This document shows, piece by piece, positions 1-64,000 of a stretch of 64,000 bases of DNA. Every line of letters starts with the position of its first letter. Within the stretch, counting starts at the first letter, position 1. A model generated the notes under the pieces. The model saw only the letters and a program-made list of their open reading frames with translations. It was not told the DNA's origin and made no database searches. The DNA lies in the NCBI RefSeq assembly GCF_964355755.1, contig NC_092672.1:34282501-34346500 (forward strand). Reading direction: 5' to 3'. Source of the stretch: Antedon mediterranea. Lineage: Eukaryota; Echinodermata; Crinoidea; Comatulida; Antedonidae. The position numbers and the translations under genes were made by a program.

Positions 1-1383
1 TTAAACATAAATTATGTACAAAGTTCAATCAGTTTGCATAGACATCATAGACCACTGAATAGCATGTTTATAGTAATATAGATAAAAGATGATTAATATT
101 CTAATGGAATTAATTATTATGCAAAATTGTCAAATAATTAAGTCCATTGTTTCAGGTTCCTTTATAGGGTACGTTCTCCTATGAGATTGGCCATAGTTTT
201 AAAAGATACAAAGATACTGTATACAGTATTCATCTCCCCCCCCCCCCCCTAAAATGTTACTGTTCATTGACATGTATCCCTCTATGGGGGTGTTGCCTGA
301 ATAGAGATATCCCCAAGGAGGAAGTGTACTACTGTTTACTTGCAGTTCAATTCTACTATGCAGCAGTGTACAATAAACAAGATCATTACGACCATTTGGC
401 CTTAATTGTAGTTATCTGTGGGTTATTATATCACATCAACTCCTTGAGGATCCCTCCCATAATTTTCAAAAAATCTCACTCATATACAGAGAGTGAGACA
501 GTCTTGATAGAAGGAAGGTTGATGTCAGACGACATAGTCTAAAAAAACTTTTTATGGTGGCACAGAGCTACATTATGAAAAAATGTTAAATGGTATAAAT
601 CCACTGTTGACACTGGTATTTTGAAAGTGTTTTATGTGAAATCAACATTTTGAGAATTCCATCATGTACTAATAAATGCCTGTCTCTAAAATTAAACGTC
701 TAAAATTAGTACAGTACAGTCAGCTCTCTCAAAACACACAGAAAAATAAGTAAAAGGAAAAGAAATACAAACAATACTATTATCGGGTTTTATTGACGAT
801 CATTTTGGAAATTAGTTTAGGTACCGTGTGCGAAAAAACCCCAAAATAACACCTTGTAGATTAACCTTTAAAAACAATTTTTGTTGGAAATATTATTATT
901 AGCAAAAAATTAATATTCTGACAACACAAACTAATTAAATAAAAAGTGTTTATTTTAAAACCAGGAACAAGTGTTAAAAACCTTGAATTATCAATCATTC
1001 TACATTAATAAGTCATGAAAAATGTTATGTTTAGCTGTTTATTAGAATAAGTTTAATTTTCATGTTTTTTCAGCTGGTGCAAATGAATTATTCAACTGAA
1101 AAGGTCATACGTTGCAGTAACAGATAAAAACATAGACAAAAATTACTTAGCGCAATATCAAGGACAAATTGTAAATTATTACTGTTGTTGTTTAAAATGT
1201 AATTTAAACTGCTTGGAGAATCGACAAATTGTAAGAAATTCATGATTTGCCATACTGTATCTCAACCCAATTATTGTAACTGTACATTAACATAGGTTTT
1301 AAAACATTCTGCCAGTGAATCTTTCATTAAAAATTATATTTTCCCCCCATAAATATAAAAAGGATATTTATTTGTTAAGCATT

Positions 1384-1567
1384 TTTGTCCATAATCAGAA
1401 CATCATAATCAGAGATAATCATCATTATCTTAATCATCATCATCATAATCATCATCTTAATCAATCATTATCATAATCATCTTCATCACCAACATCATCA
1501 TCATAATCATCTTTATCATTATCATAAGCATCATTATCATCATCAGAACATCATTAAATCAGACATT

Positions 1568-1629
<62 letters not shown>
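1384..1629. repeat. CAT/ATC trinucleotide microsatellite
   Basis: An imperfect (ATC)n tract with interruptions such as 'cttaatca' becomes a pure (CAT)n run over about 1567-1629. It has no coding context. Confidence 0.9.
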
Positions 1630-2096
1630 ATAAAGCTTGACAAATTAATATCTATTCTCTTTATTGCTGCCTGCAAAAGGTTGACGTTCCTTTTCTAATC
1701 ACAGGTTATGATGACTAAGGTGTTTTTTTTGCTAATCAACATATTAAGAAAGTCTGTTTAGATTATATCTTACTAGAAACAATAACACTATCATATTTGC
1801 TAACACATTTGTCTTGTTCATTAACATGTTTACCATCTTCGTTCCCTCCGGCGCCATTTTCAGATTTATAAAATAATGAGAATTTTTAAAGTATAGTAAT
1901 TCCAAAATGTTGTTAATACTGCGTCTTTAGGGAAAATCCTTGGGAGAGACTTGAAGTCTTTTCCTTTAATTTATTCTCAGAAATTATTCTTTATATTGAT
2001 TTGGTGTAATACCTTACTGATTAAAATACGAGACAATATTCATACAATAGAATTTGTTCAGATGAATCAGGTTCAACTTTGCCAAAACAAATTTGC

Positions 2097-2739
2097 TTAA
2101 AGACCCCTTCCCTGCAATTTTGGACGTTTTTTGGAAAATAATACCTATATATCACTTTAAAAACATTAAACCATGTCATTTCTTGTCTTAAATGTACGTT
2201 TTGTCGTAAATTATGATAAAAAGTGAGAAACAGTTATGCACTACCTAAGTAGCTCGCGGCGATCGACCTCTCGTGGACGGTCTTAGGCATAGCCTAGCTA
2301 GGCTTAGTTTTGTAGGCCTAGCCGGTAAACATCGGTAACGTACGAACATCATACGCTAGCTATATACCTAGCCTGATGTTGTATAGTTGCTGCATTAATT
2401 GTCTTTCTATTTTTGCCAGACTCCGTTGATACAAATTGGGGAAAACCCGGTATTTTCGCTGAAAAGTTAAGAGTCTTCCATTTGTTTTGGCCTCACGATC
2501 GATCGAAAAGTGGGCGAATTACAGGTGAAAAACAAAAAATATCAATCCGCGCGCAATGCATTTTGGGATTTATAGCGGGCCGCTATAATTATTAGAATCA
2601 ACTTATTTTTTACATTTTTAACCGTTTAAAGACGAAAAAAGTTATCGCAATAGGACCATGTAGTATTACTGTATTTTTACATTAAATATAGTTTGTGATC
2701 TTAAATTAGATGTAAAAAACGTAGGGAAGGGGGCTTTAA
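2097..2739 (+). mobile_element. TTAA-ended MITE, family A copy 1
   Basis: This is one of four copies (others 6365-6982, 52048-52681, 58862-59484). It begins TTAA-AGACCCCTTCCCT and ends AGGGAAGGGGGCT-TTAA, so the ends are inverted repeats bounded by TTAA. The interior holds 'cgatcgatcgaaaagtggg' and a 'gcctagctaggc' palindrome. It encodes no protein. TTAA target duplications are characteristic of piggyBac and Kolobok transposons, so it is probably a non-autonomous derivative of one of these; the superfamily is inference. Confidence 0.85.
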
Positions 2740-4164
2740 GGAGAGAAAATCTGCCTGGAAAGCGATCATCTTTTTTTAAAGAAAAAATCTGTACATACAA
2801 TAGAACACATTTTTACTTAAGAGCAGTGGTGGCGGATCCAGGATTTTGAAATGGTTGGGTGGGGGTCCCAGGGCCTAAAAGTAGTGAAAAGAAGTGCTGA
2901 ACTTAATTTGATGTCCTATCTTTTGCATTACAATTACCCTGAAGCGAAAGTCTTGTTTTAAAGAAATTATTTTTTGAGGTACTGTCAAATCTGAGGATCA
3001 TTATAGTGATGTGATTTCTTAGTTCCATTTTGTGATATTTTCTCCTGGCTTGTCTGTTAAGTTCTAGTCAACAGCCATATGTTTTTCTACAAATGAAAAG
3101 TATTCTTTGTCACACTCCAGCGATTAACTTGCTCCGACTTAGACTATATCATTATTAGGACAAAGTTCATTTTATTGGTGCTCGACTGTAGATATTTATT
3201 TTAAGACGCGAGAACAAATCTTGATGCAGTTTACCATAAGAAAAAAAAATAGTTCCAATTACAGAGGTTAGTCAGTATGTTGTATGTTAAATGTACGTGT
3301 TTATATTTTGCACGCATGACTAGACAAGTTCAATACGAATAAAATCTATGTGATCTTGTAATCTGTCAGAGTGAGAATTTATGAAAATGTTCTTTTTGTG
3401 ACTATATTATTGTTACTAATCCTTTATATTATATATTTCTTCTTCTTAAACGCTGGTGTTTGTATAATTCTACATTAGGATAATTTTATTGAATTTGGAA
3501 TTAGTGATAAACAAAAATCCTGGTACCAGGATTTGAATAAAGGACACTGAGATTGTAATATTTTAATTGATTTTGGAGTTTTTCATACATGGGACAATCT
3601 ACAGTACTGTAAGATGTACTGACAATCCTCATCATAATACTACTTGATCGTAATTACCCATAATTCAGTATTAATCGTAATGCAATGCGACCTTGAAAAA
3701 CTCATATCTGTCTGCCGGTGACCAAGTGAGATTATCGTAAATAACCGATGCAATCGTAAACTGATGGGTTTACAAATCGTTATCGTGCACGACTTCTGAA
3801 AACTCCTAGACTGTTGAAATATATACGGTAGGCAATCCAACATAGAAGATAATGTGTGTTCTGTTTGTATTGAAAATTGTGAAGTTTATCTTGCACTCCA
3901 CAGAAATTTAATCAACTCAAAATGTTTGTTCCTGGACAAATAAATATTTCTTAGTCACAATTGTAATACATTTATATAATCTTGAATAATTACAAAACTA
4001 TATTGTAATACTGTATTGAATTCAATCTTAGAATTAACTTTGAATATGTATCAAATTAGGTAATTATAACACTATATTCTAATTTAGGATTTGAGATGAA
4101 TAATAATATTTGAAATATAAATAATTATAATTCTATATATTCTGATATATTAAATTAAATCTCA

Positions 4165-5490
4165 GGGCTCGAAATTTACTTTTTTTTCGACTAGCAAACT
4201 TTGCTAGTTGTAAAAAAATTAACTAGCAAAATCAGCAGCATAACTAGCAATCACAATTTTTTTTTCGGTAAAATAGTTAAATTCTACACAAATCTGAATT
4301 TATTTAGGTGTAGACCTATAGGCCTAGCTTTTAGGTGTAGGCCTAGCTAGCTAAGCAAAGCTGTAGTAGTAGTACCCTTTTTAGCCAAATTAAAAAAAAT
4401 CAAGACATGTTTTCACGCTTGCCAAATCAAGGGCGTTTCGGCCGATGGACGATTCGTCCCGAGACGTTTCGGCCCACTTTTTTTTAGGTCGAAACATCAA
4501 ACTTTTAAAATTTGAAGCGGAACAAAATTGACTAGGCCTATGTATAAAATATTATTGCCGATGACAAAACTGAGTTTTATATTGATTATATCCAGACGTA
4601 ATTAAAACATTAAATTTAATTGCCACCGAGCGAAATTGGTAGGCCCTAACTAATCCGTCCAAGCTACGCCCGCCTCACTCCGCCGTCTCTCGCGCTCCAC
4701 TCGTCTCTCTATCCAGGAAATTCCCTATCGCACGAGAGGCATGATGTTGGAATAATAGTGGGCTGATCAATAGTTTGAAAACAGCTTACGGCATTTCTTA
4801 AGTGAATTTTTATTCAACGTATTCTTCTTTGATGAATCCTTTGCCCATTGCTGTGTAAATCAGTAATTAAAGTTGTGATGCGAAAGTGTGTGTAATTTAA
4901 TTCCACAGGTAAACAATAGGCATAAGAAAATCCATCGCACAAACAACAGGACCTCGTGGTGTGCCGAGGAGACGTTCTTCTCGAGCGCGAGATCATAAAC
5001 AAAATTGGAAAAGTCCATTAAGTGGGGGGTGTTTACTATTTACGAATCTATTAAATACGCGCTTCGACCACTGTGTAGGCAAAATATTTATTTCGTTAAA
5101 TCCCTAAATTGATAATCGCGTATTCTGTAATCACGTGACTGATGATGTAATCCTTAGCGACGTACTAAATGCACATGCTTTTGTGTTGGGGGAATAGCTT
5201 GCTGTTTATAATGCACATCGTTAACAACTATGCTACCACATGATTCACGGTGCTATTCGCGTTTCCTTGACGTAAATTGGCGGCGTGTAAATGAAACAAT
5301 TGTTTTCACCAAATTGGTTCCTATTAGCCGTTGTCGACATTCGATTGGCGGCTAGCCGTGGCTAAGCTAAAAAGTACGTATTTTTTCAAAAATTACACTA
5401 GCAAACATTTGCTAGTTTTGAAATTTTCAACTAGCAATTAACAAGAATCTACTAGCAAAATGCTAGTTTGCTAGCGTGAATTTCGAGTCC
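4165..5490 (+). mobile_element. Large 'CTAGCAAA' inverted-repeat element, copy 1
   Basis: The ends are inverted repeats: GGGCTCGAAATTTAC on the left and GTGAATTTCGAGTCC on the right, each followed inward by clusters of 'actagcaaa'. Most of it (from about 4450 rightward) reappears in inverse orientation at about 43727-44935 inside a TRMT2A intron. I see no intact transposase frame. This is probably a non-autonomous DNA transposon of about 1.3 kb; I could not assign the superfamily. Confidence 0.75.
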
Positions 5491-5885
5491 TGAATCTTAG
5501 ACTTAACTTTGAATATATTAAATTAAGATTTGAGATGAATATTAATATTTGATATTTGAATATTGATTTTAAATTAATCCTAAAGTACATTGGCTTGAGG
5601 TTGTAATTACCAGTGCTATTCATTTACTCTTTGTTTATGAATATTAAATGATAGCCTATCATCACATCAGCCCTCATAATGATATAGCCTTTAGGAGAAG
5701 GATACAATTAAACTTTATCTAAATATGGAAGTGATTTTAATATTGCTTTGCATACAATGGTGTACAACAATAAGACGAGTTACATAAAGTATAAAGTGCT
5801 AGAACTATGAGTAAGTAGCTGATTTAACTACTTATCCTTCCCGCTTTTCTTTATCCATGTCAATCTTGTTGTCATTCTTGCTTTC

Positions 5886-6052
5886 GAGTGAGTGGCCGAG
5901 CGAATAAGACAGTGGATCCTTACTTTTACGTAAGCTCCATTATTGTCGGTAAGGGTTTGAGGCTCACCCGCTCCATGGTTCTGGTGGTAGAATGAGTCTT
6001 CTCGGATAAGGACTATAAACCATATGTGCACTTTAAAGAACCTAGTACTGCA
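5886..6052 (+). mobile_element. tRNA-derived SINE, family 3 copy A
   Basis: A tRNA-like head ('gtggccgagcgaataagac') and a B-box-like segment near 5950-5965 are followed by the shared body 'gagtcttctcggataaggac' and 'actataaacca'. The body recurs at about 45919-46170 and 57370-57605. The copy is truncated in its 3' part. It is followed by a pyrimidine-rich tract (about 6065-6190). Confidence 0.65.
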
Positions 6053-6364
6053 CATCTATCGAGGCAATTTCTTGCTTTTGTACTTGCTGTATCCTTTTCT
6101 TCTTGCCTTCCTCTTTAGTTTTTGCTTTCTTTTTTCAGTATTCCCCTTTTATTTTTCCTTTCCCCTGTCATTCTTTCTTTTCCTTTCATTCTTGCTTTAC
6201 TGTACCCCATTATGTTATAAACCATATCATTTTTGGTCGGAGATGTTTCAAGGACTTTAATCCATTCTGCTCTGAAAAGCTCTTATAAAAATGATGATAT
6301 ATTTTAGTCCACATACTTTTTAAACATAATGTAGCATCTAGTTAACATTGCGGTGAAATCGTAT

Positions 6365-6982
6365 TTAAAGACCCCTTCCCTGCAATTTTGGACGTTTTTT
6401 GAAAAATAATACATATATATCACTTTAAAAACATTAAACCATGTCATTCCTTGTCTTAAATGTACGTTTTATGGTAAATTATGATAAAAAGTGAGAAACA
6501 ATGCACTACCTAAGTACTGTAGCTCGCGGCGATCGACCTCTCATGGACGGTCTTAGGCCTAGCCTAGCTAGGCTTAGTTTTGTAGGTCTAGCTGGTAAAC
6601 ATCGATAACGTACGAACATCGTACGCTAGCTATATACCTAGCCTGACGTTGTATAGTTGCTGGAATAATTGTCTTTCTATTTTTGCCAGACTCCGTTGAT
6701 ACAAATTGGGGAAAACCCGGTATTTTCGCTGAAAAGTTAGGAGTCTTCCATTTGTTTTGGCTTCACGATCGATCGAAAAGTGGGCGAATTACAGGTGAAA
6801 AACAAAAATATCAATCCGCGCGCAATGCATTTTGGGATTTATAGCGGGCCGCTATAATTATTAGAATCGATTTATAGTTAGTTAAATAGTTACCGCAATA
6901 GGACCATATAGTATTATTTTTACATTAAATATAGTTTGTGATCTTAAATTAGATCTAAAAAACGTAGGGAATGGGGCTTTAA
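6365..6982 (+). mobile_element. TTAA-ended MITE, family A copy 2
   Basis: A near-full-length copy of the 2097-2739 element in the same orientation. It is bounded by TTAA and has the same AGACCCCTTCCCT / AGGGAATGGGGCT ends. Small internal indels account for the length difference. Confidence 0.85.
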
Positions 6983-8123
6983 CTAACAATGACAAATTTA
7001 CATTTTCAATCTTTCAATAGATAAAGCTCTAATAGAATTAGACACCATGTTCACTCTTTTCTCTGCAGTTAACAACACTCTAGTTTATTTGACATCAATA
7101 TTATTAATGAATTCAATTTACCACGGACACCCAAGGTGACACGGCCTACAGAGAGTACAGAGATTCTTCTTTGATGCGTGTTACATAACAGTTTAATTGT
7201 TATCCATAGATCACATACACTAGTGTTATGTAATGTTTTTGAGTGAATGCATTTGATTTGAATGAGGCAGAGTGGATGAATATGTAATTGGACATTATCC
7301 CTTCTAAATATGGTTTAATATTTTACATCTGTTGATTAGATTTGTAATTATTAAAACAGAGATTTTAAAAGATAATTAATAATGTCTGTCTCGTATAGAA
7401 TCATGTCGCCTCATACAGTGAGCTTAAATACAAAGAGGCAGAGTTATTATTAATGTTGTACTATATTATTTCTAACTGGCAATATCTAATGGGTTGGCTT
7501 TTTTTATTCCATAGTTGTAATGAGATTCTGGTATAAGCCCACCTCCTCTTTAGGGCTTACTATGAGCCAAGGTCGGCCGGCTATGGCTCACTTTTCAGAT
7601 GATTAGTGTGAGGTTGTTCCAAGTCCAGTTTTTTAAGCAGAGTTAGGACTCCATCTGTCAAAACTTATGTTTATCTCAACAAAACCAAAAGCAAAAACTG
7701 TATTATTATTATTATTTCAAGGCTATTGTGAACTATATTACGGTAATATTTAATAAATTACCTTTTTAATTGAGATACCTTTAATAATTTTTCTTCCTTG
7801 TTTCAATATTAATGATTTTTGTCTGTTTTTATGACATTAAACCTGTAATAAATGGCTACAAACAATATCATGTTGCAGGAATATCTGTGTTTTTTCACCA
7901 CTTGTTTTAATCACTTGCGTCTTCCTTTTACAAATGATATGTTTTGATTAGTATTATAATTTTTTGAACTTAATGTAGGTGTACTTGGAAATCAAAGAGA
8001 AACTAAACTAAAACAAGTTTAAACTAATTTCCAGTTTGATAACAAACCTTTTACATCATTCCAATAAGGTTTTATGAATTGGGGTTTTTTTTTGTGTGTA
8101 TATTGTACAAATTGTAAAAGACC

Positions 8124-8295
8124 AGTGGCTGTATTCACCAATTACAGTAAGTGAGATATTTTCCTGGTATTTCACTTAACTCAATAAATATTTAAGTATT
8201 TCCCTTAAATTGTATTCATTTAGATAGGAGATTTGTTTTATTTTAAGGGTACAGTGTTTCCCTTAGCCAAAGTGTGAATGGTGAATACGGCCACT
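8124..8295. mobile_element. Short inverted-repeat element (AGTGGCYGTATTCACCA ends)
   Basis: The left end AGTGGCTGTATTCACCA and the right end TGGTGAATACGGCCACT are inverted repeats of 17 bp with one mismatch. They enclose about 140 bp of AT-rich sequence with no coding potential. It looks like a MITE; I saw no second copy in the window. Confidence 0.6.
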
Positions 8296-9362
8296 TGATT
8301 TTTCATTTACAATCTTTTCTTTAAAATAAAATATAAGGATGAAAAAGATCCACGATGGTTCCGAAATGTCAATATTTGTTGTCATTAAATTTAAGTTATA
8401 TAGGATAGTAAACATCTCTTAATAATAATATAATATATATATATTTTAAAAGTTTTTTTATTTTGTTTATTTTGTGTATACAATATTAATACTGGTACTG
8501 CATTCATTTTTAGTTTTCTATATTATTTCTATGATAAAAAATAACGTGAAGTGTCCAGAATTGTACCCTGTCCTTCATTAATTGTATGTTAATTATTAAC
8601 CTAGCTATCAACGTTGCTAGCCATCTCCTTTCCACTGGGATCAATTAGTATCACTGAGATAGAAATTGTCAGGGAATTTAGAGATCAGACGAATTCATAC
8701 ACACAATTAAAGCGATGTTATTAACACCAATTCCACCTTGGATTCTGGAAAATTGTTCATAAATGCAAAACACAGTGAGATGAGCAGGGCACCAATTGGA
8801 TTGTTAATGTTATGGAGTGGGTGGGTCGGGGCAGGAGGGGTCTGGGGATTTAATATTATATGTTGAGGCTAAGTTACTGTAGTAAAATAGTGTGAACCAC
8901 CTGCCATTAAATTAATTTTAATACCATATTTGACAATACAAATTTGTTTAGACAGTTCTAATGTTGTTTTGTTTATTTATTTTATTTTAAATAATATAAA
9001 AGGGCAGAAATATTCTATATAAAATTACTTTTGAATAAATTGGTCATTCATAAGTAACTAATGAATAAATGAATAATACATTCAATATGTTTTTTATTGG
9101 TATTTGACAACATAAAACTTGTCTTTATTAATATTTCATCAAATTTAAAGCTCATAATTTACATTTTATTACTTGCAATTAAACTTTATAGAGGCATTGT
9201 TTTGATAATTATTACTTTTTTTTGTAGCAATTATTTATCTTGTCATGTGCCTCTCATTTGTGTTTAATGTCAGATTGTATTCCTTCTAATTTGTGTCTAA
9301 TGTCAGAGGTATTACTATTTTGATGATATCATTTATTTATTTCTTTCTTAATTATTCTTCAG

Positions 9363-12300
9363 ATTTTCTATGTAATTGGTGCAATCGAACCTCTACGCAA
9401 ACTAGCGGCATCGAACACCGAGATAGCCTCGTCATTTGCTCAGCAAGCGTTGACTGTCATCGGAGAAGATATCCCAGATAAGCTAAGCTACAATATCTCA
9501 AGTTGGTCTCTAGATGAAGTTGGACTTTGGGTTGATAGGAACGGTTTTGAAGATTATTCGGAGAATTTCAAGAAAAATAAGGTTTGATTTAGTATACAGT
9601 ATAGTGGAGCTGTAGCTTAGTGGTTGCCTTACAATCCAAAGGTTCAGAGTTCAATCCTGTCCTAGTGCCAGGATTGTTACTTACGATTCTTTCAACTCCA
9701 CTCCCTAAGACTAAGTAAAAGCACGATAAATTATAGTTAGCCATCCTGTAATTGGCAAGTTACTCGCTGTTGAATGCGTATGAAATTTAAGAAAAAAACA
9801 TACAAGCAGACTCTAGCTCTCTGATATGCCATGTCTTCCAAAATGCTTTTTAACGAATATTAAGCCAAATGAATGTTGAGAAACTATACTAAGTATATGC
9901 CTGTGTGTTTTATTTTTAATTTTATCATGATGATGTAAAAGTGTACAATGCTAATTAGCTTTGTCTTTGCTAATCAAACTAGTTTGACAACAAAAATGTG
10001 ATGTGCCCATATATGGGCATGATGATGTCATATCACTACTATATTTGGGCTTATAACTATCATATTTGGGCACATCATACTTTTTTTGTCAAACTAGTTT
10101 GATAGTGTAGACAGAAGGCTAATGTGTGTTAATTTTATCAACATGATGATGTAAGAATGCTAGCACACATATTTTTCTTGGATTTGTTTGAAATTTTCTT
10201 TTGCCAACATATTATTTTACATAGTGAGCATATTTGAATGTCCAACTTGGTAATAAACACAGCTACAGTAGAACATGATTTTCGTGTTGTTCTAGTAAAG
10301 GTCACGACCTGTAAGCTCCGGTATGGATTTCTATGTATTGACTGAATACCTTAAAGGTGTCAACTTTTTACCTTCAATGTTCAATATTCATAAACTCTGA
10401 AATGCCATCTTCCTATCCTATTACATCATATTGATTATACATGCATATCGTAGATACTCTAAAGTCCTTTTGATATTCATGATTTAATTTGAAAATCATA
10501 GGAAAATAAAGTACAGACATATATAATTAGTTTACTACCTGATATATTACGACAACATATTTGAGAAATGTCCTTTGTGGCCCCATACCAACATTTCAAA
10601 CTTTCTATTGTAAAATCATATTTTGCAAAAATTGGTGGTCTGGAGGAAGTTCTTTGTGTACTGAACTGTTCAAAAAGATTTTGTAAAATCAATATTGAAC
10701 ATTATTTTGTTCTTTTAAATTCTGAATATTCCTTAAATTTACTGTTAAAATGATGAAACAATGTCAAATAAAATCAGTCTATTTGGCTAGCCATGTTAAG
10801 CATAGCCTAATTATCTTTCTATATTCATATAAACATGAACATTCATTGATTATAATTCATTCTTTCACCATAGAATATTAATTCCAGTGGAATCGTATAG
10901 CTCTGTCTACACTATCAAACTTTATGTGAAAAATAAATCTTATGTGCCCATACAGTATATGGACATGGTGATGTCATATCACTACCATATTTGAACATAT
11001 CACTGCGATATTATCTGGGCACATCACACTTTTTTTTATTTAAACCCTTATACCATGATTATACATTTTGAAATCCACAATATTTATTGATCAAAAACAT
11101 GCATCACAAAGTATAAAGCAGAATTACAAAGTATATATAATGTCTTAAAATGCTAAAATTACTGATTACTGAATGCAATGGATAAATATACAATATTTAG
11201 TACTGTAGTTTTGAGCGAATCTTACTATAGTAGATTAATATAGCTTAGAATATTTTTGGGATATTTACATTTGAATATTTACAATTGATAATATGTTATT
11301 TGTGTGTTATAAAACAAACCCAATATTGATACTACACAGAATAAGTACCTTATTTCAATAATTTATTTCTTAATGTTTACATTTTAAAGTACACAAATGG
11401 ATGAATCCTGAAGTGACCACTTTAAGTTCGTAATATAAAATTAATCCTGATAAATGCGATTTAGAGTATGTATATATGTCAACACTTGAATATCAATTGT
11501 CATAATTTATACCGCTATAATTAGATGATTTCCAGTGATTTATTTTATTAAAATTCTTCGTTATTAGGTAAAGGTAATTGAATAATTAAGTGTTAATTTA
11601 TTTTGGTCATGTTTTGTGATTTAAATCAATCAATTCCAATTACTACTTTTAGATGTCGATTTGGCTATAATATTGTAAAATAAGACATTTTTGGCGAAAT
11701 CATACTCTATGTAATTAAACAGACAGACTAAAAACTTTTGACTGTATAAAAATAAGTTGATTGAGTTTATAAATGATACATTTGTTCAATAGGTGTTGAA
11801 ACAACAGCTAGACATTTTTACTATACATTATAGAATAACTTAACCCAAACATTTTTTCTTGTATTTATTATTGAACTTTTTCTGATTAATAGGTTGATGG
11901 AAATCTATTAATGACAATCTCTACAGATGAACTAAAACAAGACATTGGTATATCAAGTACAATCTTGTGTCGAAAGTGAGTACAGTAGGATTTGAACTCA
12001 GGTAGGGTTGTTCTGGTCCAACAAGTGCTGTAAAGAAAGCATTTGAGAGATTTAAATGGTATAGTTAAAATCTATCATAAGGCTCTTTCTACACTAACAA
12101 ACTTCATGTGACCAAAAATGTGTCCATATATGGACATGATGATGTCATATCACTACCATATGGGGGACATACTGTATCACTAACATATTTGGCCACATCA
12201 CATTTTTTTTGGAATAATTTCATTTGGATCCAAATGCATTTTACATTATAACACGTACAATTAACAGACGACATTATTAATACAGTATGTAGATCAACAG

Positions 12301-15300
12301 GTCTAATATGAAGTTTCTTAAATTATGCAATACGGCAGAATCCCACACAATTACCCAACTAATTAACATAATCTGGCAAAGTTACTCATGCATTTATGCG
12401 ATAACCCATTCTGATTGTGTGGCTGCAATAATAACATTAATGTTGTACTGCCAGCAGTATGTATGTACATGTGTATGACGTACATTTAAACATTCAATTA
12501 TGCCATTTACATTTGGTATCATGATTTTCAATGAAAATGCCTAATTGATATCAGTGTATGATTATGAATGTGTGACAAACATTGATTCTGAACATATGAT
12601 GTAAGTTAACATTAAAAATGTGTATGATTAAACATCCTATGGTCTGTTTCATACTAGTTTGAACATCCTATGGTCAGTTTCATACTAGTTTGAACATCCT
12701 ATGATCAGTTTCATACCAGATTGAACATCCTATGGTCTGTTTCATACTAGTTTGAATATCCTATGGTCAGTTTCATACTAGATTTAACATCCTATGGTCT
12801 GTTTTATACTAGATTGAACATCCTATGGTCAGTTTGATACTAGATTGAACATCCTATGGTCAGTTTCATACTAGATTGAACATCCTATGGTCAGTTTCAT
12901 ACTAGATTGAATATCCTATGGTCAGTTTCATACTAAATTGATCAATCCTATGGTCAGTTTCATACTAGATTGAACATCCTATGGTCAGTTTCATACTAGA
13001 TTGAACATCCTATGGTCAGTTTCATACTAGATTGAACATCCTATGGTTCATACTAGGTTGAACATCCTATGGTCAGTTTCATACTATGTTGAACATCCTA
13101 TGGTCAGTTTCATACTAGATTGAACATCCTATGGTCAGTTTCATACTGGGTTGAACATCCTATGGTCAGTTTCATACTTGTGACCTTTCATATGTTTCAT
13201 GATAATGTTATACATAAAGTCTCATGTTTAGTATTTATCAGTACACCATATTGTTTGTGTGTGGGTATCTAACATTATAAAGTGCATAATCAGAACAGCT
13301 GCAGCACATTACTGGTAATGGACTTTTTATAGCATTTTCAAGTACAGTAGCAATTTATCTACTAAATAATCAACATTTTAATACTACCATAAATACCATT
13401 TTTAGTAGTGGTTAATCATTGATTATGGACAGATACTGATTTGCATACAATACATATTTATCCAATTCTTGGAATGTTCTTTATTTACTTTCTAAGTTAT
13501 AAATAAAACATAAATTCACTCTTACTCACTAACTTTTTTTTAAGCTTGTTCTAGAAACATTTTAAGGTTTTAAGTTTTCAGGCAGTCTGATATTTTGTTT
13601 AATTTCATTTGAATTTTTTTTTTAAATATTGAAGATAATCAAAATGATCTATGTACAGTGTTGTTTAAATATTACTTTCTAATATCCATATGCATTTAAA
13701 TATTAACAGCCTTAGGCTACTCATTGTAAGATCAACATTTGGATTTATAATTCAACTTAAGATAACAAATTACAATTTAACTTAGTCTTTGACATTTTAA
13801 GTTTTACTAATTTACAACCGATTTAAAATCAACTCAATTACAACAATTAGATTTTAGAATAAATTTATAATTAATCTTCATTGTCAACATTGAATTCACT
13901 TTATTTATATTTATGATACAGTACTACTTATGATCTAGGGAAAGAATTATTATTTATAATTTATCAATGCTTTTAACCATGTTTTTAAATATTAATTTCT
14001 TTTACTTTATATTCTTTTAACAGGAGTATCTCCTGCAGTACACACCTCAAAAGATATAGACAATAAAATTACATGTACTATAATATTTATAGGTTTATAC
14101 GAGAGCTTTCAGTGCTTAAAAGTAACTCGTATAGCGGAGATCGGGAACTTCACGAATGGCTGAAGAATGTTGGCGCAGAGTATCCACAATACGTCCACAA
14201 CCTGGTACAAAGTGGTCTGGATATGAGTCTACTACCGTACGTCACAGATGAGATATTGAAGAGCGATGCTGGCATAACGAACGGTGTACACAGGCTGAAG
14301 ATTTTAGTGCATGCACGCAAAATATCCGGAGGAAGAGGTACCATTTAAATTTAGATTCAGCATTATTGTTTTTGTTTTCTTTTTCTCTATTGTGTTGAGA
14401 AAAACTGTTATATCCAACTGTTTGCAGCATAACATAGGGTTGTGTTGAAAAAGAAAGAATTAATACCATTTTAAGCAACATAACAATATATTCTTACTTC
14501 ACAGTGCCTTTTGGACCAGAAGACTACCCTAGAGTTTTTGACAGTCCTCTGAGAAAGACGAAATCGTCCGGTATACCAAAAGACATCCCAGATGCAAAAC
14601 CACAAAAGACCCTTGACGTCTTCATCAGCTACAGACGTGCCACAGGCTCACAGCTAGCAAGGTTCTAAATATGTTTTTTATAATTATAAGTTTATTTAAC
14701 AATTATGCCTTCAAGATTTTGATTGTTAAGTTTGTTGGTTTAAGTATAAGGATAAGTCGTGACCTTTCGTAGACACAATTGGCTGTTTGCAAATACATTT
14801 AAATATGTTATAAACTTGGTGAATACTACTGTCAATTAATGTTGTATTATATTAGTTTTCTAGCACCACATAACTACCTTCTTTAATGGCTACCACTTTA
14901 TTATTAATTTGTTTTATACAGTATTTGGGGGTCACTCCTTTTACAACCAAATCCAAAAAAACAATCGTATTTATTATTGTTATTAGGACACTCAACAAAC
15001 CCGATGAAATATATATTTATCAGATATGCCCCTATTAGGAGACCCTGTTAAGTCCCTAAGGTGTACCCTTAATAGGGGGTCCTACTCTATTAAATATTGT
15101 TAAATTAGCTATTGTACAGTTTAATACAGTACATTGCTTTTTACCTTTCTTACAGTCTCCTTAAGGTCCATTTACAACTCAGAGGTTTCTCAGTTTTCAT
15201 TGACGTAGAAAAGTTAGAGGCAGGCAAATTTGACAACAACCTTCTGAACAGCGTTCGTAGTGCACGCAACTTTGTCATCGTTCTCTCAACCAACTCATTA

Positions 15301-16577
15301 GATAAATGTATGGATGATCATGCTCAGAGGGATTGGGTTCATAAGGTATAAATATGTAACCAATTTGACATTATCATCTGTTCCAAAAGTTAATTCTTCA
15401 CGCATTTATTCAGTTAAATAACTGGGGATGTCGTTAGATGCGTAAGCTTGTCAAACAAAAAAAGCCCCAACAATACAATGCAACATTCAACATGATGATA
15501 AATAGTTATACAATTTACTATAAAAAAAAAGAAAATAAATTAAATGAAAGAAAATAATTAAAATGCACCATATTAGGCCCATTTTTGCACCATCCAAGTT
15601 AAAGCCCATTTTGACACCATCAATTTGTTTAAATATTTAAAGATGTAATTTCCCCCAAAATCATGAAAAATGAAGATTAATAAAATCAGACTTCGGCCAT
15701 TTTGCACTTTTAATAAAGTTATTCACTTCTGTGGGAAAAAATAATCATTTCACTTATAAAAAGACAAAATAAACAGTTAATTTTAACCAAAAAAACATTG
15801 TCTGACCAGGGAGGTATCTCCCTGGTCTGACAGACAATTTAAGTATTCTTTCAGGTGAATAATTTTTTTTCAATCACGTTTTTGATTGTGTGACATATGG
15901 CATATAAAAAAAAAAATAAAGTATCATCCATACAGCGTTTGGATTGTGTGACATATGGCATATTAAAAAAAAAAATTGTAGAAAAATTATTTTTCAGGGT
16001 GATAATATATCTTTAATTATTTATGATCCTTTTGTTACAGGAGGTAGTAACAGCCATGGAAAGTAAATGTAACATTGTTCCCGTTACTGATAACTTTCGA
16101 TGGCCAAAGCCAGAAACATTACCAGAGGACATGAGAGCAATATGCTTCTTCAACGGTGTTAAGTGAGTTCATTCATTGATTTATTCATGTATTCGTTCAT
16201 TTACATATCTAATATTTAAATAATGTTAATTTCAGATATAAATGTCTATGTTATGCCTAACTTATATGGATAAACAAACACTAGTATAGGTTCTCCTGAG
16301 GGAGAGCCGTGATATGAAAATATTAAAGTTCATTGAATATCCCTATACAATAATGGACTAATCCGCCAATCTTCTATTTTACAGATGGATCCATGATTAT
16401 CAAGAGGCTTGTATAGATAAAATCGAAAGGTTCTTGCACTGTCAAGAAAACATGGGTCAACTCGGAGCAGTTGCTTCTATTATACGGACTGGGGCTGTTG
16501 GTGGTAGTAGCATCCATGGTGGTAGCACACGGAAAGAAAGTAGCGGAAGCGGCACCGGTAGTGCTTGCGGTGACTGA
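9363..16577 (+). CDS. SARM1: SARM1, 3' part (last ARM, SAM-SAM-TIR)
   Basis: This is the NAD+ hydrolase that drives axon degeneration and acts as a TIR adaptor in innate immunity. Exons are 9363-9581, 11893-11975, 14093-14337, 14505-14661, 15156-15345, 16041-16162 and 16385-16577 (TGA at 16575). All have GT-AG ends with matching phases and give 402 residues. The first exon ends the ARM region and starts SAM1 ([13 protein letters not shown]). Exon 3 carries SAM2 ([10 protein letters not shown]). Exons 4-7 carry the TIR domain: [15 protein letters not shown], then [16 protein letters not shown], which holds the catalytic glutamate, then DWVHK and the box-3-like [11 protein letters not shown]. 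The tail is rich in Gly, Ser and Thr, as in other SARM1 proteins. N-terminal ARM exons are not visible, so the gene is incomplete here. Identification is by recalled similarity to vertebrate SARM1 and is strong. Confidence 0.95.
9603..9797 (+). mobile_element. tRNA-derived SINE, family 1 copy A
   Basis: The head has a perfect Pol III A box (TAGCTTAGTGG) and a B-box-like GAGTTCAATCC. A body 'tttcaactccactccctaag' and 'ggcaagttactcgctgttg' and an A-rich tail follow. A second copy lies at 37047-37270. It is inserted in the SARM1 intron just behind the exon ending at 9581. Confidence 0.8.
9955..10122. mobile_element. Palindromic MITE, family B (copy a)
   Basis: A member of the commonest element in the window. 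The consensus ends are TTAAGCTCTGTCTACACTAT and its inverse. The core carries 'atgtgatgtgcccatatatg' and 'gatgatgtcatatcactac'. The terminal arms include 'caaactagtttgaca' on both sides, so the whole element can fold on itself. Confidence 0.8.
10899..11042. mobile_element. Palindromic MITE, family B (copy b, right end missing)
   Basis: The left end 'agctctgtctacactatcaa' and the core are present. The right inverted arm stops after 'cacatcacacttttt'. Confidence 0.8.
12079..12212. mobile_element. Palindromic MITE, family B (copy c, right end missing)
   Basis: A diverged left end 'ggctctttctacactaacaa' and core are present. The right arm ends after 'cacatcacattttttt'. Confidence 0.75.
12626..13180. 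repeat. 31-bp minisatellite in a SARM1 intron
   Basis: About 18 tandem units are built on 'gaacatcctatggtcagttt' plus 'catactagatt', with point variants and one shortened unit near 13040. The period is not a multiple of three and it carries no open frame. Confidence 0.9.
15637..16016. mobile_element. TTAA-ended MITE, family C, diverged copy
   Basis: It starts TTAAAGATGTAATTTCCCCC and ends 'gataatatatcTTTAA', matching the ends of copies at 18321-18641 and 30130-30484. The middle carries foreign-looking material: a hairpin at about 15798-15839 and a duplicated 'gattgtgtgacatatggcat' motif. It ends 24 bp before the SARM1 exon at 16041. Confidence 0.6.
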
Positions 16578-17420
16578 AAACACATCTGCAGTTTGTAACT
16601 TTTTACCCGTTTGTTTGTTGTTGTTGATAACCAGTGTACGTACAGACAACTCTCTCAAAATTTGATTCTTTAAAAAAACGAATACTTTCTTATATTCCAG
16701 GATTTTGTAATGATCCCTATGGTATTACAGTATTAAAAAAATTCAAATTGCATTCTGAATAATCAGGCCTTTCTAAACCCAGATTAGTTTATGGATGTCT
16801 GGTTTTGGAAAGGTTGACTCTACATTAGGATCATAGACATTAGAAGGTGTTTGAGAAGTTTATAAAAAGAAAATTGTAATTAAGCGATTACAAATTTTGA
16901 GATACATTTTAAGAAAAAGTGTTTTAAAGTATAATTTTATTTATACTTCAGGATGTGACCAATGGGTTACCCTATTATTTTTGTTTATTTTATGTGTTGT
17001 TGACCATTATGTGTGTTTATGTGATATCAAGGTTACCTTTGGGACATAAAAAAAATTATTCTTTTGAAGTTTACTGCACTGTATTGTGTTTGATAGTTTA
17101 AAGTTGCTATAAATTTATGATGTGCTACAATCAATATAGTATTAACTAAGCAACTCAAAATCAATTTTAAATTGCAAAGCTAATTCTGAAGATAAATTTA
17201 AATTTAAAAAAAATACAAGAAGATACAATTAATACTTTTAAAAACTAGATACTATTTAGTTTATGAGAGATTAGTATGTATTATATATATAATTATATAT
17301 ATATAAACAAATCAGGCAAAGAACATTAATTAATTCTAAACCGCCCGGTGATATACTGAAATTTAATTAATTAATTTGAAACGATAAAGATGAGGAAATC
17401 TGTGAGAATGAGAAAAAGTC

Positions 17421-17491
17421 GCCCCAACCGAGACTCGAACTTGGACCGCCTGCTTGATATGCAGATGTCCTAACCATTAGACCACTGGGGC
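17421..17491 (-). tRNA. tRNA-like gene with anticodon ATC
   Basis: The - strand reads as a 71-nt cloverleaf. The acceptor stem is GCCCCAG/TTGGGGC, the D stem GTCT/GGAC with loop AATGGTTA, the anticodon stem TCTGC/GCAGG with loop ATATCAA, the variable loop CGGT, and the T arm CCAAG-TTCGAGT-CTCGG with one mismatch. A run of five T, a Pol III terminator, follows within a few bases. The anticodon position reads ATC, which would decode Asp GAT. Eukaryotic tRNA-Asp normally carries GTC, and the body looks closer to tRNA-Glu. It may be a tRNA pseudogene, or the head of a SINE, rather than a working tRNA. Confidence 0.6.
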
Positions 17492-18320
17492 TTTCATGGT
17501 ATTGTTCGAACTCGATTGGATAGCGACTCTTATATAAGTATATATTATATATATGTATAAAATATTAAAGCTAGATCCTAAATGCTGGCCCTTAACATTA
17601 AGCCTGTTGACACTAAGCCAGCTGTTAACACTAACGTTAGCCTTTAACAATAAAGTTGGTCTTTAACACTGTCGGCCCCACTATATGAATACACTGTACA
17701 CTGTATTATGTAAATTGCCATGGTTGGCATTTCAATATGATACTTTTCTTTTAAAGACTAAAAACCCCTAAAGATAGAAGAAGTTATGGTTGCAAGTCTT
17801 AAATTAAGACTATAAAATAACCAATGTGTAGACATTTTAACGTGTAGTATTTTATATGTAAAAGTTCTTGAAATTTTAACAAAAGCAAAACTATGAATTG
17901 TTGTCTCTTGTCATTCCTCAAGACATGGTACACACTCAAGCAATGTCCATCCGTTTGCTTCAACTTCAAATCAATAGTGAACCAATTTGTGTGTTGTTAT
18001 ATAGTGTACCGACCGTAATATTTGACCTAGATATTTATATTAGATATTTTGTAAATTGTAATATATAAAAGGTACTATAATTATGTAGTATGTAAATGAT
18101 GCTTACAAGCTTGTTTCTTGTTTTTTAACTAATTTTTATGCTTTTCCAACCCAATCTGGGCTTTATACATAATGCTGCAAAACTTGCAAATTTATCCATT
18201 TTAAACCATCAATAAAATCATGCAGAAATAGGTTCTTTCCTTTTTTATAAAGGTTTTTGGAAATATATGACTTAATTATATGCAATTGATGACATATATG
18301 TAGCCTTAAGATTGAGTGGT

Positions 18321-18641
18321 TTAAAGATATATTGTCCCCCTACTTTTTTTGTTTTTTAATAGGGCATTTTATTATCACAGTTATTCACTTTGACCAAAAA
18401 CTGGATCGAAAAAATATTTACCTGAAAAAATGTAATTTAAAACAAAAAATACTTAAATTGTCCTTCAGACAATGGTTTTTGGTTAAAATTAACATATTTT
18501 TTTTTACCGTTTTTATACGTGAAATAATTTTTTTTTTCTACAGAAGTAAATTACTATATTAAAACTCCAAAATTGCCTATTCAAAGTCTTTTTTTTATTA
18601 ATCTTTATTTTTCATGTTTTTGGGGGACAATACATCTTTAA
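18321..18641 (+). mobile_element. TTAA-ended MITE, family C copy
   Basis: The ends TTAAAGATATATTGTCCCCC and GGGGGACAATACATCTTTAA are inverted repeats of about 20 bp bounded by TTAA. A second full copy is at 30130-30484; diverged relatives are at 15637-16016 and about 56900-57070. The interior is AT-rich and non-coding. Confidence 0.85.
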
Positions 18642-20156
18642 GTATTTCAAAAGGGAAATATGGAGTTGGGGTTGGGTGTGTATAATTGTAATAATATATA
18701 TAGAGTGAAAATAATAAGCTTTAGTTGCTTTTAATATCCATACTATTATTTTGTTTGCATACATGCATTAGACTAAGTTCTAGCCTGTAATTAGTAAAGA
18801 TAAATATTTTGGCACATATGGCGTTTAATACATATAATGTAATACTCGGACAAAAATTAGACAATAACTACAGACTTGGGCCACTGGTCTAATCATGCAT
18901 GTAAATAACATGCCATATATTAATTCTGTATTTATGTATTAATGAACTTGTATTTGTTCATAGTTTATTATAAGATATAAAAAACACCATTCTTATTTTT
19001 ATCTAAACATTTGAAAAAAAACTTTATTCCAGCCAGCACACCTTGTTTTTAATACCTAATTGACAGCTTTGCAATATATCTGTAGTATTATAAAATAATA
19101 ACATATTTAATATGTGTTTACATTCCTTATAACTTATTTTTTAGATCTTATATGTGAAGCTTGCAGTAATTAATATTAGATAAAATAATTTTATTTTCTT
19201 CAAAATAAAATCCTGTATTGCATGATAAAAGTCAATTTCACAAGTTTATCTGTGATCTAGTGGTATTTGTGCACACCCTGTAAGCACAAGGTATTTGATT
19301 CAAATCGAGCAAGGGGTTGCTTTATCATGCATATTTCATATAGAACTTTTTATCTTTTATCTTTTATCTAAATGGATAAAATCAATTCTCTCATTTAATT
19401 TGTTATTATTTATAAATATGTAAGTTTTTAGCTGGATTTACATATACCATAAATCTTTATTTTAAGTATGCAGCATTTGAATATTTTTTTTTTTTTTTTT
19501 TTTGCCATTTTATGTTAAAATACTGGTTTTTAAAATCTTCCTATTTTATTTATGTAAAACACAATTGACATTGGGAACATTGGGTATATTTTTTCATAAA
19601 GTATTACTTAAAGTTAATACTAACAAGCTTGCTAAAATAAGAAGTGCTTAATAGATGTGTTGAACACAAAAGTTACCCAATTTAAATTTTTTTAAATTCT
19701 AACATATCCTCTCTTGTTTGTTGCTGTTTCTGTATACATTTTATTTGTTTGCTGTTCTGAATTGTTTTAATGCAATATTACATATTTTGTGCTATTATGA
19801 TTATCATAGTTATGGAAATGATTTATCAAATTTATGATAAAATAAAATGAAAAATAAATGTTTGTGTTTTTTATAAAAGTGGATCAATGAAATTAACTTT
19901 GTCAGAATGTCATGCACTACACCATACATCATAGTACATACTATATATTAATTGATTAAAATATGCCTATAGAAAAGGATTGGAACTGGATCATTATATT
20001 TATATTCTTTGATAAAAATAAATACAGTATAGTATATTAAAAGTTGTAGTAATAGCGCCATCTGTGGTAAGGTTACGTCATTCAATTCAATTCCGTCATC
20101 TTCAAAGTTCAATAGAGCGGAACAGAAGGGGAAACAAAACATCGTGAGAATGAATA

Positions 20157-20164
20157 TTTGGCGC
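20157..20164 (+). promoter_or_regulatory. E2F-type site upstream of RPA1
   Basis: TTTGGCGC, a perfect match to the E2F consensus TTTSSCGC, lies 90 bp before the RPA1 start codon. RPA1 is an S-phase replication gene and this class is commonly E2F-controlled, so the position fits. A CRE-like TACGTCA lies nearby at about 20072-20078. That the site is used is inference. Confidence 0.45.
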
Positions 20165-20253
20165 GAGAGCTATTTTTACTGCGACAACACTTTCTGTGTG
20201 ACATGTTGTTTGTTCTCTTATAAAATCCATTGATTTTTCATAGTATTTCCAAT

Positions 20254-23200
20254 ATGAATCAGTTATCTTCGGGTGCATTAAAGGTAAATATCATGTTGAC
20301 AAGGTTTTATTTTAAATTATAGGCGTAATTAAAACAATGATTGAAATAAAAGCTAGCCTAGGCCTAGCCTAGGCCTACTAAATAAAATATTTTGTCATCC
20401 CATGATGAAATGGAACTGTGGGTTCATGCTTGTCTTGACTTGCTCAAACGGGAGGAGGCGAAAGATGTTTTGTTTAAGCCTCCAAGTCTAGGCCTAGAAG
20501 TAGAATATAGAGCTCGTCAACAGCTTGCTACAAATAATGGAAATGAAATCGAAAATAACAAACTTTAAAAAAGAATTGACATTTTCATTGAATTTATCAT
20601 TAATTTTGATATATTTTTAGCGGCATGCCACAATGAGTTTCAATTTATCCACATTTTTTATTCTTCCATCCACTTTACAGGAGATATCTGTGGACAGTAA
20701 ACATGTAGATAAGCCTATCTTCCAGCTTTTGGTAAGTTTTATTTTGTTATCACAGGAAAGATCGGATAGGCTTATATTTATGTGTAATTTAAAACAATTC
20801 AATGTGATAAAATTTAAAAAAATGTAATTTATTTTTTGCTTTAATCTAAAACATCTAAAACATGTGTAATGAAAATAAAAAAAAAAAAAACAGAAAGCTC
20901 AACACGTTTAAAATGGGTTGGGTTGTTCAAGTTGCAGGCTTACATAATTGACTATTTTTGCAGGCTCTTAAGAAGATTGGAGCAAATAGTGGTACCAATG
21001 ACAGATACAGGTTGCTGCTTTCTGATGGCGAACACAGTTATTCAGGTTTATAATTCAACCATTCAATATTTCAATCCAACAATTAAATATTTCAATCCAT
21101 CGATTCAATATTTCAATCTATCAATTCAATATTTCAATCCATCAATTCAATATTTCAATCTATCAATTCAATATTTCAATCCATCAATTCAATATTTCAA
21201 TCCATCAATTCAATATTTCAATCCATCAATTTAATATTTCAATCCATCAATTCAATATTTCAATTCAATATTTTAATCTATCAATTCAATATTTTAATCT
21301 ATCGATTCAATATTTCAATCCATCAATTCAATATTTCAATCCATCAATTCAATATTTCAATCCATCAATTCAATATTTCAATCCATCAATTTAATATTTC
21401 AATCCATCAATTCAATATTTCAATTCATCAATTCAATATTTTAATCTATCAATTCAATATTTAAATCTATCGATTCAATCTTTCAATTTATCAATTCAAT
21501 ATTTCAATCCATCAATTCAATCCATGGTTAAAATCTGATCCAGATCAATCTAGATCACCAATTGTAGGTGCCTTATTCCATGCTTTTTATTTTTATTTGA
21601 CAGCTATGTTGGGAACCCAGCTAAACTCATTAGTGAGTGACAACAAACTTCAATCGAAAACCATCATACAACTTGACAAATACATATGCAATACAATCGG
21701 AGAAACGAATAAGTAAGTTCAATTGTTCAAAATGCTTTTTCTGACTCTGAAGAAATTAGTTCATTAAGAATTTTGTGAGTGGTACAATTTCAGGCATTTA
21801 AGCTGTTTGAACACAGTGTAGTGAGCAATTAAAAATTCCTTCCCTTCACACAATACATTTGTGATCTGGATTTAAATATATCTCTTGTTTATTTGTAGAA
21901 AAGTTATGATAATATTGGAAGTATCCATTTTGAGTCAAGCGAAGGAGAAGATTGGTAACCCTGTACCTCTATCATCTACAAACCAACAGTCTGCTCCATC
22001 AGCACAAGCCCCACCTCCTGGTATGTATTTTTATTACTTTATTTATTACTACCTGTTTATTTTTAGATCACACCCAAATGCTTCTAAAGATCTGTCTACA
22101 CTATCAAACTAGTTTGACAAAAAATATGTGCCCAAAATTATGATAGTGATATACCCAAATATAATAGTGATATGACATCATCATGCCCATATATCGCCAC
22201 ATCACATTTTTTTGTCACTTAAAGTTTGATAGTGTAGACAGAGCTTTAGACCTGGTCAGCAAAGAGTATCTGTTTAAATCATCCATGATATTATTCATTA
22301 AATGCTAATTAACAGGTAATTAATTATTTCAGCTCAAAACCCAGTACCAAACAAGCCAGTCCCAAAATTCCAAGGTAAGTGAAAACCTTATTTGATTTTT
22401 AATTAAAGGTAAATTTTAACCCCAAAAAAGATAATCATGATATAATGAATAGTAAAGTTATATAAATTTATAACAAGGTGATACAAAATTACAGTACTCG
22501 CTGATTGCGCTTGATTCTCACTAGGATACAGCACGACGTAGGCCCAACGCAAGTGACAATTTCAGTTATCCATCCATCTTTACCGATTGCTGCTTAACCT
22601 AATTTTTGGTATACCACTAAATTCTTTTTTTTAAGGTGGTAATTTGAATAAACCAGCTGGCGGTAGTTTTTATGGTAGTAACAACACACCAACAACTCCT
22701 GGCGGCACTCCTGCAGTTGCAAGACCAATAGCCAGTCTCACACCCTACCAAAACAGGTAAATTAATGATACAGTTTAATAGGCCTTGTCTCCTATAGACC
22801 AAAAATAGGCTTAGGAAAATATATATGTTTGTGGAGGCAGTTTTTCGGTATTGTATTGGTTCTTTCAATCCATCAATTCAATCAATGGTTCAATCCTGAT
22901 CCGGTTCAATCTAGATCACCAATTGTAGAGTGCCTTATCCATGCTTGTCTCTTGAAAATAATATAATTATTACTAGCCTAAATCTTCCAATCTTAAGGAA
23001 TTTATTCCTCTTTTTGCTCGCAGATGGACTATCAAAGCACGTGTAACAAACAAGACACCGATCCGTAAGTGGAACAATGCTCGCGGTGAGGGTCAGCTGT
23101 TCTCGATGGACTTGGTCGATCAGTCTGGTGAAATACGAGCCACAGCATTCAAAGAACAGTGTATAAAGTTTCATGATCTCATACAAGTTGATAAGGTAAA

Positions 23201-26200
23201 ATAGATAGCAAATGTTTGCAGGGTTATCCAGCGCTTTGCACTTTTTCCAAGGAGAACAAGCAGCGCCCAAGGTTAGCCTAACAATATGTGATTATTCATT
23301 GTCTTTTTTTTAATTTAATTTTTTTATTCCGATTTTTGTCTGAAAATACAGACTTGTGAAACACGTATAGAAATCGATTTGCAGACCGCAAACATCCGAT
23401 AAGAATGATGTAGGTTATCATACCATATTTGGCTATATGGGGCAGGCGGTATGCAAATATAGATTTCGAATCAACCAATGATCATTTTGTTTCAAAATGA
23501 AAAAGATCGAGCTGAATGTACGATCGTGACTGAATTAACAACTGTTGAAATATAAAATCATGTTGCCAAGTTTTTTTGTTTATTAATTGTCTAGTCCTAG
23601 CCTAGGCCTCCTTTGTAGGCCTACTCGTCCGTATGACCTGCCAAATAAAACGGCAATAAGATTCATACCACCGGCACATAGCTACACCACACAGGACAGG
23701 GTCTGGGTGGGAATTAAATCAAATTATCGCCGCATAATAAATGATCTATTCAATGTGAGAAGCTAGCCTATCACATCAAGACGAGTTTTCATGTTCTTGG
23801 GAAAAATCCCATCAAATGTTTACCAGACTACTAGGCATATAAAATTATTTCTACAGTAGCCTTCACATCATCATCACTTCGCTTCGCGATAATGTACCCA
23901 AACAAGCACACGTGTGTCTCCGCACATCGTCGAAACGTAACATAGCGCATGCGCATCATCTTAGTTGTTGAATCTTTGAAATTCTGAAATATGAATATTA
24001 AAACTGCGTACGAGTGAGTAGCCAATGGCATGCGGCTGAAACTAGTCAACTGGATAATCGTATGCACCAAGAATTCTTGGTATCAAACCATGTGACTGAG
24101 TATCCAAATTTAAGTAGTATACATATGAAATGCCATATGTGCCAAAATATTTATCGTTTTACTAATATTAAAGCAAAACTCCGTCCGGAACCCAGACTAG
24201 TAGTTACATTGGCAAGATTACAATATTAGTTTATATGTATAAAGCAACTTCTTAAACCCTTTTCACACCTGCAAAAAGTAACAATTTGTAACCAGGTTTG
24301 CGCGTGAAGACAATTTGGAGGAAAATCTCACCAATGGAGGCCTGTTTTTTTGGTTCCGAATTGTCTCAAGTTGTTACTGCACACGTGTATTGGACTGGTA
24401 TTAAACTGACCAATCATATAAATAGCGCGCAACTATGCTTTCTCCCAAGATTTCTCACGGTTCGTGTATCGTGTATGCGTGTATGAAAACGTGTAATAAA
24501 TCGGAAGATCAAACAATAACAATTTACACAGATGTGAAAAGGGTATTAGAGCAATTTCAGGTGAAATACGAAAATAAAACCCCTTAAAATAAACTTTGGA
24601 CTTGGTAGAAAAATTTCTGAGTCCACTACATTTGAATGCTTTTGCTTAATGTTGTTGACCGTTTTAAAGTCTACCAGACTGTTTTAAAAAGTGATTCTTC
24701 CCATCCCATAGGTTTATATGATAAGCAAGTGCTCGTTAAAACCGGCCAATAAGCACTTTACATCTATTGACAACGATTATGAAATGTCCTTCACGTACGA
24801 TACAGTTGTGACCCCAGTTGAAGAAGACACTGAAGAAATCCCTGGCATGCTATTCAACTTCAGGAAAATTGGAGAGCTGGAGAATTTTGAAAAAGATACC
24901 ATATTGGGTAGGTTGTTTGTTTGTAATATTTATTGTTATTATACCGGCACCTTTCAATTCACGGCATGTGATTGGTTAATCACCGGTCTACAGTTGTTGC
25001 CATGCCATCAAACTATCCACATACGCAATGCGGCGATTGAATATTGTAACATATAAGTAGCATTCTTGTATAAAACCAGTGCTTTCCCTGAAGAAATTAT
25101 TGATGAAACTGTGACATACGGATACTGCGGCCGCTGCACTGCTTTTTTTTTTCTGTAATAACATTTGATGCAATGTCAAAGTTTGTGAGCAAGCCACTGC
25201 AATAAACAGTGTGTATGATTACCAAAAAAACTTGCAAAGTAATTGTATAAACATGTTACATTGTTAACAACAAGTTACTGCAGTAATTGTGGTAAAAAAT
25301 TTGACATGGTCTTTAGGGGGTGGGGAGATCGTCTCACCCCCATGTGCGGGGGTTACCATGATGCTTGACCTCAATCCTGGGGAGAACCCTGCGGTCTTTA
25401 AACACAAACCAAACTTTGTTTTTTCGTGGCAGATGTTATTGGTGTTGTAAAGAGCACTGGGGAATGCAGCACCATCATGACCCGCAACAGTCAAGAGGTC
25501 GCCAAGAGAGACATCCAATTGGTCGATGATTCTGAACAGATTGTTAACCTGACATTGTGGAGAGATCAAGCGGAGAATTTTGATGGCAGTAACAACCCTG
25601 TGATGGCTATTAAAGGAGCTAAGCTGTCTGATTTTGGTGGCAGATCTCTGACTATCTCTTCAGCATCAGTTATGCAAATCAATCCAGATATACCAAGAGC
25701 TCACCAGTTAAAGGGATGGTTAGTGGCTGTTTTTTTTAAAAAGTATTTGCCCATGGCTGTCATTTTCCGCTGAGTGTCTTTTGATATTGCCAATGAGCCT
25801 TTAAACCTAGAAATGTAAAAAAAAAAGTGGGGGCGGAAGGGAGGGTGTGTAACAACCAATCAAAAAAGCTTAAATGTTTTGTAAAGTCTATTAACTAAGT
25901 CTTGTTTATATTTTCAGGTATGATAATGTAGGCTGTTCAAAGGAAATGCAGTCCATTTCCAAGGGGGGTGGGGGTGGAGGAGGTGGATCCGCCAACTGGT
26001 TTAACCTTCATGAAGTTAACTCACAAAACCTTGGAAAAAGCGAAAAGGTAAATCTCTGTCTACACTATCAAACTTTATGTGACAACAAAATGTGATGTGC
26101 TCATATATGAACAGGATGATGTCATATCACTACCATATTTTGACATATCGGTACCATATTTTGGCACATCACACTTTTTTTTGTCAAACTAGTTTGATAG

Positions 26201-29200
26201 TGTAGACAAACTTTAGACACATTACTTGCTAATATCACCTAGTATCATCATAAAATTATATCTTTATTATGTTTTCAGGATTTTTTATGACTGGCTAATA
26301 TCACCTAGTGTCGTCAAATTACATCTAGTTTTCAGGGTTTTGTATTCACTATGTAATATATAATGTTGTTTTTTTTTTTCTCTTAGGCTGATTATTATAC
26401 TATGAAGGGTACAATCATGTTTTTAAAGAAAGAGAATTGTTTGTATAAAGTAAGTGTTCTCAAACAAAATATACGTACAGACATAAAACAACAGAGTACT
26501 ACTAAAAATAGTAGCTTCCCCTATTAAACAATTTTGCTTTGATAAAACTGGGAACTGAGAGCATATCCTTAATTATTTTTTGACAATTATTACACAAATT
26601 GCCTGTGCTACTAATAAAAATTAGACAAAATGTATTTGGGCATCTTTAGTGGGTCAACATACATATTTTGTGTAGGAAATAAAACAAACAACATAAAGCA
26701 AAGTTATAATCGATTGTTTGGCGTTTAATATTGGCAATTTCTTTTATTGTAGGCCTGTCCAGAAGCAGAATGCAACAAGAAGCTTGTGGATAATGGCGAC
26801 AACACATACCGCTGTGAGAAATGTTCAAAGACGTGCTCAAACTACAAGTACAGGTTGATCTTATCGGTAAGACAGAGTTGAACAGTTTATTTCTCTATCT
26901 ATCTACTTATTTTAAGCAATGATGAAGGGCTAGTGTTGCCCAAAAGCTCTGCTAACTTTTCTGGCGGTTTTACTTTATCGTTTTGATTTAGCTTTTCGAT
27001 TTTTTTTTTTTTGTATCTCCATTAAGATCCAGCCACTGATAGCCACAGCATTGTCATTTTGTATCTCCATTAAGATCCAGCCACTGATAGCCACAGCATT
27101 GTCATTTTGTATCTCCATTGAGATCCAGCCACTGATACCCACAGCATTGTCATTTTGTATGTCCATTTAGATACAGCCACTGATACCCACAGCATTGTCA
27201 TTTTGTATCTCCATTGAGATCCAGCCACTGATAGCCACAGCATTGTCATTTTGTATCTCCATTGAGATCCAGCCACTGATACCCACAGCATTGTCATTTT
27301 GTATCTCCATTGAGATCCAGCCACTGATACCCACAGCATTGTCATTTTGTATCTCCATTGAGATCCAGCCACTGATAGCCACAGCATTGTCATTTTGTAT
27401 CTCCATTGAGATCCAGCCACTGATACCCACAGCATTGTCATTTTGTATCTCCATTGAGATCCAGCCTCTGATACCCACAGCATTGTCATTTTGTATCTCC
27501 ATTGAGATCCAGCCACTGATAGCCACAGCATTGTCATTTTGTATCTCCATTGAGATCCAGCCACTGATACCCACAGCATTGTCATTTTGTATCTCCATTA
27601 AGATCCAGCCACTGATACCCACAGCATTGTCATTTTGTATCTCCATTGAGATCCAGCCACTGATACCCACAGCATTGTCATTTTGTATCTCCATTGAGAT
27701 CCAGCCACTGATACCCACAGCATTGTCATTTTGTATCTCCATTGAGATCCAGCCACTGATACCCACAGCATTGTCATTTTGTATCTCCATTAAGATCCAG
27801 CCACTGATACCCACAGCATTGTCATTTTGTATCTCCATTGAGATCCAGCCACTGATACCCACAGCATTGTCATTTTGTATCTCCATTGAGATCCAGCCAC
27901 TGATACCCACAGCATTGTCATTTTGTATCTCCATTGAGATCCAGCCACTGATACCCACAGCATTGTCATTTTGTATCTCCATTGAGATCCAGCCACTGAT
28001 AGCCACAGCATTGTCATTTTGTATCTCCATTAAGATCCAGCCACTGATACCCACAGCATTGTCATTTTTTCAGTATTTTGCCTTTGGATCTACATTATAC
28101 ATTTATCTACTTATTTATTATATTATACATTTATTGTAATTGTAACGTAAAAAGATACTCCAAACAGGCCAGCGACAATGCTGAAATAATGTGTATAAAA
28201 TGTCATTTATGTACTGATCTACATTAACCTTTGACCCACATTACACTTTGACCTTTATGCAGGCACATATTGCTGATTGTCATTCGTCACTGTGGGCTAC
28301 TTGTTTCCAAGATACAGCAGAGGGTTTACTTGGTCAGAAGGCAGAATACATTGGTAAACTCAAGGAGGATGTAAGTATATAATACTGTGTAATTTTTACT
28401 TTATTGTTAAAGCCGATTTCGAATTAGTACTTGGAATCGAAAGCGTCAGTTTATACGCATGCGTAGAGAGGGATTTGGAAGATGGAAACATGAATACACA
28501 TGCGTATAAGCTGCCACTTTCGGTTCACACAAATTTGCCTAGTGGAAAATTAAATTGGCTTAACAAAACTGGATGTAATTACAAAAGACAATTGGGCAAG
28601 TTTCCTATTGGCAAACGAATAAACCTCATAATTAAAGCCAATATCAAGGGTTGTATTGTTATTTTGTTAGGATGATGAGGCGTTCAATGCACTGTTTGAG
28701 GTTGCAAGATGCAAGTCGTACATATTTAAAATGAGAGCCAAAATGGAAACCTTTAACGTAAGCAAGTTGATGTTGTTATTCTGACCATGAATGATAATAG
28801 CATTAAAGCTCTGTCTACATTATCAAACTTTATGTGACAACAAAAATGTGATGTGCCCAAATATGGTAGTGATATGATGTCATCTTTTCACATAAAGTTT
28901 GATAGTGTAGCCAGAACTTAGATTAGTTTAGTCTTAAGTGCAATATTTATCAGGGTTCATACAAGGCATAGAAATTCATGGTATTCTGCTAAAATATTTT
29001 CCAGGCTTCCATTAAAAAGTCTTTTTGATTGAAATATTTTACTCTGTCTGAAAGGTCATGAAAATGAACTCTTGAGGATTGTATGAACACTGTTGAAACA
29101 ATCAGCTTATCAAATCTGTTTCTCTTTATTTTGAGTGGCATTACTGTAGCTCCCATTACCAGTTGAACAATATTCCTGCTGATGTGTATTCCTGCTGACT

Positions 29201-29483
29201 ACAGCGACCTAGCCCAGTTAGACATAATTAAAGGGTTTTTCACACCTGTTGCGGCACGGTTCCGATATGGCGCATCAAACGCATGTTTTGTTTTCACGGC
29301 GCGGCTTTTCAGGACTGAAAATATGGCAAGGTGTTATGTTATATTTCTATGATTTATCTTTTCTTTTTCTAATTTCAGGAAGAAGCCAGGATGAAGACCA
29401 CTTGTGTGAATGCCACGGCCATTGATTATAAGGATTACTCGCAAAGAATTATCTCAGAGATTAACAAGTTGTCAATTATGTAA
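20254..29483 (+). CDS. RPA1: Replication protein A 70-kDa subunit
   Basis: Large subunit of the single-stranded-DNA binding trimer for replication, repair and recombination; nuclear. Exons are 20254-20283, 20681-20731, 20964-21045, 21604-21712, 21899-22020, 22333-22374, 22636-22756, 23024-23195, 24712-24907, 25433-25718, 25918-26047, 26387-26449, 26753-26866, 28263-28370, 28671-28757 and 29379-29483. All are in phase, giving 605 residues (human 616). The N-terminal OB fold ([10 protein letters not shown]..., KIGNPVP near its end) is followed by a Gly/Pro/Asn linker, DBD-A (about 180-290; [21 protein letters not shown]), DBD-B ([17 protein letters not shown]) and DBD-C. DBD-C holds a zinc ribbon with Cys470, Cys475, Cys489 and Cys492. 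A run of eight glycines (420-427) sits before DBD-C. AATAAA occurs at about 29569. Two introns hold large minisatellites. Confidence 0.97.
21053..21525. repeat. 21-bp minisatellite in an RPA1 intron
   Basis: About 22 tandem copies of 'caattcaatatttcaatcca' plus t, with C/T variants, begin directly after the donor of the exon ending at 21045. The array edge and its right flank (about 21497-21582) are matched by a one- or two-unit version at about 22861-22946 in a later RPA1 intron. Confidence 0.9.
22086..22248. mobile_element. Palindromic MITE, family B (copy d)
   Basis: Both ends are intact ('atctgtctacactatcaaac' and its inverse 'gtagacagagct'). It lies in the RPA1 intron behind the exon ending at 22020. 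Confidence 0.85.
24252..24548. mobile_element. Inverted-repeat element in an RPA1 intron (ACCCTTTTCACA ends)
   Basis: The left end ACCCTTTTCACACCTG and the right end CAGATGTGAAAAGGGT are inverted repeats around about 260 bp. The interior is richer in G+C than its surroundings. A similar left-end motif without a partner occurs near 29231 ('aagggtttttcacacctg'). Confidence 0.6.
26050..26214. mobile_element. Palindromic MITE, family B (copy e) abutting a splice donor
   Basis: The full element starts about 3 bp inside the intron that follows the RPA1 exon ending at 26047 (aag|gtaaatctctgtctacac), so the 5' splice site and MITE end are effectively fused. The right end is 'gatagtgtagacaaacttta'. 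Confidence 0.85.
26921..28100. repeat. 48-bp minisatellite inside a repeat element, RPA1 intron
   Basis: About 22 units of 'tgtatctccattgagatcca' + 'gccactgatacccacagcat' + 'tgtcattt' fill about 27013-28067. The left flank (26921-27012, 'gatgaagggctagtgttgcc' and 'gttttgatttagctttt') and the right flank ('ttttttcagtattttgcctt') also flank a single unit at 57765-57930. A 55-bp derivative is at 36082-36394 in the opposite orientation. The period is divisible by three, so long empty frames (up to 314 codons) run on both strands; these are not genes. Confidence 0.9.
28803..28922. mobile_element. Palindromic MITE, family B (copy f, internal deletion)
   Basis: Both ends are present ('ttaaagctctgtctacatta' and 'gatagtgtagccagaactta') but the centre is shortened to about 120 bp. 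It sits in the last RPA1 intron. Confidence 0.85.
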
Positions 29484-29662
29484 TATACAAAAACAAAGCA
29501 CAGTCAAATAACAACAAAAACTAAGATTATATATAACATATTAAACCAGTTTAATATAAAACATTTAAAATAAAACTTACGAAGTCCAATAGAATATGCA
29601 GTATGTATGATTAGACACCCGTATTTAAGAATTTGGACTAATAGTTATGCTTGATTTGTTGC

Positions 29663-29800
29663 TTAGCTCTGTCTAAACTTTATGCGACAAAAAAATGTGA
29701 TGTACCCATATATGGACATGATGATGTCATATCACTACCATATTTGGGCACATCACACTTTTTTTTGTCAAACTAGTTTGATAGTGTAGACAGAGCTTAA
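29663..29800. mobile_element. Palindromic MITE, family B (copy g)
   Basis: A full right end and a shortened left end ('ttagctctgtctaaacttta') about 180 bp past the RPA1 stop codon. The rest of the RPA1-phosphatase gap (29484-30870) holds a family C MITE and otherwise nothing I recognise. Confidence 0.85.
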
Positions 29801-30129
29801 AAGACTCCGCCAAGCTAGTTGTGCTACCTTTCTTTATACTTTATGTTGATTATTGAGGAAAAGCCCCACCTAAAAAAATGAAATTGTTACTACATGATAA
29901 TGTAAGTAGCCAATAATTTGACCAGACCAGTGAGCCCAAGAAAACACAATTGGAAAAGTAACAATATCTGCTTAAAAACTGCTTGTATTATAAAACATTC
30001 TTTAGGTTACATTAAAATTCATAAAACAATATCAGCATTTTAAGAAGCCATATTTTTTTTAGTTTGTTTGTTTGTAAAACAAAAATAAAAATAGTAATGT
30101 TGATGAATATTTGTTATTGACAAACTTGT

Positions 30130-30484
30130 TTAAAGATATATTGTCCCCTGAAAAAAATATTTTTTTAATTTTGTTGTTGAATATGCCATTTTAATGTAAC
30201 ATAACAGTTATCCACTTTAACCAAAAATTGGACCGGAAAAACAATTATTTACCTTAAAAAACTGTAATTTAAAGCAATAAAATGGTCAAATTAGCTGCCA
30301 GGCAATGAGTTTTTGGTTGAATTTAACCGTTTATTTTGTCATATTTTTAACTGAAAACATATTTTGAGGTCTTTTTTCTACAGAAGTGATTAACTTTGTT
30401 AAAACTACAAAATGGCCTATTCAAAGCCTGATACTGTATTATTAATCTTCATTTTTCATGTTTTTGGGGACAATACATCTTTAA
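30130..30484 (+). mobile_element. TTAA-ended MITE, family C copy
   Basis: It starts TTAAAGATATATTGTCCCC and ends GGGGACAATACATCTTTAA. The interior is clearly related to 18321-18641 (for example 'cagttatccactttaacc', 'tcatgtttttgggg'). It lies between the convergent 3' ends of RPA1 and the phosphatase gene. Confidence 0.85.
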
Positions 30485-30870
30485 AGATTTAAAATATCGC
30501 CAAAAGTCTAGCCACAATCAATAATAATGCAGTTTGAACTATTTGAATTATTTTTAATATTATAATAATAATTTGAGTGTTATAACACTTTGAATTTTGA
30601 ATAAGAATTAATAGATTTAACCTCTACAAAACTAGATTTAAAAAATTTTAATTTTACAAAAAAATATTGCAATAGTACATTTTATAATTGTCAAAGATGT
30701 TGGCATGGTTACTATATACAAATTACCATTTATTGCTTATCATACTTCAGCTTTTAGTAAATCTTGAAGTATGGGTATGATATGCAGTAAATTGATTGAA
30801 CCTATGCCGACTGTATGACCGTTTTGCGGCACCCCTGCCTCGGCCACTCAACTCTGTTATATATTCTGGT

Positions 30871-31695
30871 TCACACTTGTTTGTAAGCCATTTTAGCTTT
30901 CACCTTCAACATTCGTTCAACTTCACCCTTTTGATTTACAAAAACTCCAGTCAAACAAAACCCATAGACACAGCCCGTGTCCAGACCAGTAGCATATTCA
31001 CTCCTTTGAAGGCCACGTATTGCATCATGCCCAAAATATATCTGTTCTTTCCCGGCCCAGTGCATAACCCATGGACGTCCGCCACTTGATGACGTAGCGT
31101 AAGGCCCACCTTCAAAATGATCACGATTAATAATATTTCTCATCAGCACCATATCTTTTAATTTCTGCTTTTCAAGCGGCGTTCCCGGTAACAGTCCGGC
31201 ATGTACAACAATGACGTTATGGCTAGGGATCGTAATAGTGTATGGAAGTTCTTGGAGGTAGCTTATATTTTCCTCCGACAATTCCTTTATCCATTCGTAT
31301 CTAGCTGGTATTTCATAATCCGTGTCATTTTTGTGCGATAAACACTGATAGACTACTGCTTCGTCATGGTTACCACGTACAGAGTACGCCTCACTGCTCA
31401 TTACGTAATCCAAAACTTCTTTATTCTTTGGCCCTTTATTAACTAAATCACCAACGAAAACAACTGTTAACTTTTTTGTTGTTGACTTTTTCGCATCCTC
31501 TAACAACTCAAGCATCTCATCGTAGCATCCGTGGATGTCGCCCACGATAAAGAGTTCTTTGTTCTCCATGGAACTCGGCTCGAGTGTTGTATGATTGGTA
31601 GATGGTAAAGGGATTGGTACACAACTGGTTAGGTATGGTTTGGCATTCGTTTGGTGAAACAGAGATGTTGCGATGACAGAAATTAAGCCGCCCAT
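30871..31695 (-). CDS. ApaH-like (calcineurin-like) phosphatase
   Basis: A 274-residue metallophosphoesterase. Metal-binding motifs appear in order: GDIHG (52-56), GDLVNKGP (82-89), GNHDE (108-112), HAGLLPG (165-171), GHDA (222-225) and TGLDTGCVYG (236-245). The second and last motifs match bacterial ApaH and the eukaryotic ApaH-like phosphatases (ALPH) rather than PP1/PP2A enzymes. ApaH cleaves diadenosine tetraphosphate, and a trypanosome ALPH decaps mRNA; the substrate here is unknown. On the - strand, a probable donor at 31808 joins an acceptor before 31722, making a 5' UTR exon. In that spliced frame a TGA stands upstream of ATG 31695 with no ATG between, which supports the start. Met43 is an alternative start right before the core. 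AATAAA occurs on the - strand at about 30729-30734. Confidence 0.85.
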   Translation of the reverse strand: MGGLISVIATSLFHQTNAKPYLTSCVPIPLPSTNHTTLEPSSMENKELFIVGDIHGCYDEMLELLEDAKKSTTKKLTVVFVGDLVNKGPKNKEVLDYVMSSEAYSVRGNHDEAVVYQCLSHKNDTDYEIPARYEWIKELSEENISYLQELPYTITIPSHNVIVVHAGLLPGTPLEKQKLKDMVLMRNIINRDHFEGGPYATSSSGGRPWVMHWAGKEQIYFGHDAIRGLQRSEYATGLDTGCVYGFCLTGVFVNQKGEVERMLKVKAKMAYKQV

Positions 31696-31722
31696 TCTTC
31701 TTGTAGCAACGGTTGGAACAAC

Positions 31723-34020
31723 CTGAAATCATAATTATATTAATTTAATTAACGATATTAATACTCGTAAAAACAATTTTTAGGTGTTGGAGAAATGTTT
31801 TACAGTACCTTCAAAATTATGTGTCGAAATAGTTGTCACTTTTGTAAGTTTTTTACTCTGTAAACAAATGGGAAATTCCAAGGGAAGTGACAAAATTGGT
31901 AATTCATCATCGAAGAAAAATTAAACCAATAGACACGTTTCGCGCTGGCGAGGTCACCGTCAGTTTGACCTTTTAGTGGGTATACAATGGTAAACAAACA
32001 CAGCGAGAGGTATGTTAAAGCATGGGAGAACTGAGAGATGATCATCTTAAAAAGCAATCGTCAAAACTAGCCTTTGATGGCCTGGAATGGCATGGTAAGG
32101 ATGTTATTTATTTTCTAAACTTATGTTTTATATTCACTGTAGAATTATTTAGGCATTTGGTTCGGAATCATCGACTTTATTTATGTATTGTCATTTTTGG
32201 TTTGACACGTGACATATATATTACGGTGCATTTAATACATGTTAACTGTTGATTTTATTTACAAATGTTGCGTAAATATATTAATTATTATCTTTCATTC
32301 TTCTTCATGCTCCTATTGCATCTTCCATGTATTATGCGATGTTCTTCGGCGCTTAAACAGACACCCAAGCCTCCTAGGCCTAGTAGACGAAGTACCGCAT
32401 CAGGCAACGCCACCGGGCGGGCGGAGAGTAACGAGCACATCGTGGACGTACCTTTCCTTGAAAAATTTCCAAGATTTTGCGCCACTATCCTTCGGAGCCG
32501 ACGCAAACCACTCAGCAAGTGTTTGAAAATTAAAAACAGGAATATTATTCAGTGATTTTGTGTAGTTAAATTCACGATTTATCCAACATATACAACATTT
32601 ATGATGCACCTTGCAACAAAAGCACTCGGCAGTCGCCATTTCGCTATGCTTCAACACGCACTAGGCGAGAGGTGTTCGGTTTGTTTACAAATCTATACCC
32701 ACTATTTCTGATTGGTCGCGAGCGCGAAACGTGTCTATTGATGGTTTAGTCCTGTCTGTACTTCAGTTACACCTATAAAACATTAACAACAAATACAAAC
32801 ATATAGCCTACAGACTGTTATCTCACTCACAAGCTTGGTTAAATGGTTCAGTGACCCTAATTTTAGGAGAACATTCATTTTTCAGGGAGAGTTTGGGAAA
32901 GTATTTTTAGGCCAACCTGCCAGCCAGGCCAGGAAAGTCAATAGACCATACCAAAGAATATATATCACAAGAATGAGTATTCCGCGATTTTTGCATGAGA
33001 AATTTGTAACAGAGAGCTCCAGTGAGTGATGCCCGCCCTCATAAGGGCGGATGTATACATACTAAATAAGACTTGATTTAATAGACATGATACATGTCAC
33101 ATTAAATAGAATTATGATGATAGTTTTTGCAATTGTAAACGATTTTATAATACATATTTATTAACAAACTCATGTTTATTCACTTTTACAGACAATTATT
33201 TACTAACATGCTAAGTTAGTTCACAAAAAAGGCCTAACACAGCAACACCAAAAATCAACAAATATTACTCAGCACGGCCTATTCTTTACCATTGCCGTGT
33301 ACTACTCTACGCCCGGTAAATTAAGTATTGTTTTTATGATATAAATTAGTATAAAACACATGTTATTAATAGGAGAAAATGTTAAATGTCATTAACATTT
33401 ATTTGTTTTACCAGAAACAAGTTAAATATAGGAATATTATTAAACTATCCTTCGTGAAAACGCGTAAACACCAACACGGTCACGCTATCGTAGCGCCCGG
33501 TTGATAAATCAAACTGTTTATACGGCAGTTTTTACTAAATAAATTGCATAAAACGAACAATTAAATATTCAAATAGTATTTAACATGATGTTGGCATGTA
33601 GTTGATAACATTTTTATCGTCGGAAAATACTCCGGTGGTCCAGCATTTGATTAGTGAAACCTTCACAAAAAGTTGTATACATCCCAGATACATCCACACT
33701 TATGGCGGCGCCCTACCACATGGACAATATTACTGTTACAGAGAAAATCGCGGATTACTCATTCTTGTGATATATATTCTTTGACCATACGATGTGAAAA
33801 CGGGAAAATTGTAGTAGCGCCCTCTATAATCTTGCCTCATTTATTGATTGGCAATTTTGGTCCGGATCGGCATCGATCGTAAACGGTGGTGGTGGTAAAC
33901 AAATAACATCGCATTACTAAAACGTGTATTTTTATAAAGATAACAATCGAATGGTTTTTAAGTAATAAAGTTTGGATCTTACTTGTGTTTGGTAAAACAT
34001 GCGGTAAATAAGACATACTA
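31723..34020. other. Divergent promoter region between phosphatase and MAPKAPK5
   Basis: This holds the probable 5' UTR exon of the - strand phosphatase (right of about 31809) and the MAPKAPK5 promoter. A pair of inverted copies, about 31921-32002 and 32678-32748, brackets about 0.7 kb that is less AT-rich than its surroundings. Inside are frames of 70-96 codons on both strands, including a short + strand exon-like start at 32022 ending in a GTAAGG donor at about 32095. I cannot connect these to any family and do not call a gene. Confidence 0.5.
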
Positions 34021-37000
34021 ATGGACAATCAGATAAGGAATGACTTTGTAATTAAGGTAAGTTACTCAACCTTGATAGGCCCGGTTCCGGTATACAGCCT
34101 ACAGCACAGGTAGGAGGAAGGAAGCCGTTGTATCAGGGTATAGCCTAGGCTGTGTAAAGTTAACAACTAAGTCAGAGGCCTAAAATAAAAAAATATAATA
34201 ACAAAAATAATATAGCCTACCGTTTTTATATTATAATTTTTTTTTTATAAAATACCAACCATCAAAGCTTTTATTGTGTTTTCTGTATATTTTTAAGCCT
34301 GTAATTTTTATTTAGGGAATAAGTAATTAATGTATAGTAGGGCTATTTTAATTAAAAAACAAATTTAAAAATCTTATAATTTATATATTGATATTAAATA
34401 ATATAGACTTCATCTATTCTTGATGAATACAAAGTTTGCTGGACGCAGAAACTTGGGACCGGTATCAACGGTCCTGTTCGTTCATGCATCAAGAAATCGT
34501 CCGAAGAACGTTTTGCGTTGAAAATAATTCTCGATAACCCTAGCTCACGAGAAGAGGTGCGGCATCACAGACGTGCAACTGGAAACAAGTATATCGTGAC
34601 GTTGTACGAAGTTTACGCTAACGATGTCCAGTTTCCCACGGAGAATGAACCTAAAAGCCGATTGTTGCTGGTTTTGGAGTTAATGGATGGTGGTGAATTG
34701 TTTGATAGGATTAGACAGCAGAGAGGTTTCACAGAGAGTAGGGCTGTGGATTATGCAACACAGGTAATACAATTTCCCCCTCCCCCAATAAAAGACCATT
34801 TCTGAGACCAGAACAAATGGGTTGTTTACAAAAAAAAGTTTTTGAAGATGGTCCGAACTCCAAAATTGTTTTAATCTCAAGCCTGTAAGAGATTATAATT
34901 ATTAATTATATAATACTTTTTTTTTAAGGTGGCCAAAGCTGTATATCGATGTCATAGTCTAAATATAGCACATCGTGATTTAAAACCTGAGAACCTGCTT
35001 TTAAAAGACAACTCGGAGGCAAGTATTATAGTCCTTTCTGAAGACCGGGGTACACTGAACATTTACATACGAAGTGACACACGGCAAGCTTCAAAACAAA
35101 ATGATTCACACAAAGCTTCAAAAAGTTCAACTCTCGAATTCATCACATTGAAGTTGAAATTGTTTGTCCTGCCAAAATGACGGTTCGATTTGACACTTTG
35201 ATGCTCTTCTAAAGTAGTATTGTGTTTGATCTTCCTCATTTTCGTTTTCATTTCATAATAATAGATATTTATCAGTTATTATTTTTTCCAATTTCCAGAA
35301 TTCTGTAGTGAAGTTATCAGATTTTGGATTTGCAAAATATGATGATGGAAATTTGATGACACCAAACTACACACCTTACTATGTTGCACCACAGGTAAAG
35401 TATTTATCAATATAGCTAAGTTTTATATATCTGAAATAGAAATGTAGGCCCAATCACAATAACATTTTTGAAAAATGAAAAAAGTCTTCTTAATCTTTAG
35501 CAAAAATGCATTTTCTTGTTGATTTCATTTTTAAAACACAATTTGTGCTTTACTTTAAATAGGTTTTAGAAGCTCAACAGAGGCAAAGAACTCGCGATAA
35601 GGACATCATATCTGTCGCTACATACACCTACGATAAGGTACTTTATCCAGGCTGTCACAATGCCTTGGTTCTATCTATATATGGATCTATAAATCTAGTT
35701 TATAAAATCCCTTAGTATCATGTTTTTTATCTATATAACATGGTTAGAACATCATGCATCAAACCTTGTATATAAGTACAAAATTATTCCTGTTTTTTTC
35801 TCCAACATGTTAAATTTAAAAAAAAACTATTTTTTCCCCCTAGAGTTGTGATATGTGGTCTTTAGGAGTTATATTATACATCATGCTATGTGGTTACCCT
35901 CCGTTTTACTCCGAGACGCCCTCACAGAAGCTCTCTCATCAAATGAGATGTCGGATCATGGCCGGAGAGTATCAGTTCCCGAAGGAGGAATGGTCCATTA
36001 TCTCCGCAGAGGCTAAGGATGCTGTTAAAAGGTATAAATAAGAGAGGTAGTATAAATTCAAAGGCAAATTACTGATATATGGGTATCAGTGGCTGGATCT
36101 CAATGGAGATGCAAAAAAAATAATGACAATGCTGTGGGTATCAGTGGCTGGATCTCAATGGAGATGCAAAAAAAATAATGACAATGCTGTGGGTATCAGT
36201 GGCTGGATCTCAATGGAGATGCAAAAAAAATAATGACAATGCTGTGGGTATCAGTGGCTGGATCTCAATGGAGATGCAAAAAAAATAATGACAATGCTGT
36301 GGGTATCAGTGGCTGGATCTCAATGGAGATGCAAAAAAAATAATGACAATGCTGTGGGTATCAGTGGCTGGATCTCAATGGAGAGGCAAAAAAAATAAGC
36401 AAAAAGCTAAATCAAAACCCTTTTTTCTCTTTTAGCCTTCTAATGGTGGAACCAACTGAACGCATGACAATTGATCAGTTTTTACAGCATCCATGGTTGA
36501 ATAATCCAAGAAACTCTGATGCCCAACTACATTCTCCCGCAATTATGTTAGACAAGGTAGTGTAAGGTGTTCCAGTTCTCTCTATAGAACCATATCTTGT
36601 TTATCGTAATTTGTACGTTTCTTAAGCTCTGTCTACACTATTGAAATAGTTTGACAAAAAAAATATGATATGCCAATATATGGACATGATGATGTCAAAT
36701 CACAACCATAAATGGACATATCACCACCATATTTGACATATCACACTTTTTACTAGTTTGATAGTGTAGACAGAGCTTAACTGACATTTACGTTTTTGTT
36801 AAATAGAATATGATGGAAGAAGCCAAGCAGGCTCATTCGGAGCAGCTAACTAACATGAGACTACCAGAGAAACGAGTTGTCTTAAAATCTGTACTGAAAT
36901 CTAATAACCCAATTGTAAGGAAAAGATTTAGGAGCAGGTATGTTGCATACTATAATAATTAATATGGCATTGGATATATTATATTTTAATCAAATCTCCC

Positions 37001-38457
37001 AATACCGGTCACCTTTGAACTGGCCTAATATGTCTGGTTTTCCAGAGTAGTGGAGCTGTAGCTTGGTGGTTAACGTGCTTGCCTTCCAATCCCAAGGTCC
37101 CGGGTTCAATCCTGACCTAGTGCAGGGTTGTAACTCATGACTCTTTCAACTCCACTCCCTAAGCCTCAAATGAGACTTAGTTTATAAGCACGATAAATTA
37201 TTAAATAGTTTATCCATCCTGTAATTGGCGAGTTACTCGCTGTTGGATGAGTATGAAATAAAAAAAAAAGAATGTCTGGTATTGGGAATGTGTTTCTAAT
37301 AGTAAAAATGAATTTGGGACCTATTCGACATCAAGAAAAGTCTGGTTTTGGGAGAGTTTTTTTTTTCAGAAAGTTAGATATTTGGAGAGTCTGCTGTACC
37401 ATAGTTTACACACACAAGAACCAAATGTATTGAGCCATTATGGAGTTTGACCTGCTAAAACTTCTCAAAGGGGAGAGCTTAATGATATCCGAAAGTTGTT
37501 TCTATCGAAAGCATCCACAAATTAAGTATATCAACTAAAAGAAACTAAAAACTATATATTTCATTGTGTAGAGGTTGCACTTTAGATAACAAGTCCAGTG
37601 AAGAGGAACCGCCAACTAAAGTATCTAAAAACGACCACATCTTAACACAGCTTAGAGATGTTATTGCTTACTGTATTCTGCCACCAAAAGGTAAGCTTCG
37701 AAATCTGGTATTTAATTGTAATTTATCACATCTTCCACAGGCAGATCCAGATTTTCTGGTTTTTAGAGAGCTCAGTATTAGAAGAGTTGACTGTATAAAA
37801 TATAACTGCACATTATCAAAGATGATGTTTGGTATTAATATTAATAAATTTTGTCTTTGATTAGTTTCAAAAGAAGAGGATCTTAGTCAAATGGTTAAAA
37901 AGGCCTGTCAGCTGGTACCAAGCAGTAAGAGTCTACAAGATGGACTTCAACTTTTAAATTGGAATGGTAAAAAAACATCTATCATTCATTCAGTCTAAAG
38001 CTCTGTCTACACTATGAAACTTTGTTGACAAAAAAAAGTATGATGTCCCTAAATATGGTAGTTATATGATGTCATCGTGTCCATATATGGGCACATCACA
38101 TTTTTTTGTCACATAAAGTTTGATTATGTAGACAGAGGGGTTGCGGACACAAATGTGTTATGGCGCCCTGTTGCTGTCGCAACCCCTGGACCGCTTGTTG
38201 TCGAATAAAGAAATGAAATGAAAGAAAAAGAGCTTAAGTATATTCAGTTGGTTTATCAATCTAATCAAACTATTCAATCTGTCAGTCAGCCAGCCAACCA
38301 ATAAGATTATACTGTAGGTTTCTATATAATAAACCACATTTGATTTACTCTGATAACCCTTTTTTTGGTAGGTGAGGAATTTGGAGACAAAGTTGACAAG
38401 AACAAACTAGCACAGTTGATGAGAGAAACTATACAACAAGTTAATCTTGATGGCTGA
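34021..38457 (+). CDS. MAPKAPK5: MAP kinase-activated protein kinase 5 (MK5/PRAK)
   Basis: Ser/Thr kinase downstream of p38 and the atypical MAP kinases ERK3/ERK4. Exons are 34021-34056, 34407-34763, 34929-35018, 35299-35394, 35563-35637, 35844-36031, 36436-36556, 36807-36937, 37572-37690, 37865-37966 and 38372-38457. All are in phase, giving 466 residues (human about 471-473). Visible features are the glycine loop GTGINGPV (29-36), ATP lysine 51 (FALK), HRDLKPEN with catalytic Asp148, DFG at 169-171, and activation-loop Thr182 in [14 protein letters not shown], at the same number as the human MAPK target site. GYPPFY, HPWLNN, the basic VRKRFRSR segment expected at the NLS/p38-docking region, and the MK5-specific helical C-terminus follow. 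Intron 3 uses a GC donor. Introns contain MITEs, a SINE and a minisatellite. Confidence 0.96.
36082..36394. repeat. 55-bp minisatellite in MAPKAPK5 intron 6
   Basis: Between five and six near-identical units combine 'gggtatcagtggctggatct' and 'caatggagatgcaaaaaaaa' with 'taatgacaatgctgt'. This is the reverse complement of the 48-mer in RPA1 with an A-run insertion. The right flank ('aagctaaatcaaaaccc') matches the flank of the RPA1 array inverted and runs directly into the acceptor of the exon at 36436. Confidence 0.9.
36622..36780. mobile_element. Palindromic MITE, family B (copy h)
   Basis: Full length, bounded by TTAA on both sides (cTTAAGCTCTGTC ... GACAGAGCTTAAc). It ends 26 bp before the MAPKAPK5 exon at 36807. 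Confidence 0.9.
37047..37270 (+). mobile_element. tRNA-derived SINE, family 1 copy B
   Basis: The better-preserved copy. A-box region TAGCTTGGTGG, B box GGGTTCAATCC, the same body as 9603-9797 ('tttcaactccactccctaag', 'ggcgagttactcgctgttgg') and an A-run tail. It lies in the MAPKAPK5 intron before the exon at 37572. Confidence 0.85.
37994..38137. mobile_element. Palindromic MITE, family B (copy i)
   Basis: Both ends are present. The right end runs into an unrelated segment (38139-38230, 'ctggaccgcttgttgtcgaa' then A-rich) that looks like the 3' tail of a non-LTR element. Confidence 0.8.
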
Positions 38458-40735
38458 TTGGACAATAATGGAGAATTAGGGTTTACAAGTTTTAAAGAGA
38501 TTAACATGAGAATGGTCTCATTCTAACATTCACTGATAACAGGTGTAATATGAACCTGTTAGGACGTAACAATTTACACATGTAATGGTCACATGTGCTG
38601 TAAATTTTGAGATAAACCAGCTGTTTCAAAAACCCAACTCATGAGGTGGATTGTTCAATTACATATGGCACGCCAGGACGGACATAACTATGTCAAGTTG
38701 ACCTCACTCGTGTTATGTAGACATTGCTCGTGTTGAGTTTACATGTGTAAACTCAACACGAGTGATGTCTCCATAACACGAGCAAAGTCAACTTGACATA
38801 GTTATGTCTGTCCTAGCGTGCCATAACCTTAAACCACAAGTGAATTAATCACAAAATAAGGAATAAGCAATTTGACCTTACTAGTGTAAAAAGATGCATG
38901 ATATATGATCTTGCTGGGTACATTTTTTTGTTTACATGTGTAAATTTGTTCATCGTCTGTCCGAACGATCACCGGTTTAGCTCTCAAGGGTATTCCACAG
39001 TTACACATGTAAACTGATTTACTTCCAAACACAGCCTATGAGAGCGTCTAAACTGTAACATTTACAGTCCTCTATAATTGGTTTTTGTTTGCAAGTTGAA
39101 GTTTGTAATAGAAATAAATAGTGAGAGCGAGAAAGTGTGTTCTATTGTCTTTCCAAATTTGCAATAAATTAGTGTACTTCAAGGAAGGGAAGAGGGCAAA
39201 CTATGAAAAATAGGATTAGCTATATTTTGTGTTGTTGTGCCCATAAAAAATTATCTTTAATTGGAGACAATTTTTTGTAACTCGTAAAAGACATTTTTTT
39301 TGTGTGTAATAAACATGGTAGTTTACTGGCCTATTCAATTGGGAAAGCGTTCTGTAAATGTATTTCAATGCTAAATTTAAAATGCAAAAATTTTGGATTT
39401 GTTCAGATTCATTCATTTCAACATTTAATGTATATTATGTACCCAACATTTAATGTTAATTTTATTTTGCAATATAATTTTTAAATATTTTTTTAAACTT
39501 TGCTTTTTTAGATGAATAGTGTTAATGTAGAAAAACATGCTGTCTTTCTAGCAGTACTAGTTAATCAAATTATATATACATTTATAATGAATTTATAAAT
39601 TACCTCATTATTAAATATAGCACTGCACATCAAAAATATTTCACATCAACTAACCAATGTGTAGTATGATATAGTAACTGTAAATATTGGTTAATTGTGG
39701 GTTACTATTTGTTTGTCAGAATTAGCACTAAGTTATTACCATTTTCATACACCTGTAGATTATAGATTCCATATTTACTGAATTTGTAGGCATGGTATTA
39801 ATTCAATTATGTGTTGTAATTTTAGACACTTGTATGTGCTACAAATAATAAATAAACATTTTTATACCACTAAATTGTTTATTTCATATTTTGATTTGAC
39901 ATATTTGTGAATATCCATTTTTTTGTAGTTCCCAAAATAATGTAATGTATACGTCAGGTCAAACCATGGATATGGACCTATAGAGGGACCTAAGCCATGG
40001 CAGGAGGTAAAATGTTGTACCTCTATGGTCAAGCTACTACAGTAATTTGCATTTTTGTGTCCGTACCGTTGAATAGGCAACGGTGATTGGCTGACGTAAA
40101 CTTGTATAACGTAAACAAACAACACTCACCACATGACCTCAAAAAGTTACCACGTGGTTCACGCTCCAGTAGTTTTTATGGCAGACACCGGTTGGTTCTT
40201 TTCTAGTTGAGAAGTTTGCAGATATATTTCCGTAAGTTTTCCGTTTGTGTTTTATATATTTTTAAATTTGTAATATCTGAAAATCAATAATGATAGTTAT
40301 GGTATATGGTTTGCGTCTCCTATTTAATATGAGTGGCTTTACCACAATTTGGGTTTACATTCTAGGCCTCTCTCACATTTTAAAAATGTGTCTGACTCTG
40401 CTGGTCGGTGGAACGTGTGTCTGGCGCGGTAACCTGATAAACGACTAGTTAGGCCTAGCATATGATGTAAACATCTAAATCTAAACGCGACTTAGTTCAT
40501 ATTAATAATATAATAGTTACGATTTTCTTACTGCACTTTATCAATGCCAGATTACACCACTCATTTTGTGAGAAGGACTGTGTTACTTAATTGTTTAAAA
40601 TGGAAGTGTTTAGTTAGTGGGTGATGATGGATTATTGTGCAATTTCTAGGCATAACCAGTTTTAATCGAATACAAGGATATAATAATGTATTTTTTCATT
40701 AACTAGGCTTACAGTACGTGTGACAGGACAAACAT
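38458..40735. other. MAPKAPK5 3' UTR and TRMT2A upstream region
   Basis: No second gene is seen. The MAPKAPK5 3' UTR probably runs to AATAAA at about 39113 or to the AATAAA cluster near 39848. It contains a long hairpin (38664-38825) and several 'ttacacatgtaa'-type palindromes. For TRMT2A, a CCGTAAGT donor at about 40232 and an acceptor 'cttacag' ending at 40714 suggest a 5' UTR intron, putting the promoter near 40140-40230. Confidence 0.5.
38664..38825. repeat. Long near-perfect inverted repeat in MAPKAPK5 3' region
   Basis: Two arms of about 79 nt ('atggcacgccaggacggaca ...' and its inverse '... tgtctgtcctagcgtgccat') meet at a 2-nt centre within 'gagtttacatgtgtaaactc'. Only a few mismatches are visible. 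It starts 207 nt after the stop codon. Confidence 0.9.
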
Positions 40736-43700
40736 ATGAATATGTCTGAGCCAGCAATAGGTGCAGAAAACACGAGCGAAGCTCCTAGCGATCAAGGAAA
40801 CCGCAATAAGATGGATGTTGACACACCAGTCAGTGAAGGGGATGGTGCAACAGATGGGGTAAAGGAGGCTGGTATGGAAGAGGGGACGAGCAAAAATGTT
40901 CAACAGGATGATGCGTATAATTACACACAAGAAGGCCAACTGTTTACTTCAGAGATTTATAAAATTGAGATTCAAAATCTTCCTAAACATTTTGGATTTA
41001 AAGTAAATTAGAATTAAAAATTATTTTTTTTTAAATCTCTGTCTACACTATCAAACTAGTTTATGTGACAAAGGAATGTGATGTGCCCATTATATGGACA
41101 TGCTATGGTCATATCACTACCATATTTAAGCATATTACCACCATATTTGGGCACATCACACTTTTTTGTCAAACTAGTTTGATAGTGTAGACAAAGCTTA
41201 TAGGGCACAAACAAGTCTTGACCCCATGCCGCCCACTGGCTACAGTAGTCCGATACCCCTTACTCTCATATAGGGTAGACAGAGATTTTAAAATAAATTA
41301 AACAGAGCTTAGGCCCTAGTCAAACAGTTTTCAAAATACTGATATATAATTTTTTATACAATGCCTACTTTAAGCTATTTTATTCAATCATGGAGAAATA
41401 AGTATTTCTCCATGATTCAATTGATATTTAAAGGGAAAAAATGTATTTATGATGAAAGATTTTGTTGTTGTTTTTTCATATATAGCAACTGAAAAAGATG
41501 ATTACCAACCTAAATCTAAAACCAAAGAAAGTGAAAGCAGTGAACCGTGCAACATATGCATTTGTGACATTTACGTATGTCTATTTTATTTGACATTAAA
41601 GGCCAACTTGGACAACATCGTACGACGAGGCCCGACAAAATGTCTTGACTGGTGCTGTCTGAGATGAATCCAGACGAGTCGTCTCAAGATATGGTCGGCG
41701 GCAGTTTTTAGGTCGTCCTGAGAACTCTAAGCATGTTTATTTTTCCCCCGACGAGATGCTTTCACCAGGCCTTGTCGTACGACACTGTCTGAGTTGGTTT
41801 TAAGATTAGTTTTAGGATTTCCATCTTCTCACAATGAACAAATGATCTGTGTGTGGACAGACCTTTATGATCAGTTTGAAAGACAGCAATATTTATTTCA
41901 GCTTAAGAACGAAGGTGAAATATGATTTTTACCTTGATCTTGAGACTTATAAAGCTGTAGCTTGTGTGTTCCTCTCTGATAAAATGATTACAAATTTGTT
42001 AATGATCATATATCAAATTATATATTTATAGATGTGAAGAGGATCGAGAAGAAGCTTTAAAAGTTTTAAATGGTCATAAATGGAAGAATCAAGTATTACG
42101 TGCCAAGGTAGAAATAATTCCAAAATATTGATGTTGTACTTTCACATTGAAACAAAAACAATCTGGCTAAAATTGTTATTAATATCTATTGTTTTACGTC
42201 TCAATACACCTGTCTGTCTTGTGACTTTATTGTGTACTGGTTTCCAGAGCTTTTAATTCCAAAATAGAGGTAAATCTCTGTCTACACTATCAAACTAGTT
42301 TGATAAAATAAGTGTGATGTGCCCAAATATGGTAGTGATATGACATCATCTTTAAAAAAAAACATTGTTATTACATAATGATGTATCTTATAAAATTGAA
42401 TTGAAATCATTGTGTCTATATAGGCACATGACATAAAGTCTGATAGTGTAGACAGAGCTACAGGCATTTTTAATGGTTGTCACTTTCAGTTTTATAAGAT
42501 ACACTAATTGTGTTTAATATTTCTAAAGCTTGCTGTTTTTGTGTCTCAACCTCTCTTGTTTACTTGTTTCCGGAGTAGAGGTTAGACTTTATAAAGATGA
42601 ACTAATTTTGTCTAATGTTTTAAAAGCTTGCTAAGCCTAAAGCTGATCCATTGATAGCAAAGAGAAAACAAGACAGTGATAATGATGGTAACCAAGCAGC
42701 TAAGAGGAGCAAACAAGATATACTTACACCAGAAGAAAGGTAGGGCTACTACTAATTTTGATAATATTTTTAATGTTTGTTCATCTCTTATGCCATTGGT
42801 ACATACAGTTTGGTCACTCTTGTGGTAGCACAGTGATTGAGAACTATCTGAATAGGTAGCCTATCTCCTTGGCCTGACAGTGATTAATGACATGAGTTTC
42901 AATAGATGATTCTTTTAAGTGCACACAACCTGGATTCTTAAGCTCTGTCTACACTATCAAACTTTATGTGACAAAAAAAATGTGATGTGGCCATATATTG
43001 ACATGGTGATGTCATATCACTACCATATTTGGGCATATCACTACTATATTTGGGCATCCATATTTGGGTTCATCACATTTTTTTGGCAAACTAGTTTCAT
43101 ATTGTAGACAGAGCTTAAAACTGGGTTTTTATAGCTTCCACAACTTCCCCAATTATTGTTAATCATATTCAAATCTTTAGATTGTGCAATGCTGTGATTC
43201 CATATTGGAATAAGTCATATGAAGAGCAGCTGAAACTAAAGGAGGAGAGCATGGAACAGTTTATGATCACCCTTGGTAAAACCTTTGAAAGACAGACACC
43301 AGAGCTGAAGCCATGGCTAATTACACAAAGGTTTGTCAATAGAGTCATACTGCACTCAATATTATCATTACACAGTTCAGTGCAGCTGGAACTAAACCTG
43401 TATCAAACGTTATATGACAAAAAAATATGATGTGCCCATGTATGGACATGATGATGTCATATCACTAACATATTTGGGCATATCTATCACTACCATATTT
43501 GAGCACATCACACTTTTTTGTCAAACTAGTTTGATAGTGTAGACAGAGCTTTAGTCAATGCATACATGTTGCAATGCAGTTTTTTTAATCTAAGGCCAAA
43601 TAAAAAAACATACTTGTTAAGCGTCACCGCCCGCTCCTGATTATCCAGCCGCCTCTCTTTTTATTTATTTTTTTTTTTTACCGATATACAACGGAAAGTT

Positions 43701-46700
43701 CAGCGGCCCGGCCCAGCTCCAGAGTAGGGCTCGAAATTCACGCTAGCAAACTAGGATTTTGCTAGTAGATTCTTCATAATTGCTATTTGAAAATTTCAAA
43801 ACTAGCAAATGTTTGTTAGGCTAGTGTAATTTTTGAAAAATACGTACTTTTTAGCTTAGACAACGCTAGCCGCCGATCGCTCTATGTCGACAACGGCAAT
43901 TTGGTGAAAACAATTGTTTCATTTACACGCCGCCGATTTACGTCAAGGAAACGCGAATAGCACCGTGAATCATGTAATGTGGTAAACAGCAAGCTTTTTC
44001 CCCAACACATTAAATCATGTGCATTTAGTGCGTCGCTGAGGATTACATCATCAGTCACGTGATTACAGAATACGCGATTATCAATTTAAGGATTTAACGA
44101 AATAAATATTTTGCCTACACAGTGGTCGAAGCGCGTTTTTTTATAGGTTCGTAAATAGGAAACACCCCATACATAATGGACTCTACCAATTTTGTTTACG
44201 ATGATCCGAAATACTTTAGTTAAAACTACTAAAATAATCCCTCCATAAGTCATGAATTGGCTGTGTGATTTACACACGTCTATTCAGGCGATAGGCACAT
44301 GTATACACCCTTTTTGGCAATTAAGGCGTGCCATACGTTATTAACAATATTGACAATTCTGGCGGCCGAATGTACATATTTTGTCTTTTTTGCCGTTTCA
44401 TGATTTTGGCCGTTCCATAACCGGCGGCCGAAATGACTGGCGGCCGAAATGATCAGACACCGTTTACCTGTGGAATAATTACATACACTTTTTGCATCAC
44501 AACTTTAAATACTGATTTACACAGCAATTGGCAAAGGATTCATCAAAGAAGAATGAATACGTTGAATAAAAATTCACTTAAGAAATGCCGTAAGCTGTTT
44601 TCAAACTATAAATCAGCCCACTATTTAGTATTATTGAGACCAAATCATGCTTCTCGCGATAGGGAATTTCCTGGATAGATGAGTCGAGCGAGAGACGGCG
44701 GATGGCCGATGAGTGAGGTGGGGGTAGCAGCTTGGACGGATTAGTTAGCCTAGGGCCTACAATTTCGCTTGGTGGCAATTAAATTTAATGTTTTAATTAC
44801 GTCTGGATATAAACAATACAAAACTCAATTTTGTCATAAGCAATAATATTTCATACATAGTCAATTTTGTTCTGTTTCGCATTTTAAAAGTTTGACGTTT
44901 CATCCTAAAAAAAGTGGGGCAAAACGTCCACCGCGCAAAAATATACCTCTATAAAAAGTAAACAAAAAACAAAAAAAACCGTCCCCCCCGCCCCTGAAAA
45001 TTTATGAGGGTGTGACGCTTAACAAGTATATTTTTTTATTTGGCCTAATCATGTCTTTTTTTTCTTACTCTTAGACTAAAGAATGATAACTTGTGTTGCG
45101 AGCTCCAATCAGTAATACCATCGGTAAGTAGTTATAAAAATTGTCTTTTTACTGGCTAATTACAGAATACAAGAGAATATGACCAGGTACAGTAGGCAAG
45201 CACCTCAGATAATATTAATTCAGTTCTAAGGTGAAAATGATCCCTCTTTTATCTAAGTCCATAAAAAATACAATACAGTAATCAAGTGTAACGATTTGAT
45301 TAATATAAATTGTGTTAATCTGTTGATATCATTTTTGTTACAGCCTGCCATTAATGAATATCGTAATAAATGTGAATTCAGTATTGGAAGAAGCTCCGAA
45401 AACCATGACAACACAGTTGGCTTCAGGTTCGGGAGGTACAAAGGTCAGGCATTGTTTTTGTTTCTATTCAATACATGTATTATACTTTTCTTCTGTAACA
45501 TGAATCAGTGGAGTGGCCGACAGCCATCTCTGTAACATGAATCAGTGGAGTGGCCGTCAGCCATCTCTGTAACATGAATCAGTGGAATGGCTGTCAGCCA
45601 TCTCTGTAACATGAATCAGTGGAGTGGCCGTCCGCCATCTCTGTAACATGAATCAGTGGAGTGGCCGACAGCCATCTCTGTAACATGAATCAGTGGAGTG
45701 GCTGTCAGCCATCTCTGTAACATGAATTAATCAAGTGGAGTAGACAGTGGTATGGCAGTTGCGCTGTAGCCCATAGCCATAAAATTGGCAAAGCTTCAAG
45801 CCTCTCCTCAACCATATTTCCGGTGTCTTCTTGGATATGACTGGTGTACACATCTGACTTGTGTTATCATATAAAGCTCATTATAAATACAGTACTTAGC
45901 TATCAAAACAAGTTGAGCGATTATGACGGAGGTGTCGTTTACTCTACCTAAAGAGCCAACAATATCGGCATGGGTTCGATGCCTCATTCCCTCCTAGTTC
46001 TGGTGGTGCATGGAAAAAGTCTTCTTGAATAAGGTTAATCAACCATAGGTCCAGTGTACACCCAGTGTTATAACCTGTGTGCACTTTCAAAAACCCAGTT
46101 CATCATTTGAGATGAGAAGGGGTTACCCTGGTGAACTGGTTCACAAAATAGCCCCTGTATACCACCTATCTAATATAGGATAGGATAATTTACTATTGGT
46201 AATCCTTGTCCAAATATGCCTAAAGACATAAATATAAATGATGATTTCAAATTACAGGTGGAACAGTCGATGTACTTGAGCCCACATGTTGTTGTAATGT
46301 CCCTAGCAATATGAAGAAAGTAGCTGCAGCCTTCCAGAAACACATCAGATCAACTGGTTTACCGAGCCATCAACCACAGACTCACAAGGGCTACTGGCAT
46401 ATGCTAGTAGTCAGGATGACTTTAGACAACCAGATTATGGCAATAGCGCATTTACATCAGCAGAAACTGTCAGAGGTGAGGTTAGGCCTAGGTTGGTATA
46501 GTATTCTCATAGTTTCTTAGGTTTGGCCTAGCTTGCTATGGCGTAGTCACATTGTGTAAAGCTCCGTCTACACTATCAACTAGTTTGACAAAAAAGTGTG
46601 ATGTGCCCAAATTATGACATCATCGTTTCTATATATGGGCACATCACATTTTGTCACATAAAGTTTGATAGCGTTTGACAGATCTTTAGGTTAGGCCTAG

Positions 46701-49700
46701 CTTGCTATGGTATTATAATAGTGTGTTGGATTGATCCACACACAATAACCAGCCTAAAGACCTTATTGCAATTCACTCCTAAGAGTACACTATTCGAAAA
46801 GAGTAGGGGATCGTCTCCCGGTGTGCTGATCTGGTAGGCGCTGCACTGCTGGCTGCCGTTAAGCTTGAGGACAAATATGAATACCTTTACCTTTATATAC
46901 AAAATGTATTGGTTCCAGCTAGAAATGTATCATGTATGTATTCAAATATTTATTTCCTTACATTTGTTTTTGAAGGAAGAGATTTCAAAGCAGAAAAAGA
47001 GTTTAAGGGATTACTTTGTGGAAGGAGAAGGCAAGTCATGCTTGTTGACGTCACTTTATATCCAGTTGCAGAAAGACAGAGAAAGGTTTGTGAATTTGTT
47101 CTGGCCCTTGTAATCCAGTCTTTAATAGTCCGTTCATTAGTTCAATTTGAAATATCCAAAATTGAGATGTATTATCTTTCTTATTTACTAATTTATTTTG
47201 TTCATGTTTTTTCTATATAAAGGCAACCTCTTGAGCATTTATGGGGTGAGAAGTGTATTCATGAAAGTATGATGGGTTTGAAGTTCAGAATATCACCAGA
47301 AGCTTTCTTTCAAGGTAAGCTTTATTTTTTGTTATATTTATTTTATGCATCCTTAAAGAGGGCACCCTTTCCAGTTTTGGCCGGTGGATTAACTGATATT
47401 CAGGAACCCTCAACAAGTAATAATCATAAATATTAAATTAAGAATATCAGAATCGATATATAATAACTATAACTATAATATCAAATAATCAGTGTAAAAA
47501 TATATCAAAAGCTATCTGGCCATGTTATTATCTAGATAATCTACAGTATGTACATTATCTAGATAATCTACATTATGTACATTATCTAGATAATCTACAG
47601 TATGTACATTATCTAGATAATCTACAGTATGTACATTATCTAGATAATCTACAGTATGTACATTATCTAGATAATCTACAGTATGTACATTATCTAGATA
47701 ATCTACAGTATGTACATTATCTAGATAATCTACAGTATGTACATTTTCTAGATAATCTACAGTATGTACCATCTTAGTTCAATTGTTTAGTTCAATTTTG
47801 TTTGTATTTTAGTAAACACAAAGGCAGCTGAAATTTTATATAAAACGATTGCTGATTGGTGCGGTGCTACTAAAAAATCGACAGTATTAGATGTATGTTG
47901 TGGTACTGGGACCATAGGGATATCCATAGCTAAGGTAGGTGGAAAGAAATGAATACAGTTTGAGTTGAACTACTGTTAAACAGAGTCTACACTATCAAAC
48001 TAGTTATCTAGTGTAATGTGACATTTCTAGAAATTCTTTAAGTGTAGACAGAGCTTAAAAAATAGATTCTATTGATGACATTTTAAGTTCGTACACAGTT
48101 TATTTACATGATGTATCTCAAACATGTATTTATCATTTAAAACAATGTATTGTATTGTTTTATTTTAGAATGTTCATCGAGTTATTGGTGTGGAGATGAA
48201 TGAACAAGCTACCCATGATGCAAAGGAAAATGCTAAATTGAATGGTGGGTAAATTCAGTGTTTACTAGTATGACTCTTAGCAACAATATTCTAAAGAATT
48301 TTCATCTTTAAAAACAAGCACGAATGTGCGATACTCGGGGTACAGCAAACGAAGCTGTAATGACGTCATAAGACCGGATGTGACGTCACATACACATCAA
48401 TAACCCCGCTACCAAATACGGCTATACGGTACCATCTTCGAGACGTCATATGGCTGCATCCGATTTGAAATTTAAAAATACGGTTCTATAGCTTTGAGGA
48501 CATGTCCCTGTAGTATATTGATGCCAAATCCCAGCTCAATACTACAACTAATAAGGAGGAGTAGTACTTTATAAATCGCACTTTTTACTCGATAGTGTCC
48601 AGATGGAAGAAGAAGAAGAAGAAGAGGAGAAGATGAGAGAGTACTAGACTCGGGTATCCCGAGTAAAAATTAACCTAGTTGTATTTTTGTATATATCATT
48701 ACAGCTTTTGTGAATTATTTGTTATTTTTCTTTGTTTATTTTGTCCAGGTATTGATAACATTGAGTTTCATTGTGGTAAAGCTGAAGATGTGATGCCTAG
48801 CCTCACTAGTACCTTAGAGAATTGTAAAGATATCATTGCAATAGTTGATCCTCCCAGAGCTGGTTTACGTAAGTTGCTTCATTGTCAAACAGTCTCTCCA
48901 GATGTCCAAATTGAATCTTCATCTCTCCATCTCTTTGTAAACAAGTTATCGTTAATAATTGTCAAACATCTTTGAAAATGAGCTACTAATAGTATCAACA
49001 TTTATCCCCAAACCTTCAGGGAATACATTGAGTTTGTTGGTAAATGTTTTTATTCCATTTGCTTGAAGTGTCTGTTGAATTTGAATATAGGGTCCCTGCC
49101 TAGATTGTTGAATTTGAACATAGGGTCTCTGCCTAGATTGTTGAATTTGAACATAGGGTCCCTGCCTCAATTGTTGAATTTGAACATAGGGTCCCTGCCT
49201 CAATTGTTGAATTTGAACATAGGGTCCCTGCCTAGATTGTTGAATTTGAACATAGGGTCCCTGCCTCAATTGTTGAATTTGAACATAGGGTCCCTGCCTC
49301 AATTGTTGAATTTGAACATAGGGTCCCTGCCTCAATTGTTGAATTTGAACATAGGGTCCCTGCCTAGATTGTTGAATTTGAACATTGGGTCCCTGCCTCA
49401 ATTGTTGAATTTGTACATAGGGTCCCTGCCTCAATTGTTGAATTTGAACATAGGGTCCCTGCCTCAATTGTTGAATTTGAATATAGGGTCCCTGCCTCAA
49501 TTGTTGAATTTGTACATAGGGTCCCTGCCTAGATTGTTGAATTTGAATATAGGGTCCCTGCCTCAATTGTTGAATTTGTACATAGGGTCCCTGCCTCAAT
49601 TGTTGAATTTGAACATAGGGTCCCTGCCTCAATTGTTGAATTTGAATATAGGGTCCCTGCCTAGATTGTTGAATTTGAACATTGGGTCCCTGCCTCAATT

Positions 49701-51955
49701 GTTGAATTTGTACATAGGGTCCCTGCCTCAATTGTTGAATTTGAACATAGGGTCCCTGCCTAGATTGTTGAATTTGAATATAGGGTCCCTGCCTCAATTG
49801 TTGAATTTGTACATAGGGTCCCTGCCTCAATTGTTGAATTTGAACATAGGGTCCCTGCCTCAATTGTTGAATTTGAATATAGGGTCCCTGCCTAGATTGT
49901 TGAATTTGAACATTGGGTCCCTGCCTCAATTGTTGAATTTGTACATAGGGTCCCTGCCTAGATTGTTGAATTTGAACATAGGGTCCCTGCCTCAATTGTT
50001 GAATTTGTACATAGGGTCCCTGCCTAGATTGTTGAATTTGAATATAGGGTCCCTGCCTCAATTGTTGAATTTGTACATAGGGTCCCTGCCTCAATTGTTG
50101 AATTTGAACATAGGGTCCCTGCCTCAATTGTTGAATTTGAATATAGGGTCCCTGCCTAGATTGTTGAATTTGAACATTGGGTCCCTGCCTCAATTGTTGA
50201 ATTTGTACATAGGGTCCCTGCCTCAATTGTTGAATTTGAACATAGGGTCCCTGCCTAGATTGTTGAATTTGAACATTGGGTCCCTGCCTCAATTGTTGAA
50301 TTTGTACATAGGGTCCCTGCCTCAATTGTTGAATTTGAACATAGGGTCCCTGCCTAGATTGTTGAATTTGAACATTGGGTCCCTGCCTCAATTGTTGAAT
50401 TTGAACATAGGGTCCCTGCCTAGATTGTTGAATTTGAACATAGGGTCCCTGCCTCAATTGTTGAATTTGAACATAGGGTCCCTGCCTAGATTGTTGAATT
50501 TGAACATTGGGTCCCTGCCTCAATTGTTGAATTTGTACATAGGGTCCCTGCCTCAATTGTTGAAGTTGAACATAGGGTCTCTGCCTCAATTGTTGAATTT
50601 GAACATAGGGTCTCTGCCTCAATTGTTGAATTTGAACATAGGGTCCCTGCCTCAATTGTTGAATTTGTACATAGGGTCCCTGCCTCAATTGTTGAATTTG
50701 AACATAGGGTCCCTGCCTCAATTGTTGAATTTGTACATAGGGTCCCTGCCTCAATTGTTGAATTTGAACATAGGGTCTCTGCCTCAATTGTTGAATTTGA
50801 TCATAGGGTATCTGCCTCAATTGTTTAATTTGAACATAGGGTCTCTGCCTCAATTGTTGAATTTGAACATAGGGTTCATGCCTCAATTGTTGAATTTGAA
50901 CATAGGGTATCTGCCTCAATTGTTGAATTTGAACATAGGGTCTCTGCCTCAATTGTTGAATTTGAACATAGGGTCCCTGCCTCAATTGTTGAATTTGTAC
51001 ATAGGGTCCCTGCCTCAATTGTTGAATTTGAACATAGGGTCTCTGCCTCAATTGTTGAATTTGATCATAGGGTATCTGCCTCAATTGTTTAATTTGAACA
51101 TAGGGTCTCTGCCTCAATTGTTGAATTTGAACATAGGGTCCCTGCCTCAATTGTTGAATTTGAACATAGGGTATCTGCCTCAATTGTTGAATTTGAACAT
51201 AGGGTCCCTGCCTCAATTGTTGAATTTGAACATAGGGTCCCTGCCTCAATTGTTGAATTTGAACATAGGGTCCCTGCCTCAATTGTTGAATTTGAACATA
51301 GGGTCCCTGCCTCAATTGTTGAATTTGAACATAGGGTCTCTGCCTCAATTGTTGAATTTGAACATAGGGTCTCTGCCTCAATTGTTGAATATGCCTTTTA
51401 TTTGTTCTTGATCCAGATAAGAAAGTGATTGAATCAATAAGAAGATGTGCATACTTAGAGAAGCTTGTCTACGTGTCATGCAACCCGAATATTGCTATTG
51501 GAAACTTTGTAGAGTAAGTACTATTTTGTCGAATGTTGCTTGCCATACTTTTTATCAATTTAAATATTGAATAAAAGCATACTCGGAAGAAGTACAGTTA
51601 AGTATGTATTTTACTCATTTTGATTGTGGGTATACTGTGTGATTTACTTGAGTTTTTTTACGATTAATTTGATTAAATAATTTTTTTTTTTAATTTCAGT
51701 TTATGTAGGCGAATATCCATCAAGAGTAAAGGAGTTCCGTTCCGTCTTGTGAAAGCGGTTCCCGTTGACCTCTTCCCGCACACCCCTCATTGCGAACTTC
51801 TTATGTTATTTGAGCGCACTCTATGCAACGCGAAAGATGACCAGGCTAGTGAAGATAATGTGAAAGAAGAAAATGTAGAGACATCTGAGATGGCGGATGA
51901 TGACGATGATGTGGGTACAGATAAAACTGTAGAGGAATCGGATGCAATATCTTAA
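40736..51955 (+). CDS. TRMT2A: tRNA (uracil-5-)-methyltransferase homolog A
   Basis: Makes m5U54 in the T loop of cytosolic tRNA using S-adenosylmethionine. Exons are 40736-41002, 41486-41574, 42032-42107, 42627-42739, 43181-43330, 45075-45123, 45344-45443, 46258-46475, 46976-47085, 47223-47314, 47813-47934, 48169-48244, 48749-48868, 51417-51513 and 51700-51955. All are in phase, giving 644 residues (human 625). An acidic N-terminus is followed by an RRM ([14 protein letters not shown]1-like ATYAFVTF), a TRAM/central region ([11 protein letters not shown]) and the Rossmann methyltransferase. That domain shows SAM loop [10 protein letters not shown] (448-457), DPPRAGL (521-527), nucleophile Cys549 in SCNP and base Glu592 in [10 protein letters not shown]. 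The C-terminus is strongly acidic. ATGs at 40736 and 40742 are both in frame. Introns carry several MITEs, nested transposons and three minisatellites. Confidence 0.97.
41031..41201. mobile_element. Palindromic MITE, family B (copy j)
   Basis: Full length, 28 bp downstream of the TRMT2A exon 1 donor. The ends are 'ttaaatctctgtctacacta' and 'gatagtgtagacaaagctta'. Confidence 0.85.
41596..41803. mobile_element. TTAA-ended MITE, family D
   Basis: The ends TTAAAGGCCAACTTGGACA and TGTCTGAGTTGGTTTTAA are inverted repeats that continue inward with 'tcgtacgac'. The element is 208 bp in TRMT2A intron 2, with no coding content and no second copy in the window. Confidence 0.75.
42271..42460. mobile_element. 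Palindromic MITE, family B (copy k, rearranged centre)
   Basis: Both ends are present. About 60 bp of AT-rich sequence at 42352-42415 replaces or interrupts the normal centre. Confidence 0.8.
42938..43119. mobile_element. Palindromic MITE, family B (copy l)
   Basis: Full length and TTAA-bounded (cTTAAGCTCTG ... CAGAGCTTAAa). The centre carries the 'catatttgggcatatcacta' unit more than once. Confidence 0.9.
43393..43554. mobile_element. Palindromic MITE, family B (copy m, left end decayed)
   Basis: The left arm is degenerate ('aacctgtatcaaacgttata'). The core and right end 'gatagtgtagacagagcttt' are intact. Confidence 0.8.
43594..45045. mobile_element. Harbinger-like inverted-repeat element with nested insertion
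   Basis: The ends GGCCAAATAAAAAAACATAC and its inverse (GTATATTTTTTTATTTGGCC) continue inward as 'ttgttaagcgtca' on both sides, about 33 bp in all. Each end is flanked by TAA, which fits the 3-bp TWA target duplication of PIF/Harbinger elements. An inverted copy of the 'CTAGCAAA' element is nested inside. No transposase frame is visible. It lies in TRMT2A intron 5. Confidence 0.75.
43727..44935 (-). mobile_element. 'CTAGCAAA' inverted-repeat element, copy 2 (nested, truncated)
   Basis: An inverse copy of 4165-5490. It starts GGGCTCGAAATTCACGCTAG and ends near 'aaaaaaagtggggcaaaacg', which corresponds to about position 4455 of copy 1, so the far end is missing. Internal differences include extra 'ggcggccgaaatga' repeats near 44350-44460. 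Confidence 0.75.
45496..45730. repeat. 37-bp minisatellite in TRMT2A intron 7
   Basis: About 6 tandem units of 'ctgtaacatgaatcagtgga' + 'gtggccgacagccatct', with 'gtcag/gtccg' variants. It begins about 55 bp after the exon ending at 45443. Confidence 0.9.
45919..46170 (+). mobile_element. tRNA-derived SINE, family 3 copy B
   Basis: A tRNA-like head with B box GGGTTCGATGCC is followed by 'gttctggtggtgcatgg' and 'agtcttcttgaataagg', then 'ccataggtccagtgtacac'. This copy shows the longest body of the three. It lies in TRMT2A intron 7. Confidence 0.7.
46557..46688. mobile_element. Palindromic MITE, family B (copy n)
   Basis: Both ends are present, with the centre shortened. It is surrounded by two copies of 'ggttaggcctag' / 'gcctagcttgctatgg', suggesting a small local duplication at the site. 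Confidence 0.8.
47526..47770. repeat. 27-bp minisatellite with palindromic unit, TRMT2A intron 10
   Basis: About nine units of 'ttatctagataatctacagt' + 'atgtaca'. Each contains the perfect palindrome TTATCTAGATAA. It ends about 43 bp before the exon at 47813. Confidence 0.9.
47976..48059. mobile_element. Palindromic MITE, family B (copy o, deletion derivative)
   Basis: Only about 84 bp remain. Both ends ('cagagtctacactatcaaac', 'gtgtagacagagcttaaa') flank a collapsed centre. Confidence 0.75.
48300..48668. other. Repeat-like insert of higher G+C in TRMT2A intron 12
   Basis: Contains two 'gacgtca' motifs, 'gatactcgggg' near the left, and '(gaa)n' followed by 'gactcgggtatcccgagt' at the right. 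The composition differs from the rest of the intron and the boundaries look element-like, but I cannot name a family and saw no second copy. Confidence 0.35.
49073..51389. repeat. 33-bp minisatellite, about 70 units, TRMT2A intron 13
   Basis: The unit is 'attgttgaatttgaacatag' + 'ggtccctgcctca'. Variants alternate at two places (caattg/agattg; aacata, tacata, aatata, aacatt), giving multi-unit patterns. A block around 50731-50845 recurs exactly eight units (264 bp) later around 50996-51110. The array stops about 28 bp before the exon at 51417. Because 33 is divisible by three, frames of about 780-810 codons are open on both strands; neither is a gene. Confidence 0.95.
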
Positions 51956-52047
51956 GATACTGAACGGAATGCAATCTCAGTAAACAATAAGTCTACACAT
52001 AGTGGATGGGCTTTTAATTAAACCTAATTTAAATAGAAAATGTGTAC

Positions 52048-52681
52048 TTAAAGCCCCATTCCCTACGTTTTTTAGATCTAATTTAAGATCACAAACTATA
52101 TTTAATGTAAAAATAATACTATATGGTCCTATTTCGATAACTTTTTTCGTCTTTAAAACGGTTAAAAATGTGAAAAATAAGTCGATTCTAATAATTATAG
52201 CGGCCCGCTATAAATCCCAAAATGCATTGCGCGCGGATTGATATTTTTGTTTTTCGCCTGTAATTCGCCCACTTTTCGATCGATAGTGAGGCCAAAACAA
52301 ATGGAAGACTCCTAACTTTTCAGCGAAAATACCGGGTTTTCCCCAATTTGTATCAACGGAGTCTGGCAAAAATAGAAAGACAATTAATGCAGCAACTATA
52401 CAACGTCAGGCTAGGTATATAGCTCGCGTACGATGTTCGTACGTTACCGATGTTTACCAGCTAGGCCTACAAAACTAAGCCTAGCTAGGCTAGGCCTAAG
52501 ACCGTCCACGAGAGTCGATCGCTGCGAGCTACTTAGGTAGTGCATTGTTTCTCACTTTTTATCATAATTTACCATAAAACGTACATTTAAGACAAGGAAT
52601 GACATGGTTTAATGTTTTTAAAGTGATATATATGTATTATTTTCCAAAAAACGTCCAAAATTGCAGGGAAGGGGTCTTTAA
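52048..52681 (-). mobile_element. TTAA-ended MITE, family A copy 3
   Basis: Inverted relative to copies 1 and 2: TTAAAGCCCCATTCCCTACG on the left, GGGAAGGGGTCTTTAA on the right. It lies about 90 bp past the TRMT2A stop codon and could be part of its 3' UTR. Confidence 0.85.
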
Positions 52682-52977
52682 GTAATTTGATATGCTATAC
52701 AATATTAGATTTGGAACACTATAATTTAAATATTCCTTTAAGTTCTTACAGTGAACGAGAAACTTCTGCAGTGGTATGACAGTAGCATTTAATGCCCTTC
52801 CAAACAAAAATTAAACTGAATATGAAAAATGTTCATTTTAAAAAAGACACTATAAACTGAACTAACTACACAACTGATTTTATAATATTTTCTGATAGTT
52901 AAACCAAAGATAATAAAAGGAGAAGATACAACAGTTCCGTTGGCGGCGTAAACCACATCCGGGTTACTATTTGCCTA

Positions 52978-53032
52978 CGCCTGAAGGTGGCGCACTTCTT
53001 TTTTGCTAGAAGAAGTGCGCCACCTTCAGGCG
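52978..53032. repeat. Perfect 23-bp hairpin
   Basis: The arms CGCCTGAAGGTGGCGCACTT+CTT (52978-53000) and its exact inverse (53010-53032) are separated by the 9-nt loop TTTTGCTAG. Confidence 0.9.
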
Positions 53033-55260
53033 TGGGTAAGGTAAAACTATCTATAAAAATGCAAACGATGATTATTTATCAAAATGATTATCAAAATATT
53101 AATAATATCAAAATTAGTAGAGCACAGACGCGAGAACACATCAGATCATCACGATCCATCCAAACGTGGAATTAGACGGGAACCATATCTAGAGCCCGCC
53201 GTCGTTCGGCTGCTGGATTCTTACGCGTCCATATAAGAGCACGTCCGCGTTTCCTATCCTTCTATATATAACAGCGCGTACTGTTGATTCTTTACCTATT
53301 TATATTCTTTGGTTAAACACATTATGCTTTTAAATCTTTTAAATAAAAAGAATAATTATGACTTGATTAAAATTGAAATACTTTTAAAGAATATATTAAT
53401 TAGGAATAGTTATACAAGTAGCCCTATCAATAAAATTAACAGTGTGGAAAACTTTTGTTTTTGTTTTGTCTGCTATCTGAAACGGAGCTTTTAATTATTG
53501 AATGAACATTCATTTGTTATTTATATTAAAGACGTCAAAAAATTCTAAATAACGTTTACGGTAAATGCACTTAAATTTATTATTGAATTTTCTATTACTG
53601 TATTGTCTGTAATTACTTCTTTTTGATGTGGAACCAAAAAAAGATAATTAATTTAATCTTATATAAGATTGGTAGTCGCGGTTACAGTCGTCGTACGTAA
53701 TTTCAATTACTATTTTCTGGTGTCTGGTAATATGAGTCTATGTATTACGGAAACGTATCCCTTCTTCGATTGCGACACACACCACCTTTTTCGTCGAACC
53801 ACCGGGACTAAATCGAATTTGTCCCCGGTACACGTCACGCTTAGAACAGGTTGCACTGATTTGTCATTGCTAGCCTAGCTTATTCCATATTGCCGCTTTT
53901 GAACTGGATGCCGTGTGCTGATTTCTATGGCTGGCCCTAAATAATTGCTGAATAATAAGTGTAAGTAGTAACAAATATATGTAGAAAGTGTAAATGAATG
54001 GTTGCGAATGATGAGATATCACACGCCGAATAAAATTTAAAAAAAAAGGCTAGGCCTAGGCCTAGCCTAGGCCTACTAATATAAGCCTAGCCCGCTAGTA
54101 GTAGGCTCTACAGTTATTTAGTAGTAGGCAATCAACAGCTGTTTCCGGCTTTGGATAGGTAGGATTTTGCCTGTCATCAGGCCTAGGCTAGAAGTAAGTA
54201 TCAGCTGGCGTTAATTAAGTCTGTACTGTGTTATGTTGATAATTATGTTGCATGCTAGCCTATTCACTCACCCATGGGCCATATTTATATGAATGCCATA
54301 ATAATATCGGAATAATTTAATTATACAAATATCTAAATAAATATGTATTCGTATTCGTAATCTTATTCTTAAATTTTATTTGATATTTCTATTTTCCCAT
54401 TTTGGTATTTTTTTTATAGAAGTGGTAATTGTTGTTTGTTTGTATTCGCCATAATGTGTACTGTTTAGTGTTATGCACAATTAAAATTTTTTTTTTTTGC
54501 GGAATTTGAGTCCAAATAATTGATTGAAATTGCCATCCACCAAATTGCCACCCACCATCTCTCTCATTTATCATAAAAAATTGATAATTACGTTGCAAGC
54601 ACCTTCTGTCATTGAATTGAATTTCTAGGTCATTTTATTTACTTTGTATATTTGAATAGCTGGGTTTCAGATTGCCATTTGATTTGATAAAATGTCTATC
54701 TGCGTAATTCAAACAGAGCCGTCTAGCAATGTAACAAAATTAATGTAATGTTAAGAATCTTCTCTAATAGTACACACAGAGGACACAGTCTCCATCCCAA
54801 TTTGATTTTCAATATAGATTTATTTTTGGAGCAGCTACAGTAAGAAACTGAGACTTTTGATTCTTATTATAGAATGAGCGCCATCTCTGTCTTAAAAACA
54901 CTTAAATATGGTGTGCCAAACAGTCAACTATGTCGTACTCTTATTTAAAGTCCTTTATTTTTTAATAAATGACAGCTTTGCGCACCATACAGAACTGTAC
55001 CAATTATTGTAGTCTGATTTAAATACTATTTTTATCACTGTCTCAATCTTGTTCAGTTAATTATGAATGTTGCACAATTATGATGTTTATTCAACGTGAA
55101 TCACCCACTGCAGATAATATTGACTGGTTGACTTTTTGTTATGATTATCTGGTGGTATTAATAATACAGAATAATATTACAATATTCATTAGGGACCATG
55201 TCAACATTTTAAACTAGATCTACAGTACTTGTATTCTACCTAGGAGTCATCATTGTCTTG

Positions 55261-55412
55261 TTAAAGCTCTGTCTACACTACCAAACTAGTCTGACAAAAG
55301 TGTGACGTGGCTAAATATGGTAGTGATTATGGTAATGATATGACATCATTGTCCATATATGGGCACATCACATTTTTTTCACATAAAATTTGATAGTGTA
55401 CACAGAGTTTAA
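55261..55412. mobile_element. Palindromic MITE, family B (copy p)
   Basis: Full length with TTAA at the left and TTTAA at the right (ttaaagctctgtctacacta ... gtgtacacagagtttaa). Confidence 0.85.
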
Positions 55413-55577
55413 GGTTTGGTAAGGTTTGAAACATGAGGTTTAGAATGAACCACATATTGAAATTCTACAGGTAGAATAGAACTTGTATCTTCTGCTATTA
55501 AGTTTCACTTGATAAGCAGAAACAGTTTAAAGTTTAAACCATGGAACTAAGTTTCCTGGACCCTGGGTATCCTTGGA

Positions 55578-55691
55578 TGCCCAAATATGGTAGTGATATT
55601 CCCAAATATGGTAGTGATATGACACCATTGTCCATATATGGACACATCACATTTTTTGTCACATAAAGTTTGATAGTGTAGATAGAGTTTT
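55578..55691. mobile_element. Palindromic MITE, family B (copy q, left end missing)
   Basis: The core 'ccaaatatggtagtgatatg' and the right arm 'aagtttgatagtgtagatag' remain. Confidence 0.75.
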
Positions 55692-55783
55692 ACAGTATGA
55701 GTGTATTAATCGTCTAAATATATTAGAAATTTTCCTTGAAATGTTACCGGTTTTTTTTGCAGGAAAACTATAAAAAGAAGACA

Positions 55784-58700
55784 ATGTCTGATAAAAGCAG
55801 TTCTTCTGGAAGTGACCTATTTACAGGTTGGCTATATAAATGGACAAACTATCTAAAAGGATATCAAAGAAGATGGTTTAGCCTCTCAGATGGAAGACTA
55901 TCATACTACAGGTATACTAACTGTTTACTTAACCAGTTTTAAAATCACCTATAAGCAATCACTAATTAACTACATTTCCTAATTTATCCTTTTTTAATTA
56001 ATCTTGTATTAGTTAGTTTTAATATTTATGACATAATTATTTGATAACATTCAATTTTATTATATTTTTGTTTCTTTTTAATTTTTTTTTGGTCAATATT
56101 TATTAGTAAGTTATCAGTTTAGCGCCTTGAGCACTTTTAGTGGATAGGTGTACTATATAAATTATTATATTATAGTATATTATAGTTTCCGTGTCATGTG
56201 GACAACTGCTTAAAGTAATTTTTACTTATTTTGATCTCCTTTCACACATTGTCTTCTTTTCCCCCCTTTTTTTAAAGATATAAATATCTGTTCTTTTTGT
56301 TTAATGTGTGGAAAATAAATAAATGAAACAAACAAACAAACTTAATATTCATAATGGGCCAAGTAAATGGTAATAATCCCACCAGAGTGAGAGAATTCAT
56401 TCTTAAGCTCTGTCTACACTGTCGACTTTATTATGTTGTGACAAAATAATGTGATGTGCCCATGTATGGACATGATGATGTCACTACCATATTTTTGCAT
56501 AAGAGTTAAGACAAGAACAGTCCTCATAAATCATTCATTATTTCAAAGAAGACATTTCTAGTTAATGCTAAAAATGATTGATTATAATATACTGTAATAA
56601 ATCTACATTTTACTAGTTCAGTATTTCTAATGGCCGCAGGAAATAATAGATTATCAATTATATAAATTTTTATTCAATTATTTTTTAAAGTATTTGAAAC
56701 GGATCAATTTTTAATAAAAAATTAAAAGCACTCAATCACTTATTGTCATTTAAAAAAATAATCAGCAACAACAATTCCGATTCCAATTATTTAACTAATT
56801 GTTAATGTTAGAGTTTATACTGAATTGTTTTCATTTCAAGGCGCAGATTATTATTATTAACGATTATTGACACAAAATATAATCGATAAAACATTTACCG
56901 TAAAAGCCGATTGCCAAACAGGTTTTTTTTGGTTAAATTTAACTGTTTTTTTGTCTTTTATAACCATTATTTTTACCGTATCCCATTTTTTATGCGGAAG
57001 TGAATTAACTTAATATCAAAACTATGCAGAATGGCCTATTGAAAGTGTTGATACATCTTTATTTTTTTTTGTTTTGCGTCGAAGTAAATCTTCAAGGAAG
57101 TCTAGTTTCTTTGTTTTTGATTAAAAAAGCATTCTATAAATATCTTTATGGTGAAATGAAGATGATGTGAATGGAATATATTTCCATGTAATATTGATTA
57201 TTGATATGAACATGTGCTGTACTAAAATAAATTATGTTAAAATTAAAACCTTGAATAATACAAGGTACTGTATCAAATAAACAGTATTGTTAAGAGTGAA
57301 CTGTTAATGAGAAAAATATTATGATTAATATTAAATTATTACTATTTTTATTAATATTATGGTTCTTGTTTTAGAACGAGTCTTCTCTGATAAGGACTAT
57401 AAACCGTAGGTCCAGTGTACACATCTAGTTCATGTGCATTTTAAAGAACCTAGTACATCTTTCGTGATGAGTAGGAAGTTACCCGGTGTACTAGTTCACA
57501 CACAGCCACTGTCACAAACTCATAATAGTGCTATACACTGGGCCTCCTGAGAGAACAGTCTTTGACTGAAGAGGCTACCCAGTATACAGTAAAGAATAAG
57601 TGCTAAAAAAATAATAATAATTATAATACAGTAGATACAGTATATTAAACATTGTTCGTTTCTTCAATACTAATAATTGAATAATATTTCTACAGTTATC
57701 AGTTATCAATAGGCAGCACTTGCCAGCTTTATACTATGACGTTATCCAAATTCCTTCACTTGCACTGATGAAGGGCTAGTGTTGCTCGAAAGCTCTGCTA
57801 ACTTTTCTGGCTGTTTTACTTCTCGTTTTGATTTAGCTTTTCACTTTTATTTTGTATCTCCATTGAGATCCAGCCACTGATGATACCCACAGCATTGTCA
57901 TTTTTTCAGTAATTTGCCTTTGGATTTATATATAATAACACACAAAGAACAACAGAACAAACATTCCCAAAGATGGCTAGTTAGAAGTAGGACTCATTTT
58001 ATAATACCATTCTATTATCTACACATTCAATATTTTTTAATGAAAATGTTGGCTGGTAAAATGTATCAATTCCATTAAAAAAAGGTTGGTTATCAATATC
58101 ACATTATAATACAGAGAATGTTAGTACATTATCAAAAGCAAGAATATTATATTATTTTATTGATAGTAGTTAAATTCATATTTAATGTTTATGGCTTTTT
58201 ATGGCAATTTACGTACTGTATAGTAAAAAAAATAATTTATTGTAATGTTTTTTTTTAAAGGCTTATGTTTGATATTCCTTTGGTTGGTCAATAAAAACCG
58301 CATTATAATAAGTTCTATTGTCAATTATTTTTATATTACAGAACGCAAGCAGAAGTTGCTCATACATGTCGTGGTACCATTAATCTAGCAGGTGCTTATA
58401 TCGACACGGAAGATTCATGTAATTTTGTAATCTCTAGCGGAACACAGACATTTCATTTGAAAGCCGGCTCAGAGGTAGAGAGGCAGAAATGGGTGACTGC
58501 GTTAGAACTAGCAAAAGCCAAGGCCATTCGTATGACTGAAGAATTCTCAGGTAGCTTTTTATATCTTTTATTGAAATTTTTTTTAATATAACATAATCAT
58601 CATGTTATTCTGTTATTTATTAATTTAATTCTTTGTTGTTTAGGTATGGCCCCTTCTCATCGCCTAGCAAAACCTTAGGAGGTTTGGGGTGGGGGGACAG

Positions 58701-61700
58701 ATTATGTATAAAATGTCCAGGTTTTTAAACTTTTGTTAGACGAAAAGGATAAAACTTAACACGACACTGCGCTCCGATTATGAACATTAATATTAATAAT
58801 TTAAACTTATATCAAAATAATATTTAGTTAAAACTAATAATATTTATTACCATTCATTTATTTAAAGACACCTTCCCTATGTTTTTTAGATCTATTTTAA
58901 GATCACAAACTATATTTAATGTAAAAATAATAATATGGTCCTATTGTGATAACTTTTTTCGTCTTTAAATGATTAAAAATGTGAAAAATAAGTTGATTCT
59001 AATAATTATAGCGGCCCGCTATAAATCCCAAAATGCACTGCGCGCGGATTGATATTTCTGTTTTTCTTCTGCAATTCACCCACTTTTCGATCCATCGTGA
59101 GGCCAAAACAAATGAAAGACTCCTCACTTTTCAGCGAAAATACCGGGTTTTCCCCAATTTGTATTAACAGAGTCTGGCAAAAATAGAAAGACAATTAATG
59201 CAGCAACTATACAACGTCAGGCTATAGCTATTGTACGATGTTCGTACGTTACCGATGTTTACCAGCTAGGCCTACAAAACTAAGCCTAGCTAGGCTAGGC
59301 CTAAAGACCGTCCACGAGAGGTCATTGCCGCGAGCTACTTAGGTAGTGCATTGTTTCTCACTTTTTATCATAATTTACCATAAAACGTACATTTAAGACA
59401 AGGAATGACCTGGTTTAATATTTTTTAAGTAATATATGTATTATTTTTACAAAACGTCACAAATTGTAGGGAAGGTGTCTTTAATTTTATAATCAATTGT
59501 GTTACGGTTAAAGGCCAAAACTCGAGTAGCGAAAGCTGATTTATTTTCGTCTTTTTTGTCACATTTGTTGATGAAGTTTCTATACTGTATATTATGTTGT
59601 GAGAGTGACAAATAAAGTATTTACATGTATCTTCTTTGAAATCAAGTTGCATAACTTTATAAGCGTTGACAGATTAAGAAACATAATTTTAGGATATATT
59701 ATATTATTATGTTGTATAACCTGGAATTAAATTTTTAATTATTCCTCAATTAATATGTCATATGACATTTATGAATTTGTTTTTGTTGGTCAATGTACAA
59801 TAAATTCAATTTGTAATTTCCTAATAATTTCCTGAAGAAAATGTTTCCAATTGACAACTAAAATTGATTAGCAATTTACTATAGAGGGAGCTATTTACTG
59901 TAAAGTAAAATCCTGAGAATAACAGTTTAACACAAAACATGGAGGAAATATATTCCGATTATTATACTGCGTTTCCTTTATGCACAAACAAACTGCCAGA
60001 CATTTATAAATATGTTTTACCATTGCTGCGTATGCCGTATGTTATTACCATTAAAATTAATCATAAATTAGAATTAATAAATTAATAAATTAGAATAAAT
60101 TAGAATTAATCATAAATTAGAAATGTTAAGAAACATACTGTAAACATAATAAATAAGTCATCACCAGAATTTATAAATTTACCATAAATGTCGTCAACAT
60201 CTGAAGTTAAAAAACAGGAGGTGGTGTTGTTAGGTCAACAGTGCCCTATTATCGAGAGGTAAGGAGTGCAGTGTGTGACATCACAGGCTGTATTGTGTGA
60301 TGGCTATGTGAAAGGAATCCCCTTTCCATTGGCCGCAGATTGTAAAATGGTTTGTAAGCAAGTAAGTGTGTAAACCTTTTTGTTGTATTTTAATGCAGAA
60401 AACAAGAGCTGAGTTCCTGTCCATAAAGCAAAACTTGTTAGCGCAGAGACCTATATTAATAGTAAATGTAACATTACATTTAATCAATACCGTACCCTCA
60501 CTAGAGTGTTTGCCAGATATTATAGCACTCGCACTAGGTTTAGTATCACCATCAACTTTGTTGTTTGAAATAACCCAGAGGTGTTATAGACGTTCAATAT
60601 GAATCAGATGAACTCTCTCTACAACAGATACATAAAACAGCTGCCAGTAAGGCCTAGCCTAGGCAGATTTCTAAATAGGAAAACATGCAAAAACGCACGG
60701 AACCATTATAGTGTAACTGTAGCCTCAAAAAAACGTTGGATAGTTTGTATTCAGGGAGCATTGAGTTATAATGCTATATTTAGAGACCTTCGGTGTACAC
60801 TGTTCATTTATCAATGCTGAATCTATGTTGTGGCATTCGTTTGTCACATCAAAAGAAACATTGGTATAAATTTGGTATGTAGTAAATTAAGATGATTTCT
60901 TAACCACTTCCATGTTACGTGAGGGAATGTGGCGCAGTGTGTTGGACATGTGATTACTGATCGTGAGATCATAGTTCAAATCCAACTCTCGCTGCATTGC
61001 TTATAACCATAGGCAAGAAACCTTACTTGCACTTGCCTCTCTCCACCTAGGTGTATAAATGGGTACCGGTTAGATCAAGACACAACTTTGCATTGATTAC
61101 TAGCTGCATTTTTATGGGAGTATGTTTCGCTATATTCGCTATATAAAAATGAACTATTATTATAGTATTAATAATAATAATATTTATTCGGCATGTTATA
61201 TCAAAGCACAATCTTGCCAGGAGCAAGCAATTATAGGAAGGCGTGAACAGAATTAACTCTTGCTTCAACGTTAACAATAATTTATATTAAACATATGAAA
61301 TATATTTAATATCTTCCTGGCCCTTTATTATTTAATTATTATCATTTTTGGAGAGTTTACAGTTTGTTCTTTACACCTTGTCCATCCATTGATGGGTTTT
61401 TCCATCTCTACAGTAACTTATTGGATTTGATCGTGTAATATTGTTAAACAGTCATAAACAAATAAGACAATTGTTTCCCGTTTCACAGTGGTACTACGTA
61501 TGAAAGAAACCAATAAATTTTGATTAAATTTAATTAAACTACAGAAATGTATATCATTCAATATATTCCTGCTGGTCCTTTTTTATTATCATCTTAGGAG
61601 AGTTTACAATATGTTCTTTACACCTTGCCCGTCCATGGATGAGTTTTTCCATCTCTAATTCATTGGTTTGATCATGTAATATATTTATAAAACAATTCAT

Positions 61701-63972
61701 AAATAAACAAGATAATTCTTGTTTCCAGTACAGTAGGTACAAATGAAAGAAAGCCACTAAATGTTGATTAAATTTAATTAAACTATTTCTTAATCATTCT
61801 ACAGTATTCCAATCATTCTAGTTTTTTATAAAAGATATAAAAGTATACCTTTATGGTTTTATTATTGATTCGTTTAATCCTAGATATATCTTTATTGTTC
61901 GACATTATGATAATTGTACAATATTATAATTTATAAAGTCCCTCAACAGACCAACAATATTAATGTTCATTTTACTGGGTGGTTATATAATACCTTTTTG
62001 AATATGCATTTTGACTATAAAGTCCCTAAATCAATATGTGGTTGTTATAAGTAGTTTAAATATAATGGTACTAAACCTACTGTGCAGAACTGGAATAGAT
62101 GAATGCACACAGCATTTACAGATAGTAGAAAAATGTTTCATATAAGTCTGTTATTATCCTGGAAATAAGTCTTTTTTTTTTAATTATTAACAAGAAAATG
62201 TACAAAATGAAAACTGGCAACGGTCCATATAAGGGTAGGATTATTCATATTGTATCGTTGGAACAGAAGGACAGCAACAACGGCTGTAAGTTATAGAGTT
62301 TGTTTAAAAACCGTGATGGTTAATGTTTATGTTGGCTCTTCAATACCGGTAATAACTAGAACTGTACTTGTTTTTCATCATTGGATAATAAGATGGTTGT
62401 GTATAGTGTTATAATTTGTACATTTCTATTTGGATTAGTTTTAATTGTCTTAACAATGTGGGTTCAAATAACAACAATACTTGGTTCTTTTAATAAATGT
62501 AAGTTTTTCTCATTCTTTAGGCACAATTTAGACATTGTACAGTATACCCACTATGAAGAGAGTCACAAATAGTATTACCTGTAGGCCTACACTTATTTTG
62601 TGAAGATTATACAATAAAATTAAATGATTTCTATAACATGTTAAATGATTTAAGCTTTGAGAACATTTATGCTATATTTCATAAGTGGAAAATGATGATG
62701 TTACAGCAGTTTGCTGTTCTATATATGGTTCACCTGGACTCAGTCCCAAGCATATTGGTATTATGAATGTTTTATGAATACCTGTATACACATTGATGTG
62801 AAGATTATGTACAAAAATTGAATGATTTTTATAACATGAATGTTAAATGGTTCAAACATGGACCAATAAATCAAATTTATAGGTCCTTGGTTTAAAGCTT
62901 CAATCACATTGACAAAGATTTTATGCGTTTTTTTTATGAATGGAAAAGACAATGTTGTACCTACCTGTTGTTCTATCAGGCTCACCTGAATTCAATCCCA
63001 AACTCTGTCTAGACTGAGAGATTATCCCACAAAGAACCAAGATGGTACTTGTTAATTAAATTAACAGGTCCCTGTTATAACTGAGGGCGTGTGGCGCACT
63101 GTGTTAGACGTTGGACTACTGATCGTGAGACCGAGGTTTCGAATCCAACTCTCGCCGCATTGCTTGTATCTGTAGGCAAGACTTACGTTTGCCTCTCTCC
63201 ACCCAGGTGTATAAATGGGTACCCGGTTAGATCAAGACACAACTTTGCGCTGATTACTAGCTGCATTATGGAAGTATGTTTCCATACGTGTTTGTTCCAA
63301 AAAATGACTGGGGTAATAATGTTCAGCACTCAGAGGTTTCATTACATTAGGCGCTATATAAATCCAGGCTATTATTATAACTGTTTATCAGTGCCAGTGT
63401 CTAGTATTATCAATGTATTTTATAATCCTATAGATAATCAAGATATTTTATATCTTCTCTCTTAAGCTCTGTCCACAGTATCAAACTACTGTATTTTGAC
63501 CAAAAATGTGATGTGCTCAAATATGGTAGTGATATACCCAAATATGGTAGTGGTATCATCATGTACATATATGGGCACAACAAATTTTTGTTGTCACATA
63601 AAGTTTGATAGTATAAACAGAGCTTTAATCATTGACCTATACAGATATCATTTAAAAAAATCCTAGTTACCTGGTCAATGGTATCATAGGACAAATTGAT
63701 TAATTTCATTTTTTTTTTCAGATGACTCAAGTGAGGAGCTCCCACCGACTGAAACAGAGAAAACTGACATCCAGCATTCAATGCGTAGTTTTAGCAACAA
63801 ACTTGAAGACTTGAACACTTGTAATGACCTGATCGTCAAGCATGGTGCTGCCCTCCAGAGGGCTCTAAGTGACCTTGAATCGGTGCACGATTCCACAGAG
63901 CTTCCAACCAAAATTAAAGCTATCACAGAACGTGCTACTCTATTTAGAATCACCTCAAATGCTATGATAAAT
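55784..63972 (+). CDS. OSBP: Oxysterol-binding protein, 5' part
   Basis: Sterol/PI4P exchanger at ER-Golgi contacts. Coding exons seen are 55784-55911 (exon starts 55763 with 21 nt of 5' UTR), 58342-58550 and 63722-63972. They are in phase, giving 196 residues before the window ends. Met1 is followed by a short Ser/Gly stretch, then the PH domain: TGWLYKWTNYLKGYQRRWFS, GRLSYYR, TCRGTINLAGA, DSCNFVIS and a C-terminal helix ending KWVTALELAKAKA. This is the PH sequence of the OSBP/OSBP2 pair rather than other ORP proteins. The third exon carries the conserved helical linker (KLEDLNTCNDLIVKHGAALQ, RATLFRITSNAMIN). The FFAT motif and the sterol-binding ORD lie beyond the window. The vertebrate N-terminal Gly/Ala-rich extension is absent. 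Confidence 0.95.
56403..56500. mobile_element. Palindromic MITE, family B (copy r, right half missing)
   Basis: The left end 'ttaagctctgtctacactgt' and half the core are present in OSBP intron 1. Confidence 0.75.
56900..57070. mobile_element. Family C MITE remnant
   Basis: Shares 'tttggttaaatttaactgtt', 'gaagtgaattaactt' and 'aatggcctattgaaagt' with the family C copies. The ends are eroded; 'gatacatcttta' remains on the right. Confidence 0.55.
57370..57605 (+). mobile_element. tRNA-derived SINE, family 3 copy C (head missing)
   Basis: Starts within the body ('cgagtcttctctgataagga', 'ctataaaccgtaggtccag') and continues with 'gatgagtaggaagttacccg' and a tail of 'ataataataat'. The tRNA head is absent, a common 5' truncation. 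Confidence 0.65.
57765..57930 (+). mobile_element. Single-unit copy of the 48-mer-bearing element, with hammerhead-like core
   Basis: Carries the same left flank ('gatgaagggctagtgttgct', 'gttttgatttagctttt'), one 48-mer-type unit with a 3-bp insertion (tgatgatacc), and the right flank ('ttttttcagtaatttgcctt') as the expanded array at 26921-28100. At the left end, CTGATGA (57765-57771), GGGC...GCTC, GAAA (57788-57791) and GC-TCT-GC-TA follow in the order of a hammerhead ribozyme core. Penelope-like retroelements are known to carry such motifs. No stem I pairing is evident. Confidence 0.6.
58862..59484 (-). mobile_element. TTAA-ended MITE, family A copy 4
   Basis: Inverted orientation, 623 bp, TTAAAGACACCTTCCCTATG to GGGAAGGTGTCTTTAA, in OSBP intron 2. 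Internal palindromes match the other copies. Confidence 0.85.
60921..61180 (+). mobile_element. tRNA-derived SINE, family 2 copy A
   Basis: A tRNA-like head ('gtggcgcagtgtgttggaca'; B-box-like AGTTCAAATCC) is followed by the body 'ctctctccacctaggtgtat', 'agatcaagacacaactttg' and an AT-rich tail of 'taataataat'. It lies in OSBP intron 2. Confidence 0.8.
61325..61787. repeat. Local tandem duplication, about 235 bp x 2
   Basis: The segment about 61325-61545 and the segment about 61563-61787 are diverged copies, sharing 'gagagtttaca', 'gttctttacaccttg', 'tttttccatctct' and 'tgattaaatttaattaaact' in the same order. Confidence 0.75.
62596..62995. repeat. Local tandem duplication, about 200 bp x 2
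   Basis: The segment from about 62596 and the segment from about 62800 share 'gtgaagattat', 'tataacatg', 'tgttaaatg', 'tgttctat' and 'ctcacctg'-like blocks in order, with substantial divergence. Confidence 0.6.
63082..63380 (+). mobile_element. tRNA-derived SINE, family 2 copy B
   Basis: The head 'gtggcgcactgtgttagacg' with 'gatcgtgagaccgag' and B-box-like GGTTTCGAATCC is a nearly complete tRNA-like unit. The body matches 60921-61180, and the 3' end is 'ggcgctatataaatccaggc' followed by 'tattattata'. Confidence 0.85.
63472..63628. mobile_element. Palindromic MITE, family B (copy s)
   Basis: Bounded by TTAA on both sides (cTTAAGCTCTGTCC ... ACAGAGCTTTAAt), about 94 bp before the OSBP exon at 63722. 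Confidence 0.9.
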
Positions 63973-64000
63973 GTAAGTTTACAGATCTTATATATTGTTT

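What the first reader, a model, noticed from the sequence alone, without database searches (positions are those of the whole stretch)
26921..28100. One repeat element, three loci, three expansion states of an internal minisatellite
The 48-mer array in an RPA1 intron (about 22 units), a 55-bp derivative in MAPKAPK5 intron 6 (five to six units, inverted) and a single unit in OSBP intron 1 (57765-57930) share the same unit, and the flanks match between loci where present. The array therefore travels inside a mobile element and expands after insertion. The 55-bp form differs by an A-run inside the unit, so expansion happened independently at that locus.
Basis: partly seen in the sequence, partly recalled or inferred. 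Interest (0 to 1): 0.6.

Follow-up and report, generated by a model that had tools for sequence, protein, structure and literature searches.

The report
Minisatellite seeded by Penelope retroelement tails
A short piece of an ordinary retroelement is scattered roughly 1,800 times through this genome, and at dozens of places the same internal 48-to-68-base stretch has been copied head to tail into arrays, mostly after landing, showing how one mobile element keeps seeding new minisatellites.

Summary
The window has a 22-unit 48-bp array in an RPA1 intron, a 5.8-unit 55-bp array (inverted) in a MAPKAPK intron and one unit in an OSBP intron, all in the same repeat. That repeat is the terminal repeat (pLTR) of a Penelope-like retroelement (PLE): longer copies continue into RT and GIY-YIG coding sequence, 5' ends vary, and clear 12-16 bp target duplications exist (13 bp at RPA1). 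The 3' end occurs about 1,840 times; almost all sampled copies carry ONE unit. So the unit travels, usually not the array.
Expansion is mostly local. The 55-bp junction exists only at this kinase locus (plus one variant 91 kb away). RPA1's GATAGCC unit variant occurs nowhere else in the genome. Other arrays have their own variants; one has a 5-unit higher-order pattern. A seed is visible: ATTTT occurs twice, 48 bp apart, in common single-unit copies.
One correction: a duplicated 68-bp form with a fixed junction occurs at 28 or more loci, so duplicated forms also spread. Those loci crowd chromosome ends (22/28 within 15%; single copies 22/90). TE-borne minisatellites are a known kind; a PLE carrier is a new variant as far as I could search.

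The parts
26900..26912 (.). 5' copy of target-site duplication TATCTACTTATTT of the RPA1-intron insertion
   Evidence: 13-bp exact match with 28104-28116
26913..27008 (+). 5' part (head) of the pLTR copy: TGATGAAGGGC...GCCC hammerhead-like core, then GTTTTGATTTAGCTTTT and a T-run
   Evidence: 95-98% identical relatives genome-wide; sequence read
27009..28068 (+). 48-bp minisatellite, 22 units, with locus-private variants GATAGCC (6/22) and TTAAGATC (5/22)
   Evidence: TRF; unit parse; GATAGCC variant found only here in the genome
28069..28103 (+). 3' tail of the pLTR copy (TTCAGTATTTTGCCTTTGGAT...) plus about 14 nt before the target duplication
   Evidence: tail pattern
28104..28116 (.). 3' copy of target-site duplication TATCTACTTATTT
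36050..36419 (-). 5'-truncated pLTR copy (starts GTTTTGATTTAGC) in a MAPKAP-kinase intron, inverted relative to the gene
   Evidence: flanking exons match MAPKAP kinases
36080..36398 (-). 55-bp array, 5.8 units, junction GTCATTATTTTTTTTGCATC private to this locus
   Evidence: TRF; 5 of 6 genome hits of the junction are here
57711..57934 (+). longer pLTR copy with a single unit (unit about 57853-57900), in an OSBP-like gene's intron

Best explanation
The repeat is a non-autonomous, mostly short copy of the 3' pseudo-LTR of a Penelope-like retroelement. Element-encoded RT and GIY-YIG endonuclease insert it into AT-rich sites, with 5' ends that vary or begin near an initiator-like TCACT/hammerhead-like start. 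The common copy has one 48-bp unit bounded by two ATTTT tracts 48 bp apart. After insertion, a slip or microhomology repair event between the two tracts (or nearby sites, giving 55- or 68-bp periods) makes a dimer. Unequal exchange or replication slippage between units then lengthens and homogenises the array at that locus. Shown: element identity, single-unit ground state, local privacy of variants and junctions, higher-order pattern at one locus. Inferred: the slippage or repair step itself, and whether the common 48-bp junction arose once or many times. Less often a duplicated copy is itself spread to new loci (the 68-bp form).
For: Element: RT domain RVT_1 E 9.7e-5 in L004 next to an inverted pLTR, GIY-YIG E 2.5e-4 upstream of a direct pLTR in L007; 102 RT matches in the genome, several >94% identical with open frames of 500-600 aa; target duplications of 13-16 bp. 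Ground state: nearly all sampled copies have one unit. Local expansion: 55-bp junction private; GATAGCC private, 6/6 genome hits in the RPA1 array; CCAATGATA 9/17 units at C1:3786k, CCATTGATA 26/38 at C1:504k, a 2-bp insertion (GATACACCC) giving period 50 at C1:12202k; CCAATGATA, GATAGCC, TTAAGATC and GATACACCC are absent from 63 single-copy units; higher-order period of 5 units at C1:3786k, P=0.0023. Seed: ATTTT at both ends of the 48-bp interval in common heads such as CGCTTTTATTTTG.
Against: The 48-bp junction is GTCATTTTGTATC with four Ts at nearly every locus, even where the local head has a long T-run without the A (RPA1, C1:2192k, C1:3786k); independent slips on T-runs should give variable T counts, so part of the 48-bp class may be inherited. 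The RPA1 array itself shows no significant higher-order period. Pfam scores for RT and GIY-YIG are significant by E-value but just below the curated cut-offs.
Confidence: 0.8

Rival explanations
1. Multi-unit source elements: a few active copies already carry dimers or arrays, which are reverse transcribed as such; local change only adjusts the number.
For: 68-bp junction TTTTTTCAG/TGCTTATTTTATTTTG, with about 1 bp of microhomology, recurs at >=28 loci with exact sequence; three fetched copies have unrelated flanks and different 5' ends; constant T4 in the 48-bp junction.
Against: Private junction and variants at RPA1, MAPKAPK, C1:3786k, C1:12202k; great majority of copies single-unit; expanded copies are positioned differently from single copies, which plain insertion does not predict.
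Confidence: 0.4
2. Duplicated forms spread by ectopic gene conversion or exchange between already inserted copies, chiefly near chromosome ends.
For: 68-bp loci 22/28 within 15% of a chromosome end versus 22/90 for single A-type copies (P=5e-6) and P=0.004 versus B-type heads; L101 combines an A-like head (CGCTTTTTTGTTTG) with a B-type junction.
Against: Only one mosaic copy seen; the head may simply have mutated. B-type heads are themselves enriched near ends (40/87). The positional lists are truncated listings.
Confidence: 0.25
3. Units are added during reverse transcription by template slippage of the telomerase-related PLE enzyme, so the array is made at insertion.
For: The unit lies close to the 3' end where synthesis is expected to start; T-runs flank it; PLE RT starts internally in the one biochemically studied case (PMC11167929).
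Against: Variants shared by subsets of units and a 5-unit higher-order pattern need later rounds of copying; end-of-chromosome bias; in the comparable LAVA VNTR new integrants showed no change in cell assays (PMC4432496).
Confidence: 0.1
4. Arrays are assembly artefacts or plain chance repeats.
For: Long tandem arrays are error-prone in assemblies (general knowledge).
Against: Locus-private variants and ordered patterns; zero hits for reversed control patterns.
Confidence: 0.02

Closest known systems
Penelope-like elements (Penelope/Poseidon type, e.g. Adineta vaga Pen families, PMC3846280; Anolis Poseidon, PMC11167929)
   Same: RT plus GIY-YIG, pseudo-LTRs in direct and inverted orientation, 5' truncation, short target duplications, AT-rich targets, tandem or partial-tandem copies; a hammerhead-like motif in the pLTR region
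   Different: In the passages read, those descriptions do not report an internal minisatellite in the pLTR; here a 48-68 bp unit between head and tail expands
Helentron/HINE elements with central tandem repeats in oyster (PMC7492417) and DINE-1 (PMC4067079)
   Same: dispersed non-autonomous element carrying short satellite-like arrays with conserved flanks
   Different: rolling-circle DNA elements with subterminal inverted repeats and a 3' palindrome; here a retroelement with target duplications, and the usual copy has one unit
SVA/LAVA VNTR retrotransposons of apes (PMC4432496)
   Same: VNTR inside a non-autonomous retroelement; remodelling at DNA level through microhomology
   Different: there the VNTR is a constant part of the source element; here the array is optional
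Minisatellites born from Alu, MaLR or other dispersed elements (review PMC9659126)
   Same: a dispersed element supplies the unit and a local event expands it
   Different: many parallel expansions of one unit with different periods are visible side by side here
Metazoan retrozymes (PMC7229834)
   Same: hammerhead-like motif and tandem organisation in non-autonomous elements
   Different: in retrozymes the tandem monomer contains the ribozyme; here the repeated unit lies downstream of it

Membership tests
Penelope-like element (pLTR-derived copy) | RT domain in the longer copies | tested here: met
   RVT_1 E 9.7e-5 (bits 22.6, below cut-off 29.6) in L004:2290-2900; motifs FDIVEFYPSIS and YRDDG read. 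That the RT is telomerase-like was not tested by a tree
Penelope-like element (pLTR-derived copy) | GIY-YIG endonuclease | tested here: met
   GIY-YIG E 2.5e-4 (bits 21.7, cut-off 22.6) in L007:1874-2158 minus, upstream of the pLTR. RT and GIY-YIG were seen in different copies, not joined in one
Penelope-like element (pLTR-derived copy) | pseudo-LTRs in direct and/or inverted orientation | tested here: met
   inverted pLTR before the ORF in L004, direct pLTR after GIY-YIG in L007 and L013
Penelope-like element (pLTR-derived copy) | 5' truncation and target-site duplication at AT-rich sites | tested here: met
   variable 5' ends; matches of 10 bp or more in 38% of copies versus 17% for shuffled flank pairs; clear cases of 13-16 bp
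Penelope-like element (pLTR-derived copy) | minimal hammerhead ribozyme | tested here: inconclusive
   CUGAUGA-GGGC/GCCC-GAAA core with a GCA/UGC stem is the MFE fold, but z = -0.36 and no Rfam hammerhead match
Helentron/HINE | no target-site duplication | tested here: not met
   target duplications present; element adjoins PLE coding sequence instead
Helentron/HINE | subterminal inverted repeats and 3' palindrome | not tested
   no dedicated search for these was made
Retrozyme (metazoan, non-LTR) | tandem monomer contains the hammerhead | tested here: not met
   the repeated unit starts downstream of the hammerhead-like core
SVA/LAVA-type VNTR retrotransposon | VNTR present in the source element | tested here: inconclusive
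   most copies have one unit, but a 68-bp duplicated form is widespread

The most novel reading that the evidence does not exclude
Duplicated units move between inserted copies on different chromosomes by ectopic conversion concentrated near chromosome ends, so that a minisatellite family spreads laterally through pre-existing element copies rather than with new insertions.
Probability: 0.2. Interest if true: 0.6.

Novelty: new variant of a known kind. Interest (0 to 1): 0.38.

Why it matters
One genome offers a graded series from single-unit insertions through dimers to arrays of about 40 units, with the ancestral state known and several apparently independent births of the same minisatellite at different periods. 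That makes the first step of minisatellite birth (seed microhomology, position along the chromosome, local homogenisation) directly measurable, and adds Penelope-like elements to the carriers of tandem repeats.

Tried and rejected
Helitron/HINE carrier (my first guess): rejected because of target duplications and the adjoining PLE coding sequence. A confident hammerhead call: rejected, since Rfam found none and the fold is not better than shuffles. Higher-order periodicity at RPA1: looked suggestive by eye, not significant. A first unit-extraction script merged units and its distance table was discarded; only its count of variants among 63 single copies is used. In one search the de-duplication of single copies was too strict (19 left), so those single-copy counts are not used. 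A first position test on only six chromosomes was replaced by one on all eleven, which is weaker for the 48-bp arrays.

Full report
What is there. TRF finds a 48-bp array at 27009-28068 (22.1 copies) and a 55-bp array at 36080-36398 (5.8 copies). Reading the second on the minus strand gives the same unit, and a single unit lies near 57.85 kb. The exons on either side of the first array match RPA70 (E 8e-25), those around the second match MAP kinase-activated kinases, and those around the third read as an OSBP-like PH domain.

The carrier. The window lies in a 354-Mb, 18-contig genome without a name. The head of the array has 935 candidate relatives, and the unit plus tail has 1,843 places with at most three mismatches; the reversed control has none. 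Compared by eye, copies read head (TGATGAAGGGCTAGTGTTGCCCGAAAGCTCTGC...TTTAGCTTTTCGC), T-rich spacer, one unit, tail (TTTTTTCAGTAATTTGCCTTTGGATTTATATA), and then AT-rich host DNA. Longer copies extend upstream: L007 into a GIY-YIG domain, and L004 has the repeat inverted in front of an ORF with RT motifs. This is the arrangement of a Penelope-like element with direct and inverted pseudo-LTRs as described for rotifers (PMC3846280). RT relatives number 102 matches, several with more than 94% identity and long open frames. Ends show target duplications: TATCTACTTATTT at RPA1, and 14-16 bp at several others; the excess over shuffled flank pairs is 38% versus 17% at 10 bp or more. Among copies chosen by their 3' end, most 5' ends fall within a dozen bases of TTCACTTGCACTGATG. 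That site holds an initiator-like TCACT, the kind of motif named in the rotifer pLTR, so these may be complete short transcripts; this is inference.

Single unit is the ground state. In the loci fetched by head or tail, all but a handful carry one unit, and the apparent multi-unit cases read are mostly separate insertions, for example into the TA tail of an older copy in L032.

Local expansion. Five arrays were parsed. Four have variants shared by several of their own units: GATAGCC (6/22) and TTAAGATC (5/22) at RPA1, CCAATGATA (9/17) at C1:3786k, CCATTGATA (26/38) at C1:504k, GCATCTC (5/6) at the kinase locus. A whole-genome search shows that the GATAGCC unit with its junction occurs only in the RPA1 array (6 of 6 hits), and that the 55-bp junction occurs only at the kinase locus apart from one two-mismatch relative 91 kb away. 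A further locus has period 50; the stretch read there shows a 2-bp insertion in successive units. At C1:3786k the units follow a 5-unit order (lag 5, P = 0.0023; lag 10, P = 0.0017), which requires block duplication after the units had diverged. These P values are not corrected for the number of lags and loci tried.

Seed. Heads of the common type CGCTTTTATTTTGTATC contain ATTTT, and the tail contains GTCATTTTTTCAG; the two ATTTT tracts are 48 bp apart, so misalignment gives exactly the junction GTCATTTTGTATC that recurs. This resembles the microhomology-driven DNA-level remodelling reported for SVA/LAVA (PMC4432496). The constancy of four Ts even beside T-run heads leaves open that part of the 48-bp class descends from one dimer.

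Spread of a duplicated form. A 68-bp junction has 351 hits; the exact hits listed fall in at least 28 loci, one of them an array of nearly 5 kb on C8 as far as the list goes. Three fetched examples have unrelated flanks and different 5' ends, and one (L101) has a head that does not match its junction. So duplicated forms are also dispersed, by transposition or by conversion between copies.

Position. With contig lengths, 22 of 28 68-bp loci lie within 15% of a chromosome end, against 22 of 90 single A-type copies; Mann-Whitney P = 5e-6, and P = 0.004 against the B-type heads from which the 68-bp junction derives. The 48-bp arrays differ from A-type copies (P = 0.007) but not from B-type heads (P = 0.44). 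The lists are truncated, some loci lie close together, and this test was devised after seeing the data, so it is a lead and not a result.

Verdict. TE-born minisatellites are well known (PMC9659126, PMC7492417). I found no description of one in a Penelope-like pLTR in the open library, which is not proof of novelty.

Noticed in passing
window 49073-51390: A 33-bp minisatellite of about 70 copies (93% matches), unrelated to the 48-bp unit.
   Followed up: no
window 12626-13178, 21061-21521, 45492-45727, 47527-47769: Four further minisatellites (31, 21/42, 37 and 27 bp units); this 64-kb stretch is rich in minisatellites, at about 12% from the end of its chromosome.
   Followed up: no
window 43013-43057, 55580-55620, 26123-26172, 36699-36745: A dispersed 20-21-bp motif (CATATCACTACCATATTTGGG and variants), about two copies each, recurring in both orientations.
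   Followed up: no
G000 C8:3659460-3664418: Array of the 68-bp form over nearly 5 kb or more with frequent 136-bp spacing, approaching satellite size.
   Followed up: partly
L011, L015, L017 upstream of the pLTR: Three copies share the same upstream flank (ACGTTTGCAGCCTCAACGCATCTATAT), suggesting a composite repeat or duplication.
   Followed up: no
G000, e.g. C3:30814166-30814771: A second RT subfamily about 58% identical to the L004 RT with open frames up to 760 aa.
   Followed up: no
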